Both the position numbers and the translations under genes were made by a program. Below the pieces are notes generated by a model, which did no database searches, was not told the DNA's origin, and worked only from the letters and a program-made list of their open reading frames with translations. Shown piece after piece: positions 1-64,000 of a stretch of DNA of 64,000 nucleotides. The stretch comes from Delftia sp. PS-11 (GTDB lineage: Bacteria; Pseudomonadota; Gammaproteobacteria; Burkholderiales; Burkholderiaceae_C), in the NCBI RefSeq assembly GCF_029870285.1, contig NZ_JACSYA010000031.1, forward strand, positions 1-64,000, written 5' to 3'. Positions within the stretch are counted from its first letter, which is position 1. Every line of letters begins with the position of its first letter.

Positions 1-112
1 CTGGCAGGAGTGGGGTACGGCTGGACCGATGGCTGTCAGCTTTTGGCAAGCGCATTATGAATAATTATGAATGCAGAAGGTTCCAGACCATGACCCCACA
101 GGAGACAAAACC

Positions 113-1999
113 ATGGCCCCGCGTTTCGACGATTTCCATCAACGCTCCATCGAGGAACGCGACGCGTTCTGGGCCGAGCAGGCCGGGCGCATCGACTGGC
201 ATGTGCCGCCGCAGCGCATCTGCGATTACGACAACCCGCCCTTTGCCCGCTGGTTCGTGGGCGGCCAGACCAATCTGTGCCACAACGCGGTGGACCGGCA
301 TCTGGCCGACCGTGCAGACCAGGCCGCGCTGATCGCCATCTCCACCGAGACCGGCACTGAAAAGGCCTATACCTTCCGCGAGCTGCATGCCGAGGTGCAG
401 CGCATGGCTGCCGTACTGCAGTCGCTGGGCGTGCAAAAGGGCGACCGCGTGCAGATTTACATGCCCATGATCGCCGAGGCCGCCTTTGCCATGCTGGCCT
501 GTGCGCGGCTGGGCGCCATCCACTCGGTGGTGTTTGGCGGCTTTGCTTCAGCGGCGCTGGCTTCGCGCATCGACGATGCCGAGCCCAAGGTCATCGTCAG
601 CGCCGACGCAGGCTCGCGCGGCGGGCGTGTCGTGGCCTACAAGCCGCTGCTGGACGAGGCGCTCAAGCTGTCGCAGCACCAGCCCGATGCGCTGCTGATT
701 GTGGACCGGGGTCTGGCGCCCGCGCCCATGCGAGCGGGCCGCGACCATGACTGGGCCAGCCTGCGCGCCCTGCACGCCGATGCGCAACTGCCCTGCACCT
801 GGGTCGAGGCCACCGACCCGAGCTACACGCTCTACACCAGCGGCACCACCGGGCGGCCCAAAGGAGTGCAGCGTGATACGGGCGGCTACACGGTGGCGCT
901 GGCCGCCAGCATGTCCCTGATCTTCGGCGCCGAGGCGGGCCAGACCTTTTTCTGCACCAGCGACATCGGCTGGGTCGTGGGCCACAGCTACATCATCTAC
1001 GGGCCGCTGATCGCCGGCATGGCGACCGTGCTCTACGAGGGCCTGCCGATCCGCCCCGACGCGGGCATCTGGTGGAGCATCGTAGAAAAATACAAGGTCA
1101 CTCACATGTTCTCTGCGCCCACGGCCATCCGTGTGCTCAAGAAGCATGATGCCCAGTACCTGCACCGCCACGACATCTCCAGCCTCAAGGCGCTGTGGCT
1201 GGCGGGCGAGCCGCTGGACGAGCCAACGGCGCAGTGGATCAGCCAGGCGTTGGGCAAGCCCATCATCGACAACTACTGGCAGACCGAGACCGGCTGGCCC
1301 ATTCTGACGCTGTGCAACGGCGTGGAGCCGCAGGTCACGCGCTTCGGCAGCCCCGGCAAGGCCGTCTATGGCTACGACGTCAAGCTCATCGACGAGGTCA
1401 CGGGCGAGGAGCTGCGCGGCGCAGGCCGCAAGGGCGTGCTGGCCATCGAAGGGCCGCTGCCCCCTGGCTGCATGCAGACGGTCTGGCGCGATGACCAGCG
1501 CTTCGTCAACACCTACTGGAAAAGCATTCCCGGCCGTCTGGTCTACAGCACCTTCGACTGGGGCATCCGCGACGAGGACGGCTATTACTTCATCCTGGGG
1601 CGCACCGACGATGTGATCAACGTGGCCGGCCACCGGCTGGGCACGCGCGAGATCGAGGAATGCATCTCGGCCCATGCCCAGGTGGCCGAGGTGGCCGTGG
1701 TGGGCGTGGCCGATGCACTCAAGGGCCAGGCGGCGCTGGCCTTTGCCGTGCCGCGCGAGGCCCTGGACGGCGAGGGCGCCCGCGCAGCGCTGGAGGCTGA
1801 TGTGATGAAGCTGGTCGATGCGCGCCTGGGTGCCGTGGCCCGCCCATCGCGCGTGGTGTTCGTGACGGCCCTGCCCAAGACGCGCAGCGGCAAGCTGCTG
1901 CGCCGTGCGCTGCAGGCCGTGGCGGAAGGGCGCGATCCGGGCGATTTGAGCACCATGGAGGACCCTGCGGCTCTGGCACAGGTGCAGCAGCAACTGTAA
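113..1999 (+). CDS. prpE: Propionate--CoA ligase (propionyl-CoA synthetase)
   Basis: A 628-residue acyl-CoA synthetase of the AMP-forming family that activates propionate to propionyl-CoA through an acyl-adenylate, feeding the methylcitrate pathway. The phosphate-binding loop YTSGTTGRPKGVQ starts near residue 240 and is followed by RDTGGY, as in PrpE proteins. The catalytic lysine of the C-terminal motif (PKTRSGKLLRR) is Lys594. An in-frame ATG lies 14 codons upstream at 71, but the ATG at 113 has AGGAGA about 8 bases before it and matches the usual N-terminus, so it is preferred. The gene stands alone: no prpBCD neighbours are visible. Acetyl-CoA synthetase is the main alternative, and the RDTGGY context favours PrpE. 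Confidence 0.9.
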   Translation: MAPRFDDFHQRSIEERDAFWAEQAGRIDWHVPPQRICDYDNPPFARWFVGGQTNLCHNAVDRHLADRADQAALIAISTETGTEKAYTFRELHAEVQRMAAVLQSLGVQKGDRVQIYMPMIAEAAFAMLACARLGAIHSVVFGGFASAALASRIDDAEPKVIVSADAGSRGGRVVAYKPLLDEALKLSQHQPDALLIVDRGLAPAPMRAGRDHDWASLRALHADAQLPCTWVEATDPSYTLYTSGTTGRPKGVQRDTGGYTVALAASMSLIFGAEAGQTFFCTSDIGWVVGHSYIIYGPLIAGMATVLYEGLPIRPDAGIWWSIVEKYKVTHMFSAPTAIRVLKKHDAQYLHRHDISSLKALWLAGEPLDEPTAQWISQALGKPIIDNYWQTETGWPILTLCNGVEPQVTRFGSPGKAVYGYDVKLIDEVTGEELRGAGRKGVLAIEGPLPPGCMQTVWRDDQRFVNTYWKSIPGRLVYSTFDWGIRDEDGYYFILGRTDDVINVAGHRLGTREIEECISAHAQVAEVAVVGVADALKGQAALAFAVPREALDGEGARAALEADVMKLVDARLGAVARPSRVVFVTALPKTRSGKLLRRALQAVAEGRDPGDLSTMEDPAALAQVQQQL

Positions 2000-2003
2000 G
2001 AAC

Positions 2004-2117
2004 CGCTAACACAACCCTTGATACGTCGTTGCTTCGCCTTGTCGTACGGGTTGTACTGCCTGCGGCTTCGCGCCTCGTCTCAACCGCAAATCTTCGATTT
2101 GCTGGGTCGTGTTAGCG
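2004..2117. repeat. Putative interspersed element bounded by a 14-bp inverted repeat
   Basis: The left arm CGCTAACACAACCC (2004-2017) and the right arm GGGTCGTGTTAGCG (2104-2117) are inverted repeats with 13 of 14 matches. They enclose about 86 bases that hold smaller self-complementary pieces, such as CAAATCTTCGATTTG at 2086-2100. No reading frame is supported. The element sits between prpE and the phosphomutase gene. It looks like a REP/MITE-type intergenic element or a structured terminator. Only one copy is seen in this window, so repetition in the genome is an inference. Confidence 0.5.
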
Positions 2118-2265
2118 ATTCTAAAGAGCATCTCTGGGAGCACGGCTGCCGGGCGGCATGCGCCGCCTGCGCGCCCATGGCGCCTACAATCGCGCCTTGG
2201 GCCGCAGCCGGGCCTTTCTCCGGTTGCGCCGCCTTGTTTTCAACTGACGAGAAAGCGTTTCCGAC

Positions 2266-3654
2266 GTGCAGGCCGCATCTTCCATCTTCAAAGCCTATGA
2301 CATCCGTGGCATCGTGCCGTCCACGCTCAACGAGGAGGTCGCGCGGGGCGTGGGCCGTGCCTTCGGCATGGCGGCGCTGGCGGCCGGCGAGCCTGTGGTC
2401 GCTGTCGGGCGCGATGGCCGCCTGTCCGGACCGGCACTGTCGCAGGCGCTGATCGCCGGCCTTGTGGATGTCGGCATCGAAGTCATCGACATCGGCATGT
2501 GCACCACGCCCATGCTGTACTACGCAGCCAGCACGCTGGCGCATTCGGGCATCCAGGTCACGGGCAGCCACAATCCCAAGGACTACAACGGCTTCAAGAT
2601 GGTGCTGGCCGGCCGCGCCATCTATGGCGAAGAAATCCAGGCCCTGCGCCAGCGCATCGAGCGCGATGACTGGACGGTCACCGGCACGGGCAGCGTGCGC
2701 CATGCCGAGGTGCTGGCTCAATACCAGGAGCGCATCGTGGGTGACGTGCGCCTGGCCCGGCCCATGAAGATCGTGGTGGACTGCGGCAACGGCGTGGCCG
2801 GCGCATCGGCGCCGGGCATCTTCCGGGCCCTGGGCTGCGAGGTGATCGAGCTGTTCTCCGAGGTGGATGGCGAGTTCCCCAACCACCACCCCGACCCCAG
2901 CAAGGCCGAGAACCTGCGCGACGTGATCGAGGCGCTGCGCACCACGGATGCCGAACTGGGCCTGGCCTTCGACGGCGACGGCGACCGGCTGGGCATTGTC
3001 ACCAGGGATGGCCGCAGCATTGACCCCGACCGCCAGATGATGCTGTTTGCCAAGGATGTGCTGTCGCGCGTGCCCGGCGGGCATATCGTCTACGACGTCA
3101 AGTGCACCCAGCGCCTGGCGCCTGCCATCCGCGCAGCGGGCGGCGAGCCTGTCATGTTCAAGACCGGCCATTCCCTGGTCAAGGCGCGCATGAGGGAAGT
3201 GAACGCGCCGCTGGGTGGCGAGATGAGCGGCCATATTTTCTTCAAGGAGCGCTGGTATGGCTTTGATGACGGCACCTATGCCGGCTGCCGTCTGCTGGAG
3301 ATCCTCAGCCGAGAGGCCGACCCCAGTGCCTTGCTCAATGCCCTGCCCACCAGCTTCTCCACGCCCGAGCTGAATGTGGCCTGTGCCGAAGGCGAGCCCC
3401 ATCGGCTGGCAGCGCAGCTGCAGACCCTGGCGGCCGATACCTTCGCTGCGCCGGCCCAGGTCAGCACCATCGATGGCCTGCGCGTGGACTGGGCCGACGG
3501 CTTCGGGCTGATCCGTGCCAGCAATACCACGCCCGTGCTGGTGTTGCGCTTCGAGGGCCAGACGCAGGAGGCGCTGGCGCGCATCGAGGCACAGATGCGT
3601 GCCCTGCTGGAGCGCGTCAAGCCGGGCGCCCATGTGGTTGGCGCCGCGCACTGA
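2266..3654 (+). CDS. Phosphomannomutase/phosphoglucomutase
   Basis: A 462-residue member of the alpha-D-phosphohexomutase family, which interconverts hexose 1- and 6-phosphates for nucleotide-sugar, LPS and exopolysaccharide synthesis. The N-terminus FKAYDIRG is typical. The phosphoserine loop TGSHNPKDYNG places the active Ser at residue 101. The metal-binding loop DGDGDR begins at Asp236. The C-terminal sugar-phosphate loop RASNTTP is present. The start is GTG, since no suitable ATG precedes FKAYDIRG. The gene lies just upstream of waaA, 15 bases away, which fits a role in envelope polysaccharide supply. AlgC-type dual specificity is likely but cannot be decided from sequence alone. Confidence 0.9.
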   Translation: MQAASSIFKAYDIRGIVPSTLNEEVARGVGRAFGMAALAAGEPVVAVGRDGRLSGPALSQALIAGLVDVGIEVIDIGMCTTPMLYYAASTLAHSGIQVTGSHNPKDYNGFKMVLAGRAIYGEEIQALRQRIERDDWTVTGTGSVRHAEVLAQYQERIVGDVRLARPMKIVVDCGNGVAGASAPGIFRALGCEVIELFSEVDGEFPNHHPDPSKAENLRDVIEALRTTDAELGLAFDGDGDRLGIVTRDGRSIDPDRQMMLFAKDVLSRVPGGHIVYDVKCTQRLAPAIRAAGGEPVMFKTGHSLVKARMREVNAPLGGEMSGHIFFKERWYGFDDGTYAGCRLLEILSREADPSALLNALPTSFSTPELNVACAEGEPHRLAAQLQTLAADTFAAPAQVSTIDGLRVDWADGFGLIRASNTTPVLVLRFEGQTQEALARIEAQMRALLERVKPGAHVVGAAH

Positions 3655-3669
3655 GCCCATGCGCAGGCC

Positions 3670-4974
3670 ATGGCTCCACGCTCTCCCATGCACTGGGCGC
3701 GCGCGCTCTACAGTGCCCTGACCTGGGCGGCCCAGCCGCTGCTGCGCCGCAAGCTGAGCCGCCGTGCGCGGGCTGAGCCCGGCTACGCCGAACAGATCCC
3801 CGAGCGCTTTGGCCGCTACCAGCCTTCCTCGCTGGGGCAGGACGGGCGCGGGCAGTGGGTCTGGATTCACGCGGTATCGCTGGGCGAGACGCGTGCCGCC
3901 GCCATTTTGCTGGCCGCGCTGCGCGAGCGCCTGCCCGGCATGCGGCTGCTGCTGACCCATGGCACGGCCACAGGCCGCGCAGAAGGCCGCCGCCTGCTGG
4001 CGGCAGGCGACCTGCAAGTCTGGCAGCCCTGGGATACGCCCGCCGCCGTGCGGCGATTCGCGCGCCAGTTTCGCCCGGCCATCGGCATCCTGATGGAAAC
4101 CGAGGTCTGGCCCAACCTGATCGCCGTCTGCCGGCAGGAGGGCGTGCCGCTGGTGCTGGCCAATGCACGGCTCAGCGATAAATCGCTGGCCCAGGCGCAG
4201 CGCGTGGCGCCTCTGGCCCGTCCTGCCTACGCGTCCCTGGCAGGCGCATGGGCGCAGACCGGGGACGATGCCCGCCGCCTGCGCACGCTGGGCACGCCGG
4301 TGCTCGGCGTTCTGGGCAATCTGAAATTCGATGCCCGTCCCGACACCGTGTTGCTGGAGCGCGCGCGCCAGTGGCGAAGGGCGCTGGCACGCCCCGTGGT
4401 TTTGCTGGCCAGCAGCCGCGAGACGGAGGAAGCCATGCTGCTGCATGCACTGCAGGCCTCGGGACCTGCAGCGCAGCAGGCGCAGTGGCTGATCGTGCCT
4501 CGCCATCCCCAGCGCTTTGATGAAGTGGCGCAGTTGCTGGCGGGAGCGGGCCTGCGTGTGTCGCGCCGCAGCCAGTGGTCAGACGGGCCGCCAGCCGGTG
4601 GCGCCGAGATCTGGCTGGGTGATTCGCTGGGGGAAATGGCGCTGTATTACGGTCTGGCGGATGTGGCACTCATGGGCGGCAGCTTTGCGCCGCTGGGCGG
4701 GCAAAACCTCATCGAGTCCCTGGCCTGCGGCTGCCCTGTGGTGCTGGGGCCGCATACCTTCAATTTCAGTGAAGCATCAGACCTGGCCTGTGCGGCAGGC
4801 GCTGCGTTGCGTGTCAGTGACATGGCACAGGGTCTGGCGCGTGCGCTGGCACTCGCCAACGATCCGCAGGCACGCGGCCATGCCGTGGAGCAGGCGCGGG
4901 GCTTCATGCGCCAGCACCAGGGCGCTGCACATGCCACCGCAGAGGCGGTGGCGGCCATGCTGGCGCGGCACTGA
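3670..4974 (+). CDS. waaA: 3-deoxy-D-manno-octulosonic acid (Kdo) transferase
   Basis: A 434-residue GT30-family glycosyltransferase that adds Kdo from CMP-Kdo to lipid IVA at the cytoplasmic face of the inner membrane. Recognisable segments are the N-terminal membrane-proximal region, WIHAVSLGETRAA, the LLTHGTATGR stretch, the MxTExWPN-like motif LMETEVWPNL, and the C-terminal nucleotide-sugar site GGSFAPLGGQNLIE. Length fits the family. An alternative start is the ATG six codons downstream. It follows the phosphohexomutase gene closely on the same strand and converges on tolC. Confidence 0.92.
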   Translation: MAPRSPMHWARALYSALTWAAQPLLRRKLSRRARAEPGYAEQIPERFGRYQPSSLGQDGRGQWVWIHAVSLGETRAAAILLAALRERLPGMRLLLTHGTATGRAEGRRLLAAGDLQVWQPWDTPAAVRRFARQFRPAIGILMETEVWPNLIAVCRQEGVPLVLANARLSDKSLAQAQRVAPLARPAYASLAGAWAQTGDDARRLRTLGTPVLGVLGNLKFDARPDTVLLERARQWRRALARPVVLLASSRETEEAMLLHALQASGPAAQQAQWLIVPRHPQRFDEVAQLLAGAGLRVSRRSQWSDGPPAGGAEIWLGDSLGEMALYYGLADVALMGGSFAPLGGQNLIESLACGCPVVLGPHTFNFSEASDLACAAGAALRVSDMAQGLARALALANDPQARGHAVEQARGFMRQHQGAAHATAEAVAAMLARH

Positions 4975-4991
4975 GGCTGCTCGCAGCCTGT

Positions 4992-6419
4992 TCAGGGGGC
5001 TGTGCTGCCCAGCGACAGTGCGTCGATGGTGCGCAGATCCTCGTCGCGCAGCGTTCCGGCTGCCTGGCGCAGCTTGAGCTGGCCCAGCAGCACCTGGTAG
5101 CGCGCCAGCGCCAGATCACGCTGTGTCTGGTAGAGCTGGCTTTGCGCGTTGAGCACATCGATGTTGATGCGCACCCCCACCTCGTAGCCCAGCTTGTTGG
5201 CGTCCAGCGCGCTCTGGCTCGATGCCAGCGCGGCCTCCAGCGCCTTGACCTGCGCCAGTCCCGACTGCACGCCGAAGAAGGCCGTGCGCGTGGACTGCTC
5301 GACGTTGCGCTGCGCATCATCGAGCTGCGCGCGTGCCTTGTCCTCCAGAGCCTGCGTTTCCTTGATACGGTTTTGCACGGCAAAGCCGGCGAACAGCGGC
5401 AGGTTCATGACCACGCCGACACTGGCCGTGTTCGTGCGGTAGCTGGAGCCGATCTGCGGCGTGACCGATCCATTGGGGTAGCGGTTGACCACATAGCCGG
5501 CCTGCAGATCCACCGTCGGCTTGTGACCTGCCTCGGCCTTGCGGGTTTCGAGCTGGGCGATGTCCAGCGCCAGCCGTGCCTGGCGCAACTGGGGCTGGCT
5601 TTGCAGGGCGGTATCCACCCAGGCCTGCGCATCGGCCGGCGCCAGCGCAGGCAGTTGCAGGGGCTGTGCCAGCGCGCGCGGTCGGGTTCCGGCGAAGCCC
5701 ACGATCTGGTCCAGCGCCAGTCGCTTGACGCGCACATCGTTTTCGGCAGCAATTTCCTGGGCGGCCGCCAGATCGAACCGGGCCTGGGCCTCGCGCGAAT
5801 CCGTGACCGTGGCCGTGCCGACCTCGAAATTGCGCCGGGCAAATTCCAGCTGCTGGGCGATGGCCTGCTTTTGTGTCTTTACCACAGCCAGGCTGTCTTG
5901 TGCGCCCAGTACATCGAAATAGGCCTGGGCGACACGCACCAGCAAGGACTGTTCGCTGCTGTCGAGCTGTGCCCGTGCCGCATCGGCGCCCCGCTGGCCC
6001 TGGTCATAGGCAATCTTGTTGGCAGGCCGGTACAGCGGCTGCTGCGCGCTGAGCTGCACATTCTGCTGGGGCGAGCGCAAGGTGTTGGGCAGCACGCTCA
6101 CATCGACACGCGTCGTCGTGGCGCCTGCCTGCAGCCCGACGCTGGGCAGCAGGCCAGCGCGCGCCTGCTCCGCCCGGCTGGCTGCGGCCTGGGTTTCGGC
6201 CTGCTGCGCCTGCCAGGGGGCATCGTAGCCACGGGCCTTGGCCACCAGCTCCGACAGGCTCTGACCAGCATCGGACTGGGACGCCAGGGCCATGCCTTGC
6301 GCCTGGGCGGTGGCGCCCAGACCAGCGGCCATGAGCAGCAGCGCCAGATGGCGCAGGGGCCAGGCACGGGGGGCTTGGCGCAGTGAACGGGCAAAAGCAG
6401 GGGGCCGGAGCAGTGGCAT
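4992..6419 (-). CDS. tolC: TolC-family outer membrane efflux protein
   Basis: A 475-residue outer-membrane channel protein of the TolC family, which forms the exit duct for tripartite efflux or type I secretion. A long basic N-region is followed by a signal peptide ending near AQA (about residue 40). The mature protein has the two internally repeated halves rich in Ala, Gln and Leu helices, with YFDVLGAQDSL in the first half and NLPLFAGF and GVRINIDVLNAQSQLYQTQRDLA in the second. It lies downstream of pcm and the rhodanese gene on the same strand. The RND pump operon further upstream lacks its own outer-membrane component, so this protein is a plausible partner. Confidence 0.88.
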   Translation of the reverse strand: MPLLRPPAFARSLRQAPRAWPLRHLALLLMAAGLGATAQAQGMALASQSDAGQSLSELVAKARGYDAPWQAQQAETQAAASRAEQARAGLLPSVGLQAGATTTRVDVSVLPNTLRSPQQNVQLSAQQPLYRPANKIAYDQGQRGADAARAQLDSSEQSLLVRVAQAYFDVLGAQDSLAVVKTQKQAIAQQLEFARRNFEVGTATVTDSREAQARFDLAAAQEIAAENDVRVKRLALDQIVGFAGTRPRALAQPLQLPALAPADAQAWVDTALQSQPQLRQARLALDIAQLETRKAEAGHKPTVDLQAGYVVNRYPNGSVTPQIGSSYRTNTASVGVVMNLPLFAGFAVQNRIKETQALEDKARAQLDDAQRNVEQSTRTAFFGVQSGLAQVKALEAALASSQSALDANKLGYEVGVRINIDVLNAQSQLYQTQRDLALARYQVLLGQLKLRQAAGTLRDEDLRTIDALSLGSTAP

Positions 6420-6510
6420 AGGAAAGGTCCTCGATCAAAACAGGGGCGTCACATATCCTCCGGAGGCGGCGTAGGCCGCGTTCCGGGGCAATTGCTGTGT
6501 CACATACCGC

Positions 6511-6858
6511 TCAGTAGCGCGGCACGCCCGGGTCGCGCTCGCGCGACCAGGCATCAATGCCTCCACTGATGTTGGCGACGGTCTCGAAGCCCTGGTTCAG
6601 CAGGAAGGCGGCGACATGCATGCTGCGTGCGCCGTGGTGGCACAGGCAGGCTGTGGGGCGGTCCGGATCGAGTTCCTGCAGGCGCGAGGGGATCTCTCCC
6701 ATGGGGATGCAGCACAGCTCGAAGCCCTCGGCGCGTACACTGGCCTGGGCCACTTCCCAGGGCTCGCGCACGTCCAGCACAAGGGGCAGGACGTTGCTGG
6801 CGCCGGCAGGGCCGGCCAGCCATTGATCGAGGAGCGCGGGAGGCACTTGGGCAAGCAT
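6511..6858 (-). CDS. Rhodanese-like domain protein
   Basis: A 115-residue single-domain rhodanese, a family that transfers or carries sulfane sulfur on an active cysteine. The substrate loop CHHGARS carries the catalytic Cys, and the VLDVREPWEVAQA motif near the N-terminus is the classic first rhodanese signature. The C-terminal NISGGIDAWSRERDP is also typical. It lies between pcm and tolC on the same strand, with gaps of 63 and 91 bases, an order I recall from related Comamonadaceae. The physiological acceptor is unknown. Confidence 0.88.
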   Translation of the reverse strand: MLAQVPPALLDQWLAGPAGASNVLPLVLDVREPWEVAQASVRAEGFELCCIPMGEIPSRLQELDPDRPTACLCHHGARSMHVAAFLLNQGFETVANISGGIDAWSRERDPGVPRY

Positions 6859-6921
6859 CGGGAGGGGTCCTTGCAGGAAAAGGCAGGGTAGTCACAGCGG
6901 CCCGCCGGGCCGCTGCAGGTT

Positions 6922-7635
6922 TCAGAACGTGAAGCGGGAAGGCTCTTCGAAATGGGACAGCCGTGCGGTGACCACATCCCAGGGCTGCACGGTCTGCAGC
7001 TGCTGGCCGTTTTTCTTGACCAGGGTGAAACGCATCATCGGCAGGTGGCCCACGATGGCGCCCAGGCGGCCGCCATCCCTGAGCTGCGCCAGCAGAGCCT
7101 CGGGCACCTGGGCGACGGAGCCGCTGAGCACGATGACATCGAACTGGCCCAGCGCTGCCGCAGCCTTTGCGCCATCGGCCTGCTTGACTTCGACGTTGGA
7201 GATGCCAGCGCCCAGCAGGTTCTCGCGGGCCATCTCGGCCAGCTCGGGCACGATTTCCAGGGTCACGACTTCCCGTGCCAGGCCAGCCAGCAGGGCCGCC
7301 ATGTGGCCGGAGCCGGCGCCGATTTCCAGCACGCGGTCCGTCGGCTGGATCTTCAGGTCCTGCAGTACGCGCGCCTCGATGCGGGGCGCCAGCATGCACC
7401 AGCCCTTGGCTGCAGCTTCTTCGGGCGTGCCGGCCAGGGGAATTTCAAGGTCCATGAAGGCCAGGCTGGCATGCTCGGGCGGCACGAAATTTTCACGGCG
7501 CACCTTGCCCAGCAGTGCCAGCACGTTCTCGTCGAGCACATTCCAGGGGCGGATCTGCTGCTCGATCATGTGGTAGCGGGCCGCGGCTTGCGGGTCGCTT
7601 TGTTGCTCGGCCAGTCGGTTCAGGGGCAGGTTCAT
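6922..7635 (-). CDS. pcm: Protein-L-isoaspartate O-methyltransferase family protein
   Basis: A 237-residue SAM-dependent methyltransferase of the PCMT family, which repairs isoaspartyl residues in damaged proteins. The N-terminal helix RYHMIEQQIRPWNVLD, the RRENFVPPEHASLAFMD segment, and the SAM loop VLEIGAGSGHMAALL are all characteristic. It is somewhat longer at the N-terminus than E. coli Pcm. It is the first gene of a minus-strand set running into the rhodanese and tolC. Proteobacterial paralogues of this type may not all act on isoaspartate. Confidence 0.85.
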   Translation of the reverse strand: MNLPLNRLAEQQSDPQAAARYHMIEQQIRPWNVLDENVLALLGKVRRENFVPPEHASLAFMDLEIPLAGTPEEAAAKGWCMLAPRIEARVLQDLKIQPTDRVLEIGAGSGHMAALLAGLAREVVTLEIVPELAEMARENLLGAGISNVEVKQADGAKAAAALGQFDVIVLSGSVAQVPEALLAQLRDGGRLGAIVGHLPMMRFTLVKKNGQQLQTVQPWDVVTARLSHFEEPSRFTF

Positions 7636-7679
7636 GGGGGTATCTCCGGGGAAAGGCTTGTCAGGACAAACCTTTGATT

Positions 7680-10600
7680 CTACGAGTCTCGGGGGTGGGG
7701 CGGCGCATCAATGCCGGACTGGCCATTCCAAAGGCGGCGCAGCCAGGCCGCGAAGTCATCGAGGTAGCAATAGACCACGGGCACAACCACCAGGGTCAGC
7801 AGCGAGGAAGTGATGACACCGCCGATCACCGCCTGGCCCATGGGGGCGCGCTGCTCCGAGCCTTCGCTGAGCGCGAAAGCCAGCGGCACCATGCCAAAGA
7901 TCATCGCCAGCGTGGTCATCAAAATCGGCCGCAGGCGCACGCGCGCGGCCAGCAGCAGGGCCTCTTCGCGCGGCAGGCCAGGCACTGCCATGCCCGTGGC
8001 CGGGTCGCTGTGGGTGGCCCGTGCCCGGATGGCGAAGTCCACCAGCAAGATGGCGTTCTTGGTGACCAGGCCCATCAGCATAACCACGCCGATGATGGAG
8101 AACATGGACAGCGCCGAGCCGAACATCATCAGGGCCAGCACCACGCCGATCAGTGTCAGCGGCAGCGATGTCATCAGGGCCAGCGGCTGCAGGAAGCTCT
8201 TGAACTGGCTGGCCAGGATCATGTAGATGAAGACAATGGCCAGCGCCAGCGCCGAGACCGCATAGCCGAAGGACTCGTTCATGCTCTTGGTGGCGCCGCT
8301 GAACTGGTAGCGGTAGCCGGGAGGCAGCGCGATGCCTTCCAGGGCCTTGCGGATATCGGCGGACACTTCGCCCGTCGAGCGCAGGTGGACGTTGCCGCTG
8401 AGCGCCACCTCGCGCGTCATGTCCCGCCGGTTGATCTGGCTCGGGCCCGTCGTGGCCGTGACCGATGCCAGCTGGTTCAGGCGCACGATGCGCGTGCCGC
8501 CATCGGCCGAGGCCAGCGCGAAGGGCAGGCGCTCCAGGTCCTGTGGCGTGGCGCGCGAGCCGGGCGCCAGGCGCACCTTGACATCGTAGGTCTGGTCATT
8601 GCCGGCACGCCAGTTGCCCACGGTTTGCCCGGCGATCCAGGTGCGCAGCGAGGCCGCCATGCTGCCCACCGACAGCCCCAGCTCCGAGGCCGCGTCGCGC
8701 CGCACGGCAATATCGATCACAGGCTTGTCGGGCTTGAGGCTACTGTCCAGGTCCACCAGTCCGGGAACCGTGCGCAGGCGTTCGAGCACCGCCTGATTCA
8801 GGCGTCCCAGCTCGCCCAGATCCGGCCCCTGCAGCGAGAACTCCACCTGCTTTTGTCCGCCGACCGGCTCGCGCTGGCCCACATGGGTCAGCGAGATGCC
8901 GGGAACGCGCAGCAGCTGCTCGCGCAGCACCGCCGACAACTCGTCCCCGCTGCGCTGGCGCAGGTGGCGGTCCAGCAGCCGCACATAGATGTTGGCGTAC
9001 ATCTTGCCCTGCGCACTGCCGGTATTGATCGTGGTCAGCGTATAGCGCACTTCCGGCAGCGCACGGATGATCTCGTCCACTTGGCGTGCCTTGGCCTCGG
9101 TGGCCTCGATGGAGGAGCCCACGGGCGTGTTGAAGCTGACCGTGGTTTCCGAGAAATCGGCCTTGGGCACAAACTCCGTGCCCAGCAGCGGGACCATGAA
9201 AATACTGGCCACAAAAATGGCCAGCGCCACCGCCAGCGTCGCGATCTTGTGCGCAAGAGCCCAGCGCAGAACGCCCTGGTACAGCCCGGACAGCGCATCG
9301 GTGGCACGCTCGAACCATGCCGTCACGCGTCCCAGGGTGCGGTCATAGAGCCCGTTGCTGTGCTGCGTGCCGCTGGCGTGGATGGTCGGGTCGTGCCAGA
9401 CGCTGGAGAGCATGGGATCCAGCGTGAAGCTCACGAACATGGAGATCATCACGGCAGCGACAATCGTCAGGCCGAACTCATGGAAAAACTTGCCGATGAT
9501 GCCATCCATGAAGCCGATCGGCAGGAACACGGCCACGATAGACAGCGTTGTCGCCAGCACCGCCAGGCCGATCTCCTGCGTGCCGTCCAGGGCCGCTTGG
9601 TAGGCGTTCTTGCCCATCTGCACATGGCGCACGATGTTCTCGCGGACCACGATGGCATCGTCGATCAGCAGGCCCACGCACAGCGACAGCGCCATCAGCG
9701 TGATCATGTTGATCGAGAAGCCGAACCAGTACATGAACAGGAAAGTGCCGATCAGCGCAATCGGCAGCGTCAGGCCCGTGATCACGGTCGAGCGCCAGGA
9801 GTTCAGGAACAGAAAGACGATGAGCACCGTAAGCACCGCGCCCTCGATCAGGGTCTGGCGCACATTGTCCACGGCCACCCGGATGGGGCGTGCGCTGTCG
9901 GCAATCGTCTCCAGCCGCATGCCGGGCGGCACTTCGCCGGCCATGGCCTGCAGCGCGGCGTTCAGGCCATCGACCACCTCGATGGTGTTTTCGTCCTGGG
10001 CTTTTTGCACCGACAGCAGCAGGGTTCGGCCGCCGTTGTACAGCGCCAGCGTCTCCAGCTCCTGGGCGCCGTCCTGCACACGGGCGAGCTGCCCCACGCG
10101 CACCGGCGCGCCATTGCGCTGGGCCACGATGATGCGCTCGAAATCCTGCGGGTGCTTCATGCGCGCATCGATCTGCACCACACGCTCCTGGTCACGCGAT
10201 CGGATGGAGCCCAGGGGCAGATCCTGGTTTTCGCTGCGCACGGCGGCGGCCACCTGATCGGGCGTGATGCCATAGGCCTCCAGCGCCTCGGGCTGCAGAT
10301 AGATATTGATCTCGCGCGGCGTGGCGCCCACCAGGCTGACGGCACCCACGCCACGCACATTCTCCAGGCGCTTCTTGAGCACCTGATCGGCCCAACTGGT
10401 CATGGCCACCGCATCGGGGGCCTGCGCGCCGGCCTGCGCGTCGGGCCGCACGGCCACCGACCAGACCGGTGCGCTGGCCGGATCGAAGCGCAGCACACGC
10501 GGCTCCTTGACCTCGTCGCGCAGATTGGGCCGCACCGATGCCACTTTCTCGCGCACATCCTCGGCCGCGCGGCGGCCATCAATGTGCAGCTGGAACTCGA

Positions 10601-10877
10601 TGATGACGACGCTGGTGCCTTCATAGCTGCGCGAGGTCAGCGCATTGATCCCGGCAATGGAATTGACGCCTTCCTCGATCTTCTTGGTGACCTCGGACTC
10701 CACGATCTCGGGCGATGCGCCCGGATAGTCCACCGACACCACGACCACGGGGAAGTCCACATTGGGAAATTGTGCGACCTTGAGCCGCTGATAGGAGAAC
10801 ACGCCCAGCACCACGAAGGCCAGCATGAGCATGGTCGCGAAGACGGGGTTGGCCAGGCTGACGCGCGTGAACCACAT
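7680..10877 (-). CDS. RND efflux pump permease (HAE1/AcrB type)
   Basis: A 1065-residue inner-membrane proton-driven efflux transporter. It begins [24 protein letters not shown], the first transmembrane helix, and has the two-fold RND layout of large periplasmic loops after TM1 and TM7. The proton-relay aspartates lie in [12 protein letters not shown] in TM4. The gene follows that of the membrane fusion protein by 2 bases. The divergent MexB/MexF-like sequence does not reveal the substrate. Regulation is likely by the TetR protein at the head of the operon, and TolC at 4992-6419 may complete the tripartite complex. Confidence 0.92.
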
Positions 10878-10879
10878 GG

Positions 10880-12115
10880 TCAGCGGGCCTTTTCAGTCGT
10901 GGCGGGCGCGGAAGAAGCTGCGGCTTCAGCCGGCTTGTCCAGTTCCACCAGCGTGCCTGCGCGCAGGCTGCCCACGCTGCCTGCCAGCACCCTGTCTCCG
11001 GCCTGCAGGCCGGAGCGTATGGCCACCCAGGTGGCGCCGTCCTGCGCGCTCTGGCTGCCCGCCTGCACGCTCTGGTGCACCACGCGCCACTGAGTGTCTG
11101 TGCCGCCGGTACGCTCGGATTGCAGTGACTGCACGTAGGGCTGCGGCTGGTCTGTGCGCAGCGCGGTCAGTGGCACGGCCAGTTGTTCGGTTTCACCCGT
11201 CACGATCTGCCCCTGCAGGAACAGCCCCGGCCGCACCATGGGCACGGCCTTGCCGGCGCTTTCCGCGGCGGCGGCCTGCACCCGAAGGTACACGGCCACG
11301 GTGCGCGAGCCAGCCTGCGCGCTGGGGTTGATGCGCACCACGCGCGCCGCAATGGAGGCCAGGTCATCGCCAGCGCCCTGGACCTGCAGCGTCGCTGCCT
11401 GGCCGGTGCGCACGCGCACCGAATCCGCAGGCGCCAGCTGCACCACCACCTCCAGCTCGGAGGGGTCCACGATCTCCAGCACCTTGGCATCCACGGCAAC
11501 GCGCTCGCCATCCTGCGCCAGACGCTGTGCAATCTGCCCATCCATGGGGCTGCGCAGTACCGTATCGTTGACCGTCTTGCGGGCTGCATCGGCCGCAGCC
11601 TGGGCTGCAGCCAGGTTGGCCTGCGCCGCATCCAGGTTGGATTGGGAGGTGGCCAGCGCCGTGGTGGAAATGAAGCCCTGGGTGACCAGCGCCTGGTTGT
11701 TCTCATGCTGGCGCTGCGCAAGCCGCAACTGCGCCTGGGCCGCGTCCGCCTGCTGGCGGGCCTGGCGCCAGCGCGCATCGGCTTCCGTGGCATCGATGCG
11801 TGCCAGCTCCTGGCCTTTGCGCACCCTGTCACCCTCGCGTACGGCCAGGCCGTGCAGTTCCCCTGCCACATAGGCCTTGACCACCGCGCTGCGCACCGCC
11901 TGAACCACGCCGCTGACAGGCACGGACAGCGTCAGCTTGCGCGATTGCACCACGGTGACCTCCTGGGACGCCACACGCACCGGCAGCTCACGCGGCTGCG
12001 CAGCATCGGCAATCGCTTTTTGCCGGGCTTCACGTGTGGCGGCAGCGCGCCAGACGCTGGCGCCTATGGCCAGTACGATCACAAGACCTATCAACCAGCC
12101 GGTTCGACGCTTCAT
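10880..12115 (-). CDS. RND efflux periplasmic adaptor (membrane fusion protein)
   Basis: A 411-residue adaptor that links the RND pump to its outer-membrane channel. The N-terminal membrane anchor is WLIGLVIVLAIGASV (about residues 5-20). A lipoyl half-motif (VKAYVAGELHGLAVREGDRVRKG) precedes a coiled-coil hairpin rich in Ala and Gln (about residues 90-170), then the beta-barrel domain. The start at 12115 overlaps the upstream tetR stop as ATGA, showing translational coupling. A longer reading from 12163 would add a Cys-containing non-signal stretch and is not favoured. Confidence 0.9.
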   Translation of the reverse strand: MKRRTGWLIGLVIVLAIGASVWRAAATREARQKAIADAAQPRELPVRVASQEVTVVQSRKLTLSVPVSGVVQAVRSAVVKAYVAGELHGLAVREGDRVRKGQELARIDATEADARWRQARQQADAAQAQLRLAQRQHENNQALVTQGFISTTALATSQSNLDAAQANLAAAQAAADAARKTVNDTVLRSPMDGQIAQRLAQDGERVAVDAKVLEIVDPSELEVVVQLAPADSVRVRTGQAATLQVQGAGDDLASIAARVVRINPSAQAGSRTVAVYLRVQAAAAESAGKAVPMVRPGLFLQGQIVTGETEQLAVPLTALRTDQPQPYVQSLQSERTGGTDTQWRVVHQSVQAGSQSAQDGATWVAIRSGLQAGDRVLAGSVGSLRAGTLVELDKPAEAAASSAPATTEKAR

Positions 12116-12810
12116 GGTGCGCAGCAAATGGGGAGAATCGGGAGCCGTGCACCAGGCGTGCACAGCCCATGCAAAAGGGTATCGACCTGGGCGGCGATGA
12201 ACTGCTCAGGCACAAAGCCGTCCTGGGGCAGGCAGCCGCCCAGCGAATGCTTCCAGATCATCAGGAACATCATGGGGGCGATCACGCAGTGCACCGCCAG
12301 ATCCAGGTCCATGGGGCGGAATTCGCCGCGCTCCACGCCGCGCTGCAGAATGCGCCGGATCAGCTCATGGCCGGGCAGCACCACCTCCTGATGGTAGAAC
12401 TGTGCCAGTTCGGGGAAATTGCCGGCCTCGCTGAGCATCAGCTTGGTGATGCCCGATGCCTTGGTGTTGCCGATGCGCTCCCACCAGCTGTTGAAGCAAT
12501 AGCGCAGCAGATCGCTGGAAGGCGCGCAGTAACTGTCCAGCTCCTCGCTCCATTCCGCAAAACGTCCCGCGATGCTGTCGCGCACCACGGCCTTGAAAAG
12601 CTCCTGCTTGCTGGCGAAATAAAGGAACAGCGTACCCTTGGAGACACCGGCGCGGGCCGCCACGTCATCCACGCGCGTGGCGGCGTAGCCTTTTTCGACG
12701 AAAAGGTCGAGTGCGGCCTGCAGCAGTTCGCCGGGGCGCTCATGCTTTCGGCGGCTGCGCTTGCCTGTCGGCTCGGCCGGCGCGGGAGGAAGGGAAGGGG
12801 AAGCGGACAC
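12112..12810 (-). CDS. TetR-family repressor of the RND operon
   Basis: A TetR/AcrR-type regulator of about 232 residues that heads the efflux operon and overlaps the adaptor gene by four bases. The DNA-binding domain is clear: LLQAALDLFVEKGYAATRVDDVAARAGVSKGTLFLYFASKQELF. The C-terminal ligand domain is variable, as usual. An ATG at 12867 would extend the protein by 19 residues, but that extension would be coded by a palindromic operator-like sequence. The GTG at 12810 is therefore preferred, although it has no clear ribosome site. Auto-repression of the whole operon is inferred. Confidence 0.82.
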   Translation of the reverse strand: MSASPSLPPAPAEPTGKRSRRKHERPGELLQAALDLFVEKGYAATRVDDVAARAGVSKGTLFLYFASKQELFKAVVRDSIAGRFAEWSEELDSYCAPSSDLLRYCFNSWWERIGNTKASGITKLMLSEAGNFPELAQFYHQEVVLPGHELIRRILQRGVERGEFRPMDLDLAVHCVIAPMMFLMIWKHSLGGCLPQDGFVPEQFIAAQVDTLLHGLCTPGARLPILPICCAP

Positions 12811-12821
12811 GAAAAAATTAA

Positions 12822-12839
12822 TGACTGACGGGTTAGTTA
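12822..12839. promoter_or_regulatory. Candidate TetR operator
   Basis: TGACTGACGGGTTAGTTA is an imperfect palindrome whose outer halves TGACTGAC and GTTAGTTA pair at most positions. It resembles the ACTGAC/GTCAGT operators of AcrR-type repressors. A second, overlapping perfect repeat GGTTAG-N5-CTAACC spans 12831-12847. The location just before the regulator's probable start fits autoregulation. Confidence 0.5.
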
Positions 12840-13024
12840 TCCTAACCGCATAAACGGCATCCGTCACCTGCCGTTGGTCATGGACTACGCTGCGCGCACT
12901 GCGAAGTGCTGACAGGCAGAACGGGTTTCATGGTGCCGTGCAGAGCGATTCCTGCAAAATGGCATGGATGGACCTTGCTGCGCCTCAGTCTGAAAACAAC
13001 CGGCTGTGCCAGTTCAGAAGTCGC

Positions 13025-13936
13025 TCATGAAACCAGTGCCTGCCCCTGCTCGGTTGCGAACTCGGCCAGCATGTCCAGAACGCTTTTCGTCGCACCTGAC
13101 GGAGCCGGGCTGTGCCGGTATGCGATCGACATCGGGCGCATGAGGGCAGGGGATAAGTGGTGCACCGTCACCTCGTTAGATTGGCTTTGATCCTCAACTT
13201 CTTCCAGCGGCAAGAGGACTGCGCTTTGGCTGGCCGCTGCCAGGCTCTTCAGTGCGCCCGGGTAGCTGATACTGAGAAACGGACGGGGGTTGAAGCCTGC
13301 CTGGCCGAACCATCCAGCGACCAGGCCATGCATCTGGGTAGCAGGGGCAAACGAGGCCCAGCGCCGTTGAGCAAGCCACTTCGGCGTGACAAGCCGGGGT
13401 GCCTTCCATGCAGCAGGGATCAGCGCCACCATGGGGTCATTGCGCCAGGCAATCATGCGGACTTCCGGATAGGTACGCGGCGAGTTGGCGACGATTCCCA
13501 CATCCAGGGTTCCTGACTTCAGCCGCAGCAAAGCGTCAGCGGACCCCACAGCCTCCAGTCTCACCTCGATCCCCGGATTGCTCCGCGAAAGTGCCTCCAG
13601 CATCAACGGAAGCAGCCTGTTGCTCACCCCGGCCGATACCCCGATCCTGACAACGCCTTCCCGGCCTGTAGCGCACCGCTGCACCCTTTCCAAAAGGTCA
13701 TCGCTGGCAGTCAGAAGCTTGCGACCTTCTTCAACCAGCAGTGCGCCTGCAGCTGTCAGCTCCACGTGTCGCCGCCCACGCACCAGCAAGATCGCCTCCA
13801 TGCGTGACTCCAGCTCTTTGATGTGCATGCTCACTGTGGGGGGCGCAAGGTGCAGAGCCTGTGCAGCGGCAGCAAAGGTGCCGAGATCAGCGATGGCGAT
13901 AAGGGTCTGGAGCTGATCCAGGTTCAGATTACGCAT
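13025..13936 (-). CDS. LysR-family transcriptional regulator
   Basis: A 303-residue LysR regulator. The winged helix-turn-helix occupies residues 1-60 (LDQLQTLIAIADLGTFAAAAQALHL, then PTVSMHIKELE), followed by a two-lobe effector domain starting near VVRIGVSAG. Both flanks are poor in genes: no divergent target lies immediately upstream, since 13937-14553 holds no supported gene. Its target therefore cannot be guessed from context. The length is normal and no residue looks abnormal. Confidence 0.9.
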   Translation of the reverse strand: MRNLNLDQLQTLIAIADLGTFAAAAQALHLAPPTVSMHIKELESRMEAILLVRGRRHVELTAAGALLVEEGRKLLTASDDLLERVQRCATGREGVVRIGVSAGVSNRLLPLMLEALSRSNPGIEVRLEAVGSADALLRLKSGTLDVGIVANSPRTYPEVRMIAWRNDPMVALIPAAWKAPRLVTPKWLAQRRWASFAPATQMHGLVAGWFGQAGFNPRPFLSISYPGALKSLAAASQSAVLLPLEEVEDQSQSNEVTVHHLSPALMRPMSIAYRHSPAPSGATKSVLDMLAEFATEQGQALVS

Positions 13937-14553
13937 CAGTATTTATGAATTGAATGGTCAGTTAATTCAACTTTACAGACGTTGAGGCCTGGTTGAGCAT
14001 GAAGCCCTCCATGACCAGCGAACAACCTTCCCCCCACAAGCCCGCAGCGACCGGGCAATCGCCACGCTCCAGAGCGCTCCTCAGCATCAGCGCTGTGCTT
14101 CGGCGGTTTGCTTCAGCCCTGACGAGAGCCGAGGAACACATCACAGCAACATTCAAAGTGCCACCCGGCGGGGGATAAGCCTTGTGCGGGCATCGCTCGC
14201 ACCTCTTGCACTTGCGCTGGCTGCCGACGATGCACAGCGTGGGCGAGGGCGCCCTGACGCCACGGCCCCTCCTGTCGCTTGGATGGGATCTTTCAGAATG
14301 CAGCATCTTCCTCGCAGGCGCGCCACCAGTCGTTGGAAAAAATGGACGTGGCCCTGCATGCGCCGCTCGCCATTGACCTTCTTTTCGATACGTACCCTAA
14401 ACTTGTCCTGCTTTTCCTTCGGCGTGGCCTTGTTCCTGCTGGTGTGACGCCAAGAGGCGAGGCAGACATGCAGCGGGCCTTTTTCGGGAGTTGTTCCTTG
14501 GCAGATTTTTGCCAAGTTTCGACTGTTGTGTGAAATTTCAGGAAACATCCTCC
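13937..14553. other. 617-base intergenic stretch without a supported gene
   Basis: Several open frames cross this stretch on both strands, including one of 114 codons at 13962-14306 minus. None has a ribosome site, a family motif or a codon pattern like the neighbours. The last 40 bases hold the ribosome site of msrA. A degraded gene is possible but nothing recognisable remains. Confidence 0.5.
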
Positions 14554-15120
14554 ATGGAAAAAAACGATCAAAATCAACACACTGGAAAGACGCAAGTCAT
14601 TACGCTGGGCGCAGGCTGCTTCTGGTGCACCGAAGCCGTCTTCGACCGTGTGCGCGGCGTCGTGGACGTGCAAAGCGGCTATGCCAACGGCCATCTCGAC
14701 CATCCCCGCTATGAAGACATCTGTTCCGGCCAGACCGGCCATGCCGAGGTGGTGCAGGTGCGTTTCGACCCGGACCAGATTCCGCTGCGCGAACTGCTCA
14801 CCGTGTTCTTTGGCACACATGACCCGACCACGCTCAACCGGCAGGGCAACGACATCGGCACCCAGTACCGCAGCGGCATCTACACCATGGACCCGCAGCA
14901 GGCACAGGTGGCGCATGCCGTGATTGCTGAACTGCAGCAGGCGGGCGCCTATGACGCGCCCATTGTGACCGAGGTGCTGCCGCTGACAAGCTACTGGCCT
15001 GCGGAGGACTACCACCAGGACTACTTCCTGAACCATCCCAACCAGGGCTATTGCGCCTACGTGGTCGGCCCCAAGGTGCAGCATTTGCGCAGTGCCTTCG
15101 CACGCTGGCTCAAGGAGTGA
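14554..15120 (+). CDS. msrA: Peptide-methionine (S)-S-oxide reductase MsrA
   Basis: A 188-residue reductase that repairs methionine-S-sulfoxide in proteins. The active-site motif GCFWC places the catalytic cysteine at residue 22. YANGHLDHPRYEDICSGQTGHAEVVQV and the DPTTLNRQGNDIGTQYRS region are family hallmarks, as is the later EDYHQDYF. A cysteine near the C-terminus (GYCAYV) could act in resolution. The start at 14554 follows AGGAAA; a frame open to 14491 upstream adds nothing conserved. Confidence 0.95.
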   Translation: MEKNDQNQHTGKTQVITLGAGCFWCTEAVFDRVRGVVDVQSGYANGHLDHPRYEDICSGQTGHAEVVQVRFDPDQIPLRELLTVFFGTHDPTTLNRQGNDIGTQYRSGIYTMDPQQAQVAHAVIAELQQAGAYDAPIVTEVLPLTSYWPAEDYHQDYFLNHPNQGYCAYVVGPKVQHLRSAFARWLKE

Positions 15121-15152
15121 GTGCCAGGGCAGGCACAGAGGCCATGTTCGTG

Positions 15153-15177
15153 CATAATGCAATCGAGTTGCAATAAG
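15153..15177. promoter_or_regulatory. Candidate Zur/Fur-family operator
   Basis: A 25-base imperfect palindrome: arm CATAATGCAA (15153-15162), centre TCGAG, arm TTGCAATAAG (15168-15177), 8 of 10 positions paired. The core TGCAA-N5-TTGCA is perfect. It lies 54 bases before the Fur-family regulator start, where an autoregulatory metalloregulator site would be expected. Confidence 0.5.
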
Positions 15178-15230
15178 CGTGCGCGATGCGGTGCTCAAAC
15201 GCACCTTGCCCCATTCGTCTGGTTTCCTTC

Positions 15231-15701
15231 ATGCCATCCCTTGAACCTTTGGCGCTGCCGCAGGGCATGCGCGCCACATCTGCCACGCGTGCCGTGCTGG
15301 GGCTGTGGCAGGCCGATGCCGATGCGCTGCTCAGCGAAGCGGAGGTCGAGGCGGCCTTGCGGGGCCAGGGCGTTCGCGTCAACCGTGTGACCGTCTACCG
15401 GCTGCTCGACCGGCTGGCGCGTGCCGGCCTGCTGCGCCGCTGCGTGGATGCCTCGCGCGTGGCGCGCTATGCGCGCCCGGCCCAGGAGGCAGCAGCAGGC
15501 GCTGCGGCGCGCTTCGAGTGCGCCGATTGCCACAGTGCCTTTCGCCTGGGGGCATCTGGCGATGCCGCTGGCCAGCCCCTGCAGGATGCCTTGCGGCAGC
15601 TGTGGCAGGCACTGGCTGCCAGCGGGTTGCAGGGGCGAGCCATCGATGTGGCTGTCACGGGCCTGTGCAGCGACTGTCGCGGTGCGCCGGCCCAACCCTG
15701 A
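15231..15701 (+). CDS. Fur-family regulator, probably Zur-like
   Basis: A 156-residue Fur-superfamily regulator. The winged-helix part reads EAALRGQGVRVNRVTVYRLLDRLARAGLLRR. Two CxxC pairs, CADC and CSDC, are placed like the structural zinc site of Zur and Fur proteins. The His-rich sensing segment of canonical Fur (HHHDH) is missing. The following genes include a TonB receptor with a His-rich extracellular loop, so zinc rather than iron is the inferred signal. The ATG at 15231 is chosen because the family's N-terminal helix starts shortly after it. Whether it represses the downstream receptor is inferred from order only. Confidence 0.8.
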   Translation: MPSLEPLALPQGMRATSATRAVLGLWQADADALLSEAEVEAALRGQGVRVNRVTVYRLLDRLARAGLLRRCVDASRVARYARPAQEAAAGAAARFECADCHSAFRLGASGDAAGQPLQDALRQLWQALAASGLQGRAIDVAVTGLCSDCRGAPAQP

Positions 15702-15753
15702 AAGCCACGCGCCCCGTGATGGGCTCTTTTTTGATGTGTTTCCAGGACTTTGC

Positions 15754-16104
15754 ATGATCGCCTTTCCGTCCCTCTCCTTGCAGACTTTGCGCACTGCCCC
15801 GCAGCGCGGCTGGCGCCGGCCGCTGGTCCTGATGGCGGGTATCCTGCTGGCCGTGCAGGTCCAGGCGCAATCGCCAGAGCCAGCGGCTGCTGCAAAGACG
15901 GCAAACCAGAACACTGCAGCAGCCCAGCCTGATGCCCATACCCGTGCCGACATCGAGCGCCACCGCGCCATGGCCAAGGCCCACGAAGCCGCCGCCCAGT
16001 GCCTTGCCAGCGGTGCCGGACACGATGCCTGCGAAAAGCAGTTGCAGGCGGACTGCAAGGGCCTGGCGCTCGGCAAGCACTGCGGCATGCGCCACGCGCA
16101 TTGA
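15754..16104 (+). CDS. Small exported protein with a Cys/His-rich tail
   Basis: A 116-residue protein not assigned to a named family. It has an N-terminal signal peptide (WRRPLVLMAGILLAVQVQAQ, cleavage near residue 39), a Pro/Ala/Gln linker, and a short helical domain with four cysteines. It ends KHCGMRHAH. The cysteines could form two disulfides in the periplasm, and the terminal His/Cys/Met group could bind a metal. It lies between the Zur-like regulator and the ZnuD-like receptor, so a role in periplasmic metal handling is a reasonable guess. Its open frame extends back across the regulator gene, but the ATG at 15754 starts the signal peptide. Confidence 0.68.
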   Translation: MIAFPSLSLQTLRTAPQRGWRRPLVLMAGILLAVQVQAQSPEPAAAAKTANQNTAAAQPDAHTRADIERHRAMAKAHEAAAQCLASGAGHDACEKQLQADCKGLALGKHCGMRHAH

Positions 16105-16124
16105 TCGCCTGACCATCTAGCTTG

Positions 16125-16141
16125 TCCGGGCGCAGCCCGGA
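16125..16141. other. Small hairpin between metal-cluster genes
   Basis: TCCGGGCGCAGCCCGGA forms a perfect 7-bp stem with a 3-base loop, 20 bases after the stop of the small exported protein. There is no T run, so it may be an mRNA stabiliser or weak attenuator. Confidence 0.35.
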
Positions 16142-16240
16142 GCGTACAAATCCTCGCGCATGCGCCTTGTGCGTCCGCCTTCTCGGCGGCCCGATGGCCG
16201 GCCTTCCATACCTTCTGTTTCGCACTTCGTCCTGCACCTC

Positions 16241-16681
16241 ATGCCCGCCACCCGTCCGAGCTGCCAAATGCCAGCCCATGCCCTGCGGCATGCGGCGGCC
16301 GGTGGCATGGCACATCCGGGTGCGCGCTGGCTGGCCTGGGTTCTGGCCTGCACCCTGGTATTGGCGCCTTTGCTGGGCCAGATGCACCGGGTGGTGCACC
16401 TGGGCGGGCTGGTCAGTACGGCCAGCCATGCACAGCCTGCGGGCAAGCCGGTGTTCCACTGGGTGCATGCACTGTTCGACGGGCATGGCCCGTCAGACTG
16501 CCAGTTGCTGGACCAGCACCACCATGGTCTGGCCGGGCCCTGTGCTGTGCCATCACTGCCTGTGCTCAAGCCAGCACATGCGCTGCCCCCGTTCCCGTTC
16601 GTCACACGCGGCGCACGGATCGACGCGGCCTTTTTCCATGCGCGGGCGCCACCCGTCTTCATCACAGCCCTGAAAGCCTGA
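16241..16681 (+). CDS. Membrane-anchored or exported His-containing protein
   Basis: A 146-residue protein with one hydrophobic segment (WLAWVLACTLVLAPLLGQMHRVVH) followed by a region with HWVHALFDGHG, CQLLDQHHHGLAGPC and a hydrophobic C-terminus. It resembles small proteins that sit before copper- or zinc-uptake TonB receptors in Burkholderiales (DUF2946-like), but I cannot confirm the family. The pair of cysteines around DQHHHG suggests metal binding. Frames open upstream allow a start at 16160, with the Arg-rich extra residues unlike a signal. It precedes the TonB receptor by 204 bases. Confidence 0.6.
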   Translation: MPATRPSCQMPAHALRHAAAGGMAHPGARWLAWVLACTLVLAPLLGQMHRVVHLGGLVSTASHAQPAGKPVFHWVHALFDGHGPSDCQLLDQHHHGLAGPCAVPSLPVLKPAHALPPFPFVTRGARIDAAFFHARAPPVFITALKA

Positions 16682-16885
16682 GCCGGCAGCATCTGCCTGT
16701 TCTGTCTTGCCGCGCCTGTATGCGCAGGGCAGGGGCCAGGCCACCAGGGCACCTGCAGTTTCCAGGGAGTATGGCCGCAGCCTCTCGCAAGGCCGTGGCT
16801 CCTGGTTTTTGTTGACGCAATGCCGCGGCGGTCCCCAGCACTTGATTGCCAGTGCTGGCAGCGCTGTGCCGCGCAGAAAAAAGTG

Positions 16886-19054
16886 ATGAATCCGATGACA
16901 ACGCAATACAACAACCGCACACAGGCATGCCGCGCACTGGAGGGTGTGCAATGGGGCAGCCAGCGCATGGCGCAACATCGCCCGGGCCGGCTGAACCCCT
17001 TGCTGCGCTGGCTGCTGATTGGTGGCGCGCTTGGAACGGTTGCAGGCGCGGCCGTGGCGCAGCAATCCGCTGCCACGCAGGAGCCCACGCTGGGCGAAGT
17101 ACAGGTCAAGGCCAGCGGCCTGGGCCTGTCTTCTGCCGACATGTCCACGCCCGCCACCGTGCTGGACGCCGAACCGCTGATGCTGCGCCAGGCCGCCACG
17201 CTGGGCGAGACACTGGATGGCGAGCCCGGCATCCATGCCAGCCATTTCGGCGCGGGCGCGAGCCGGCCCATCATCCGTGGCATGGACGGGCCGCGCGTGC
17301 AAATCCTCAGCGATGGCGCAGAGCTGCATGATGCCTCGACCATCAGCCCCGACCATGCAGTGGCCAGCGAGCCCATGCTGGCCACCCAGATCGAAGTGCT
17401 GCGCGGCCCCTCGGCGCTGATCTATGGCGGCGGTGGTGCCATGGGGGGTGTGGTCAATATCCTGGATGACAAGATTCCCACTGCCATCCCGGCGCAGGGC
17501 ATTACGGGATCGGCGCAACTGCGCGGCAACACAGGCGCGGGCGAGACCGCAGGCGCGTTCTCGCTGACGGGCGGTGCCGGCCAGCTTGCCATCCATGCCG
17601 AAGGCATGGCGCGCGATGCGGGCGACTACCGCGTGGGCAGCGGCTGGGCGCCCAACGGACAGTCCCAGGGCCGCGTGGCTGGCAGCTTCAACCGCACCGA
17701 CACCGGCAGCCTGGGCCTGTCCTGGATCGGAACCCAGGGCTATCTGGGCCTGGCCTATACGCGGCAGGCTGCACGCTACGGCCTGCCCGGACATAACCAC
17801 AGCTTCGAGGGCTGCCATACCCACGGCAACCATCTGCACTGCGGCAGCCATGGCGTGGATGACGGGCATGACCATGGCGATGGCGCAACGGTCCAGAGTG
17901 TGCCGGTGGTCGATCTCGTCAGCGAGCGCCTGGATCTGCGCGGTGAATGGCGCAATCCTGTGGCAGGCATTGCGGCGCTGCGCGTACGTGGGGGCTGGAC
18001 CGACTACCGCCATGACGAAATCGAGGACGGACAGGTCTCCACCACCTTCAGAAACCGTGCCCATGACCTGCGTGTCGAAGCCGAGCATGCGCCCATCGCC
18101 GGCTGGCGCGGCGTCATCGGCCTGCAGACCATGCAGCGCCGCTTCAGCGCCGAGGGCGAAGAAGCCTATGTGCAGCCCACCGAAACGCGGCGCAACAGCC
18201 TGTACCTGATGGAGGAATACCGCTGGCAGGACTGGCGCTGGCAGGCGGCGATGCGCCACGAACGCCAGACCGTGGATGCCGAGCGCAGCGCGGTCTCGCG
18301 CAGCCACAGCGGCACATCGTTCTCGCTGGGCTCTGTCTGGAAGTTCACGCCAGGCTACAGCCTCTCTGCCTCGCTCACCCAGGGCAGCCGCCTGCCAACA
18401 GCGGAGGAGCTGTATGCCAACGGCCTGCACATGGCGACCTCGACCTACGAGCGCGGCAATGCCGAACTGCGCCGCGAGCGCTCCCAGGCGCTGGACATCG
18501 GCCTGCGCAAGACGGCGGGAGACACCACCTTCAGCGTCAATGCCTTCCACCACCGTGTCAAAGGCTATATCTATGGCGCCACGCTGGACGAGCACGACGG
18601 CTTGCAGCTGCTGCAGTACACCCAGGCCGATGCCCGTTTCACCGGCATCGAAGGCCAGGTGCGGCACAAGCTTTCGCGTCAGTGGGGCGTGACCCTGTTT
18701 GGCGATGCCGTGCGTGCCCGGCTCGATGACGGCTCGGCGCTGCCGCGCATTCCGGCTGCCCGCGCAGGCGTGCGCGTGGACACATTCTGGAAAGGCTGGG
18801 ATGCCCAGGCGGAATGGGTGCAGGTGCTGCGCCAGAACCGCACGGCTGCCTTCGAGACCGCCACCGATGGCTATGGCCTGCTCAACGTCTCTGCCAGCTA
18901 CACGCTGCGCACGGCGTCTGGCATGCCCTGGCAGTTCTTCGTCAAGGGGCAGAACCTGACCAACCGCCTGGCTTACGCCCACACCTCGTTCATCAAGAGC
19001 GCCGCGCCGCTGATGGGGCGCAACATCACCGTCGGGGTGAAAGTGTCGTTCTGA
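16886..19054 (+). CDS. TonB-dependent receptor, ZnuD-like (zinc uptake)
   Basis: A 722-residue outer-membrane receptor. The signal peptide is WLLIGGALGTVAGAAVAQ. The plug domain contains the SRPIIRGMDGPRVQIL and EVLRGPSALIYGGGGAMGGVVN segments, and the barrel ends with an aromatic Phe (VGVKVSF). An extracellular loop near residues 303-333 is dense in His and Cys (HNHSFEGCHTHGNHLHCG, then DDGHDHGD). This matches ZnuD-type zinc receptors, whose loops capture zinc. The upstream Fur-family regulator supports this reading. Copper or another metal cannot be excluded. The start at 16886 was chosen among several in-frame ATGs (16820, 16967). Confidence 0.85.
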   Translation: MNPMTTQYNNRTQACRALEGVQWGSQRMAQHRPGRLNPLLRWLLIGGALGTVAGAAVAQQSAATQEPTLGEVQVKASGLGLSSADMSTPATVLDAEPLMLRQAATLGETLDGEPGIHASHFGAGASRPIIRGMDGPRVQILSDGAELHDASTISPDHAVASEPMLATQIEVLRGPSALIYGGGGAMGGVVNILDDKIPTAIPAQGITGSAQLRGNTGAGETAGAFSLTGGAGQLAIHAEGMARDAGDYRVGSGWAPNGQSQGRVAGSFNRTDTGSLGLSWIGTQGYLGLAYTRQAARYGLPGHNHSFEGCHTHGNHLHCGSHGVDDGHDHGDGATVQSVPVVDLVSERLDLRGEWRNPVAGIAALRVRGGWTDYRHDEIEDGQVSTTFRNRAHDLRVEAEHAPIAGWRGVIGLQTMQRRFSAEGEEAYVQPTETRRNSLYLMEEYRWQDWRWQAAMRHERQTVDAERSAVSRSHSGTSFSLGSVWKFTPGYSLSASLTQGSRLPTAEELYANGLHMATSTYERGNAELRRERSQALDIGLRKTAGDTTFSVNAFHHRVKGYIYGATLDEHDGLQLLQYTQADARFTGIEGQVRHKLSRQWGVTLFGDAVRARLDDGSALPRIPAARAGVRVDTFWKGWDAQAEWVQVLRQNRTAAFETATDGYGLLNVSASYTLRTASGMPWQFFVKGQNLTNRLAYAHTSFIKSAAPLMGRNITVGVKVSF

Positions 19055-19073
19055 TGGCCAGCTGCGCCGCCAG

Positions 19074-20099
19074 CTACAGATAGTGCTGCAGGTGGCGCAG
19101 CGCCCGTGCGCTTTCCACGCCGATCCGCTGGACGACCTCCGTCTCGGGGCGACCTTCGCGCAGCCATTGCACGATGGCTGTGTTGCGCAGCACCTGCGGC
19201 CCGACCCGGTGCAAAGGCGCTTTCTGCTCCGATGCAGGCTGCGCCGCATGCGCGCGATGGATCAGCTGTGAAGCCACATGAAAAAGCACGCGCACCGACA
19301 GCGGCTGCCCCTCGCGCGAGTAAAAGACGGTCGCATCGGGCGCCACCGCTTCGGCCCCGCGCTGTCCGGCACTGAAATGGCGCCAGTCGTTCAGCGCCTG
19401 CGACAGCGTTTGCGACAGCTCCAGCGTGCGCTGCTGGGCTGCGCGCCCCCCGTCGATGTGCAGGCGGTCATCCTGCAGGTTGCGCCAGCACAGATTGCGG
19501 ACCTCCTCAGGAGCCAGGGCGAGTTCGTACAGCAAAAGCAAAATGGCCCGGTCACGGGCCGACTGGTAGCCATCGGCCGCTGGAATATGGCGGGGCAGGG
19601 CTGTCCACAGCTGCGCCGGCAGACAGTGTCCGCGCCCATCCTCGGCCGGGGGGCGCTCCTGCGGCGCCAGCCCTGCAGCGGGGTTTTCCTGCACCCAGCC
19701 ATGCTCCAGCGCATGGTCGTAGATGCGCTCCAGCAGCCGCCAATAGCGCCTGCGTGTGACTTCGCTGATGCGGCGGCCGGGCAGATGGTGCGAAACCTGC
19801 CCTTCACGCGGACGTAGAAAATTCTGCACATCAACGGCATTGGCCCTCTGCCAGGGATGTGCGGCCGCTGCATCCGTCAGGGCGGCTGCCTGCCTGTGCC
19901 CGGCAGGAAAAACATCGTCCCCCAGACTGCGCAACCACGACTGCCAGACTTTTTCGTAGCCACTGTCCGGTGCCGTATCCAGTGCATCCCATGCCTTGGC
20001 CCCCTCGCTCTCCAGCCAATGGCGAAAGAGCACCATGCCTGCTGGCGCTTGCTGGGTGACAGGAGTGCTATGGAAATGCTCTGCAGAGGAGGATGACAT
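19074..20099 (-). CDS. Tyrosine-recombinase-like protein with degraded active site
   Basis: A 341-residue protein with an N-terminal SAM-like core-binding domain (about residues 90-160, ISEVTRRRYWRLLERIYDHALEHGW) and a C-terminal tyrosine-recombinase fold (ARDRAILLLLYELALAPEEVRNL). In active enzymes the last segment reads like GLRxSEL; here AP replaces the catalytic Arg position. The HxLRH box appears as PQVLRN, keeping Arg but losing both His. The GH of the last motif is GV. A terminal HLQHYL offers a Tyr. Its gene has the host's base composition, so this looks like a resident, perhaps non-catalytic, DNA-binding relative of XerC rather than a recent phage integrase. Confidence 0.75.
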   Translation of the reverse strand: MSSSSAEHFHSTPVTQQAPAGMVLFRHWLESEGAKAWDALDTAPDSGYEKVWQSWLRSLGDDVFPAGHRQAAALTDAAAAHPWQRANAVDVQNFLRPREGQVSHHLPGRRISEVTRRRYWRLLERIYDHALEHGWVQENPAAGLAPQERPPAEDGRGHCLPAQLWTALPRHIPAADGYQSARDRAILLLLYELALAPEEVRNLCWRNLQDDRLHIDGGRAAQQRTLELSQTLSQALNDWRHFSAGQRGAEAVAPDATVFYSREGQPLSVRVLFHVASQLIHRAHAAQPASEQKAPLHRVGPQVLRNTAIVQWLREGRPETEVVQRIGVESARALRHLQHYL

Positions 20100-20184
20100 G
20101 GTCTTTCCAGGCGAATCTGTAATGATTTAGTGTAACTTACATGAATTAAAAATTCAAACCTGCAACCGACCAGCTGAAAATCAG

Positions 20185-20200
20185 TGGCGACAAGTCGCCA
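20185..20200. other. Hairpin in the integrase-like/AEC intergenic region
   Basis: TGGCGACAAGTCGCCA is a perfect 7-bp inverted repeat with a 2-base centre, followed by AAAA, in the divergent promoter region. It could be an operator. No cognate regulator is adjacent. Confidence 0.35.
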
Positions 20201-20220
20201 AAAACAAGACGGCTGCCTGC

Positions 20221-20253
20221 GGCGTCCGGCATGGCTTGTCCGCGCCGGACGCC
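20221..20253 (+). other. Leader hairpin upstream of the AEC transporter
   Basis: GGCGTCCGGC (20221-20230) and GCCGGACGCC (20244-20253) pair perfectly over 10 bp with a 13-base loop. It lies about 75 bases before the GTG start and would fold in the leader RNA. No riboswitch family is recognised. Confidence 0.4.
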
Positions 20254-20326
20254 ATGAAGGCGGGCGCATAATCGGCGCGCCTTCGCATGCAAAGGGCGCG
20301 CTGACCTCCGACCCCTGTCCTGTTTC

Positions 20327-21280
20327 GTGAACTCTCCTGTCTTCACTTCTCTTGTTCCGGTGATTCTGTGCATCGGTGCAGGTTTTCTGGCTGCGCGCCT
20401 GGGCTGGGTGCGCGCCGCAGCCATCAAGGATCTGTCCAACCTCGTTTTCCTGCTGCTCACGCCGGCCCTGCTGTTTCGCACCATGGGAGCTGTACGCGTG
20501 CAGGAACTCGACTTCCAGCCGGTGGCGTTGTACTTTCTGGCTGCGGGGCTGATTTTTTCCGTATCGATCGGATTGTGTGGTTTTTCCACGCGATCGGCTG
20601 CGCGGGGGCTGGCCAACATGTTCAGCAATACCGTCATGATCGGCGTACCTCTGGTGGGGCTGGTCCATGGGCAGCAGGGGCTTGTCACGCTGTTTACGCT
20701 GGTCTCACTGCATGCGCTGATCCTGCTGACGGCTGCCACCGTGGTGTTCGAGCTCGCCGAAGCGCGCGAGAGCCAGCAGGGCGGCAAAAGCGCAGCACAG
20801 CCCATGTGGCGCACAGTGCTGCAAGCCGTTCGCAACGGCATTGTCCACCCGGTGCCGTTGCCCATTCTGGCCGGGCTGCTGTTTGCACAGACGGGTCTGG
20901 TCCTGCCTGAAGTGGTGGATCGCCCCCTCCAGGTGATGGGGCAGGCTCTGGGGCCCATGGCGCTGCTGCTGGTCGGAATCACGCTTGCCTACACCAAAGT
21001 AGGGCGCAATCTGCGCGATGCCGTGGGCATTTCACTGGTCAAGAACCTTGTGCATCCGTTGCTGCTGCTGGCGCTGGCCTGGGCCTTCGGCATGAATGGC
21101 CTGCCTGTGGCCGTCATGTTCACGGCAGCTGCGCTGCCCGTAGGCGCGAATGTGTTCCTGTTCACGCAGCGCTATGGCGTGATGCAGGAAGAAGTGTCAG
21201 CCAGCATCGCGGTTTCCACGGCGCTGGCATTGATCACTGTGCCGCTGATGCTTGTATTGGCCCAGCGCCTGCTGGGCTGA
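20327..21280 (+). CDS. AEC-family (auxin efflux carrier) transporter
   Basis: A 317-residue integral membrane protein of the AEC/PIN-like superfamily with about ten hydrophobic helices. It opens VFTSLVPVILCIGAGFLAARLG, shows LVFLLLTPALLFRTMG in the second helix, and has the polar gap FSNTVMIGVPLVG, where family members carry the substrate-site Asn and Pro. Bacterial members export or import carboxylates such as malate or malonate; substrate is not predictable here. The start is GTG at 20327, no ATG being near the first helix. It faces the recombinase-like gene divergently and converges on pdxH. Confidence 0.87.
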   Translation: MNSPVFTSLVPVILCIGAGFLAARLGWVRAAAIKDLSNLVFLLLTPALLFRTMGAVRVQELDFQPVALYFLAAGLIFSVSIGLCGFSTRSAARGLANMFSNTVMIGVPLVGLVHGQQGLVTLFTLVSLHALILLTAATVVFELAEARESQQGGKSAAQPMWRTVLQAVRNGIVHPVPLPILAGLLFAQTGLVLPEVVDRPLQVMGQALGPMALLLVGITLAYTKVGRNLRDAVGISLVKNLVHPLLLLALAWAFGMNGLPVAVMFTAAALPVGANVFLFTQRYGVMQEEVSASIAVSTALALITVPLMLVLAQRLLG

Positions 21281-21282
21281 TC

Positions 21283-21312
21283 TGGCATCAGGGCGCCTGG
21301 CATCAGGGCGCC
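21283..21312. repeat. 15-bp tandem duplication at the end of pdxH
   Basis: TGGCATCAGGGCGCC occurs twice head to tail (21283-21297 and 21298-21312). The second copy contains the last codons and stop of pdxH, so the first copy is a duplicated tail now lying in the short spacer to the AEC gene. Confidence 0.8.
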
Positions 21313-21959
21313 AGGCGCTGGCGCAGCCATGCGCCGCCTTCAAGCTGATAGCTCAGCCGGTCGTGCAGGCGGCTCTTGCGGCCCTGCCAGAACTCCCAGC
21401 GGTCCGGCACCAGCCTGAACCCGCCCCAGTGCGGCGGACGCGGCGGATTGAGCATGAACTGTGCGCCATATTTGGCAGCATTGGCCACCAGCACGCTGCG
21501 CCCGCTGATGACCTGGCTTTGCGGACTGGCCCAGGCGCCAATGCGCGAGTCCAGCGGACGGCTGTTGAAATAGGCATCGCTTTCTTCGGCGCTGACCTTC
21601 TCCACGCGCCCTTCGACACGCACCACGCGCTCCAGCTCCACCCAGTGGAACTGCAGGGCCGCGAACGGATTGCCCGCCAGTTGCTGACCCTTGCGGCTGT
21701 CGTAGTTGGTGTACCAGACCAGGCCGCGTTCGTCATAGCCCTTGATGAGAACAATGCGCGAGCTGGGGCGCAGATCGCCGCCCACGGTGGCCAGCGTCAT
21801 GGCATTGGGCTCGGGCACCTGGGCGCGCAGGGCCTCCTGCAGCCATTGGTCAAACTGCTGCAGCGGATCGGCCAGAGAGGCCGATTCGCTCAGTTCTGCG
21901 CGCTCATAGCTTTTGCGCAGGTCGGCGATGGAAGTGGATAAGCTGCTCATGCCATGCAT
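21303..21959 (-). CDS. pdxH: Pyridoxamine 5'-phosphate oxidase
   Basis: A 218-residue FMN enzyme that oxidises pyridoxamine or pyridoxine phosphate to pyridoxal 5'-phosphate, the last step of vitamin B6 supply. The N-terminal [10 protein letters not shown], the [33 protein letters not shown]-binding stretch, [12 protein letters not shown], and the end [17 protein letters not shown] are diagnostic. The start at 21959 has AAGGG just upstream; a second ATG lies three codons inside. It is divergent from the MobA-like gene with 32 bases between starts. Confidence 0.95.
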
Positions 21960-21991
21960 TGTGCCCTTGCCACGCCGCGCTACAGTGGCAC

Positions 21992-22564
21992 ATGCGCACA
22001 GACTTCAACGACTTGCCCTGCATCCTGATCCTGGCTTCAGGCCGGGGCGAACGATTCCGTGCATCAGGTGGCACCATGTATAAACTGTCGGCGCCGCTGG
22101 GCGGCAGTACAGTGCTGGAGCATACGCTGGCGGCCGTGCGCGCCAGCGGCCTGCCATGGCACGTGGAAGATGCGGGTCACCCGGGCATGGGCGATTCGCT
22201 GGCGGCGGCCGTGCGCGCCACGGCTGCCGCCAGCGGCTGGCTGGTGCTGCCCGCCGACCTGCCGCTGGTCATGCCGCAGACCTTGCGGCTGGTGGCCGAT
22301 GCGTTGCGGGCAGGTGCTGCGGCAGCGCAGCCTGTGCACGCGGGCGAGCGTGGCCACCCTGTGGGCTTCGGGCCTGCCTGCGGTCCTGCGCTCATGGCAC
22401 TGAGGGGGCCGCAGGGTGGTGCGCCTGTGCTCAAGGCGCTGCGCGAGGCGGGCGCCGTAGTGCCCGTGGAGGTCGATGATGCAGGCGTGCTTGCCGATAT
22501 CGACACCCTGGACGACCTGGCACGTGCCGAGGTATTGCTGCGCGCACGGCGCGGCAGTGCCTGA
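21992..22564 (+). CDS. MobA-like nucleotidyltransferase (possible molybdenum cofactor cytidylyltransferase)
   Basis: A 190-residue NTP transferase. The N-terminal nucleotide loop is [16 protein letters not shown], the lysine loop is [10 protein letters not shown], and the metal-binding motif is [10 protein letters not shown]. The HPVGFG segment is typical of MocA/MobA relatives. In MocA proteins this enzyme attaches CMP to molybdopterin, the form used by xanthine-dehydrogenase-type enzymes. One such enzyme is encoded about 1.8 kb downstream, which supports this role, although the MarR gene intervenes on the other strand. The ATG at 21992 is preferred over a GTG at 21959. Confidence 0.8.
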
Positions 22565-22566
22565 GA

Positions 22567-23109
22567 TCAGTCTTCGATGCCCGTGCTGCCACCCACCTGG
22601 CAATAGCCGTGCAGCTTGTGCAGCGTGCGGTACAGCACTTCGCGCTCCTGCACGGTGAGCACGTGCAGTGCTGCAGCCTGGTGCTTGCGAGCCATGGGCA
22701 TCACCTCGTCATGCAACTGTCTGCCTGCCGCGGTGATCGTGCACAGGATCCTCTTGCGCGGCGTGGAGCCCTGTGCCTGCAGTGCCACAAGGCCGCGTTC
22801 CTCCAATAAGCGCAGTGTCCGACTGACCAGCGCCTTGTCTGAAGTGGATTGCACCACCAGCGCGCTGAAGGGGAGTTCGCCTGCATGGGCGATCAGGGCA
22901 AGCAGGCGCCATTCCGAGACCGTCAGCTCGGCCGCATCCGCATAAGGCACGGTGATGGTGCGCCGCAGCGCATTGCCGACCTGGCTCATCAGTGTGGTCA
23001 GAAAGTCATCCACAGTGAGGCCGCTGCCGGCCTCGTCTAGGGCGATCCATGGATTGCCTGTGGGTGCGCTCGCCTCAGGTGGGAAAGGGGACGGCTTGGA
23101 CATGTTCAT
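22567..23109 (-). CDS. MarR-family transcriptional regulator
   Basis: A MarR regulator of about 180 residues with the winged helix in LTVSEWRLLALIAHAGELPFSALVVQSTSDKALVSRTLRLLEERGLV and the wing STPRKRILCTITAAGRQLHDE. It is divergent from the Bug/molybdenum-hydroxylase operon, so control of that operon is likely. Starts at 23193, 23109 and 23103 are all in frame; the upstream extension is AT-rich and not MarR-like. The spacing from the MobA-like gene is 2 bases at their convergent ends. Confidence 0.85.
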   Translation of the reverse strand: MNMSKPSPFPPEASAPTGNPWIALDEAGSGLTVDDFLTTLMSQVGNALRRTITVPYADAAELTVSEWRLLALIAHAGELPFSALVVQSTSDKALVSRTLRLLEERGLVALQAQGSTPRKRILCTITAAGRQLHDEVMPMARKHQAAALHVLTVQEREVLYRTLHKLHGYCQVGGSTGIED

Positions 23110-23288
23110 ACGGGTTGCTGTACATATTTTGGAATGCTTATCATTTATTTTTGATATAAAAAATTGATTTAAGTCAATTGGTGTTTTCATCAAGTTGATG
23201 CATCAATTTAATAAGGAAAATGTGAATTTGATCCTTTAGAGGAATGTTGTTTCAATAGTGAAATATCGAAATACATTCCATAACCAGC

Positions 23289-23328
23289 CCTTGCAGCCTT
23301 GCAGCCTTGCAGCCTTGCAGCCTTGCAG
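23289..23328. repeat. Five tandem copies of CCTTGCAG
   Basis: An 8-bp unit, CCTTGCAG, is repeated five times without error in the leader between the MarR gene and the Bug-protein start at 23363. Such short arrays change copy number by slippage and could alter promoter or leader spacing. Confidence 0.85.
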
Positions 23329-23362
23329 ATGCCTGCATGTCCGCGTTTTCAAGGAGCCAGTG

Positions 23363-24391
23363 ATGAACCTGTATCGTCGGCAAGGTTTGACCATTGCAGC
23401 GGCTGCCATGGCCGCTGCTGTCTGTGCCCCGGCCTTTGCCCAGGACTCTCCAGTCCGGGACTCTCCAGTCCGGGACCATCCAGCCGGGGACTTCCCCGCC
23501 AGGCCGATCACCGTGGTGGTCGCCTATCCTGCAGGTGGTGACACAGATGCCATGGCGCGTTTGTTTGCTGAAAAACTCTCGGCACGGCTGCGCCAGCCTG
23601 TGGTGGTGGACAACCGCCCTGGTGCCGGCGGCACGGTGGGCAACAACTTTGTCGCACGGGCTGTGCCCGACGGCTACACGCTGCTGTTCACCCCCAACCC
23701 TTTCACCATTGCTCCGATGGTGATGCGCCTGCCGCCGACCGCGACCTATGATCCTCTGAAAGGGTTTGTCCCGGTGATACAGACGGCCAGCCAGGCCGTG
23801 CTGCTCGTGGCCCATCCGTCCACGGGGTTCAAAAGCGTGGCGGACATGGTGTCGGCAGCCAGAGCAGGTAAAACGCTCAGCTACGCCAGCCCCGGAGCGG
23901 GGTCGCCCATGCATATTGGTGCCGAATGGCTCAACCGCGCTGCAGGCATGCATATTCTGCACGTGCCTTACCGCGGTGTGGCGCCAGCCGTCAATGATGT
24001 AGCGGCTGGTCATGTGGGCCTGGCCTATGTGACGCTGGGGCCAGTCGCCCAGTACATCCAGGCGGGCAAGTTGCAGGCGCTCGCTGTGACCGACCCCCAG
24101 CGTTCACCGTTGTTGCCCGATGTGCCTTCGCTGGCAGAGCTGGGCTACAAAGACATTGCAGCCGGTGCCTGGAACGGTTTCTTCGCTCCCAAAGGCACGC
24201 CACCCGCTGTAGTGCAGACCCTGAACATCCACCTCAATGAAATTCTCAGGATGCCTGAAGTGGTATCCAGGATGGCGGCCTTTGGTGCCGTGCCTGTAGG
24301 CGGGCCGCCCCAGGCGCTGGCCGATGTCAACACAGCCGACTATGAGCGCCTGGGCAAGGTGATCCGTGCACTGGGCATTACGGCGCAATGA
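23363..24391 (+). CDS. Bug-family tripartite tricarboxylate transporter substrate-binding protein
   Basis: A 342-residue periplasmic solute-binding protein of the Bug (TctC-like) family. The signal peptide ends APAFAQ near residue 26. The mature protein has PARPITVVVAYPAGGDTDAMAR, VVDNRPGAGGTVGNNFVA and the HVPYRG loop typical of the family. Just after the signal is a repeated segment, DSPVRDSPVRDHPAGD, coded by a 15-bp tandem repeat. AAGGAG lies 7 bases before the ATG. The gene is first in an operon with a molybdenum hydroxylase (1-base gap), so its ligand is probably that enzyme's substrate or a precursor. Confidence 0.92.
   Translation: MNLYRRQGLTIAAAAMAAAVCAPAFAQDSPVRDSPVRDHPAGDFPARPITVVVAYPAGGDTDAMARLFAEKLSARLRQPVVVDNRPGAGGTVGNNFVARAVPDGYTLLFTPNPFTIAPMVMRLPPTATYDPLKGFVPVIQTASQAVLLVAHPSTGFKSVADMVSAARAGKTLSYASPGAGSPMHIGAEWLNRAAGMHILHVPYRGVAPAVNDVAAGHVGLAYVTLGPVAQYIQAGKLQALAVTDPQRSPLLPDVPSLAELGYKDIAAGAWNGFFAPKGTPPAVVQTLNIHLNEILRMPEVVSRMAAFGAVPVGGPPQALADVNTADYERLGKVIRALGITAQ
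23444..23488 (+). repeat. 15-bp in-frame tandem repeat in the Bug protein linker
   Basis: GACTCTCCAGTCCGG occurs at 23444-23458 and 23459-23473, followed by a diverged third unit to 23488. It encodes the repeated DSPVR pentapeptide just after the signal cleavage site, lengthening the N-terminal linker of the mature protein. Confidence 0.8.
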
Positions 24392-24392
24392 C

Positions 24393-26696
24393 ATGAAGAC
24401 GCCGACATCCATAGGCTCCCCTCTGGGGCATGAAACCGTTCAGGTCACGGCGCGCTCCAAAGTGCTGGGCCGGGCCCTGTACGCAGGCGACCTCAAGTTG
24501 CCGGGCATGCTGCATGCCAAGGTGTTGCGCAGCCCTTACCCTCATGCACGCATTGTGCGCATCGACACCACGGCAGCACGTGCGCTGCCAGGTGTGAGGG
24601 CTGTGCTGACCGGCGCTGATGCGCCGCGTACGCTCTGGGGCGTGCGCCACAGGGAACGGCGCATCCTGGCTGATGGCCTGGTGCGCTTTGCGGGGGAGGA
24701 AGTCGCCGCCGTGGCTGCGTCCACTGAAGAAATCGCGCGCGATGCGCTGGACCTGATCGAGATCGAATACGAGGAACTGCCCGCCATCCTGTCGCCACAA
24801 GAAGCGCTGGATGAAGAGGCGCCGGGTGTGCATCCTGGCAGGAGCAACATCGCCCATGAAATCCGCTTCGAGCGAGGAGATCCTGATGCCGCCCTCGCAT
24901 CGGCCGATCTGATCCACGAGGCCACCTACACCACTCATGCCCAATACCCTGGCTACCTGGAGCCCATGGCTACGCTTGCTTCCATCGATGCCGAAGGCCG
25001 GCTGCTGGTACAGACTTCCACGCAGTCGGTATTCCTGGCGCGTGCACGGCTTGCAGAAGCGCTGGAGCTGCCCGTATCCAGCATCCGCGTGGTACAGGCC
25101 ACTACGGGCGGGGGCTTCGGCGGCAAGATCGTCGAAGACGACAACCAGCTCATCGCCGGCCTGCTGGCACTGCACACGGGGCGGCCGGTGCGCCTGGTCA
25201 ACAACCGGCTGGAGGATTTCCTGGCCTGCTGCTCCAGCCTGCCTGAGCGCATCACGCTCAAGCTGGGCATGGCGCGCGATGGCCGCATTCTGGCCAAGGA
25301 AGTGCGCATCATTGCAGAGTGCGGCGCCTATGCGGGTCTGTCGGCAGAGGTCATGCACGTCAGCGCCATGCGCAGCGACAACATGTACCGACTGGACAAT
25401 GTGCGCTCACACGCGACCCTGGTCTATACCCACACCCCGCCACATGGCGCATTCCGGGGCTTTGGCGGCACACAGATGCTGTTCGCGCTCAACAGCCACA
25501 TCCACACCATGGCTGAGCAACTCGGGCTGGACCCGGCCGACGTCCACAAACGCAATGCAGTGCAGGCTGGCGACGTGACCGTGCATGGCTGGAAGATTGG
25601 CAGCGCAGGCCTGCGGGAATGCATAGACCAGGCCACCGAAGCCATCGATTGGCGCAGCAAGCGTGCACAGCCACGCCATGCTTGCGGTGTCCGCCGCCGT
25701 GGCATGGGCATGGCTGCTGCCATGCATGTCAGCGGCAACCGAACCATGGGCAACTGGGATGGATCCACCGTGGTGGTTCGCATCCACGAGGACGGCCAGG
25801 TGCTGGTGCTCAGTGGCGAGTGCGATATGGGGCAGGGCGCTGCCACCATGCTCAGCCAGATCGTTGCGCATGAACTGGCACTGCCGCTGTCGCATGTGCG
25901 AGTGGCCCCGCCCGATACCGACAGCGTACCCTTTGCCATAGGTGCACTGGCCTCGCGCGTGACCATGGCCGCAGGCAATGCCGCCATTGGCGCTGCACGT
26001 GCGGCGCGTGACAAATTGCTGGCCTTGGGGGCCGTGCTGCTGGAGGCACACACCAGCGACCTGGAACTGGCTGATGGTCAGGTACGTGTGCGGGGCACTG
26101 ACCGAGTCCTGGGCATGGCAGAGCTGGCACGCCAGCACATCTGGCGCCATGGTGGCGAAGCCATACAGGTCAGCCACACCTGGGATGCTCAGACGCAGAT
26201 GCATGATGCTCAGCTGCATGGCAACATCGCTGCGGCCTATTCCTTTGCGGCCCAGGCTGTGGAGGTCGAGGTCGATACTGAAACCGGCCGGATCAGGGTG
26301 CTCGACAGCTACGTGGCAGACGATTGCGGCAAAGCGCTCAATCCCATGGCCGTCCACGGTCAGACGAATGGCGCTGCGGTACAGGCCATGGGCTGGGCCC
26401 TTTACGAGCAACTGCAGCTCGAAGGTGGGCGCCTGGCCAACGGCAACTTTGCCGACTACACCATGCCCACGGCAGACGCCGTGCCGATGCTGCGCGGCGG
26501 CTTTGTGCAGTCCAATGACCCGAATGGCCCCTACGGTGCCAAAGGGGCCAGCGAGACGGCCATCCTGCCGGGCGCGCCGGCCATCGCCAACGCCGTATAC
26601 GACGCCGTTGGCGTGCGCATCCAGGACCTGCCAATCACCCCTGAGAAAATCCTGGCTGCGCTGCATGCTCGGGCAAAGGAGACTGGCCGTGCATGA
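24393..26696 (+). CDS. Molybdenum hydroxylase large subunit (xanthine dehydrogenase family)
   Basis: A 767-residue molybdopterin-binding subunit. It begins with the a/b-hammerhead domain (VLGRALYAGDLKLPGMLHAKVLRSPYPHARI) and contains the cofactor motifs TTGGGFGGK, GAFRGFGGTQ and the C-terminal GAKGASE, whose Glu is the catalytic base in the family. GAFRGFG is the xanthine dehydrogenase/4-hydroxybenzoyl-CoA reductase type, not the CO dehydrogenase form with its active-site Cys. The substrate is probably an aromatic or N-heterocyclic compound. It starts 1 base after the Bug gene and overlaps the FAD subunit by 8 bases. Confidence 0.92.
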   Translation: MKTPTSIGSPLGHETVQVTARSKVLGRALYAGDLKLPGMLHAKVLRSPYPHARIVRIDTTAARALPGVRAVLTGADAPRTLWGVRHRERRILADGLVRFAGEEVAAVAASTEEIARDALDLIEIEYEELPAILSPQEALDEEAPGVHPGRSNIAHEIRFERGDPDAALASADLIHEATYTTHAQYPGYLEPMATLASIDAEGRLLVQTSTQSVFLARARLAEALELPVSSIRVVQATTGGGFGGKIVEDDNQLIAGLLALHTGRPVRLVNNRLEDFLACCSSLPERITLKLGMARDGRILAKEVRIIAECGAYAGLSAEVMHVSAMRSDNMYRLDNVRSHATLVYTHTPPHGAFRGFGGTQMLFALNSHIHTMAEQLGLDPADVHKRNAVQAGDVTVHGWKIGSAGLRECIDQATEAIDWRSKRAQPRHACGVRRRGMGMAAAMHVSGNRTMGNWDGSTVVVRIHEDGQVLVLSGECDMGQGAATMLSQIVAHELALPLSHVRVAPPDTDSVPFAIGALASRVTMAAGNAAIGAARAARDKLLALGAVLLEAHTSDLELADGQVRVRGTDRVLGMAELARQHIWRHGGEAIQVSHTWDAQTQMHDAQLHGNIAAAYSFAAQAVEVEVDTETGRIRVLDSYVADDCGKALNPMAVHGQTNGAAVQAMGWALYEQLQLEGGRLANGNFADYTMPTADAVPMLRGGFVQSNDPNGPYGAKGASETAILPGAPAIANAVYDAVGVRIQDLPITPEKILAALHARAKETGRA

Positions 26697-27585
26697 CTTT
26701 GACTTTCTGCAGCCAGCCTCGGTGGCCGAAGCCAGCCGGCTGCTGACCGAACTGGGCGATGACTGCCGCGTGATCGCGGGGGGCACGGCGCTGGTGCTGG
26801 GCCTGCGCCAGCGCATGCTCGCGCCCACCCATCTGATCTCGCTGGCCGGCATTGATGCGCTGCACGGCCTGGATTTTGACCCCGTGCACGGGCTGCGCAT
26901 AGGTGCTCTGGTGCGCCATGCGCAGCTCGCTGCATCGCCCCTGGTGCAGCGCCACTACCCAGTGCTGGCAAGCATGGCACAGCGCATGGCCAACCCCCAG
27001 GTGCGAAACCAGGGCACGCTGGGGGGCAATCTCTGCTATGCCGATCCCTCCACCGATCCCCCTTGCTGTCTGATGGCGCTGGGGGCCCGTATCGTGCTGG
27101 CCAGCGCATCCAGTGAGCGTGTGATGGACATCGAAGACTTCCTGGTCGACTATTACACCACCGCGCTGGAGGCTGATGAAATTGTCAGCGAGATCCGCGT
27201 GCCGCCCATGGGGCAGGGGGCGGCTGTACGCCATGGCGTCTACACGCGCTTTCTGCGCACGGCGGCCGAGCACCGGCCGCTGGCCAGTGTGGCCCTGGTG
27301 GCCCGCACATCCGGTGGCATTTGCCACGATGCGCGGCTGGCGGTCGGCGCAAGCACACCCATCCCTCTTCGGCTGCGCCGTGCTGAAGCCTTTCTTGAAG
27401 GCCGTGCCATCACCTGGGCTGTGGCCGCGGAGGCGGGCGACATCGTTGCGCAGGACATCACCCCTGTGTCTGATATGCGCGGCTCGGCGGATTTCCGCCG
27501 CGCAATGGTGCGCGTCAACGCACGCCGCACCGTGGCCGAGCTGTTTGGCCTGGACATGACCATGGAACCAGGAGAGACCGCATGA
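26689..27585 (+). CDS. Molybdenum hydroxylase FAD-binding subunit (CoxM type)
   Basis: A 298-residue FAD subunit that carries electrons from the iron-sulfur protein. The FAD loops are VIAGGTALVLGLRQRM near residues 25-40 and NQGTLGGNLCYADPSTD near residue 110. The C-terminal CO_deh_flav_C domain is recognisable. The start is GTG at 26689, preceded by AAAGGAG and lying inside the end of the large-subunit gene. An open frame runs upstream through that gene but is not coding. The stop overlaps the next gene as ATGA. Confidence 0.9.
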   Translation: MHDFDFLQPASVAEASRLLTELGDDCRVIAGGTALVLGLRQRMLAPTHLISLAGIDALHGLDFDPVHGLRIGALVRHAQLAASPLVQRHYPVLASMAQRMANPQVRNQGTLGGNLCYADPSTDPPCCLMALGARIVLASASSERVMDIEDFLVDYYTTALEADEIVSEIRVPPMGQGAAVRHGVYTRFLRTAAEHRPLASVALVARTSGGICHDARLAVGASTPIPLRLRRAEAFLEGRAITWAVAAEAGDIVAQDITPVSDMRGSADFRRAMVRVNARRTVAELFGLDMTMEPGETA

Positions 27586-28067
27586 GCAAGCATCGCATCG
27601 AATGCTCCGTCAACGGCGAGCCCTGCTGCATGGAGGTGCCAGCGCGCCGGCTGCTTTCCGACTTCCTGCGCGACGATCTTCATCTGACGGGCACCAAGCG
27701 CGGCTGCGAGACCGGCGTCTGTGGCGCCTGCTCTGTACTGCTGGACGGCGAGGCGGTCAAATCCTGCCTGCTGCTGGCAGTCCAGGTGCAGGGCCGGGCG
27801 CTGACCACCATTGAGGGTCTGGCTGGCGGGCATGGCCTGGATCAGTTGCACCCGCTGCAGCAAAGCTTCATGCAGTGTGGCGGACTGCAGTGCGGTTATT
27901 GCACGCCGGGCTTCATTCTGGCTGCCTGCGACCTGCTGGGCCGCAACTCCCATCCCAGTGCTGATGACGTGCGCCATGGTCTCAACGGCAACCTGTGCCG
28001 TTGTACAGGCTACACCCAGATTGTGGAATCGGTCCTGATGGCCGCGGAGAAAATGCATGGAAATTGA
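27582..28067 (+). CDS. Molybdenum hydroxylase [2Fe-2S] subunit (CoxS type)
   Basis: A 161-residue iron-sulfur subunit with two [2Fe-2S] clusters. The plant-ferredoxin-like cysteines are in GCETGVCGACSVLLDG with a fourth in KSCLLL. The helical second domain has QCGGLQCGYCTPGF and NLCRCTGY, giving the second cluster's four cysteines. All eight ligands are present. Gene order in the operon is large-medium-small, unlike the medium-large-small or medium-small-large orders often seen in cox operons. Confidence 0.95.
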   Translation: MSKHRIECSVNGEPCCMEVPARRLLSDFLRDDLHLTGTKRGCETGVCGACSVLLDGEAVKSCLLLAVQVQGRALTTIEGLAGGHGLDQLHPLQQSFMQCGGLQCGYCTPGFILAACDLLGRNSHPSADDVRHGLNGNLCRCTGYTQIVESVLMAAEKMHGN

Positions 28068-28836
28068 AAAAAACCTGATCATTTCAGCTCCACGCGAGCA
28101 GGTGTGGGCATTGCTGCTGAACCCGCAGGTCATGGGAGCCGCCGTGCCCGGCATGCAGTTCGTCGAAGCGCTCAGCTCTACCGAATATGTGGCGGTGATG
28201 CACCAGAAGATTGCCTTCATCAATGCCCGCTTCAGGCTGCGAACGCGCATCATCGAGCAACGTGCATACGAATACCTGCTGGTAGAAGGCACAGGTGAAG
28301 ACAGCTCGGTGGCCAGCTCGCTCAAGCAGCGCAGCGAGATTTTCCTGCGCACGACCCCTGAAGGCCGTACCGAATTGCGCATCAAGGTCCATGTGGACCT
28401 GCTGGGCCGCCTGGGTGCTTTTGGTCTGAGCGTCATGAAAACCAAGGCCGACCGGATATGGGAAGAGTTCGGCGCCAACCTGGCTGCCCGCTTCGAAAAT
28501 CCAGCCCCTGTGCCAGCAGCATGCACAGCGAAGCCTGAAGCGCAGGCTTCGGCACCTCCATCGGAGGATGCCGTTCCAGCAACGTCTGCATCGCAAGCCC
28601 CGCCATTGCCTCCGGCGCCAGACGCATTGTCCAAACTTTCGGCCAGGGCTCAGGCCCCGGGGGGCAAGGGTTGGTGGGGCAGGATTTTCAGCAGCGCGCA
28701 ACAGACGGGCACAGCGCCGGACACTATCTATGTCGAACTGCGCCGTGGCGACACGGTGGTCAGCGTCCAGTGGCCGGGCGCACGCTCCGAGCAGTGCGCT
28801 GCCTGGCTGCACCACTGCCTGGGGGCATCCCCCTGA
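28057..28836 (+). CDS. CoxG-like SRPBCC protein
   Basis: A 259-residue protein. Residues 1-150 form an SRPBCC (CoxG/SRPBCC-superfamily) domain, seen in ISAPREQVWALLLNPQVMGAAVPGMQ. CoxG is thought to help recruit or mature CO dehydrogenase at the membrane. Residues 155-200 are a Pro/Ala/Ser-rich linker, and the C-terminus (about 215-259) is a small domain of unknown type without a hydrophobic anchor. It overlaps the small-subunit gene by 11 bases, closing the operon. Its stop abuts that of sodC on the other strand. Confidence 0.83.
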   Translation: MEIEKNLIISAPREQVWALLLNPQVMGAAVPGMQFVEALSSTEYVAVMHQKIAFINARFRLRTRIIEQRAYEYLLVEGTGEDSSVASSLKQRSEIFLRTTPEGRTELRIKVHVDLLGRLGAFGLSVMKTKADRIWEEFGANLAARFENPAPVPAACTAKPEAQASAPPSEDAVPATSASQAPPLPPAPDALSKLSARAQAPGGKGWWGRIFSSAQQTGTAPDTIYVELRRGDTVVSVQWPGARSEQCAAWLHHCLGASP

Positions 28837-29424
28837 TCAGCCGCGCACAATCACTGCACAGGCCAGACGGGCCCCTGAATTGCCCGTGGGCTGGGTGGTG
28901 AAATCATCTGGGTCCTTGTGCACGATCAGGCCCCGGCCCACCACACTGGTCGGCCCCTGGTCCAGGGTCAGGCCGCGCAGGCTGACATCCACGCGCGCTG
29001 TGCCCTGGGCGTCTGCACGCAGGCTGGGCAGATCTCCGGCATGGTGGGCGTGGGCGTCGAAACGGCCGTGCGCCTGGCCTGTCGGGTTGAAGTGCCCCCC
29101 CGCGCTCAGGCCGTCAGGGCTGGAGCAGTCACCCTTTTCATGGACATGGAAGCCGTGCTCGCTGTTGGGCGCCAGCCCCTGCACAGTGCCTTGCACGCGC
29201 ACGCTGCCATCGGCCTGTGCCGTGAACTGCAGGCTGCCCTTGACCTGGCTGCCCTGGGTCGGCTGCAGCTGGGCGTTGGCTGGCGCAATACCAGATGCTG
29301 CAACTGCCGGCTGCTGAGGCTGGCTGCCACAGGCGCCCAGTGCCAGAGCCAGGCCTGTGACTGTCAGACATCTGGCGGCGATGGTCTTGGCATTGCGTCC
29401 TGCGGGGGAGGCATTCATTGGCAT
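28837..29424 (-). CDS. sodC: Cu/Zn superoxide dismutase, lipoprotein form
   Basis: A 195-residue periplasmic superoxide dismutase that converts superoxide to peroxide and oxygen. The lipobox LALGAC near residue 30 indicates a lipid-anchored protein. The copper and zinc ligands appear in GFHVHEKGDC, GGHFNP, HAHHAGDLPSL and LIVHKDPDD. AGGAG precedes the ATG at 29424; a frame open to 29562 lacks a signal and is not used. It is convergent with the molybdenum-hydroxylase operon, their stop codons meeting at the palindrome TGATCA. Confidence 0.94.
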   Translation of the reverse strand: MPMNASPAGRNAKTIAARCLTVTGLALALGACGSQPQQPAVAASGIAPANAQLQPTQGSQVKGSLQFTAQADGSVRVQGTVQGLAPNSEHGFHVHEKGDCSSPDGLSAGGHFNPTGQAHGRFDAHAHHAGDLPSLRADAQGTARVDVSLRGLTLDQGPTSVVGRGLIVHKDPDDFTTQPTGNSGARLACAVIVRG

Positions 29425-29558
29425 GTTGTCAATCTCCTGATGGGAATCTGTTGCTGAAGAATCGAAGAGGCGCTCTGGGCGCCGCATGCCGATGGTAAGG
29501 CACAGGTACTGGCGCCAAACGCAGGAGGATGCCGGCAACTCTGCCTGCGCACCGCACC

Positions 29559-30176
29559 TCAATCGCCGGTCTGAGGTTCTGCAGCGCCCGCATGGTGCAG
29601 CAGGCGCTGCAAGGCCCGGTCATGGATGCCCATCCGCTGCAGTTCCCGGAATGTAGAGAGTGCGTAATCGCGCGTGCTGCCATAAATGCCCCGGGCCTCG
29701 CGGAAGATACGGCGGTATTCCTCTGGCTGGAGCTCTCCCGTATGGTTGGGACTGTGCCGCGACAGGGTAAAGGCCAGTGCCTTGACCGGCCCCTGCTCGG
29801 TGCGGCATTGCAGCCAGCGAGGGTCGTAGACGGCATTGACCATTTCGCGCTGCCACAGCTTTTCCAGTACGCCATGGCCGTGTTCCCTGGCAATGCGGAA
29901 CACCATGCCCTGGCAACTGCCCCCGGGCAGCATGCCAAACACCAGCCCAGGCGTTTGCGGGGTACCACGGTTGATAGTGCTCCACATTTTCAGGGCGCGA
30001 TGCCATCCGAAGACACGGCCCATGCGGCGCTCTGAAAAATCAAAGTCGGGGCGCCAGATCAGCGAGCCGTAGCCAAAGATCCACAGATCATCGCCACCAC
30101 CCCAATGGCGCAGAGCCTCTGCCAGCATCGGCTGGGATGGACGGTGTGCAAGGGCGAATTCTGGCAGGGCGGGCAT
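29559..30176 (-). CDS. ChaC-like gamma-glutamylcyclotransferase
   Basis: A 205-residue protein of the ChaC family, whose members cleave glutathione to 5-oxoproline and Cys-Gly. The binding loop IFGYGSLIWRPDFDF and the following RVFGWHRALKMWS, RGTPQTPGLVFGMLPGGSCQGMVFRI are diagnostic, and the catalytic glutamate is probably in NHTGELQPEEY. The start at 30176 gives a normal length. The open frame continues upstream for 93 codons without family sequence. It lies 134 bases upstream of sodC on the same strand. Confidence 0.88.
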   Translation of the reverse strand: MPALPEFALAHRPSQPMLAEALRHWGGGDDLWIFGYGSLIWRPDFDFSERRMGRVFGWHRALKMWSTINRGTPQTPGLVFGMLPGGSCQGMVFRIAREHGHGVLEKLWQREMVNAVYDPRWLQCRTEQGPVKALAFTLSRHSPNHTGELQPEEYRRIFREARGIYGSTRDYALSTFRELQRMGIHDRALQRLLHHAGAAEPQTGD

Positions 30177-30490
30177 GGCACGTGAAACTTGGGTCAACCA
30201 TGACGTTTTAACTCCGTAGCCGTCAAATAGGGCCGGCCGCCAGAGCCTTGCGCAGAAGATCCGCCGCGTCTGTCGCTGCAGCGCTACAAAGCCGTGCTTT
30301 GGCGCCTGGAATGGCATTGCGAAGACGAAGGCGCTTCCAAGCGCATGGGCATGGCGTGAAACCGCCTGCCTGCGCAACCACGTGTGTCCTGGAGTCTTGC
30401 TGAACTGAAGGCCACATGCTTTGATGTCCATGCCGCAGCAATGAGTCGCTGGCACGGTGCTGTACAGCCTATGTGAAGGAGTGGCAACGA
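30177..30490. other. 314-base divergent intergenic region, no gene seen
   Basis: Short frames cross it on both strands but none carries a recognisable motif or ribosome site. It must hold the promoters of the ChaC-like gene (minus) and the phage-like gene (plus). No clear operator was found. Confidence 0.45.
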
Positions 30491-31015
30491 ATGGCTCTTG
30501 GCTCGATCATAGAGACCGCAATCAATCCAGCGCTGGCCCTGCTGCCTGCTGCGATGGACACACCCGAAGCGCGCGTGATGCTGCTGACCATCGGTCTTCA
30601 GGAGTCTCGCTTTGTTCACCGCTACCAGCTTGTGAAGGCCCGGCCCGGCGCCAAAGGCCCGGCCCGTGGCTTCTGGCAGTTTGAACTGGGCACGCGCGCG
30701 GGTCGAGGCGGCGTGTGGGGCGTCTATCTGCATCCGGCCAGCCGTTACTGGCTCAGTGGTGTTTGCGTTGCCCGTGGCGTGGCATTCGAGCCACGGGCAA
30801 TATGGAAAGCCATAGAGCAAGACGACGTGCTTGCTGCCGCGCTGGCCCGCCTGCTGCTGTTCACGGACCCGCGCCGGTTGCCTTCCGTCTCTGACGCCCG
30901 AGGCGCCTGGATGCTGTATGCGCTGCGCACCTGGCGCCCCGGCAAGCCGCACCGGCAGACCTGGGATGCGTTCCATGCACAGGCCCGCGCTGTTGTCGCT
31001 GGCACTGCTGCATGA
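30491..31015 (+). CDS. Orphan phage-like protein (possible lysozyme/transglycosylase fold)
   Basis: A 174-residue protein with no signal peptide. Its pattern (MLLTIGLQESRF, then GPARGFWQFELGTRAGRGGVWGVY and DPRRLPSV) resembles small phage proteins near tail or lysis genes, in which an ES-R motif and a GxWQFE motif occur as in muramidase-like folds. Glu in LQESRF would be the catalytic candidate. AAGGAG lies 9 bases before the ATG. No other phage gene is adjacent and the composition matches the host, so this is either an old domesticated remnant or a bacterial family. The function is not established. Confidence 0.6.
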   Translation: MALGSIIETAINPALALLPAAMDTPEARVMLLTIGLQESRFVHRYQLVKARPGAKGPARGFWQFELGTRAGRGGVWGVYLHPASRYWLSGVCVARGVAFEPRAIWKAIEQDDVLAAALARLLLFTDPRRLPSVSDARGAWMLYALRTWRPGKPHRQTWDAFHAQARAVVAGTAA

Positions 31016-31072
31016 GGATGCTGTGAGAGCCCCTCTGTGCCCACATGAAGGTTGCCAAGGAGCTCTTGCCGT

Positions 31073-31528
31073 TTACGCGTTGCGCAGCGGGTCTATTTTT
31101 TCTCCATTGGCATCGGCTGTGTGGCCGCCCTTGTGAGCCCGCGAATTTTCTTGTATCAGTTCGATCTTGTAGCCATCCGGATCCGTGACGAACGCAATCA
31201 CCGTGGAGCCGCCCTTGACCGGGCCGGCTTCGCGTGTGACGTTGCCTCCTGCGGCCTTGATCCTGTCGCAGGCTGCATAGGCGTCAGCAACGCCGATGGC
31301 AATGTGGCCGTAGGCCGTGCCCAGATCGTAGCTTTCTGTGCCCCAGTTGTAGGTCAGCTCGATTTCCGCCTGGGCTGGGTTGCCGCCTTCAAAGCCAAGG
31401 AAGGCCAGGGAGTACTTGTACTCCGGGTTCTCGGATGTTCTCAGCAACTGCATGCCCAGAACCTGTGTGTAAAAGTCGATGGAGCGCTGGAGGTTACCCA
31501 CGCGCAGCATGGTGTGAAGGATTCGCAT
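31073..31528 (-). CDS. gloA: Lactoylglutathione lyase (glyoxalase I)
   Basis: A 151-residue glyoxalase I that isomerises the methylglyoxal-glutathione hemithioacetal to S-lactoylglutathione. The metal ligands are visible as His in RILHTMLRV, Glu in AEIELTYN, His in YGHIAIGV and Glu in YKIELIQ. The [12 protein letters not shown] motif is diagnostic. The start at 31528 gives the standard N-terminus. The last gene of host-like composition before the AT-rich island, it reads away from it. Confidence 0.95.
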
Positions 31529-31858
31529 GGATCGGATTGTGCCGGGGTTCGATGCCGGGTTCACTGAAATCTTTCGATGCCCCCAGGACTTGATCCCTTC
31601 GTGCTGCCGCTTGGCCGCTGTCTGCGGTGCGGCATGGCGCATCCGTTGAACCCTGCGTGGAATCCATCGAGGGCTTCAGGGTTGGCACGAAGAGAGATTT
31701 CTTAAGAATATTCTTAAGACAATTCATCTGTCTGATGAAAAATAAGACGAATCTTATGAATTTTGGTTGAATAATCAGACATGTCTAATTATTGTTTTTT
31801 TGAAAGATTTATAAAATAAAGGCGATGCCTGTATCTTTATGTAAAAAAGGATCCATCA
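31529..31858. promoter_or_regulatory. AT-rich promoter region of the Rcs-like island
   Basis: This 330-base region changes from host-like composition to strongly AT-rich at about 31690. It contains the 20-bp palindrome at 31700-31719, a perfect decamer AGACATGTCT at 31777-31786, and the ribosome site AAGGA before the first regulator. No gene is seen in it. Confidence 0.6.
31700..31719. promoter_or_regulatory. Perfect 20-bp palindrome resembling an RcsAB box
   Basis: TCTTAAGAATATTCTTAAGA is a perfect palindrome. Its centre TAAGAATATTCTTA fits the enterobacterial RcsAB-box pattern TaAGaatatTCctA as I recall it. It lies 140 bases before an RcsB-like response regulator, so it is a candidate autoregulatory site. 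Confidence 0.6.
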
Positions 31859-32584
31859 ATGGGAAATTTCATTCTTCGCGTTCTTTTGGCTGATGACCAT
31901 CCTGCAATTTTGCTGGGATTGGAAAGCGCTCTGAAGGCGAACGGTGAAATACAGATTATAGGAAAGGCGCGAAATTCCACTGAAATCATGGAAATCCTCA
32001 AAAATGAAGGGTGCGATGTATTGATCACGGACTACTCCATGCCTGGGGGCATCTACGGCGATGGATCTATCATGATCAATTTCATCAAGAAAAAATATCC
32101 TGATGTCAAGATTGTTGTGATGACAATGATAGAGAGCATGGCAGTCATCAGGAGTCTGACCGATCAAGGTATATATCGGATAATCCATAAATCTGATTCA
32201 CTTGGAAGTTTGCTTCCTGCCATTTATGCTGCATATACGGGTGGGCGCTATGTTTCACCAAGCGCCGGTAAGTATCTTGACGAGAAAAGCCGGATGATTT
32301 TTCGATCTTTCGTTCCCAAGATTTCCAGAAAAGAGAATGAGGTTCTTATGCTGTTTGTTTCTGGCATGACTGTTTCCGAGATTGCCAGAGAACTTTACAG
32401 AAGCATCAAAACAGTCAGTTCTCACAAAATTTCCGTAATGAGCAAGCTCGGCATCAGAAAAGATGCTGATCTTATTCGATATGGGGTGGAAATGGGGTGG
32501 GTTGATTCAAAGAAAAACGATGCCAAAATAAAAATTCCACGGATGGCTAAAAATAAATCTGTTGCTTCATCCGCAAAAAATTGA
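31859..32584 (+). CDS. RcsB-like response regulator (first copy)
   Basis: A 241-residue NarL/FixJ-type regulator. The receiver has the acidic pair in LLADDHP, the phospho-acceptor Asp58 in VLITDYSMPGGIYGDG, and the lysine in IIHKSDSL. The MPGxxYGDG stretch, the following FIKKKYPDVKIVVMTM and the absence of a typical switch order resemble RcsB. The C-terminal LuxR-type helix-turn-helix is KENEVLMLFVSGMTVSEIARELYRSIKTVSSHK. A Lys/Ala-rich tail (about residues 215-241) is extra. It leads an operon-like arrangement with the hybrid kinase 39 bases downstream. The gene is clearly AT-richer than the surrounding chromosome. Confidence 0.9.
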   Translation: MGNFILRVLLADDHPAILLGLESALKANGEIQIIGKARNSTEIMEILKNEGCDVLITDYSMPGGIYGDGSIMINFIKKKYPDVKIVVMTMIESMAVIRSLTDQGIYRIIHKSDSLGSLLPAIYAAYTGGRYVSPSAGKYLDEKSRMIFRSFVPKISRKENEVLMLFVSGMTVSEIARELYRSIKTVSSHKISVMSKLGIRKDADLIRYGVEMGWVDSKKNDAKIKIPRMAKNKSVASSAKN

Positions 32585-32623
32585 TTGTTCATTTGTGAAA
32601 TTTTAAATAAATGATCGGAAATT

Positions 32624-35512
32624 ATGAAGGGAGATTTAAGTCTTTTAGATAAATATCATAAAAATCTGCTTTATGGTGGGGGTTTTACTTTTTCCCTGCT
32701 TATTATTGTTGTGATGACTCTTTTGTCCTTGATGGAATTAGGCACATTCCTTGAGGAAAAAAAGTCCGATTTCAATCATAAAAAAACACAGGTAACCGCC
32801 GTAATAGAATCCCGCCAGATGATGCTGCTCAGAAGCATCATTGCAGCAGAAACACTTTGGAAATTTCAGCATCAGCCACGGTCAAGTCCCAGAATCTGGG
32901 CAGAGGAACGACAAGGGCGGGTTGCACCTCTGGTGCTGCGTGGAGAGCCGTCTGAAGCATTCTCTGATAACGCATATTACAGAGATATCTTGAACGAGCT
33001 GGCCTATCTGGCTAATTCCAGTTTTATTGGACAAGAGGATGCAGCATTGTCCTCGTATGTTTTCAGTACGAATGATGAGTTCATCGGCGCCTTGCTTCCT
33101 GGCGGGATTTTGATGACTGATCGGCAAACAGTACTGCATGCTATTGATGAGCAGATTTCACTGTTGCGCGGAAATGGCAGTCGGCTTGATCATCTGTTGG
33201 CACTTCGCCGACCTGTGTGGCTTGATCCATTGGATAGTCCATTGACTGGAATTAAGTCATTTCGTGTATTTGCATCTGCATTACAAGATGGAATGCCTTT
33301 TATTTCCATAGTCAGTGATTTCCCGATCTCCTATCTCGGTGCAGTTCTGAGCGAGAAAAATGGTTCAGGCAGTTATTTCATGGTTAACTCATCAAGAAGG
33401 GTGATTCTGGGAAGTCCGGTGTCTCTTCATACTGATGAAGATGGTCTCATGAATTTTGAGGATTTTCCAGAAGTGATAAATATTTTTCAGAGTTTTTTGA
33501 AAAGAAATTATGATTGTCTATATAAGGATGGTAGATTTTACTTTTCTTCGGACATATCAAATTCTGGCATGGCTCTGGTACACGATTTTTCATGGAGAGA
33601 TATTTTTGACTCGCTGAAGAATCAACTTTTTGTTTACTGGTTTTCTGCAATTTTTGTGATATTTGTTCTGTGGGTGTTTTTTATTTATTTCAATAAAAAG
33701 ATTTTCTCTCCAATATATAGGAAATCACAATATGTTGTCGAGAGCGAAAGTCTGAGCAGAACGCTTGTTGCAACGGCTCCTTATGGACTTGGCATCTTCT
33801 CGATGAATGAGTGTCGAGTGATTTTTGAAAATAATCTTATGAATGACTACCGTGGGAAGATGGTGGTCTCTGAGCAGGGGGGGAAAAAGAGTTTGGCAGA
33901 TTTTTTCTATGAAACATATGCCAAACACAATAATTCAGAGAATGATTTGATAAATTGCGATGTGGAGATTGTTGTTGGCGGGAATGTTGTTGAATTATCT
34001 ATTTCATTGATAATTTCTTACTATCAGGGTTCCCGTGTTCTGCTTTGTGGGTTTTCTAATATTGCCAGCCATAAACAGATTGAGAGAGATCTTGAGAAGG
34101 CAAGGCAGTCTGCTGAGGAGTTGAATAGGGCAAAATCATATTTTCTTGCGGCCATGAGCCATGAGATAAGAACTCCGTTGAGTGCCATATTGGGAAATCT
34201 GGAGATCCTCAGAAGAAGCAGATTGTCCAGTGAACAGAAAAAGAGGCTGAGGACCATTCTTCTGTCATCCAATTCTTTATTGAATTTCTTGAGTGATATC
34301 CTTGATTTTTCCAGGATGGAATCTGGTGGGTTGGTCATTGAAAAAAAAGAATTCGATTTGAAAAAATTGCTTCGTCATGTTGCCGATGTTTATGAGCCTT
34401 TAGCCAAAGAATCTGGATTGAATTTTATTCTCGATATTGATGAATCAGTTGGTGAAAAATATTTTGGTGATGCTTTCCGCATCAGGCAGATACTGAATAA
34501 TCTCCTGAGCAACGCGGTGAAATTCACGGAGAAGGGCCATGTGAAAGTCGATGTCCGTGAAAATTCGGATGGATTGAGCATCAGAGTGACAGACACAGGA
34601 ATCGGAATTCATGCTTCGCAACATGAACTGATATTTGATGCCTTTAAGCAGGCGCACCAGGGCATTGCCCAGCAGTTTGGGGGATCTGGCCTGGGTCTTG
34701 CGTTGTGCAAGAAGCTGGCCCAGCTCATGGGCGGGAACATATCTCTTGACAGTGCGCCATCAAAAGGAAGTACTTTTCACCTGAATCTGCCAGATCACAG
34801 TGTCTCTTTCAACAGTCCTGAGAAAAATGCTGCTGGCCTCGCCGATTTGCATAAGAGGATACGGGTACTGGTCGTGGATGACCATCCTGTCAGCAGAATG
34901 CTGTTGGTCGATCAGATAAGTATTCTGGGGTGTGCCGTGGATTCTGCCGAAAATGGAGAGACTGCTCTTCGTGCAGTGGATGCAGGGGATTTCGATATGG
35001 TATTCACGGATCTGCAGATGCGTGTCATGGATGGCTATGCCTTTTCAGCCCAACTGAAGCAAAAGAAAAATAATATCCCTGTCATCGTTATTACTGCTCA
35101 TGCCAGTGAGGAAGATAGAAAAAGATGCCGTGAACATGGAATCAGTGAAATTCTATTAAAGCCGGCATCTTTGAATGATATAGAGGAAACTATCCTGGCC
35201 AATGTTGAATTAAAAAACAGGCCTCAGATTATTTCTTCTGAGAATGCTAAATCCGTTGTTCATGACTTCAAGTTGGTCCTGGCATCTTCTGCATTTCAAT
35301 CGATGGAAAAAATCAAGCAGCTCTACGCCAGGAAAGAAAAGGGCCTGATTTTTCAGGAAATTCATTCAATGAAGGGCTCTTTTGCGATGGCCAATCACAC
35401 AGAGATGGTGCAGGCGCTCGCTGAGCTGGAGGAATCGCTGAGGTCGGACGACGCATCTTGGTTTGATACATGCATCAAGCACTTGGATCGGATCGTAGGA
35501 GGTGTGCGATAG
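32624..35512 (+). CDS. Hybrid sensor histidine kinase with receiver and HPt domains (RcsC/BvgS-like)
   Basis: A 962-residue inner-membrane phosphorelay kinase. TM1 is near residues 20-39, a periplasmic sensor of about 290 residues follows, and TM2 is near 335-358. After a PAS-sized linker come the H-box FLAAMSHEIRTPL (His513), the ATPase motifs NNLLSNAVKFTEKG, DTGIGIHAS and GGSGLGLAL, a receiver (VLVVDDHP, phospho-acceptor Asp796 in FTDLQM), and an HPt domain with His914 in EIHSMKGSF. All phosphorelay residues are present. The sensor is not a Venus-flytrap domain as in BvgS, and I do not recognise it. It could phosphorylate one or both neighbouring RcsB-like regulators. Confidence 0.92.
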   Translation: MKGDLSLLDKYHKNLLYGGGFTFSLLIIVVMTLLSLMELGTFLEEKKSDFNHKKTQVTAVIESRQMMLLRSIIAAETLWKFQHQPRSSPRIWAEERQGRVAPLVLRGEPSEAFSDNAYYRDILNELAYLANSSFIGQEDAALSSYVFSTNDEFIGALLPGGILMTDRQTVLHAIDEQISLLRGNGSRLDHLLALRRPVWLDPLDSPLTGIKSFRVFASALQDGMPFISIVSDFPISYLGAVLSEKNGSGSYFMVNSSRRVILGSPVSLHTDEDGLMNFEDFPEVINIFQSFLKRNYDCLYKDGRFYFSSDISNSGMALVHDFSWRDIFDSLKNQLFVYWFSAIFVIFVLWVFFIYFNKKIFSPIYRKSQYVVESESLSRTLVATAPYGLGIFSMNECRVIFENNLMNDYRGKMVVSEQGGKKSLADFFYETYAKHNNSENDLINCDVEIVVGGNVVELSISLIISYYQGSRVLLCGFSNIASHKQIERDLEKARQSAEELNRAKSYFLAAMSHEIRTPLSAILGNLEILRRSRLSSEQKKRLRTILLSSNSLLNFLSDILDFSRMESGGLVIEKKEFDLKKLLRHVADVYEPLAKESGLNFILDIDESVGEKYFGDAFRIRQILNNLLSNAVKFTEKGHVKVDVRENSDGLSIRVTDTGIGIHASQHELIFDAFKQAHQGIAQQFGGSGLGLALCKKLAQLMGGNISLDSAPSKGSTFHLNLPDHSVSFNSPEKNAAGLADLHKRIRVLVVDDHPVSRMLLVDQISILGCAVDSAENGETALRAVDAGDFDMVFTDLQMRVMDGYAFSAQLKQKKNNIPVIVITAHASEEDRKRCREHGISEILLKPASLNDIEETILANVELKNRPQIISSENAKSVVHDFKLVLASSAFQSMEKIKQLYARKEKGLIFQEIHSMKGSFAMANHTEMVQALAELEESLRSDDASWFDTCIKHLDRIVGGVR

Positions 35513-35600
35513 ATTTTTTTAAAAAAATTTTCAAAATCATTGCATTTTGCTATCAATAGATGGTATAAATATGAAAATTATTCTACGTAACGTGACATCC

Positions 35601-35620
35601 ATATTTTCCTTGGAAAATAT
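35601..35620. promoter_or_regulatory. Perfect 20-bp inverted repeat upstream of the second regulator
   Basis: ATATTTTCCTTGGAAAATAT consists of perfect 9-bp arms around TT, 68 bases before the second RcsB-like gene. It may be an operator for a regulator of this island. Its half-site differs from that of the palindrome at 31700. Confidence 0.5.
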
Positions 35621-35687
35621 TTTGTAATCTCTTTCTAAATATCTGTTAGTGATTCAAGTATTTTCATGATGTCTGAAAGGAAGTGCA

Positions 35688-36374
35688 ATGAAAGAAATAA
35701 AAATTTCCGTTCTGATTGCCGATGATCATCCTGGAATGATTTCGGGAATGAAGCATGAGCTATCGAATGTGGATTCAATTCATTTAAAAGCAAGTGCAGG
35801 AAATACAACCGAGCTGATGGAACGGCTGGATGCGGAACATTATGACGTTCTGGTATCCGATTACTCCATGCCTGCAGGAAATTATGGTGATGGCTTGGCG
35901 CTTTTTGGGTATATTTCCAGGAAATTCCCAAATCTTGGGCTGGTTGTATTGACCATGCTGGATAATCCTGCAATATTCCACTCCCTTGCCAAAGTGCTGC
36001 GGGTCAGCATCGTCAGTAAGTCTGACTCGCTGATGCATCTTTTGCCTGCAATCCATGCTGCCTATACTGGTGGAATATATCATTCTCCTGCTGTCATGAT
36101 TCGTATGGAGAAAATGGCAATGGATGCAGGGCTAGTCAAAAAATCCTCGCATTTCGAGCTCAGCCCCAGAGAATCAGAAGTGTTGAGGCTTTATGCCTCG
36201 GGATTGCGAGTCGATGATATTGCTGCCAAACTGAATCGCAGTAAAAAAACGATCAGTGCCCAGAAAATCAAGGCAATGCACAAGCTTGGTATAGAGAGGG
36301 ATATTGAGTTGATGAAATATGCCCTCGAATGCGGCTGGACAGGAGCTAGTGGAGTGGATAGTGAATTGGAATAA
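35688..36374 (+). CDS. RcsB-like response regulator (second copy)
   Basis: A 228-residue paralogue of the regulator at 31859. The receiver has LIADDHP, Asp58 in VLVSDYSMPAGNYGDG and Lys in SIVSKSDSL. The HTH domain LSPRESEVLRLYASGLRVDDIAAKLNRSKKTISAQKIKAMHKLG is strikingly close to that of enterobacterial RcsB, closer than the first copy. It is preceded by AAGGAAG and converges on the RcsD-like gene with 2 bases between stops. The two copies differ enough in the recognition helix region to have distinct targets or to heterodimerise. Confidence 0.9.
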   Translation: MKEIKISVLIADDHPGMISGMKHELSNVDSIHLKASAGNTTELMERLDAEHYDVLVSDYSMPAGNYGDGLALFGYISRKFPNLGLVVLTMLDNPAIFHSLAKVLRVSIVSKSDSLMHLLPAIHAAYTGGIYHSPAVMIRMEKMAMDAGLVKKSSHFELSPRESEVLRLYASGLRVDDIAAKLNRSKKTISAQKIKAMHKLGIERDIELMKYALECGWTGASGVDSELE

Positions 36375-36376
36375 TT

Positions 36377-37870
36377 TCAGGGATTGTTTTCTTGATCGAA
36401 TCTGGTGATATTTTCCGAAATGATGTGTAAGAGATACTCTATATCCTGTATATTTGCGGATAATCCTTCTGCCTTGATGACACTTTCAAGTTGAACGCAT
36501 TTTCTGGATACTTCATGCATGCCCAAGGATGAGAGTGATCCTGCAAGATTGTGCAGTTCTTGAATGATAGCCAATGTGTTTTCGGAATCGATGGAAGATT
36601 TGATATTTTGATAGGAAAGATACAAAGATTTTCTGAATGCATCTATAACATGGCTCGATAAAGAGCCCTTGGGAGATGTTGTAGACGGTGTTTCCCATGC
36701 GTTGTTTGCAGAGTTTGTGGCTTGCTGCAATGCCTTGAAAAGACTGCCCAGTGAGTGGCTGTTGATCAGGGTGCTGCGTCCTGCAGTGATGAGCGTGGTG
36801 GGATTGCTTCTGTTGCATTCTATTGTCCATGACGATTGTGCAACAACTGCATTTTCATCGTTTGCAGTCCATCGTGATCCTCCTTCAAAAATGATCACGC
36901 AGCTTGCATCATTGATATGCTTGATGTCTGCCTGTCCGGGTTGAAGATATGATGCGACATTGAGTCCCCAGTGTTCAAGATATGGAATGATGTAGTCGTG
37001 ATGCTCCAGCGAGGGGGAGATGAAAACTACGCTGTGCCCTGCAAAGAATTGTTGATAGGAGTTTGCTTCGGTATCGCTGGAGTCCAGCATCTCGCAAGGT
37101 ATTTCTACAATGAAATTGCTGCCTGCCTCAGGAGCACTTGTCATCCATAGATTGGCGTTCAGGTCTTTGCATAAATTTTGGCAGAGCGCCAGTCCAAGCC
37201 CAGCATGCCCATCATGTCCTTGTGTTGTCATGAAAGGTGAGAATATTTGACCATGCAGGCCTGGAGCAATGCCGGTTCCATTATCCTTGACTGAGACTCG
37301 CAATGCCATCTGTCCTGGTGCAGATGTATATTTTTCTATTTGAATGATAATCTTTCCATTCCTTGTGAATTGAATGGAGTTTTCGAGAAGATGCTCTAGC
37401 AGTTGTGCGATCTTTTTTTGATCATTATGGATGATGATCGGGAACTGCTTGCACCTTACATGAACGGAGGTTTTTTGTAATTCTGCCAGATTGAAGAATT
37501 TCGCAGCACTTTTGGCTCCAATTTCGCTGGCATCAAAAGTCATTTGATCCTTTGTTTGGCGATGATTTCGCATCGAATCAGAAAACTCCGTGATGTTGGA
37601 TATTTGTCTCATCAATGCATCGGAGTTGTTCATGATTTTTTGCCATCTTTCCTGTTGATCAGGTGGCAAATGACTAGGGTCGATAAGCATCATATGCCCC
37701 ACCATGGAACTCAGCGGCGTACTGATGGCACGGATGACAGAATTCAATTGAATTATATTGTTTTCTGCAGGATTTTCTTTTGAAAAAATCTTGTTGCTAT
37801 TAATTTCTTTGTTTGAGGAATTTGATTGGTTTGTGGCTGCTTTTGATTTTAATGAGATTTTTTTTTGCAA
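36377..37870 (-). CDS. RcsD-like phosphotransfer protein (kinase-like, pseudo-receiver, HPt)
   Basis: A 497-codon reading beginning at TTG in an A-rich tract. Residues 40-75 occupy the place of the H-box, but the segment reads VIRAISTPLSSMVGHM, with no His where SHELRTPL would have it. ATPase-like motifs follow (LLENSIQFTRNG, DNGTGIAPG, HAGLGLAL). Next is a receiver-sized region (VVFISPSLEHHDYIIPYLEHWG) without the acidic pair and acceptor Asp. The C-terminus is an HPt domain with His440 in ELHNLAGSL. This domain order and the loss of the first His match RcsD, which moves phosphate between RcsC and RcsB. No ATG starts this frame; the likely true N-terminus is the anchor at 37937, one base out of frame. 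Confidence 0.8.
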   Translation of the reverse strand: MQKKISLKSKAATNQSNSSNKEINSNKIFSKENPAENNIIQLNSVIRAISTPLSSMVGHMMLIDPSHLPPDQQERWQKIMNNSDALMRQISNITEFSDSMRNHRQTKDQMTFDASEIGAKSAAKFFNLAELQKTSVHVRCKQFPIIIHNDQKKIAQLLEHLLENSIQFTRNGKIIIQIEKYTSAPGQMALRVSVKDNGTGIAPGLHGQIFSPFMTTQGHDGHAGLGLALCQNLCKDLNANLWMTSAPEAGSNFIVEIPCEMLDSSDTEANSYQQFFAGHSVVFISPSLEHHDYIIPYLEHWGLNVASYLQPGQADIKHINDASCVIIFEGGSRWTANDENAVVAQSSWTIECNRSNPTTLITAGRSTLINSHSLGSLFKALQQATNSANNAWETPSTTSPKGSLSSHVIDAFRKSLYLSYQNIKSSIDSENTLAIIQELHNLAGSLSSLGMHEVSRKCVQLESVIKAEGLSANIQDIEYLLHIISENITRFDQENNP

Positions 37871-37937
37871 TAAATAAAAGAATGCAAAAAATAAGAAATA
37901 TGGCTGCAGAAATTAATAGTGTGACCGTGGAAGGCAT
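37800..37937 (-). CDS. Membrane-anchor ORF, probable N-terminus of the RcsD-like protein
   Basis: An ATG at 37937 opens a 45-codon frame coding for a strong transmembrane helix (VTLLISAAIFLIFCILLFIAKK) that then runs into a run of nine A residues. In the sequence as given it continues out of frame and stops at TAA (37800-37802). One added A (or loss of two) would fuse it to KISLKSKAA of the downstream kinase-like frame. It could be an interrupted gene, a slippage-expressed fusion, or a homopolymer error. Confidence 0.6.
   Translation of the reverse strand: MPSTVTLLISAAIFLIFCILLFIAKKNLIKIKSSHKPIKFLKQRN
37858..37866 (-). other. A9 homopolymer at the frame junction of the RcsD-like gene
   Basis: Nine consecutive A on the coding strand (T on the given strand) mark the point where the anchor frame and kinase-like frame meet. 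Runs of this length are known sites of transcriptional slippage and of phase variation. Confidence 0.7.
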
Positions 37938-38306
37938 TTTTGAATCTTAATGATTGGGCCGGTGAATGCACGGTTTTCTGGCATCGGAGCAAGATGCTTT
38001 TTGCATGATGTTCCATTGATATGCCAGTCATCAGGATATTCTATATTTGAGTAAGTAGGGAATATTTTGCCAAATTATGACGGTTCGTAATTTAAATAAC
38101 AAAAATTACACTTTGTGGTGCTGCTGCAAATCATGTCTGTTGAATTTTGGATGATGAGGCCAGCCCGGGTGGGGGCTGCTGCAGAAAAGCCCCCAGGCTG
38201 GCAGGCTTTCAGGCATGGGGCATGCCCATGCTTCATGGCTGGCTTGCATCGTTGTGCCCATGCATAACAGATTTATTTCTGTATGTTTATACAGTATCAT
38301 GAGCGC
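37938..38306. other. Divergent intergenic region with RcsB-like half-sites and a LexA box
   Basis: AT-rich near 37940-38110, then host-like. TCAGGATATTCTAT (38031-38044) and GTAGGGAATATTTTGC (38055-38070) each partly resemble the island's TAAGAATATTCTTA palindrome and lie upstream of the RcsD-like gene. A LexA-type box occupies 38279-38294. No gene is seen. The base composition shift at about 38110 marks the right edge of the island. Confidence 0.5.
38279..38294. promoter_or_regulatory. LexA (SOS) box
   Basis: CTGTATGTTTATACAG matches the CTGT-N8-ACAG consensus of the LexA operator exactly, with a TA-rich centre and flanking TT and TA as in strong sites. It ends 12 bases before the ATG of the small membrane protein at 38307. 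Confidence 0.75.
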
Positions 38307-38600
38307 ATGACTACTGATCAGATTGCTGTCGCCTTGCTGGGGGTTGCTGCTGCCTGGCTGTCCCAGGCCCGTGGTGCGGGCTGGCGCCGCTGGGCCTGCG
38401 TCTTCGGTTTGCTGGGCCAGCCACTGTGGCTGTTCAGCAGCTGGGCCGCTGGACAATGGGCGCTTTTTACGGTTGCCATACTTTTCACGCTGGTGTGGCT
38501 CAAAGGGCTGTGGGTGCACTGGATTGCTGTCCCGCGCAGGGATCGGGGCCAAAGCCTTGGCACCATACAGATCACGCCAGGAGCCAGACGCGCTGATTGA
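38307..38600 (+). CDS. Small phage-like membrane protein behind a LexA box
   Basis: A 97-residue protein with about three hydrophobic segments (IAVALLGVAAAWLSQ, ACVFGLLGQPLWLFSSWAAG, WALFTVAILFTLVWLKGLWVHW). The RRWACVFGLLGQPLWLFSSWAAGQW pattern resembles small membrane proteins encoded in phages and near PnuC-like folds; I know no function for it. An overlapping LexA box predicts induction by DNA damage. No other phage gene adjoins it, and downstream sequence to 39145 holds no supported gene. Confidence 0.65.
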   Translation: MTTDQIAVALLGVAAAWLSQARGAGWRRWACVFGLLGQPLWLFSSWAAGQWALFTVAILFTLVWLKGLWVHWIAVPRRDRGQSLGTIQITPGARRAD

Positions 38601-39145
38601 AATCGGCGGCAGATATCCTGGCTTGCGGCGGCCGGCTGCCCTGGGTGCGTATCAAGGCATGCCTGCTGTCCGCGTTCCCTGAGGCACATGCGCCAGCGTT
38701 GCGAGCAAAAGCTCATACAGCGCAACCTTGCGCGGCTTTGCTGTGCAGCGCCGAGACCTGCATGGACCCAGCGCTGGCAACTCGAATCCGGCAGGCAGGT
38801 TTTGCAGCACTTGCAGATGCGCTGGAACGCTGCAGCGCGTTAATACCGCCACGGCCAGGCGACTTTCCACAGCTGCCAGCTTCATAGACAACGATGGCAG
38901 CGGGTTCTTGCTCCATACCTCATCCTCTGGGGCGCCTACCCAGACCAGGGGGGCATGATGGCCGCATGTGCCGAGGGATGCCTCGTGGCTGCAGCATGGC
39001 ATTGATTTTTATCAAGAAAAGTGCATTTTCTGCAGTCCTGCTGGAGAGAGAGTGCATTCATCACATTTTCCAGAGATATTGTTCAATATATTTTTATACA
39101 CTGATGAGTAATAACAAATTGTTTCATTTGTCCTGAGGAACTGGA
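38601..39145. other. 545-base stretch without a supported gene
   Basis: A 96-codon frame at 38597-38887 and an opposing frame at 38652-39002 are open, but neither has a ribosome site or a recognisable motif. Composition becomes AT-rich after about 39000, giving the promoter region of the chemotaxis receptor. Remains of a degraded gene are possible. Confidence 0.45.
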
Positions 39146-40729
39146 ATGAGGTGGTTGGAAACGTGGTCGGTCGGGCGCAGGCTGGCCCTGGGGTTTGGAT
39201 CAGTGGTTCTTTTGCTGCTGCTGGTCGCAGGAACGATGGCAGTACAGATAAAGCGGATTGGAGAGGCCAATGAGGTGCTGCAGTCGGAGCAGGCCGAAAG
39301 GCTGATGCTTGCCAAGGAATGGCGGGAGAACATTCTGGTCAACGTGACACGTGCTTTGGCGCTTGGTGTGACAGCGAATCAGACTTTGCTGAATTTTTTC
39401 TCTGCGGATATGGCAAATCTGGTGCAGCGCACCACGGTGATACAGAAGCGGTTTGCCGAAATCGAGGTCAGCGAGCAAGGCCGGGCACTGCAAGACCGCA
39501 TGGCGGATGTGCGCAAGGCCTACCTGGATGTGCGCCAGAAGCTGGAGAATGTCGGTGCCGATGAGCAGACCAGGCATGCTCTGGTGCTGTCCATGAAGGA
39601 GATCAGCGGCAGGTACGTCAATGAAGCGCAAGCGCTGGTGGCGTTCGAGGAGCGCCGGGGTCGGCAATTGAGCGAAGACATCGCCAATTCCCTTTCATTG
39701 GCCAGCAAGGTTCTGGTGTGGGCCACAGTGTGCGCGATTGCGGTCGCAGCTTGGCTGGGCTGGGCCATCAGCCATGGCATCACGTCTGCGTTGCGAGCGC
39801 TGCAAAGTACAGCCCGCCGCATCGCGGAGGGAGATCTGACGGCCGATGTGCAGCAGCCCAGGGGCCGTTCCGAGCTGGCATTGCTTGCGATGGATGTGGG
39901 GCGCATGCAGGACGCGCTGCGCGATCTGGTCAGCCAGGCACGGGAGGCTTCCAATGCGATAGGCCAGGCGACCAGCGAAGCGGCCCATGGCAATGTCGAG
40001 CTGAGCTCGCGCACGGAGCAGGCCGCATCCAGCCTGGAGCAGACGGCCAGTGCGATGGAGGAGTTGACGAGCACGGTGCGCCAGTCTGCAGACTCTGCAC
40101 AGACGGCAAGCCAGTTGGCCGTGAGCGCGGCCGAAGTAGCGCAGCGCGGAGGTCTGCTTATGCAGGATGTCGTCAACACCATGCAGCAGATTGACCAGTC
40201 CAGCCGCAAGATTGCCGACATCATCAGCGTGATTGACGGGATTGCCTTTCAGACCAATATTCTGGCGCTCAATGCGGCGGTAGAGGCTGCGCGGGCCGGT
40301 GAGCAGGGTCGGGGCTTCGCTGTGGTGGCCAGCGAGGTACGCTCGCTGGCCCAGCGCAGCGCTGACGCGGCCAAGGAGATTAAGCTGCTGATTGCCACGT
40401 CCGTCGAGCGCGTGGAGGCTGGAAGCCTGCTGGTGGAGAATGCAGGCGCGATCATCCATGACATCGTCAGCAGCGTTGACCGGGTGCGCAGCATTGTCGG
40501 GGAAATTTCCGTGGCCTCCGGCGAGCAGAGCCGGGGCATCGGCGAGGTCAATGTGGCCGTGAGCCAGCTGGACCACATGACGCAGCAAAATGCGGCCCTT
40601 GTGCAGCAGACTTCTGCGGCCACTGACAGCCTGGGACAGCGAGCCCAGGCGCTGGGTCAGGTCATCAGCCGTTTTCAGGTGTCGGCCCGCGTGGCACCTT
40701 TGGCGCGACTGGCGATTGCAGGGCAGTGA
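39146..40729 (+). CDS. Methyl-accepting chemotaxis protein (no C-terminal tether)
   Basis: A 527-residue chemoreceptor. TM1 ([20 protein letters not shown]) and TM2 ([21 protein letters not shown]) flank a four-helix-bundle-type periplasmic sensor of about 160 residues. A HAMP domain follows, then the signalling hairpin with the tip [40 protein letters not shown]. The C-terminus ends shortly after the last helix in Ala/Arg-rich sequence and lacks the xWxxF pentapeptide seen in the other two receptors here. The ligand is unknown. Not part of an obvious operon. Confidence 0.95.
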
Positions 40730-40752
40730 CCCTGGCTTGGCTGCGCCAGGGC

Positions 40753-41568
40753 TCATTGGGCCATCAGGCGCGTGCTGCATTCGCCGCAGACAATGTGCAG
40801 GCCCGGTTTGCCCCAGACCTGTACCGGCGCAGCGCATCCGCCGCAGCGGTATTTGATGCGCAGCGATCTGTTGGCAGACTGGGCTGCAGTCTCTGCGGCT
40901 GCTGGGATGGGTCCTGCCACTGGGGCACCCACGGGCCGCACGGCCTGTGCCAGTGCTGGCACGGCGGACATGGGGGGCTGTGTCCCCGGCATGCCCAGGA
41001 TCTGCGTGGCCATGCTCCACTGGCCGGTAACCACATGTTCCATGGCCGGAAAACGGTCGTACCAGCTGAGCTGGAAGCTGGCGGTCAGCAATGCGTCGCA
41101 GGCTGCCAGAAAAGGGCCACCCGCCATGGCGTAGTCGGCCATCATGTCGCCTGTGCGTCTGCCGCCCGGTCGGCCTGTGGAGGAGGGCATCAGGCCCAGC
41201 GATTCCAGCTTGTCCGCCCATTCCTCGTTGTGATATCGCGCCCGGCCCGGTTTGCCGAAGTGGTGCTGCCAAAGGTGGGTCATCTCATGCACCAGGGTTT
41301 GCAGCGTTTCGATGATAGGCACGGCCGCGAAGTAGGTTGGATTGAGCGCGATTTCGTCCGTGGTGCGCCCATCGAGCGAGGCGAAGCGGGCTGCAGAGAA
41401 GTAGCCGCAGGTGCGCTTTTCACGCTGCAGAGTGATGAGGCAGTGGGGCAGGGTGTCAGCGAACAGGCGCTGGTTGAAGTGCTCGTAGGCCTGCTGCAGC
41501 TCTGCGTAGGTTTCGCGCGTGGGGACAGTGTATCGGGGCGCGAAGGATGAATCGGTGGCCGCAGGCAT
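40753..41568 (-). CDS. SprT-like zinc metalloprotease-domain protein
   Basis: A 271-residue protein with a SprT-like domain, related to the DNA-protein-crosslink protease SPRTN. The zinc site is HEMTHLWQHHFG, preceded by the YELQQAYEHFNQRLFADTLP-type N-terminal region and RTTDEIALNPTYF. The C-terminus carries two CxxC pairs (CGGC and CGEC), a zinc ribbon. The start at 41568 is placed beside a 16-bp palindrome; 12 more codons are open upstream. It is co-directional with the flavin reductase gene 45 bases upstream. Confidence 0.85.
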   Translation of the reverse strand: MPAATDSSFAPRYTVPTRETYAELQQAYEHFNQRLFADTLPHCLITLQREKRTCGYFSAARFASLDGRTTDEIALNPTYFAAVPIIETLQTLVHEMTHLWQHHFGKPGRARYHNEEWADKLESLGLMPSSTGRPGGRRTGDMMADYAMAGGPFLAACDALLTASFQLSWYDRFPAMEHVVTGQWSMATQILGMPGTQPPMSAVPALAQAVRPVGAPVAGPIPAAAETAAQSANRSLRIKYRCGGCAAPVQVWGKPGLHIVCGECSTRLMAQ

Positions 41569-41571
41569 CAC

Positions 41572-41587
41572 TGTATTGTGCAATACA
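41572..41587. promoter_or_regulatory. 16-bp perfect palindrome at the SprT-like start
   Basis: TGTATTGTGCAATACA has perfect 7-bp arms around TG and ends 4 bases before the chosen ATG (read on the minus strand). It may be an operator or a small leader hairpin. Confidence 0.45.
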
Positions 41588-41613
41588 ACGACACCTGCAT
41601 TCACGGCCAGGGC

Positions 41614-42231
41614 TCAGGCGGGGGCATCCACTGCTGGCAGTGCCTGCCCGATGGCGTAGAAATTGCCGCCCGCCACGTGGTGCAGGCTGCGCAGTGCCGG
41701 GTCTGCATCCTCGAAATGCCAGTGGCCGTCGCGGAACGCCCGGGTATCGGACCAGGCACCGACGATCTCGCCGATGAACAGGTCGTAGGCCTGCTGGTTG
41801 TGCGGCTCGGGAATCAGCCTGCATGCCAGCCAGCCTGTGCAGCCTTCGACGAAGGGCAGATCGAAGCCATCGATGCCGAACAGTCTGGCGCCGCTGCTGG
41901 CGAGCTTGTGCGCATCGTGGGCGAGGCTGCGTGTGCCAACCTCGCGTGTGAGCTGCAACTGCGCCACCGTGGGCACCTGGATCGCGAACAGGCCGCTTTG
42001 CTCGATCAGTGCACGTGTCGCCGTGGCCTTGTCCAGCACCACGGTGAGTTTTGGCGGAGCAAAGTCCAGCGCGCAGCACCAGGCGGCAGCCATGACGTTG
42101 TCCACACCGCCATGCCGGGCAGAAACCAGCACGGTGGGGCCATGGTTGATCATGCGATAGGACTTGGACAAGTCCACTGGTGCAATGTGCAAGGGCAGGT
42201 TCATGGTCATGGTCATGGTCATGGGCTGCAA
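41614..42231 (-). CDS. Flavin reductase family protein
   Basis: A 205-residue member of the flavin-reductase-like FMN-binding split-barrel family. The segment TVLVSARHGGVDNVMAAAWCCALDFAPPKLTVVLDKATATR is the characteristic flavin-binding region, and NFYAIG near the end is also typical. Members reduce free flavin or act as flavoproteins with unknown partners. The N-terminus is coded by four TCATGG repeats giving MTMTMTM, so the exact start is ambiguous between 42231 and 42204. It is downstream of the Old Yellow Enzyme gene by 29 bases on the same strand. Confidence 0.85.
   Translation of the reverse strand: MQPMTMTMTMNLPLHIAPVDLSKSYRMINHGPTVLVSARHGGVDNVMAAAWCCALDFAPPKLTVVLDKATATRALIEQSGLFAIQVPTVAQLQLTREVGTRSLAHDAHKLASSGARLFGIDGFDLPFVEGCTGWLACRLIPEPHNQQAYDLFIGEIVGAWSDTRAFRDGHWHFEDADPALRSLHHVAGGNFYAIGQALPAVDAPA
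42201..42224. repeat. Four tandem copies of TCATGG at a translation start
   Basis: A 6-bp unit is repeated four times inside the first codons of the flavin reductase gene, producing alternating Met and Thr codons on the minus strand. Each Met is a possible start. Confidence 0.85.
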
Positions 42232-42260
42232 GTGTGCCTCAGGTGCTTGGCCGGGAGCAG

Positions 42261-43361
42261 TCAGGCTGCCGCCGGCCAGTCGGTGTAGCCCTGCGCACCG
42301 CCGCCGTAGTAAGCCTCATGGGGTGCTACAGCCAGCTCCTTGCCGTGGCGCAGCCGCGCCACCAGGTCGGGGTTGGCGATGAAGGGACGGCCGATAGCGA
42401 CGGTATCGATCAGGCCTTTGGCGCGACGCTCCATGGCCAGAGCCAGGTCATAGCCGTTGTTGCCCATGTAGGCACCGTCAAACAGCTTGCGCAGCGCATC
42501 CAGGTCCACGCCGGGCGGCAGCTCGCGCGAGCCGCCGGTGGCGCCTTCCACGAAGTGCAGGTAGGCCAGACCAAAGCGGTTGAGCTGCGGGATCAGGTAG
42601 CTGTAGAGGGCCATCACATCGCTGTCCAGCGGCGTGTTGCCTGCATTCGGGGTGACCGGCGACAGACGGATGCCGACACGGGCGCCGCCCCAGCCCTGTG
42701 CTACGGCCTCGGTGACTTCCAGTGTCAGGCGTGCCCGGTTTTCGATGCTGCCGCCATAGGCATCGCTGCGGTGGTTGGTGGAGTCGCGCAGGAACTGGTC
42801 CAGCAGGTAGCCATTGGCCGAGTGTACTTCCACGCCGTCAAAGCCCGCGCGCAGGGCGCATTCGGCCGCATGGCGGTATTGCGCGATGATGCCTGGGATT
42901 TCGCTGGTTTCCAGTGCGCGGGGCATGGAGACCTCGGCCACGCCGTTGGGTGTGAAGGTCACGCCTTGCGCTTTGATGGCGGACGGGGCCACGGGCGCGG
43001 CGCCATCGGGCTGCAGATCCACATGCGAGTAGCGGCCCACGTGCCACAGCTGCGCAACGATCTTGCCGCCAGCGGCATGCACGGCATCGGTGACTTTTTT
43101 CCAGCCCGCAACCTGCTCTTCGGTCCAGATGCCGGGCGTCAGGTTGTAGCCCCGGCCCTGGGCAGAGATGTTGACGGCTTCGCTGATCAGCAGGCCGGCG
43201 CTGGCACGCTGCGCATAGTAAGTGGCGTGCAGCTCGGTGGGAACGCCATCTTCGCCGGCGCGGCTGCGTGTCAGCGGTGCCATCACAAAGCGGTTGGCCA
43301 GCGACAGGTCGCCCAGCTGGACGGGGGAGAACAGATCGGTATGAAGGCTGTGGTCAGTCAT
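42261..43361 (-). CDS. nemA: Alkene reductase, Old Yellow Enzyme family (N-ethylmaleimide reductase-like)
   Basis: A 366-residue FMN-dependent ene-reductase that reduces activated alkenes and electrophiles with NADPH. LFSPVQLGDLSLANRFVMAPLTRSRA opens the TIM barrel. The substrate-binding His/Asn pair is in FDGVEVHSANGYLLDQFL, with STNHRSDAYGGSIENRARL following. The ending PFIANPDLVARLRHG is characteristic. It is preceded by a TetR gene on the same strand, with a shared operator-like motif in both upstream regions, so induction by electrophiles is likely. Confidence 0.93.
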   Translation of the reverse strand: MTDHSLHTDLFSPVQLGDLSLANRFVMAPLTRSRAGEDGVPTELHATYYAQRASAGLLISEAVNISAQGRGYNLTPGIWTEEQVAGWKKVTDAVHAAGGKIVAQLWHVGRYSHVDLQPDGAAPVAPSAIKAQGVTFTPNGVAEVSMPRALETSEIPGIIAQYRHAAECALRAGFDGVEVHSANGYLLDQFLRDSTNHRSDAYGGSIENRARLTLEVTEAVAQGWGGARVGIRLSPVTPNAGNTPLDSDVMALYSYLIPQLNRFGLAYLHFVEGATGGSRELPPGVDLDALRKLFDGAYMGNNGYDLALAMERRAKGLIDTVAIGRPFIANPDLVARLRHGKELAVAPHEAYYGGGAQGYTDWPAAA

Positions 43362-43410
43362 GGTGTTTCACAGTGAAGGTGGATGGGAAAAGCGGTTGAA
43401 AATTAAAGTT

Positions 43411-43423
43411 GACCAGTCGTCTA
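43411..43423. promoter_or_regulatory. NemR-like operator upstream of nemA
   Basis: GACCAGTCGTCTA occurs 50 bases upstream of nemA and again upstream of the adjacent TetR gene. The core GAC-N5-GTC is palindromic. The repeat in both promoters marks it as the regulator's site. Confidence 0.7.
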
Positions 43424-43459
43424 TAAAAAAGACAAATAAAAAGTAGCATGCAGGCCCGC

Positions 43460-44044
43460 TCAGGCCAACAGTTGTCTGGTGGCTGCCAGCGCCGCCGCGA
43501 ACGGCTCTTCGTGCCGGCCCAGCTTGGACAGCAAAGAAGCTCCCAGCCACAGCTGGTACAGCGACTCAGCCAGGACAGGGGCGGGCAGCGTGGAGGTGAT
43601 CGAACCATCGGACTGGCCAGTCTGCACGCAGTGTGTGAGGCGGGCAATGATGGCATCCGTTCCGGTACGCAGCACCGAGCGCATGTCATCGGACAGGTCG
43701 CAGACTTCCGGGCCGAGTTTGACGACAAGGCATTGCCCTCCAGCAGAGGAGGCCGTGCATTGGTTATGGGTCCAGTGCCGGAAATAGGACATCAGCCGCG
43801 CGATGGCTGGATCGGGCGTTTCCATGAGCGCATCGATCTTGGCCAGATACTCGTCGAAGTACTCCTGCAGCAGCGCCTGGCCGAATTCCTCTTTGGACTT
43901 GAAGTAGTAGTAGAAGGAGCCTTTGGGCACACCCGCAGCCGTGACCACCTCGGCCAGGCCGACAGCCGTGTAGCCTTTCTGGGTCATCAGCGCCTTGGCC
44001 ACATCGAGGATGTGCTGGCGGGTTTCCTGTGCGGGTTTCTTCAT
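43460..44044 (-). CDS. TetR-family regulator, NemR-like
   Basis: A 194-residue TetR regulator. The HTH domain is ILDVAKALMTQKGYTAVGLAEVVTAAGVPKGSFYYYFKSKEEFG, close to NemR and AcuR. The ligand domain has several cysteines (CTASSAGGQCLVVKLG, EVCDLSDDM, HCVQTG), and electrophile sensing by Cys is known in NemR. The start at 44044 avoids a long unlike extension that would overlap the next gene. The GACCAGTCGTCTA motif lies 26 bases upstream of its start, so autoregulation and control of nemA are expected. Confidence 0.9.
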   Translation of the reverse strand: MKKPAQETRQHILDVAKALMTQKGYTAVGLAEVVTAAGVPKGSFYYYFKSKEEFGQALLQEYFDEYLAKIDALMETPDPAIARLMSYFRHWTHNQCTASSAGGQCLVVKLGPEVCDLSDDMRSVLRTGTDAIIARLTHCVQTGQSDGSITSTLPAPVLAESLYQLWLGASLLSKLGRHEEPFAAALAATRQLLA

Positions 44045-44069
44045 GGGAGAGAAGTTTAGCTCAAAAACC

Positions 44070-44082
44070 GACCAGTCGTCTA
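44070..44082. promoter_or_regulatory. NemR-like operator upstream of the TetR gene
   Basis: Second copy of GACCAGTCGTCTA, identical over 13 bases to that at 43411-43423, in the promoter region of the regulator. Confidence 0.7.
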
Positions 44083-44132
44083 GTGATTGTGAATCTGCAT
44101 TCACCGCACCTGTGCCGTGCGCTGGCGCGCGT

Positions 44133-44870
44133 TCAGTGAAGAAAGGGCAGGGACAGCAGGCGCAGTCCGATGGACAGCCAGCGCTCCTGTGCGCCGCTGC
44201 CCATGCGGTTGCCAAAAGTGGCATCGATCTGCACATGGTTGGTAACCAGCCAGTGGCGCACGCCCATGTGGTAGTAGGGGCGGCCCTGGTTCTGGCCGAA
44301 GGCTTCAGCAATCAGCCAGGTGCCGGGCGACAGCTGTGCCTCAGTGGCCAGACCCCAGGTCATGCGCTGCCTGTGCGTCTGATCTTCGCGCAGCCAGCCT
44401 ACGTTTGTATGCAGCAGCAGCCGGTCGTCGCGCAGCGAAAACGTGACAGGCACATAGGCATAGATATCGCCCGCGCCGCTGCCAGGTGCAGACGGGTGGC
44501 GCACATTACCCACGGCCAGGCCCCATGCCCAGCCGTTGGGCTCCAGTTCTCTGAACAAGGTCTTGCCCTGTACCAGCCAGTCTGTGCTGCGCTGGCCTGC
44601 GTTTTCGCCTTTGCCGATGGTGCGGGCGCTGCCCAGCGTCAGCTCCAGATTGCCTGTGAAATTGCACGCAGGCTGCAGCCAGTACTCAGTGCTTTCCTTG
44701 CGGTTTTTGGCCCAGCTTTCGAGTTGGCAGGCCTTGGCATCCACGATGCGCGCATCGTCGGTGCTCATCGGGCGTGCCGCATGGGCATCGGAGATGGCGG
44801 TAATGAGGCTGGCCAAAGCCAGGGCGGCAGAAGCTGTGCGAACAGCTCTGCCGTAGAGTATTTTGCGCAT
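44133..44870 (-). CDS. Predicted outer-membrane beta-barrel protein of unknown function
   Basis: A 245-residue exported protein. The signal peptide is RTASAALALASLITAISDAHA, cleaved near residue 31. The mature part alternates hydrophobic and polar residues (LELTLGSARTIG, GWAWGLAVGNVRHP, DIYAYVPVTFSLRDDRLLLHTNVGWL), as in a small barrel or meta-cleavage-type porin. Two cysteines may be paired. No named family is recognised. Start codons at 44915 and 44882 are also in frame. It ends close behind the TetR gene's promoter, on the same strand. Confidence 0.75.
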   Translation of the reverse strand: MRKILYGRAVRTASAALALASLITAISDAHAARPMSTDDARIVDAKACQLESWAKNRKESTEYWLQPACNFTGNLELTLGSARTIGKGENAGQRSTDWLVQGKTLFRELEPNGWAWGLAVGNVRHPSAPGSGAGDIYAYVPVTFSLRDDRLLLHTNVGWLREDQTHRQRMTWGLATEAQLSPGTWLIAEAFGQNQGRPYYHMGVRHWLVTNHVQIDATFGNRMGSGAQERWLSIGLRLLSLPFLH

Positions 44871-44927
44871 GGCTCGCATCCTAAACATCAAAAATGACGC
44901 TACGGATGCAGCCATGCTTCAACGGGC

Positions 44928-46706
44928 TTAGAACTTTTCCCAGCCGTCGTCAGACTGGGTGGCGGCCAGGCGTGCTGGTTCAGCAGCCTTTGAGGGGTGG
45001 ACTGTACTAGCGATGGGCTGTGCAGGCTTGCGTACGGCAGCTGTCCTTGGTGAAGGCGCAGCTGCGCGCTCCAGCGCCTGATTGCTGGCGGGCTGTAGCG
45101 CTGCAGGTGCCAGCGCCGGAGCGGGTGGCGTGCGCGAATCCTGGGCGCCCAGCTGGAATACGCTCACCAACTGCACTAGTTGCGCAGCCTGGCGGTTCAG
45201 GCTGTCTGCTGCGGCAGCTGACTCCTCGACCAGCGAGGCATTTTGCTGTGTGGTCTGGTCGAGCTGCTGTACGGCGTCACTGACCTGCACGACACCCTGG
45301 GTCTGTTCCTGGGTTGCCGCGCCGATTTCGGCGATCAGCTCAGACACGCGTCGTGTCTGGTCCACGATGTCGTTCATGGTGGCGCCAGCCTCGGCAACCT
45401 GCTGAGAACCGGCGGCCACTTTGCCTACGCTTTCCCCGATCAGCCCCTTGATTTCCTTGGCTGCATTGGCGCAGCGCTGCGCCAGCGTGCGCACCTCGCC
45501 TGCCACGACCGCGAAACCCCGGCCCTGTTCGCCTGCGCGGGCTGCTTCCACGGCCGCGTTCAGCGCCAGGATGTTGGTCTGGAAGGCAATGCCGTCAATG
45601 ACGCTGATGATCTCTTCGATCTTGCGCGAGCTTTGCGTGATGTCTTCCATGGTCGTGACGACACCACGCACCACTTCGCCGCCATGTGTGGCCGTGGCGC
45701 TTGCGGACTGGGCCAGACCCGTGGCACTGCGTACCGTGTCCACGTTCTGCTGCAGGGTGGAGCTCATCTGCTCCATCGATGCCGCAGTTTCTTCGAGGTT
45801 GGCGGCTTGCGCTTCTGTGCGCGCGCTCAAATCCGCATTGCCAGAGGCGATCTGGCTGGCGCCTGTGGCAATAGACTCGCTGCTGCTGCGGACCTGACTG
45901 ACGATGCCTGCAAGGCTGGCACGCATGCCATTCAGTCCTGCGAGAAGGCTGGTAGTGTCGCCCGGGCGCAGTTGCACAGCCACGGCCAGGTTGCCCCTGG
46001 CGACTTCCTGCGTAATCTGGGCTGCGTATGCCGGCTCACCGCCCAGCAGATCCTTGACGGTACGGGTGATGGACCATGCTACAAGCGTCCCGATGACCAG
46101 TGCTGCGAATGCCAGGCTCAGCATCAGCTTTCCAGCCGCTTGTGCCCGGTCTTCAGTGGCCTGCGCTGTTTCAAGGGCACGTGCCTGCTGGTGGCGCATC
46201 ATGTCATTGATGGCGGCGAAAAACGCATCTTGCTTCTGGCGAAAGCCCCCGCCTTGGCTCAGCATCCGTGATACGGTCTGCAGGTCATGAGCCATGGCCG
46301 CCGCCATGATTTCTTCGAGCTGCGGCATGTAGCTTTGCCGGGTTTGCACAAGTTTGTCAAACAGCGCGATGCCCTCGGGCGAGCGCAAGCCCCCACGAAA
46401 CTGCTCCATGAGTTGATCGATCTGCTTGCGGCTGTCTGCGATGGCGGTACGGGCCATTTCTTTTTCGGCAGGGTCTTCAAGGATGGCCATGCTGCGCACG
46501 GCACGGAAAACGGTTTCCACCGAACTCTTGATCTCAACCAGCTTGAGCAGGTTGTCGATGCGGACATCTGCCAGGTTGGCGATTTCATCCGAAGCCTGGA
46601 CCAGCCTGGAACGTCCGTACAGTGCGGTTGCAAGTCCGATACAAATCAGTACGGCAAATCCCAGGCCCAGCATGGAGCCAATTTTCATTCTCTTCAGAAA
46701 TTTCAT
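44928..46706 (-). CDS. Methyl-accepting chemotaxis protein with CheR-tether pentapeptide
   Basis: A 592-residue chemoreceptor. TM1 ([23 protein letters not shown]) and TM2 ([21 protein letters not shown]) flank a four-helix-bundle sensor containing [18 protein letters not shown] and the signalling tip [37 protein letters not shown] follow. The C-terminal linker is Ala/Pro-rich and ends DDGWEKF, a GWEKF pentapeptide of the xWxxF type that tethers CheR or CheB. The ligand is unknown. It is 12 bases beyond the unknown barrel gene on the same strand, with no strong promoter in the gap. Confidence 0.95.
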
Positions 46707-46742
46707 GCGTCTTCCTTGTGGACTAGATATTTCTCCTGGGTG

Positions 46743-48110
46743 TCATTCCGTTCTGTGATGACGCAGCCAGAGGGACGGCGGTATTCCGTAGTGCGCGGAA
46801 AAATCTCTTGAAAAAGTGGAAAGCGAAGAATAACCAAGGCGCGATGAGATCTGCCCTATGGTCTGTTCCGTGGTCAGTAGATATTCTGCCGCCAGGTGGA
46901 TTTTGCTTTGTCGTATGTAATCACCAATACTGCAGGATCTGCTGTTTTTGAAAGAAATTTCCAGCGTCCTGCGACTAACTTGACAGTGGTCTGCTATTGC
47001 TTGTATCCGTAATTTTTTATCAATATTACCGTCGATGAACTGCAATGCGCGCTTTACATGTGCCGGCTCCAAATCACGCAATCTGGACTCGTTCATGGAA
47101 TTGCCAGAGGACCGCTCCGACAAAGGTCGGACAGCCACGCTTTTGAGGCGCATGATGTTGAGTGATTTCAGTGTCGATAGAGCCGCAGGGTAGTCTCCAC
47201 GGGTTTCATGAATATGAAATTCATAGACTAGTGCATTGCGGTGAATGCCATCCAGCTGGTAAGTTCCTGCCATGGATCTGGCCAGCGCCGATGCCTGAAG
47301 AGCCTGGGCGTATTGGCGCCGGGCACAATGCACCAGCGAGCAGCTGAGCCACGCCCAGGCAGCTACCGGAGGGTTGCGCATCTGGTGATGCACGCCGATT
47401 TTTTCGATGGCTTCGATCGGCTGCATGCCATCCCGGTCCGTATCAAGTCCTTCAAGCGCATGCAGTAGCAAAGCACAGTAAGGCCATTCCCGGTCTGCAG
47501 GCAGTTGGCGTCCTACTTTTTCCAGTACGAATCTGAGTGTGTCTCGGTCAGGGGCAGCATTTCCCAGGCGTACTAATCCCGAGTCAGGAGGAGGGCCATG
47601 CCAAAGATCCTGATGATGCCGAAAAAGAAAAGCTTTCCATAGAAGCAAGGCTTTGGCCCAGGTCATCATAGCAGGCAACCATGGGTATTCATCTTTGGCC
47701 ATTCTTGCAAATTCATGGCCACGGCTTTCAATCAGATCGAAAGCGGTGTCCAGCTCACCCAGCCTGCCGTGTGCCATTGCCAGTATATAAATGGCACGTG
47801 CCATGGCTTCGGCTTTTAGCAGCGAGGGTTTGGAAATTGCTTCATTGACTATTGCGATGGCATTGCGCTCTTCGCCCAGCTGGCATAGCATGAAAGCTGA
47901 TGCAATACGCGCAGCCACTGCGCGTTCAGGCATGCGATGCAATTCGAAGACAGCCTGTGCTTCGTGAATGGATTTGAGAACCAGTGCCGGATAAATAGGT
48001 GGTTCCGGCCATCTGCATGCATGCAGCAATTCATCGGACCGCAGTAGCTTGTTCTGCCTGGAGTGATGATCCTGGTTGCTGCAGGATATTATTTTCCACA
48101 ATCCGGACAT
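46743..48110 (-). CDS. AraC-family regulator with a long helical N-terminal domain
   Basis: A protein of about 455 residues. The C-terminal 100 residues are an AraC-type double helix-turn-helix (KKLRIQAIADHCQVSRRTLEISFKNSRSCSIGDYIRQ, then TEQTIGQISSRLGYSSLSTFSRDFSAHYGIPPSLW). The N-terminal 330 residues are helical and TPR-like (AEAMARAIYILAMAHGRLGELDTAFDLI), unlike the cupin domain of AraC. The start at 48110 is a guess; the frame is open to 48257. Its 5' side is a long AT-rich region. A role near the adjacent chemoreceptor is not shown. Confidence 0.82.
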   Translation of the reverse strand: MSGLWKIISCSNQDHHSRQNKLLRSDELLHACRWPEPPIYPALVLKSIHEAQAVFELHRMPERAVAARIASAFMLCQLGEERNAIAIVNEAISKPSLLKAEAMARAIYILAMAHGRLGELDTAFDLIESRGHEFARMAKDEYPWLPAMMTWAKALLLWKAFLFRHHQDLWHGPPPDSGLVRLGNAAPDRDTLRFVLEKVGRQLPADREWPYCALLLHALEGLDTDRDGMQPIEAIEKIGVHHQMRNPPVAAWAWLSCSLVHCARRQYAQALQASALARSMAGTYQLDGIHRNALVYEFHIHETRGDYPAALSTLKSLNIMRLKSVAVRPLSERSSGNSMNESRLRDLEPAHVKRALQFIDGNIDKKLRIQAIADHCQVSRRTLEISFKNSRSCSIGDYIRQSKIHLAAEYLLTTEQTIGQISSRLGYSSLSTFSRDFSAHYGIPPSLWLRHHRTE

Positions 48111-48633
48111 GCTTTCGTATTGAAGCTTGTGATTTTTTTGCGTCAATGGATCCACTGAAGGTCTATTATTCAATAAATAAATTAAAATTATGGATGGGGC
48201 GGTGCGTTTTTTGACGGTTCCCATCAAGGGTACATTCGATGATTCCTTTTTGAGCATTTATTGCCATGAACATCTTACAGGGCGTAAATACTTTTTTTTA
48301 CATTTGTTTTTGTATTTTTGTTGTCATATAGCGAAAATTCTTGGCAATTTGCGAAAATTTTACACAGCAAGAGTGAATATCAGGATACCCCCTGAATTCA
48401 TGTGGTGAAATAAAATCAGCAGAAGATAATCCCCTTTCATTCGTGCGGTTTTTTGCACGGGTCAAGAACAAGCAGGGGAAGCCTTGGTGCGGTGATTCAA
48501 GGTGTGTGGCAGTGCCCAATGGAGAAGGCAGGGGGCATGATTGGCGTTGGCTTGGCTGCCAAGCACCTGCGCCCGCCCCTGTGCGCAGGTGGGAGTCGCC
48601 GGCAGGAGCCGGCGTGAAGTGTAGTGGGCGAAG
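48111..48633. other. 523-base AT-rich intergenic region
   Basis: Mostly AT-rich to about 48480, consistent with the promoter region of the AraC-type gene, then GC-rich hairpins downstream of the porin gene. Frames of 70 codons or so are open, but none is supported. Confidence 0.45.
48564..48614 (-). terminator. Paired hairpins beyond the porin gene
   Basis: CACCTGCGC (48564-48572) pairs with GCGCAGGTG (48583-48591), and CGCCGGC (48597-48603) pairs with GCCGGCG (48608-48614). They begin about 20 bases past the porin stop on the minus strand. No T run follows, so this may be an operon end structure rather than a classic terminator. Confidence 0.4.
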
Positions 48634-49668
48634 TCAGAAGGCGTGGGATACTCCCAGCAATACCGAGCTGGGTCTGCTGCCGGCTGTCACAGCAGGGCCG
48701 GCGTTGCTGGCGGTATTGATGGTGAATGCAGCGCCAGCCTCGTTATGAATGCGCGAGATGCCTGCATAGAGTTTGGTGCGCTTGGACAGCGCGTGGTCAT
48801 AGCGCACGCTCAGCGCCTGTGCATCGCTGTGGTCACGTGCCTGGCCCCGGTAGGCACCGTAGGACAGCAGTACCTGGCCTGCAGCACTGACAGGTACCGT
48901 GACGCTGGCTTCGTAAAAGCGCCCCTGTGCGCTGGTGGCCGAGGGCAGGTCGTCGCGCCGTGTGGATATCAGCAGCGCGGCACGTACAGTCCCGAAATCG
49001 TAGGAGGCCCCCAGCAAGGCGTAGCGGTCGGTGTTGGTGGCCGTGGTGCGGCGCTGCATCCAGGAGACACCGGCGGTCCAGGGCCCTGACACATAGTCCA
49101 GCGAGCCGCCGTACAGGCTGCCTACAGTGGAGCCAGCGGTTTCGCCGAAGGAATACATGGCACGCGCCGTGAAGCCGCCCAGGCTGGGCGACTGGTAGCG
49201 CAGCGAATTGTTGGCGCGCAGCACCGAGCCATCACGGAAGTAGTTGGCAGCGTTGCCCCAGATCAGTCCGGTGAGCGCGTAGGTGGCCAGGGAGGTGTGC
49301 AGTGTGGTGTAGTGCCGTCCCGCTGTCAGCTGGCCCCAGCCGCCACTCAGCCCGACGAAGACCTGCCGGCCAAAGGCCAGCCCGCCCTGGCCGCTCAGGC
49401 CGGTATCTCCATTGAAACCCGCTTCGGCGACATAGACGGCGCGCAGGCCGCCACCCAGGTCCTCGGTGCCGCGCAGCCCCCAGCGCGATCCCGCGATCAC
49501 GCCGCTTTCCACGCGCTGCAGGCTGCCGTTGCCGGTGCGTGCCGATTCCACGGCCATGTCCACGACGCCGTAAAGCGTGACGCTGCCGGTGGTCTGTGCC
49601 TGTACGGGCAAGGCCATGGCTGCTGTTGCAGCGGCCATGGCCCAGCCTCCTCGTTGCAAGGTATTCAT
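48634..49668 (-). CDS. Porin (Burkholderiales general porin type)
   Basis: A 344-residue trimeric-type porin of the outer membrane. A signal peptide (AMAAATAAMALPVQAQ) precedes TTGSVTLYGVVDMAVES, the usual first strand, and SRWGLRGTEDLGGGLRAVYVAE is the second hallmark. The protein ends VLLGVSHAF with terminal Phe. AGGAGA precedes the ATG at 49668. It is last in the operon that starts with the alcohol dehydrogenase, which suggests it admits that pathway's substrate. Confidence 0.93.
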   Translation of the reverse strand: MNTLQRGGWAMAAATAAMALPVQAQTTGSVTLYGVVDMAVESARTGNGSLQRVESGVIAGSRWGLRGTEDLGGGLRAVYVAEAGFNGDTGLSGQGGLAFGRQVFVGLSGGWGQLTAGRHYTTLHTSLATYALTGLIWGNAANYFRDGSVLRANNSLRYQSPSLGGFTARAMYSFGETAGSTVGSLYGGSLDYVSGPWTAGVSWMQRRTTATNTDRYALLGASYDFGTVRAALLISTRRDDLPSATSAQGRFYEASVTVPVSAAGQVLLSYGAYRGQARDHSDAQALSVRYDHALSKRTKLYAGISRIHNEAGAAFTINTASNAGPAVTAGSRPSSVLLGVSHAF

Positions 49669-49719
49669 AGTGTCTCCTCCAGTGAAGTGGCGGGGCGTCA
49701 TGGCCCCGCTGGTTGAGGC

Positions 49720-50718
49720 TCAGTCGAGCCGGATATTCTGTTTGGCGATCAAGGCGCTGTAGGTGCGGCTGTCCTGGGCGATGCGCGCGGCCAGTGCGGC
49801 CGGGCTGGTCTCGTCAACGCGCCAGCCCTGCGCCAGCAGCTTGCCGCGTACTTCTGGCGAATGAAGAATCTCCTGCAGCGCCTTGGAGAGCCGCGCACGG
49901 TGCGCAGCAGGCATGGAGGCAGGTGCCATGACGGCGTTCCAGACCTCGATATCGACAGCACCTGCGCCGATTTCGCGCATGGATGGCACGCCTGGCGCCA
50001 GTGGGCTGCGCTCGCTGGAGCTCACCGCCAGCGCGGCCAGCTTGCCAGACTGCACCAGCGGCATCACGGTGGATGCCGGCAGCAGCGCCATCTGAACCTG
50101 GTCGCCCAGCAGAGCGTTGACGACGGCTGGGCCGCCGTTGTAAGGCACGTGGGCCAGGCGCAGGCCCATGGACTCCTTGATCAGTTCTGCCCCCAAATGA
50201 GTGCCTGAGCCTTTGCCCACCGAGCCGAAGTTGTATTGCCCGCTATCGGCCCGCAGCGTTTTGAAATAGGCTGTGCTGTCGGCGGCTGCAGCGCGCGGCG
50301 CAACCCAGACCAGTGGCGCCGACCCGATCATGGCGATGGGTGCAAAGTCGCGCGCGGGGTCGTAAGGTAGCCTGGCGTAGAGGTACTGGGAGCTGGTCAG
50401 TGGCCCATTGCCGATGACGCCCAGGGTATGCCCATCGCTGGCCTTGGCCACGGCATCGGCGCCGATGTTGCCGCTGGCGCCCCCTTTGTTTTCCACGATG
50501 ACGGGCTGGCCCAGCGCACGGCCCAGGGGCTCGGCCAGCAGGCGTGCCTGCACATCAGGCGATGAACCGCTGGCATAGCCGACGATCAGGCGCAGCGGGC
50601 GCGTAGGCCAGTCAGCCTTGTCCGCAGCGGCCCATGCCGGTTGCAGGATGGCCGGGACCAGCACGGCCGCACTCAGCAGCAGCGCGGCGCGGCGTGGTTT
50701 GTCTGGCAGGGTATGCAT
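49720..50718 (-). CDS. Bug-family tripartite tricarboxylate transporter substrate-binding protein
   Basis: A 332-residue periplasmic binding protein. The signal peptide is AALLLSAAVLVPAILQPAWAAA. WPTRPLRLIVGYASGSSPDVQARLLAEPLG, VIVENKGGASGNIGADAVAKA and HVPYNGGPAVVNALLGDQV are standard Bug motifs. GGAGAC lies before the ATG at 50718. It is the third gene of the dehydrogenase operon, followed by the porin after 51 bases. No permease genes (TctAB) are nearby, as is common for Bug proteins. Confidence 0.93.
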   Translation of the reverse strand: MHTLPDKPRRAALLLSAAVLVPAILQPAWAAADKADWPTRPLRLIVGYASGSSPDVQARLLAEPLGRALGQPVIVENKGGASGNIGADAVAKASDGHTLGVIGNGPLTSSQYLYARLPYDPARDFAPIAMIGSAPLVWVAPRAAAADSTAYFKTLRADSGQYNFGSVGKGSGTHLGAELIKESMGLRLAHVPYNGGPAVVNALLGDQVQMALLPASTVMPLVQSGKLAALAVSSSERSPLAPGVPSMREIGAGAVDIEVWNAVMAPASMPAAHRARLSKALQEILHSPEVRGKLLAQGWRVDETSPAALAARIAQDSRTYSALIAKQNIRLD

Positions 50719-50749
50719 ATGGTTGTCTCCTGGTATGCGCAATGTTGGT

Positions 50750-51481
50750 TCACGGTGAAAAGTAGCGGGCCATGGGCCCGGAGCGCGCGGGCAGACGTGC
50801 AGTAAGACCGCTGCCCGGCAGATCGCTGCGCGCCACGTGGCTTTGCAGGACGAAGGCTTCGGCATGGGTATCCGGCAGGCACCAGGGCGCCAACTGGTCC
50901 ATCAGCCATTGCGCACCATGGCGTGCACCTTCTGCGGTGCAGTGCTCGGCCAGCACCACCACGGTGCTCTGGCCGGGCACGGCGACGGCAATGTGTTCGC
51001 CGCCCACGGGGTAGGTCAGGTCCAGCTGCTCTGGGACGGCTCCGGCTGTGGCGCGCACCAGCAGGGCGCTGTCTTCGGCCTGTGCCACGGCCTGTGCAGC
51101 CGCTGCCGACCAGCCGGGCAGCTCCCGGGTCATGGCCCGCACCGCCACCAGATGAGCGGCTGCCGTGCTGCCGGCACTGGCGACCAGTACGCAGGGTCTG
51201 CGCACAAAGGCGCTCAGGCGGGGGCGCATGCGTGCCGACCATGGTGTTGGATGCGCGATCACATCGGCGTATTGCACCGTCTGCAGCGCCTTCAGATCCT
51301 GCAGGCCGTAGAGCGTGAAATAGCTGGCGCCATCTGTGCCGCCGACATAGCGGCGCCCCCAGAGAAATCCGGGAAGGCCCACGCGTTCGGGTACATGCTC
51401 GATGGCGTGCCATGCTTCATATTCTTCGCGCGCGCCGGGCGTGTCCACGCTGTTCCACAGCGCAAGAAAGGCTCCGTTCAT
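50750..51481 (-). CDS. Uncharacterised protein, possible EthD-like ferredoxin-fold
   Basis: A 243-residue cytoplasmic protein. The N-terminal segment REEYEAWHAIEHVPERVGLPGFLWGRRYVG resembles dimeric alpha-beta-barrel proteins (EthD-like or DUF-type) in which a His/Glu pair lies on the central helix. The second half repeats the size of the first and may be a second ferredoxin-like unit. Its start overlaps the dehydrogenase stop as ATGA, so it is likely an accessory enzyme of the same pathway. No exact family is recognised. Confidence 0.75.
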   Translation of the reverse strand: MNGAFLALWNSVDTPGAREEYEAWHAIEHVPERVGLPGFLWGRRYVGGTDGASYFTLYGLQDLKALQTVQYADVIAHPTPWSARMRPRLSAFVRRPCVLVASAGSTAAAHLVAVRAMTRELPGWSAAAAQAVAQAEDSALLVRATAGAVPEQLDLTYPVGGEHIAVAVPGQSTVVVLAEHCTAEGARHGAQWLMDQLAPWCLPDTHAEAFVLQSHVARSDLPGSGLTARLPARSGPMARYFSP

Positions 51482-52521
51482 GCCTGGGCTGCCGGCTGCA
51501 CCAGCACCTTGCTTGCATGGCGCGCACGCGCCAGGGCGAAACCTTCAGCGGCCTGCGCCAGGGGCACGCGGTGGGTGATCATATGCCGCAGCAGCGGCTG
51601 GTTTTCCTGCATGAAGCGCACGACCTGCGGCCATGCGCTTTCGGGGGCCCGGTAAGAGCCGCGCAGCGACTGGTGGTTGCGCACCAGGGCGGTCAGATCG
51701 ACCGGCACGGGCGCGGCATGGATGCCTGTGATCACCAGTGTGCCGTGCGGCCTGAGTGCGCGCAGGGCCGGCGCGATGACCGCCGCCGCGCCCGTAGCCT
51801 CTATCACCGCGTCGAAGCGGCCCTGTGCAAGATAAGGAGCGAGGGCACTGTCCATATCCGTGCCTTCGAAGTCAAGCAGATCGGTGAAGCCCATGGCGCG
51901 AAGCACCTGCAGGCGTGGCCCGTCCCCGTGGCCTGCCACAACCACCTGCGCAGCCGCCGCATCGCGGGCAAACAGTGCAATGCCCTGGCCGATATTGCCT
52001 GGCCCCAGCACCAGGACACGGTCCCCCGGGCGTATGCCTGCCGTGCGCACGGCTTCATGGCTCACTGTCAGCGGCTCGGCCAGCGCGGCCACTTCGCCGT
52101 CCACGCCTGCCGGCACAGGCACGCAGTTGCGCAGTGGCACGGCGGCCCATGGCGCGAATCCGCCGTTGCGCATCACGCCGATACCACGGCGCGTGGTGCA
52201 GGCATCAAAGTTGCCGCCCTCGCAGGCCACGCACCGTCCGCAGGTGACCGAGGGGCGCACTGCCACCAGTTGCCCCAGGGGCAGGCCTTCGGCGCCTGCG
52301 CCATGGGCAACGATCTCGCCGCTGAATTCATGGCCGATGGTGACCGGAAGGGCGGGCGACAGAAAGTGGTAGCTGGGTGTCCATTCTGCGATGTGCAGGT
52401 CGGTGCCGCAGACGCCTGCCGAGTGCACGCGCAGCAGCACCTCGCCCGGGCCTGGTTCGGGCATGTCGGCTTGTGTCAGGGTCAGGCCATGGGCCGGCTC
52501 GGTCTTGCGCAATGCTTGCAT
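51478..52521 (-). CDS. Zinc-dependent alcohol dehydrogenase family protein
   Basis: A 347-residue medium-chain dehydrogenase/reductase. The catalytic zinc ligands lie in CGTDLH and GHEFSGEIV. The structural zinc lobe CGRCVACEGGNFDAC has all four cysteines. The Rossmann motif is VLVLGPGNIGQG. It resembles threonine, sorbitol or butanediol dehydrogenases, but the substrate is not predictable. It leads the operon with the EthD-like protein, Bug protein and porin. The start at 52521 gives a standard N-terminus. The LysR gene is divergent. Confidence 0.9.
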   Translation of the reverse strand: MQALRKTEPAHGLTLTQADMPEPGPGEVLLRVHSAGVCGTDLHIAEWTPSYHFLSPALPVTIGHEFSGEIVAHGAGAEGLPLGQLVAVRPSVTCGRCVACEGGNFDACTTRRGIGVMRNGGFAPWAAVPLRNCVPVPAGVDGEVAALAEPLTVSHEAVRTAGIRPGDRVLVLGPGNIGQGIALFARDAAAAQVVVAGHGDGPRLQVLRAMGFTDLLDFEGTDMDSALAPYLAQGRFDAVIEATGAAAVIAPALRALRPHGTLVITGIHAAPVPVDLTALVRNHQSLRGSYRAPESAWPQVVRFMQENQPLLRHMITHRVPLAQAAEGFALARARHASKVLVQPAAQA

Positions 52522-52604
52522 GGTGGGGCTGCGTGCCTCGGGAGTAGCGATGGCGGCAGTGTCACCAGACGAGATAAATATGTCCAAGACTGATTTAATA
52601 TCTG

Positions 52605-52627
52605 AAACATACGTAGAAAGTATGTTT
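52605..52627. promoter_or_regulatory. Candidate LysR-type operator in the divergent promoter
   Basis: AAACATAC (52605-52612) and GTATGTTT (52620-52627) are perfect 8-bp inverted arms separated by 7 bases. The spacing and place between divergent LysR and dehydrogenase genes suit a LysR recognition site, which would control both. Confidence 0.6.
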
Positions 52628-52644
52628 TCAAAGGGTTCTCGCTG

Positions 52645-53580
52645 ATGGAGCTGCGTCATCTGCGCTATTTCGTGGCCGTTGCCGAGCAGGGCAATGTGAG
52701 CCGGGCAGCACGCAAGCTGTTCATTGCCCAGCCGCCACTGTCTGCACAACTGCGGCAGTTGGAGGAAGAAGTGGGGGCGGCGCTATTCACACGGCTGCCG
52801 CGCGGCGTGCGGCTGACACCAGCCGGGGAGTCTTTTCTGGAGGACGCGCGCGCGATTCTGGCGCGGGCCCAGCAGGCGCCGCTGCGGGCACGCGAACGCC
52901 AGCACAGCCGCCAGAGCGTGGTCCGGCTCGCGCTGGTGCCTTCGGCTATGCATTCGGTGCTGCCTGGCCTGCTGCGCCGCATTGCCGATGCCGGCTGGCT
53001 CCTGCGCGTGGAGGCGCGCGAGATGATCACGTCGCAGCAGTTGCGCGCCCTGCGCGCAGGTGAGCTGGATCTGGGGTTGGGGCGTCCGGGCAGGGAAGAG
53101 ACGCTGCCCGAGGAAGTGGCCGGCATGGACGATCCCTACTGCCTTGCGGTGGCGCCTGCGAATCCGCTGGCTGCAGGCGAGGGACCTTTACCGCTGCAAG
53201 CGGCAGCGCATGAAGCCTTTGTCGGCTTTTCCCGCTATGAGGATGCGGATTATTTTGACCGCACCGTTGCGCTGTGCCTGGATGCAGGCTTTACCCCCTC
53301 GATACGCCATGAGGCGGGGCAGTTCGTGAACGTGCTGGCGCTGGTGGCGTGCGGCCTGGGCGTGGCCATCGTTCCTTCATCGTTTGCCACGCTGTACCGT
53401 GGCAAACTGGTCTTCAGGCCGCTGCAGGCACCTGCCTACCAGAGCCGCCTGGCAGTGCTGGCCGCCGTGCATGCGCGGCCAGATACGCAAGATGCAGCGC
53501 CCAGCGATGCGGCGCGTGTGGCGCAGGCTGCTGCGCTGGAGCTGCGGCAATTCAGGCGCAGGCTGGCACGCCTGCGCTGA
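52645..53580 (+). CDS. LysR-family transcriptional regulator
   Basis: A 311-residue LysR regulator with the N-terminal HTH MELRHLRYFVAVAEQGNVSRAARKLFIAQPPLSAQLRQLEEEVGAALFTR and an effector domain of normal length. The RHLRYF pattern is of the BenM/CatM type. It is divergent from the dehydrogenase operon (123 bases between starts), so that operon is the likely target. Confidence 0.9.
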   Translation: MELRHLRYFVAVAEQGNVSRAARKLFIAQPPLSAQLRQLEEEVGAALFTRLPRGVRLTPAGESFLEDARAILARAQQAPLRARERQHSRQSVVRLALVPSAMHSVLPGLLRRIADAGWLLRVEAREMITSQQLRALRAGELDLGLGRPGREETLPEEVAGMDDPYCLAVAPANPLAAGEGPLPLQAAAHEAFVGFSRYEDADYFDRTVALCLDAGFTPSIRHEAGQFVNVLALVACGLGVAIVPSSFATLYRGKLVFRPLQAPAYQSRLAVLAAVHARPDTQDAAPSDAARVAQAAALELRQFRRRLARLR

Positions 53581-53590
53581 TACGCAGTGA

Positions 53591-54373
53591 TCAGCTGCGC
53601 TCGGCCTGCGGGGGGACCAGCCCGAAGTGGCTTGCCAGCACCTGGGTGATCTCGTCCTCTGCCAGTTGGCGTGTTTCGGTCTGCCCGTCTGCCACCGTCT
53701 TGAGCGTGTTGCCTGCAAGGATGAGCCGGCCTGCTGGCTGGTGCAGCACGATGACCCGCTTTTGCACGAAGATGGCATCCGGGTGGGTCGAGTTCAGGTA
53801 GTTCGCAGGCACAAAATCGATCCATTCCTGGGGCGACAGGTTGAAGGCGTATTGAGGGGTCCAGGTGCCATCGACCCTGGCCGTCAGCAGGTATTCGCCC
53901 TGTTCGTCGCGGCTGAGCCGGAAGGTGTCGCTGTCCTGGGCAATGTCGGCATCCAGCGCCTGCAGGTCCATCGGTGCGCGGATTCCGTAGCTGCCGAAAC
54001 CCAGGTCGCACAGCCAGCTGCGCCCCTCGGCTTCTGCGACCAGTGCCATGTGGGTGCGGGGCCTGCGGGCCGGATAGAACATGGGCCGTGCCGCCACGAA
54101 GCGGTAGGGGATGCCCAGCGCCTGCAGCGCCATGGCGAACAGGCCGTTGACTTCGTAGCAGTAGCCGCCCCGGCCGCCGCCGAGCAGCTTGCCGGCGATG
54201 TGTTCCGGGTCGAGAGAGACGATTTTCCCGGCCTGGACATCGAGGTTCTCGAAAGGGATGGTGAAAAGCTGCTGGCGCATCAGCGCGTGCAGGGTCGCAG
54301 CGTCGGGGCCGGCGTTGCCGTGATGGCCGATGCGCTGCAGATAGCGGTCAAGGTCGAAGTTGCTGGCATGCAT
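53591..54373 (-). CDS. nat: Arylamine N-acetyltransferase
   Basis: A 260-residue enzyme that transfers an acetyl group from acetyl-CoA to arylamines and hydrazines. The catalytic triad is visible: Cys in GGRGGYCYEVNGLF, His in RPRTHMAL, Asp in LCDLGFG. The N-terminal LDRYLQRIG and IPFENLDV motifs are also diagnostic. It converges with the LysR gene (10-base gap) and is divergent from the MocR regulator. The start at 54373 fits the family. Confidence 0.95.
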   Translation of the reverse strand: MHASNFDLDRYLQRIGHHGNAGPDAATLHALMRQQLFTIPFENLDVQAGKIVSLDPEHIAGKLLGGGRGGYCYEVNGLFAMALQALGIPYRFVAARPMFYPARRPRTHMALVAEAEGRSWLCDLGFGSYGIRAPMDLQALDADIAQDSDTFRLSRDEQGEYLLTARVDGTWTPQYAFNLSPQEWIDFVPANYLNSTHPDAIFVQKRVIVLHQPAGRLILAGNTLKTVADGQTETRQLAEDEITQVLASHFGLVPPQAERS

Positions 54374-54441
54374 GGAAGAAGTCCTGTGTGCGGATGTCCG
54401 GGGTTCGTGATGGTGTCAGCATAGGTGGATGCTGCCCACTG

Positions 54442-54478
54442 CTGTATAGGCAGACTGATGGAAAATCTACCTGTACAG
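54442..54478. promoter_or_regulatory. Repeated octamers in the nat/MocR promoter
   Basis: CTGTATAG (54442-54449) and CTGTACAG (54471-54478) are near-identical octamers about 29 bases apart, just upstream of the MocR-type gene. MocR regulators often bind direct repeats, so these are candidate sites. Confidence 0.4.
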
Positions 54479-54500
54479 ATTTGGTGAGGCAGAGCTTTTG

Positions 54501-55916
54501 ATGACACGACCCCATTACCTGCGCATCGCAGACGCCTTGCGCCATACTCTCGCCGCTGGTGCCTTGCGTCCCGGCGAGCGCATGGTGTCCGCCCGCAAGC
54601 TGGCCGAGCGCGAGCAGGTCAGCCTGCCGACTGCGCTGGAGGCGTTGCGCTGCCTGGAGGCCGATGGGCTGATTGTTGCGCGGCCGCGTTCGGGCTACTT
54701 TGTGCGGCCACTGACGGCGGCATCGGCACTGCGGCCTGCGCGCACGCCGCCGCGTCCCGTGCCGGTGACGATGTCGGCCCTGGCACAGTCTCTGTTCAGC
54801 AGTGCTGAGGCTCGTCTGATTCCTCTGGGAGCCGCCTTGCCCGATCCGGCCTGGCTGCCCGCTGCCACCCTGCAGCGGGCACTGCAGTCCGCAGGCAGGC
54901 GTCTGCAGGGGCATGGGCTTACCTACAGCATGCCGCCGGGCCGCCTCGATCTGCGTGCCCAGATTGCAGCGCGGGCCGCGCATTGGGGCGCCCGCTTCGG
55001 GCCGCATGAGCTGGTGGTCACCGCTGGTGCAACGCAGGCTGTGCGGCTGGCCCTGCGTGCTGTGTGCAAACCGGGCGATGTCGTGGCCATTGAGCGGCCT
55101 GCCTACTTTGGCACGCTGCTGATGCTGGAGGATCTGGGTTTGAAGGCGCTGGAGGTCGCGACCGACCCCGTTGATGGGCTGCTGCTGGAGCCGCTGGCGC
55201 ATGCCATTGCGCGATACCGGCCTGCTGCGGTGCTGGCTTCGCCCACGGTACAGAATCCGCTGGGCGCCAGCATGCCGGTCGAGCGCAAGCAGGCGCTTGT
55301 CGCGTTGCTGGAGCATGCCGGCATTCCCCTGATCGAGGATGATGTCTACGGTGACCTTGCGGGCGAGGCCCAGCGCCCGCCAGCCTGCAAGGCGTTCGAC
55401 AGCAGCGGCAATGTGCTGTATTGCAGTTCGGTGTCCAAGACGCTGGCGCCGGGCTGGCGCATCGGCTGGATTGCAGCAGGGCGCTTTCAGCCACAGGTGC
55501 TGCAGGCGCGCCTTGCTGGCGATTGGGCGGGCTCCCCTTTGCTGGAGGCGGCTGTCAGCGAGGTGCTCGCCAGCGGTGACTACGACCGCCATCTGAGGCG
55601 TCTGAAATCCCGAGTGCATGCCAGCGTGCAGGCCGTCACTGCGCGGGTCGAGGCCAGCTTCCCGTCCCGCACGCGCGTTGCTGCACCCAGGGCAGGCTTT
55701 TTGCTGTGGGTGCAGCTGCCGCATCAGGTCGACGCGCTGGAGGTGCACCGCCAGGCGCTGGCGATGGGCATTGGGCTCAGTCCCGGGCCGCTGTTTTCCC
55801 CGCAGGCCGATCTGCGCAGCCACCTGAGGCTGAACTGTGCCAACGAGCCCACGCCGCGCCTGCTGGGCGCTGTGGGGCAGATCGGGCAGTTGTGCCATGC
55901 GTTGTGCACGGCGTGA
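54501..55916 (+). CDS. MocR/PdxR-type GntR regulator with aminotransferase domain
   Basis: A 471-residue regulator. The N-terminal winged helix is RIADALRHTLAAGALRPGERMVSARKLAEREQVSLPTALEALRCLEADGLIVARPRSGYFV. The C-terminal 370 residues form a fold-type I aminotransferase domain that binds pyridoxal phosphate: ATQAVRLALRAVCKPGD, LIEDDVYGDLAGE, and the Schiff-base Lys in CSSVSKTLAPGWRIGW. Such proteins sense PLP or an amino compound. The ATG at 54501 is used rather than the TTG one codon earlier. Divergent from nat. Confidence 0.9.
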   Translation: MTRPHYLRIADALRHTLAAGALRPGERMVSARKLAEREQVSLPTALEALRCLEADGLIVARPRSGYFVRPLTAASALRPARTPPRPVPVTMSALAQSLFSSAEARLIPLGAALPDPAWLPAATLQRALQSAGRRLQGHGLTYSMPPGRLDLRAQIAARAAHWGARFGPHELVVTAGATQAVRLALRAVCKPGDVVAIERPAYFGTLLMLEDLGLKALEVATDPVDGLLLEPLAHAIARYRPAAVLASPTVQNPLGASMPVERKQALVALLEHAGIPLIEDDVYGDLAGEAQRPPACKAFDSSGNVLYCSSVSKTLAPGWRIGWIAAGRFQPQVLQARLAGDWAGSPLLEAAVSEVLASGDYDRHLRRLKSRVHASVQAVTARVEASFPSRTRVAAPRAGFLLWVQLPHQVDALEVHRQALAMGIGLSPGPLFSPQADLRSHLRLNCANEPTPRLLGAVGQIGQLCHALCTA

Positions 55917-56071
55917 ATGCCCTTGCTGCGATCAGTCCTAAGCTGCCAAGTTGCCCCTGATGGGTCGTCTTTTCCGGGCTTTGCTTCATCGCTGCCCCAG
56001 TAGTCTTCGATCCAAACGTTCTGCGCGGCTGCGCAGGTGCATTTTGGGCGTTTCCCCCAGGGAGAAGACAT

Positions 56072-56827
56072 ATGACCATCAGAACCGACAACATCAGCAT
56101 ACAGGCGCTCATGGCGCAGGCTCAATCGAAGCTCACCGGCAGCTCCGTTGCACAGACCAGTACGGGCAGCGACAGCACGACGGCAGACAAGGTCAAAAAG
56201 CTGGCACCCTCGCTGGCCAAGGCGCAGGAACGCATCGCGGCCCAGTACCAGACAGCTTCGACCACCTTGTCGGCTCTGGGCCAGTTCAAGTCCTCGCTGG
56301 TGGATCTGGATGCTGCAGGCCAGGCGCTGGGCGCGGTATCCGCTACGGCATCCACCCAGGCCGTGCAGGCAGCAGTGGAAAAATTCATTGCCAGCTACAA
56401 CGCCACCGTGGCCAAGGGAGCCGGCAGCAGCGATACCGGCGTCAGCCGCACGCTGCGCGAACTGCGCTCCGGCATCAATGCGACGACTTCCACCGACCAG
56501 CCCAGTCTGTCGCGCCTGGGCATCACCCAGAACGCCGATGGAACGCTGGTGCTCGATGCCAAGGCGCTGGCCAAGACTCTGTCCAGCAACATGACGGCCG
56601 CAGTGGCTGCGCTGTCCAGGGTGGGCAAGTCCGTGGATACCTCAGCCAGCCATGCACTGGACGCAGACAGTCGGCTGAGCAGCGCCATCAGCACGCTGGG
56701 CACCCGCACTGCGGCGCTCAAGAAGCAGGAAGCCGCAGTGGTTGACACGGCCACCCGCCTGGGCAGTGCCTATGGCACCTCTGCCAACTGGAACCAGATG
56801 GTGATCGACACCTACCTCAAGAGCTGA
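56072..56827 (+). CDS. Compact FliD-like protein
   Basis: A 251-residue protein that reads like the ends of the flagellar cap FliD joined with the middle removed. The N-terminal half has TLSALGQFKSSLVDLDAAGQALG and a VEKFIASYNATV stretch, and the C-terminal half has SLSRLGITQNADGTLVLDAKALAKTLSSNMTAAVAALS, as in the FliD_C domain. It ends with a short hydrophobic coiled segment (QMVIDTYLKS). No signal peptide is seen. Full FliD is usually much longer. It lies 53 bases before a chemoreceptor on the same strand. Role in flagella is inferred only. Confidence 0.7.
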   Translation: MTIRTDNISIQALMAQAQSKLTGSSVAQTSTGSDSTTADKVKKLAPSLAKAQERIAAQYQTASTTLSALGQFKSSLVDLDAAGQALGAVSATASTQAVQAAVEKFIASYNATVAKGAGSSDTGVSRTLRELRSGINATTSTDQPSLSRLGITQNADGTLVLDAKALAKTLSSNMTAAVAALSRVGKSVDTSASHALDADSRLSSAISTLGTRTAALKKQEAAVVDTATRLGSAYGTSANWNQMVIDTYLKS

Positions 56828-56880
56828 GGCCGCACGGCGCCGAACCCTGTATCCGCACCTGAACCATAACGATAAATACC

Positions 56881-58620
56881 ATGAAAAACCTAAGCATCAG
56901 TTTGCGCCTTGGTGGCGGATTTGCCGTTCTCCTGGTGGTCATGCTGCTGATCAGCCTGAGCAGCATCTTCAGCATGGGCCGCATGGCCCAGTCCACAACC
57001 CTGATCACCGAGCAGGCGCTGGTCAAGGAGCGCATGATCAGCGACTGGGCTCGCAACATCCATGCGGGCTCGCGCCGCACGACGGCGATTGCCAAGAGCA
57101 GCGACCCCTCGCTGGCCACGTTTTTTGCCCAGGATGCTGCGGAGTCTTCCCGCCAGTCCAGTCAACTGCAGGACCGTATCGAGCCTTTGCTAACCTCCAG
57201 TGAGGAGAAAGAGCTCTGGGTAGAGATCAAGAAAGCGCGCGCTGGTTACCTGGCAGGCCGCGATGCCGTGACCAAGGCGAAGGCCGAAGGCCGGACCGAG
57301 GACGCCACCCGGGTGTTCACCCAGGACTACCAGCCTGTGACACAACGCTATCTGGAGCTGGTGCAGAAGCTGCTGGAGATGCAGCGCGCCACGATTGACC
57401 GCTCCGCCGCAGAGGTGCTTTCCGAGATGAGTTCGAGCCGCGTGCGCATCATCAGCGTGCTGGCTGTGTTCTTTGTTTTGGGCGCGCTGGTGGCCTGGTG
57501 GCTGACACGCAGCATCACGCAGCCCCTGGCGCAAGCCCTGGGTGTGGCGCGTACCGTGGCCAGCAATGACCTGACCAGCCGCATCACTGCGGATTCGCGC
57601 GACGAAACCGGCCAACTGCTGCAGGCATTGGGCCAGATGAATGACAACCTCGTAGAAGTGGTCAGCCGTGTGCGTGCGGGCACCGACAGCATCGCCACGG
57701 CATCCAGCCAGATCGATGCGGGCAACCAGGATCTGTCTTCGCGCACCGAGCAGCAGGCCAGCTCGCTGGCGCAGACCGCTGCCGCCATGGAGGAGCTGAC
57801 CAGCACGGTCAAGCAAAATGCCGACAATGCGCGCCAGGCCAACCGCCTGGCCCTGTCGGCCTCGGAAGCTGCGACCCAGGGCGGCAAGGTGGTGGCCGGC
57901 GTAGTGGGCACCATGGGTGCCATCAGCGACTCCAGCCGCAAGATTGCCGACATCATCAGCGTGATCGACGGCATTGCCTTCCAGACCAACATTCTGGCGC
58001 TGAATGCCGCCGTGGAAGCGGCCCGCGCAGGCGAGCAGGGCCGAGGCTTTGCCGTGGTGGCCGGCGAGGTGCGCGCGCTGGCGCAGCGCTCTGCCAGCGC
58101 AGCCAAGGACATCAAGGACCTGATCTCGGATTCGGTCACCAAAGTCGAAGAGGGCACGCGCCAGGTGGCCGAGGCGGGCCAGACCATGGATGGCATTGTC
58201 CAGGGGGTGCGTCAGGTCAGCGACCTCGTGGCCGAAATCACTGCCGCCAGCCAGGAGCAGAGCACAGGTATTGACCAGGTGCACCAGGCGATTTCGCAGA
58301 TGGACTCGGTGACACAGCAAAATGCAGCCTTGGTTGAGCAGGCCTCGGCTGCTACCGGCTCCCTGAAGGCGCAAGTGGATCAGTTGGCCGCTGCCGTGAG
58401 TGTGTTTCGGATTGCGGGGGCTATTGCCCCGTCCAAACCTGTACCGGCACGTGTAACCGCTGCACCCAAGGCGGCTGCCGCAGCACCGGCTGCCAAGCGC
58501 GTTGGTGCTCAACCCTCTGGCGCCACTTCACGGCCTCAGCCTTCAGGTGCAAAGCCAACAGCCAAAGCGCCTGCACTGCCAGCGGCTGCCGGCGATGATG
58601 GCGACTGGACCTCTTTCTAG
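56881..58620 (+). CDS. Methyl-accepting chemotaxis protein with CheR-tether pentapeptide
   Basis: A 579-residue chemoreceptor. TM1 (GGGFAVLLVVMLLISLSSIF) and TM2 (IISVLAVFFVLGALVAWWLT) bracket a four-helix-bundle sensor of about 155 residues containing AGSRRTTAIAKS and DATRVFTQDYQPVTQRYLELVQKLL, as in sensors that bind organic acids. HAMP and the tip [38 protein letters not shown] follow. A Pro/Ala/Lys linker ends in DWTSF, an xWxxF tether. It follows the FliD-like gene closely. The ligand is unknown. Confidence 0.95.
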   Translation: MKNLSISLRLGGGFAVLLVVMLLISLSSIFSMGRMAQSTTLITEQALVKERMISDWARNIHAGSRRTTAIAKSSDPSLATFFAQDAAESSRQSSQLQDRIEPLLTSSEEKELWVEIKKARAGYLAGRDAVTKAKAEGRTEDATRVFTQDYQPVTQRYLELVQKLLEMQRATIDRSAAEVLSEMSSSRVRIISVLAVFFVLGALVAWWLTRSITQPLAQALGVARTVASNDLTSRITADSRDETGQLLQALGQMNDNLVEVVSRVRAGTDSIATASSQIDAGNQDLSSRTEQQASSLAQTAAAMEELTSTVKQNADNARQANRLALSASEAATQGGKVVAGVVGTMGAISDSSRKIADIISVIDGIAFQTNILALNAAVEAARAGEQGRGFAVVAGEVRALAQRSASAAKDIKDLISDSVTKVEEGTRQVAEAGQTMDGIVQGVRQVSDLVAEITAASQEQSTGIDQVHQAISQMDSVTQQNAALVEQASAATGSLKAQVDQLAAAVSVFRIAGAIAPSKPVPARVTAAPKAAAAAPAAKRVGAQPSGATSRPQPSGAKPTAKAPALPAAAGDDGDWTSF

Positions 58621-58654
58621 GTTTTTTGCTGCGCCGCCCATTGGCGCAGCTGAT

Positions 58655-58705
58655 TGAAGCCCTGCAGTGCGGGTGCCTTGCGCGGCACGGAACTGCAGGG
58701 CTTCA
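58655..58705. terminator. Long-stem hairpin between convergent genes
   Basis: Perfect 13-bp arms at 58655-58667 (TGAAGCCCTGCAG) and 58693-58705 (CTGCAGGGCTTCA) with a 25-base loop holding further pairing. It overlaps the TetR stop codon. A second stem GCTGCGCC/GGCGCAGC lies at 58628-58650. A bidirectional terminator role is inferred. Confidence 0.5.
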
Positions 58706-59344
58706 GTCTTTGCGGGTGGCCAAACCATCGAAGGTGGTACCCGATACCCAGTCGATGATCTGTGCATTCGTGTATTGGCCTGATGCCTTGAGCAAGGCCA
58801 CCACAGGATCACAGGCGCGTGCAAACAGTGTGTAGAGCACCAGTTCGGGCGGCAGCGCGACAGGCATCTGCCCGCTGGTCTGGGCCTCGGTGATCCAGAT
58901 GCTCAGCCGGTTGCTCAGGGAGATCAGGCGGTCCATGTAGGCGTCGTTGGACTGCAGTGCCTCACTCAGGTGCGAGTTTTGCGCAGGCAGCGACGGCATC
59001 TCCCCCTCCAGCTGGGTCTGCATGGCCCAGCGTGTCACCGCCTTGAGCTGGTCCAGCGCTGGCACGGGCGTGCCAGCCTCTGCCGCCTGTGCCGCGCTGG
59101 CGCGCAACTCATCCACGAACGCCAGCGCCCGGTCCAGCACGCCGACCATGGCGGCGCCTGCCAGCTCTTCCTTGGAAGTGAACAGCTTGTAGAGGCTGGC
59201 TTTTGCCATGCCTGCCTCGGCGGCGACTTCGTCCACCGTCATGGCGTCATACCCCTTGGTGGCCAGCAGCCGGTTGACGGCAGTCACGATGGCCTGCTCG
59301 CGCACGCGCTGGATTTGCTCCTTGATCGATGAACGGGTTTTCAT
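58703..59344 (-). CDS. TetR-family transcriptional regulator
   Basis: A 213-residue TetR regulator. The HTH domain is IVTAVNRLLATKGYDAMTVDEVAAEAGMAKASLYKLFTSKEEL. The C-terminal domain is about 150 residues and of the AcrR C-terminal type. It is divergent from the lipid operon at 59485 (140 bases between starts), which makes that operon a likely target. Its stop lies in the hairpin shared with the chemoreceptor's end. Confidence 0.88.
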   Translation of the reverse strand: MKTRSSIKEQIQRVREQAIVTAVNRLLATKGYDAMTVDEVAAEAGMAKASLYKLFTSKEELAGAAMVGVLDRALAFVDELRASAAQAAEAGTPVPALDQLKAVTRWAMQTQLEGEMPSLPAQNSHLSEALQSNDAYMDRLISLSNRLSIWITEAQTSGQMPVALPPELVLYTLFARACDPVVALLKASGQYTNAQIIDWVSGTTFDGLATRKD

Positions 59345-59484
59345 GTCCGTATTTTAGGCTCAAGGGTGTACTTTGGATACCGTGTAGTGCAATATTTGCC
59401 CGTTTGGTTTATAGTTTGAACTCATCAGTTCACGATTTGCTCTTGAAGGTTCAAGTCGCTGTATCCAACAGACAAGGGGCTCGC

Positions 59485-60831
59485 ATGCATCGCATCGCTG
59501 TCATTGGTTCGGGAATCGCAGGTCTGGCGGCCGCCTCGCAGCTGGCCAGGCAGCAGGGCACGCACAGCGTTTGCCTGTTTGAAGCGGGAGACCACTTTGG
59601 CGGCCATGCCAATACGGTGGACCTGTGCATCGATGGTGTCAGCCAGGGCGTGGATACGGGTTTTCTGGTCTTCAATCACCGTACCTATCCGTTGCTGACG
59701 CGCCTGTTCGAGGAACTGCAGGTGGATACGGTCGCCAGCGATATGTCGTTCTCCGTGCAGGTGCCGCGCGCCGATGGCCGGCCTGGCCTGGAGTGGAGCG
59801 GCAGTTCGCTGGGCGGCGTGTTTGCACAGCGTGCCAATCTGCTGCGCCCCCGGTTTCTGGGCATGCTGGCCGAAATCCTGCGTTTCAACCGGCTGGCCAC
59901 TGCGATTGCACAGAACCAGTCCGATGCGCAGTTGCGCAGCTCTATCGCCGACTTTCTGGATGCCCATGGCTTTGGCCAGGCTTTCCGCGAGGACTACCTG
60001 CTGCCCATGGTCGGCTGCATCTGGTCGTGCCCGACGGACCAGATGCTGCGTTTTCCCGTGGCCACGCTGATCCGCTTTTGCCACAACCATGGCCTGATTC
60101 AGGTCACGGACCGGCCCCAGTGGTACACGGTGCGCAGCGGCTCGCGCCAGTATGTGCGCCGCATGGTGTCCAGGCTGCTGCAGGACGGACGCCATGCGGC
60201 GCGCCTGAATACGCCTGTGCAGGGGGTGCGCCGCATGGCACAGGGCGTGCTGGTGCAAACCGCCCATGGCACTGAGCAATTCGATGCGGTCGTGCTGGCG
60301 TGCCACAGCGACCAGGCGCTGCGCCTGCTGGGCAATGACGCCACGGCGCAGGAGCGCGATGTGCTGGGCGCCATCCGCTATCAGCCCAATCTGGCGGTGC
60401 TGCATACCGACACATCCGTGCTGCCCCGGCGCACTGCCGCATGGGCGGCTTGGAATTACGAGCGTGCGCTCGGACAAAACCAGGAATCCGCAGGCGTTTG
60501 CCTGCACTATCTGCTCAACCGTCTGCAGCCCCTGCCATGGCAGCAGCCGGTGGTGGTGTCCCTGAATCCGGCACGCCAGATTGCCGAGGACCGCATTCAT
60601 GCCCGCATAGAGTACAGCCACCCCGTCTTTGATCTGGCGGCCATCGATGCCCAGGGCAGGGTAGGGCAGCTGCAAGGCCAGCGGCAGACCTGGTTTTGCG
60701 GAGCATGGTGTGGCTACGGCTTCCATGAGGATGGACTGCGGTCCGGCCTGCAGGCAGGACAGTCGCTGCTGCAGGCGCTCGAATACCTTCCTGCCGCAGC
60801 GCATGCCACTGCCATCGGGGGCGTGGCATGA
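59485..60831 (+). CDS. FAD-dependent oxidoreductase, amine-oxidase-like
   Basis: A 448-residue flavoprotein. The Rossmann FAD loop is RIAVIGSGIAGLAAASQLA, followed by a Glu-containing FEAGDHFGGHANTV. The C-terminal dinucleotide half and WFCGAWCGYGFHEDGLRSG match the NAD(P)-binding amine oxidase family often found beside Cfa genes. AAGGGG precedes the ATG at 59485; a frame open to 59329 has no matching sequence. It overlaps the DUF1365 gene as ATGA. The substrate is probably a lipid or fatty-acyl group, not an amine. Confidence 0.88.
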   Translation: MHRIAVIGSGIAGLAAASQLARQQGTHSVCLFEAGDHFGGHANTVDLCIDGVSQGVDTGFLVFNHRTYPLLTRLFEELQVDTVASDMSFSVQVPRADGRPGLEWSGSSLGGVFAQRANLLRPRFLGMLAEILRFNRLATAIAQNQSDAQLRSSIADFLDAHGFGQAFREDYLLPMVGCIWSCPTDQMLRFPVATLIRFCHNHGLIQVTDRPQWYTVRSGSRQYVRRMVSRLLQDGRHAARLNTPVQGVRRMAQGVLVQTAHGTEQFDAVVLACHSDQALRLLGNDATAQERDVLGAIRYQPNLAVLHTDTSVLPRRTAAWAAWNYERALGQNQESAGVCLHYLLNRLQPLPWQQPVVVSLNPARQIAEDRIHARIEYSHPVFDLAAIDAQGRVGQLQGQRQTWFCGAWCGYGFHEDGLRSGLQAGQSLLQALEYLPAAAHATAIGGVA

Positions 60832-61598
60832 GTTGCACGCAGCCGGAGCCAGCCGCGCCGCTGATCGGGTTCGGCCATGTCTGGCACCGCCGCCTGCGGC
60901 CTGCCGAGCATGCCTTCCGCTACCGTGGCTATTTCCTGATGTTGCCCATGCGCAGCCTGTGCCGGCAACCGTCGGCAGCGCTGCGGCGCAACCGGTTCGG
61001 CTGGCTGAGTTTCCATGACCGTGACCATGGCGACGGCGGCGCTGATGCGCTGTCCTGGTTCGAGCAACTGCTGCACAGCGAGGGCATTGCCGATGCTGAC
61101 GGCGAAATCTGGCTGCACACTTTTCCGCGCGTGCTGGGCTACGTCTTCAAGCCCGTGAGCTTCTGGTACGCCCACCGGGCCGATGGTTCGCTGGCTGCCG
61201 TGGTGGCAGAGGTCAACAACACCTTTGGCGAGCGCCACGCCTATCTGCTGGCAGGCCCGGATCTGGGCTGGGGCACGACACAGGTGGCAGACAAGTGTTT
61301 CCATGTCTCGCCCTTTTGCACAGTGCAGGGCGAGTACCGTTTTCGTTTTGAACGCACGGCTGACCGTACTCTGGTGCGCGTTGACCTGCACGATGACGCC
61401 GGTCCGCTGCTGCAGACCAGCGTAGGCGGCGCGCTTGAACCCCTGGATGCAGCCAGCGTGCGCCGCGCGTTCTTCGGAACCCCGCTGATGACGCTGGCCG
61501 TCATCGTCCGAATCCACTGGCAGGCGCTGCGGCTCTGGGCCAAGCGCGTGCCTTTCCATGGCAAACCACCCGAGCCCAAGCGCTTCGTCACACGATGA
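60828..61598 (+). CDS. DUF1365 family protein
   Basis: A 256-residue member of DUF1365, found almost always between an amine-oxidase-like gene and a Cfa gene. The motifs GFGHVWHRRLRPAEHAFRYRGYFL, LLHSEGIADADGEIWLHTFPRVLGYVFKPVSFWYAH and VNNTFGERHAYLL are typical. No catalytic role has been established to my knowledge. It overlaps both neighbours as ATGA, so it is translated together with them and probably acts in the same membrane-lipid modification. Confidence 0.92.
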   Translation: MSCTQPEPAAPLIGFGHVWHRRLRPAEHAFRYRGYFLMLPMRSLCRQPSAALRRNRFGWLSFHDRDHGDGGADALSWFEQLLHSEGIADADGEIWLHTFPRVLGYVFKPVSFWYAHRADGSLAAVVAEVNNTFGERHAYLLAGPDLGWGTTQVADKCFHVSPFCTVQGEYRFRFERTADRTLVRVDLHDDAGPLLQTSVGGALEPLDAASVRRAFFGTPLMTLAVIVRIHWQALRLWAKRVPFHGKPPEPKRFVTR

Positions 61599-62869
61599 AT
61601 ACCACCACCGTGCCCCTGCCAGGCCCTCGCGCTGCCGCGAAACATACCATCCCTGCCAGCGCATGCCGCGTACTCAAGCTGCTGGAGCAGTTGCCGCGCG
61701 GGCAGCTGGATCTGCAACTGCCCGATGGCCAGGTGCGGCGCCTGCCTGCTGAGCAGGCCGCTGCAGCCGATGCAGATGCGTCCTGCATGCTGCACACTTG
61801 GAATGCGCTGGAGCGCTGCCTGAAGTCCGGTGACATCGGATGGGCCGAAGGGTACATGGCTGGCGAATGGGACAGCCCCGATCTGGCCGCATTGCTGCGC
61901 CTTGGCATTGACAACCGCAACCATGTGCAGCGCCTGGTGTATGGCAGCTGGTGGGGACAACTGGGCTACCGGCTGCGCCACTGGCTGCAGCGCAATACGC
62001 GTGCAGGAAGCGCGCGCAACATCCATGCCCACTATGACCTGGGCAATGATTTCTACCGCCTGTGGCTGGACCCGGGCATGAGCTACAGCGCAGCATGGTT
62101 TGAAGGCCGGCAGGGTGATGCCCTGCGGCAGGCCGATCTGCAGGCTGCCCAGGGCGCCAAGCTGCGTCGCACCTTGGCTGAGACACGGCTGCAGCCAGGC
62201 CAGCGCCTGCTGGAGATCGGCTGCGGATGGGGGGGACTTGCCGAGATGGCGGCCCGCGACTTCGGAGCCCGCGTCACAGGCGTCACTCTTTCACGCGAGC
62301 AGCTGCTCTGGGGCCAGCAGCGCATGCAGGATGCGGGGCTGTCTGCGCAGGTGGATCTGCTGTACCAGGATTACCGCGACCTGCCTGCATTGCACGCGGC
62401 ACAACCCTTCGATGCGATTGTCTCCATCGAGATGTTCGAGGCTGTGGGGCAGGCTTACTGGCGTGGTTACTTCAAGACCCTGCACGACTGCCTCAAGCCC
62501 GGTGGCCGTGCCTGCATACAGACCATCACGCTGCACGAAGATCTGTTTGCGCGCTACCAGCACTCCACGGATTTCATCCAGCAGTACATCTTTCCCGGCG
62601 GCATGCTGCCCAGCATCAGCGCCTTTGAGGAGCAGGCGCGCAGTGCCGGGCTGGTGGTTGAAAAGCGTATGGCTTTCGGTGGCGATTATGCGGAAACACT
62701 GAGGCGCTGGCGCCATGCCTTCGAAGACACCCTCGATACCGTGCGCGCCCAGGGGTTTGACGAGCGCTTCATCCGCATCTGGCGCTTTTACCTGGCCTAC
62801 TGCGAGGCTGCCTTTGACACCGGCAACACCGATGTCGTCCAGTTCACCCTTTGCAAGCCCTTGCCATGA
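61595..62869 (+). CDS. cfa: Cyclopropane-fatty-acyl-phospholipid synthase family protein
   Basis: A 424-residue SAM-dependent enzyme that methylenates or methylates unsaturated acyl chains of membrane phospholipids. The N-terminal non-catalytic domain has WAEGYMAGEWDSPDLAALL. The catalytic part starts HYDLGNDFYRLWLDPGMSYSAAWF, with the SAM loop LEIGCGWGGLAEMAARDFG and the SIEMFEAVGQAYW motif. E. coli Cfa is about 380 residues, so this one is slightly longer at the N-terminus. Given the surrounding genes, a methyl- or furan-type product is as possible as a cyclopropane. Confidence 0.92.
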   Translation: MNTTTVPLPGPRAAAKHTIPASACRVLKLLEQLPRGQLDLQLPDGQVRRLPAEQAAAADADASCMLHTWNALERCLKSGDIGWAEGYMAGEWDSPDLAALLRLGIDNRNHVQRLVYGSWWGQLGYRLRHWLQRNTRAGSARNIHAHYDLGNDFYRLWLDPGMSYSAAWFEGRQGDALRQADLQAAQGAKLRRTLAETRLQPGQRLLEIGCGWGGLAEMAARDFGARVTGVTLSREQLLWGQQRMQDAGLSAQVDLLYQDYRDLPALHAAQPFDAIVSIEMFEAVGQAYWRGYFKTLHDCLKPGGRACIQTITLHEDLFARYQHSTDFIQQYIFPGGMLPSISAFEEQARSAGLVVEKRMAFGGDYAETLRRWRHAFEDTLDTVRAQGFDERFIRIWRFYLAYCEAAFDTGNTDVVQFTLCKPLP

Positions 62870-63447
62870 ACCGCATTCCACGCCGTCAAGCACTGGCATG
62901 GGGTGCCAGCACACTCTTGCCTGCACTGATCACCATGTCCGAAACTCTGCACGCTACCACACCGCCCGCTGCCACTTTGCCTGCCGAGCTGCGCGACAGC
63001 CTGCCCGATGCCCGCCTGGCTGGCACGGGCGTACTGCGCTTTTTCGGCCTGCGTGTCTACGAGGCGCGGCTGTGGGCGCCTGCCGGTTTTGCAGGCAGCG
63101 ACTATGCGCGCCAGCCCTTTGCGCTGGAGCTGGTCTACGACCGCAAGCTGGAAGGGGAGGCGATTGCCGAGCGCTCGATTGCGGAAATGCGCCGTGTCGG
63201 CGATTTCACCGAAGCGCAGGCCCGGCAGTGGCTGGCCCTGATGAAGCAGGCATTCCCTGACGTGGCTGCCCAGGACCGGCTGCTGGGCCTGAGCGATGGA
63301 CAGGGAATGGTGCGCTTCTTCCATAACGGGCGGCAGACCGCACAGATACGCGATGCGCAATACGCGCAACTGTTCTTCGGCATCTGGCTGGCGCCGCAGA
63401 CCTCGGCCCCCGCGCTGCGCAATGCGCTGCTCGGTATTGCTGGCTGA
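62866..63447 (+). CDS. Chalcone-isomerase-like exported protein
   Basis: A 193-residue protein of the bacterial chalcone-isomerase-like family, which are believed to bind fatty acids rather than flavonoids. The N-terminus NRIPRRQALAWGAS has paired arginines and a hydrophobic stretch, so twin-arginine or Sec export is likely. GVLRFFGLRVYEARLW and ERSIAEMRRVG are family motifs. It overlaps the cfa stop as ATGA. It fits a lipid-handling role with the preceding genes. Confidence 0.88.
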   Translation: MNRIPRRQALAWGASTLLPALITMSETLHATTPPAATLPAELRDSLPDARLAGTGVLRFFGLRVYEARLWAPAGFAGSDYARQPFALELVYDRKLEGEAIAERSIAEMRRVGDFTEAQARQWLALMKQAFPDVAAQDRLLGLSDGQGMVRFFHNGRQTAQIRDAQYAQLFFGIWLAPQTSAPALRNALLGIAG

Positions 63448-63468
63448 ACAAGGCAGGCAGGATACAGC

Positions 63469-64000
63469 ATGGCCACGGTGACCGACACTGGCGCTGCTGC
63501 GCTGCCCTGGCGCACAGGGCTGGCCTATGGCGGGCTGGCGCTGCCGCTGGCGTTCGTGTCGCTGCCGCTGTACGTGAGTCTGCCGCACCATTACGCCACA
63601 GTCGCGGGCGCACCTCTGGCGGGACTGGGGGCCGTGCTGCTGGCCACGCGTGCGCTGGATGCCGTGCTCGACCCTGCTTTCGGGCGCATGGCTGACCGGC
63701 TGCTGGCGCAGGGCACATGGCCTGCATGGAAAATGGCTTCGCTGTGCTGTGTGCTGATGGCACTGGGCTTTGCTGCGCTGTGGCATCCGCCCCAGGGCGG
63801 CGGTGCCGCCATGCTGGGCTGGCTGGCTGGCAGCCTGCTGGCCTGCACTCTGGCATACAGCGCCGTCAGCATATTGCACCAGGCATGGGGCACGCGCTGG
63901 GGCGGCGTTGCGGGCTGGCGCGCACGCGTTGCCGCATGGCGCGAAGGCGCCGCGCTGGCAGGGGTGGTGCTGGCCAGTGTTCTGCCTGTCTGGCTGGGCT
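63469..64000 (+). CDS. MFS transporter, N-terminal part (cut by the window end)
   Basis: The first 177 residues of a membrane transporter, in the same frame and strand as the lipid operon. The start ATG at 63469 follows AGGCAGGA. Visible helices include LAYGGLALPLAFVSLPLYVSLP and the DPAFGRMADRL loop after TM2-3, as in MFS_2 sugar-type or lipid flippase-like transporters. The rest lies beyond 64000. The gene begins 21 bases after the chalcone-isomerase-like gene, so it probably belongs to the operon. Confidence 0.8.
   Translation, partial: MATVTDTGAAALPWRTGLAYGGLALPLAFVSLPLYVSLPHHYATVAGAPLAGLGAVLLATRALDAVLDPAFGRMADRLLAQGTWPAWKMASLCCVLMALGFAALWHPPQGGGAAMLGWLAGSLLACTLAYSAVSILHQAWGTRWGGVAGWRARVAAWREGAALAGVVLASVLPVWLG

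Follow-up and report, generated by a model that had tools for sequence, protein, structure and literature searches.

A four-gene locus lies on an AT-rich island within the window (the whole 64,000-nucleotide stretch of Delftia sp. PS-11 DNA that was analysed). The island, remarked on in the initial annotation, is borne out by the GC profile: 1-kb intervals at 32001–38000 have a GC content of 0.40–0.45 versus approximately 0.65 elsewhere, and the four genes range from 0.42 to 0.45 in surroundings of approximately 0.65. Three genes are read on the forward strand and encode the response regulator RR1, the hybrid sensor kinase HK962 and a second response regulator, RR2. The fourth, on the reverse strand and convergent with RR2, encodes H497. 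No EAL gene is found between positions 30473 and 40729 of the window, and the locus holds only one full sensor. Four other genomes of the genus have RR1, the kinase, RR2 and, in convergent orientation, a shorter HPt gene next to the same glyoxalase gene; given this recurrence, the arrangement is no chance pattern. The chromosomal place of the locus is identical in five genus genomes.

RR1 (241 aa; 31859–32584, + strand) and RR2 (228 aa; 35688–36374, + strand) are RcsB-family response regulators, assigned from open reading frames, Pfam, NCBIfam and a tree. As first described, both combine the receiver motif DYSMPxGxYGDG with a helix–turn–helix (HTH), and Pfam finds Response_reg and GerE in each; the HTH string quoted in the initial annotation is that of RR2, and the RR1 HTH differs. 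In a tree with four E. coli outgroup regulators (EvgA, NarL, UvrY and FimZ, BvgA being left out), both group with E. coli RcsB at 98/96 support, and so belong to the RcsB clade, not to an unrelated NarL branch. A topology that unites them with EvgA and leaves RcsB outside, as in a system of BvgAS/EvgAS type, is rejected (p-AU 0.00077). RcsB is the best NCBIfam model for RR1 (154.3 bits) and RR2 (162.3 bits), both scores lying below its equivalog cut-off of 235 bits. Equivalents of RcsB Asp56, Thr87, Lys109 and the base-contacting Lys180 are kept in both proteins, the DNA contacts being taken from an extract of PMC5829831. The examined regulators of two other genomes (G028 and G067) have Gln in place of Lys180. 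Among named proteins, RR2 has its closest relatives in Delftia and Burkholderia.

HK962 (962 aa; 32624–35512, + strand) stands between the regulators. Two transmembrane (TM) segments are predicted (32696–32752 and 33629–33685), followed on the same strand by HisKA (34130–34327), HATPase_c (34466–34795), Response_reg (34865–35194) and Hpt (35288–35491) domains, all four above the Pfam cut-off, in keeping with the hybrid kinase with receiver and HPt described at the outset. Its best NCBIfam model is RcsC, at 383.5 bits and below the equivalog cut-off of 920. An HPt is present in HK962 and absent from E. coli RcsC by Pfam.

H497 (497 aa from a TTG; 36377–37870, − strand) comprises, by Pfam, alignment, profile and model, pseudo-HisKA helices (residues 34–101; 37568–37771), an ATPase domain (residues 107–261; 37088–37552), a pseudo-receiver (residues 271–389; 36704–37060) and an HPt (residues 404–495; 36386–36661) with the expected phospho-acceptor His440, all on the − strand. 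HATPase_c (75.4 bits) and Hpt (33.6 bits) exceed their Pfam cut-offs, HisKA falls below its own (17.7 versus 26.9), and Response_reg is not found by Pfam. The H-box reads IRAISTPL, against SHEIRTPL or SHELRTPL in aligned active kinases, so that the His is replaced by Arg47; it is also Arg in two full-length relatives. The N, G1, F and G2 boxes of the ATPase domain are largely kept. Modelling gives the receiver-like region a receiver fold, but the acceptor Asp is missing; the motif ELHNLxGSL at the HPt His is invariant in all seven aligned sequences, the window's included. The earlier picture of a 497-residue protein with neither H-box His nor acceptor Asp and with a good HPt thus holds in each part. 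The model of the kinase half shows a complete kinase fold, and its structural matches include RetS and GacS; for residues 37–389 the top-ranked match is ShkA (6qrj), tied with several kinases. RcsD-ABL is not among the 50 structural matches listed for the receiver-like domain (VIA), an absence that carries no exclusion weight. Upstream, an ATG at 37937 opens a predicted TM segment (37858–37937, − strand) in another frame, which joins that of H497 at a run of nine A. The relative P0123 has an in-frame N-terminal TM segment; none is found in the window protein or in P0122.

This order of domains (His-less kinase-like part, ATPase, receiver-like domain, HPt with its His) is that of RcsD. H497 scores 74.4 bits against the RcsD equivalog cut-off of 634 (NCBIfam), and RcsD_ABL is not found in it at E ≤ 0.1, the same Pfam library giving 144 bits in E. 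coli RcsD. With E. coli RcsD, hhalign aligned the HPt only (E 0.059), and a larger H497-family profile aligns without significance (p 0.09–0.33) with the ABL region in both RcsD and RcsC of E. coli; direct kinship with E. coli RcsD was set aside, these results being suggestive at most. H497-family profiles stay at noise level in E. coli RcsD. In the RcsC-like kinase L078_HK1159 they reach 75 bits (pseudo-receiver) and 57 bits (HPt), and the pseudo-receiver profile reaches 41.5 bits in HK_A of locus L032 and 87.6 bits in L102. This domain is carried by 24 of 120 listed L078_HK1159 homologues, with His and Asp kept in all 24. For the HPt alone, the second-best matches are kinases that lack this pseudo-receiver, namely L085_HK1134 (29 bits), HK_B of L032 (26 bits) and HK962 (21 bits); HK_A follows with 19 bits. 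A tree of pseudo-receiver plus HPt joins seven H497-type rows among full-length kinases with modest support (86/90), the letter make-up of three of these rows being unusual. A kinase-core tree gives no firm placement of H497 and sets E. coli RcsD on an extreme branch. In L032 the convergent position of H497 is occupied by a full kinase, HK_A's domain between ATPase and receiver matches the H497 pseudo-receiver (hhalign E 9.7e-10), and none of five true receivers tried matches the region in profile alignment. Descent from a decayed true receiver is therefore disfavoured. Most likely, the region corresponds to an extra pseudo-receiver placed before the true receiver in RcsC-like kinases, the true receiver itself being missing from H497. 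By these comparisons, the pseudo-receiver and HPt are, among the compared proteins, closest to RcsC-like unorthodox kinases and not to RcsD; the label 'RcsD' appears to suit the architecture of H497, not its descent. H497 looks like an RcsC-like unorthodox kinase minus sensor, catalytic His and true receiver.

Acquisition of a true enterobacterial rcsCDB set by horizontal transfer would fit the AT-rich island and the choice of RcsB and RcsC as best models for the regulators and HK962. The RcsB, RcsC and RcsD scores nevertheless fall below their cut-offs, H497 has no RcsD_ABL match, and no IgaA match (PF07095) occurs in the 80-contig assembly, an E. coli control being positive. Together with the kin of RR2, the regulator tree and the chromosomal place shared by five genus genomes, this makes such a transfer extremely improbable, and it is rejected.

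Proteins of H497 type are rare, occurring in 4 of 399 genomes of a family sample and 5 of 399 of an order sample. A separate protein search admitted lengths between 0.55 and 1.75 times that of the query, which puts the shortest forms beyond its reach. An HPt-profile search of the genome collection gives three relatives among 15 stretches. L030 and L031 were also considered and are judged by eye a different pair, which we take to be BvgS-like from a motif. In four related Delftia-type loci the H497 counterpart has shrunk to pseudo-receiver plus HPt, with no kinase part. Across pairs of this short form, dN/dS is 0.22–0.32 in four of six (two are not computable), which indicates purifying selection in the computable pairs. 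A decaying kinase remnant with little function might be read from the TTG start, the out-of-frame TM segment, the fewer domains in relatives and the faster evolution of the H497 type than of its partner proteins. That reading is very unlikely: it is countered by the invariant ELHNLxGSL, by dN/dS values well below 1 in the computable pairs, and by the lack of internal stops in the five genes read as DNA.

A perfect 20-bp palindrome, TCTTAAGAATATTCTTAAGA, lies approximately 140 bp before RR1 (31700–31719). It contains RcsB-box-like site 1, TAAGAATATTCTTA (31703–31716), and is followed by site 2, TAAGACGAATCTTA (31743–31756). The RcsB box consensus is TaAGaatatTCctA. Its half-sites are described in an extract of PMC5829831. 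The 16-bp core of the palindrome is the sole window match at ≤3 mismatches, and none is found in 100 shuffles. The box pattern, drawn after inspection of the window sites and four others, gives 78 box sites versus 31 control sites in five genus genomes with the locus, and 45 versus 109 in 25 genus genomes without RcsB kin. Box counts exceed control in 5/5 of the former and 1/25 of the latter. The 25 were hand-picked from the 42 genomes of the genus that lack an RcsB-like match (E ≤ 1e-25), all 11 with a match being counted, and the five box-rich genomes are related, hence not independent. An exact box precedes RR1 in two of five loci (the window and L028); the forms present in L029, L075 and L076 are all diverged. 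Some boxes precede chaperone–usher and type IV minor-pilin genes, and three in the Delftia sp. PS-11 genome adjoin genes without evident adhesion link, neighbours being named by open frames, GC3, BLAST against a small reference collection and visual inspection of motifs, with 10 own-genome proteins put through Pfam. The sole usher found in this genome is on contig C13, separate from the window contig. The 14-mer TAGGATTATTCCTA of its fimbrial promoter recurs, on either strand, in G006, G061, G062 and G033; it adjoins an EtfB-like gene in G061 (by eye, L139) and the same open frame in L154 and L155, and is thus ruled out as a conserved fimbrial site. G028 has four exact boxes, all of them outside its L032 stretch, which includes the fimbrial operon. 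It is quite unlikely that the regulators use other DNA sites and that the boxes are those of a different clade member. A third RcsB-like regulator does occur in three of the five genomes (G006, G023 and G061; of PvrSR/RcsCB type in G006), and the control counts mean that some boxes are chance. Yet G000 and G062, with no third match at E ≤ 1e-25, are above control (11/5 and 11/6), G009, of PvrSR/RcsCB type, gives 8/5 and G033 6/8, and two boxes stand directly before RR1.

The locus probably encodes a branched His–Asp–His–Asp relay of the RcsB family, in which H497 would be an RcsD-like phosphotransferase and RR1 and RR2 would act on adhesion genes via RcsB-box-like palindromes. From the domains, missing residues, family placement, reduction series and box enrichment read in the DNA, the following course of signal, phosphotransfer, HPt–regulator pairing, docking and box binding is proposed. 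(i) The periplasmic domain of HK962 would sense an envelope or surface signal. (ii) HK962 would phosphorylate its own His and pass the phosphoryl group to its own receiver. (iii) From there the group could reach the HPt of HK962 or that of H497. (iv) Either HPt would then serve RR1 and RR2. (v) H497, putatively descended from a second RcsC-like unorthodox kinase, would not autophosphorylate at its H-box and would act as a phosphotransferase, its pseudo-receiver docking partners; the dead kinase part would also have been lost from the four related Delftia loci. (vi) Phosphorylated RR1 and RR2 would bind the palindromes before their own operon and adhesion genes (chaperone–usher fimbriae, type IV minor pilins). 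H497 may be dispensable, since HK962 already has an HPt. RcsD-ABL reportedly inhibits RcsB phosphorylation (PMC7418988); this would agree with a brake no less than with a docking site. Taken further, H497 would be mainly a brake: the pseudokinase would pair with HK962, much as RetS inhibits GacS, and the HPt would drain phosphate from the regulators to the HK962 receiver, so that the system stays off. The ABL effect would fit this, as would ATP-binding boxes kept without the His, the complete kinase fold, whose matches include RetS and GacS, and P. aeruginosa RcsC, both phosphatase and HPt relay in the PvrSR/RcsCB system (PMC3842833). The four Delftia-type loci, however, have dropped the entire pairing and ATPase part and kept pseudo-receiver and HPt, so pairing is not the conserved function; an HPt drain is still compatible. 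A mainly braking role is accordingly fairly unlikely.

The preferred relay looks like a cousin of the enterobacterial Rcs relay, its second sensor kinase surviving as a phosphate-passing protein. RcsD is unusual in having the shape of a kinase while serving solely as a phosphate relay. The chances are slightly under even that the step-by-step degradation of an RcsC-like unorthodox kinase gave rise, outside Enterobacterales, to a second RcsD-type phosphotransferase. The steps, visible in living genomes, would be a complete kinase that has a sensor, a pseudo-receiver, a receiver and an HPt (Burkholderia, Pseudomonas, G028); a protein without His, sensor and receiver, which in P0123 has a single membrane anchor and in the window and P0122 has none found; and pseudo-receiver plus HPt alone (four Delftia-type loci). 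On the same view, it would serve two RcsB paralogues running an adhesion regulon (own locus, chaperone–usher fimbriae, type IV minor pilins) via the RcsB box, and its pseudo-receiver might sense c-di-GMP as that of ShkA does. Should H497 prove to be another, independent case whose intermediates are preserved, one can ask what is gained by losing His and receiver yet keeping the HPt, and whether pseudo-receiver plus HPt is the minimal working part. The locus may show how such relays evolve and hints at which surface fibres they control; for an environmental genus, the box counts offer a ready, testable regulon made up of fimbriae and type IV minor pilins. A limited search for Delftia with RcsB found no title on such a system among the matches listed; equally limited searches for the Rcs phosphorelay with RcsD in betaproteobacteria and for RcsD homologues found only Dickeya and only E. 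coli work, respectively.

Comparison with enterobacterial Rcs (E. coli K-12, L033) upholds part of the initial proposal of an Rcs-like relay with two outputs and two HPt donors. Shared are regulators of the RcsB clade in which the catalytic residues and Lys180 agree, an RcsC-like kinase, a partner with the RcsD order of domains, and RcsB-box-like sites; two regulators and two HPts are present. An identity with the enterobacterial set itself finds no support: the window has two RcsB-like regulators, an HPt is part of HK962, H497 lacks a large sensor and retains ATP boxes lost in RcsD, its last domains are nearer RcsC-like kinases, and RcsD_ABL and IgaA matches are lacking in H497 and the genome, respectively. 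In ShkA of Caulobacter (6qrj), too, a pseudo-receiver comes after the kinase core; a true second receiver is present, and ShkA is not known to carry an HPt. It differs in being an active kinase whose pseudo-receiver binds c-di-GMP (PMC7010744, in extract). RcsD-Hpt of Yersinia pestis, a small HPt-only product of an RcsD gene, is comparable to the short Delftia-type form but, according to PMC10191623, is made alongside full-length RcsD from a frameshifted gene, whereas the short Delftia-type genes have no kinase part. The closest models are PvrSR/RcsCB of Pseudomonas aeruginosa PAPI-1 and CblRST of Burkholderia. As described in PMC3842833 and PMC2696094, the former has an RcsB-type regulator fed by two sensor proteins, one an HPt relay, controls chaperone–usher fimbriae via an RcsAB-box-like GAA core, and includes an EAL protein, as found in or adjoining the related loci L029 and L028. 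In those accounts both its sensors are full kinases, with one RcsB and no His-less, receiver-less protein. Clusters of this type (two sensors, RcsB-type and EAL-type regulators, adjoining chaperone–usher operon) occur elsewhere in the genus (L088, L089); the window locus is not one, having no EAL gene, one full sensor and its usher on contig C13. CblS/CblT/CblR, as cited in PMC3842833, is set apart by kinase activity in both sensors; by the same description it is alike in that two sensors converge on one regulator, with the CblT HPt as common relay and a pilus as output.

The four genes described in the initial annotation are real, and its observation is confirmed. Two RcsB-family response regulators, RR1 (31859–32584) and RR2 (35688–36374), flank the membrane hybrid kinase HK962 (32624–35512), which carries a receiver and an HPt domain; all three genes lie on the forward strand. 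The 497-residue protein H497 is encoded on the reverse strand (36377–37870), and its stop codon meets that of RR2. H497 combines a kinase fold in which arginine replaces the H-box histidine, a pseudo-receiver without the acceptor aspartate, and an HPt domain. GC content is 0.417 (RR1), 0.425 (HK962), 0.447 (RR2) and 0.424 (H497) in surroundings of about 0.65, and ARAGORN found no tRNA genes in the window. Pfam searches returned all expected domains for RR1, RR2 and HK962; two strongly hydrophobic segments of HK962 are compatible with transmembrane helices. For H497, the ATPase and HPt domains scored above cut-off, HisKA was sub-threshold and Pfam gave no match to a receiver domain. Before H497, a strongly hydrophobic segment (reverse strand, 37858–37937) begins at an ATG (37937) in another frame, and the two frames meet at a run of nine A residues just past the TTG start. 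In P0123, a relative of H497, an N-terminal membrane segment is in frame. The out-of-frame segment could reflect slippage, phase variation or an assembly error. A second, milder GC dip (46001–49000, 0.53–0.55) includes what by eye resembles a large AraC-type regulator (46743–48257, reverse strand) and the terminal part of a porin-like gene (48634–49701, reverse strand).

An Rcs-like relay is supported in kind. (i) HK962 would first phosphorylate its own receiver. (ii) The phosphoryl group would pass to the HPt domain of HK962, of H497, or of both. (iii) These domains would in turn supply RR1 and RR2, which are predicted to act at RcsB-box-like sites. In such a scheme H497 may serve as either donor or drain. 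The route from HK962 through receiver and HPt to the regulators and boxes is the most likely one. RcsB is the top NCBIfam model for RR1 and RR2 (154 and 162 bits; cut-off 235), and the best match of RR2 among PDB sequences (139 bits; EvgA follows with 39). A tree of 48 regulators places RR1, RR2, E. coli RcsB and RcsB of the PvrSR/RcsCB type on one side (support 98/96), opposite UvrY, NarL, EvgA and FimZ. Among topologies compared with 21 rows, grouping the other regulators with EvgA to the exclusion of RcsB was rejected (p-AU 0.00077), and placing E. coli RcsB outside the remaining regulators was not (p-AU 0.216). Equivalents of RcsB Asp56, Thr87 and Lys109 are retained in both regulators. 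Of the DNA contacts of RcsB described in the relevant section of PMC5829831, base-contacting Lys180 is retained in both, and Ser184 is unchanged in RR1 and replaced by Ala in RR2. Taken by themselves, the regulators are not novel: many of the best 120 of 879 RR2 matches belong to Burkholderia, Paraburkholderia, Achromobacter, Stenotrophomonas and Dyella, and several carry the name RcsB from their source. At loci L032 and L086, RcsB relatives carry Gln in place of Lys180, which hints at altered DNA specificity; their genomes lack box enrichment (sites of the box pattern/sites of the reversed pattern: G028 4/6, G067 3/8). A 1048-residue open frame at another locus (L080, 4016–7159) contains an RcsB-like regulator region and is perhaps a fusion.

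Two RcsB-box-like sites precede RR1, one within a perfect 20-bp palindrome (31700–31719), the other at 31743–31756. The pattern TARGANNNNTCYTA was composed after viewing these sites, four related ones (L028, L074, L086 and contig C23) and in view of the known RcsAB box; the exact box precedes RR1 in two of five loci. With the reversed pattern as control, sites exceed control in all five genomes carrying the RR1/RR2 pair (G000, the window's own, 11/5; G006 14/6; G023 23/8; G061 19/6; G062 11/6; total 78/31). They do so in one of 25 genomes taken from the 42 of the genus without an RcsB-like match (45/109), and in one of six with other RcsB-like genes (29/42; G009, 8/5). Fisher's test gives p = 4e-5 when genomes are counted and 1.4e-11 when sites are counted, the five genomes being related and not fully independent; omitting G000 and one G023 site gives 1e-10. 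Besides the two before RR1, one of the 11 own-genome sites is located some 320 bp upstream of the fimbrial genes in the sole usher operon found (post hoc chance 0.0008). Others precede a type IV minor pilin containing the domains ComP_DUS and N_methyl (one), an HDOD-EAL protein (one) and a small prepilin-like gene without Pfam match (two); one falls at the 5' end of an open frame for a chemotaxis receptor, and three have no such neighbour. All 19 sites of G061 were inspected: two stand ahead of two chaperone-usher operons, another two ahead of minor-pilin genes (one of these clusters including a protein 42% identical to the own-genome prepilin-like product), one precedes a chemotaxis receptor, three adjoin PvrSR/RcsCB-type genes and the rest adjoin genes without evident link.

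RcsB-like matches at E<=1e-25 occur in 11 of 53 genus genomes, and the RR1/RR2 pair in five. The other four pair-bearing genomes maintain the RR1–kinase–RR2 order and the convergent HPt gene, again at a GC content below that of the flanks (0.46–0.57); a glyoxalase gene, 85–89% identical, adjoins the locus in all five. At L029 an EAL gene (11315–12523), whose product has a weak N-terminal receiver, is inserted between RR1 and the kinase, and at L028 an EAL-like gene (9624–10418) flanks the locus; the window locus has no such gene. Two further genus genomes carry PvrS-PvrR-RcsC-RcsB-like clusters (L088, L089), the latter beside a fimbrial chaperone gene.

The H497 counterpart in four Delftia-type loci is a protein of 262–293 residues with pseudo-receiver and HPt, lacking the kinase part. 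Apart from the hybrid kinase, a tblastn search for a kinase-part remnant nearby yielded only short matches (E 0.6 or worse). The dN/dS of the short protein is 0.22–0.32 in the four of six pairs that were computable; its partners give 0.11–0.16 (kinase) and 0.02–0.10 (regulators). H497-type proteins are otherwise rare: among the best 120 of 137 protein matches only P0122 (55%) and P0123 (43%) are close, and the genome collection search yielded three loci. In family and order samples of 399 genomes each, all matches beyond the genus (G272, G581, G724, G752) lie in open frames of 1042–1214 residues, full-size kinases by length.

Full-size kinases also bear on the origin of H497. At L032 (G028), the 1188-residue kinase HK_A faces an RR2 relative in convergent orientation, the arrangement also seen for H497 and RR2; the same stretch holds a second kinase, HK_B (986 residues), a relative of RR1 and a chaperone-usher operon. 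An additional domain between ATPase and receiver of HK_A is matched by the H497-family profile (E 9.7e-10), and recurs in the kinases L078_HK1159 (75 bits), L102 (87.6 bits) and L086 (29 bits). It is present in 24 of the best 120 of 484 matches to L078_HK1159, for which Burkholderia and Pseudomonas are named; all 24 retain the H-box His and receiver Asp. HPt alone points to L078_HK1159 (57 bits) and not to HK_A (19 bits), because three other kinases outscore HK_A: L085_HK1134 (29), HK_B (26) and HK962 (21). A pseudo-receiver and HPt tree of 35 proteins groups seven H497-type rows (support 86/90); with the root placed by choice on HK_A and L086 (100/100), full kinases fall on both sides. In the simplest history, sensor, His and receiver disappeared once, and the four Delftia-type loci later lost the kinase part as well. 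The relay locus offers an unusually clear reduction series, together with a testable regulon.

Known systems provide precedents for such a relay. As described in the relevant sections of PMC3842833, the P. aeruginosa kinase PvrS depends on RcsC, which relays to RcsB through its HPt and lowers output through its phosphatase activity; cupD1 promoter activity there requires a GAA core resembling that of the RcsAB box. According to the same sections, the HPt of CblT in Burkholderia passes the signal from CblS or CblT to CblR. In E. coli, RcsD-ABL reportedly binds RcsB and inhibits its phosphorylation (excerpt of PMC7418988), and Y. pestis makes a small RcsD-Hpt protein that alters Rcs signalling (excerpt of PMC10191623). 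Descent of H497 from RcsD is unsupported: the H497-family profiles gave nothing above noise on E. coli RcsD and RcsC, and H497 is therefore called RcsD-like in design. The E. coli order is rcsD–rcsB followed by convergent rcsC. If the places correspond, the ruined kinase, upstream in E. coli and convergent here, would make the two arrangements mirror images.
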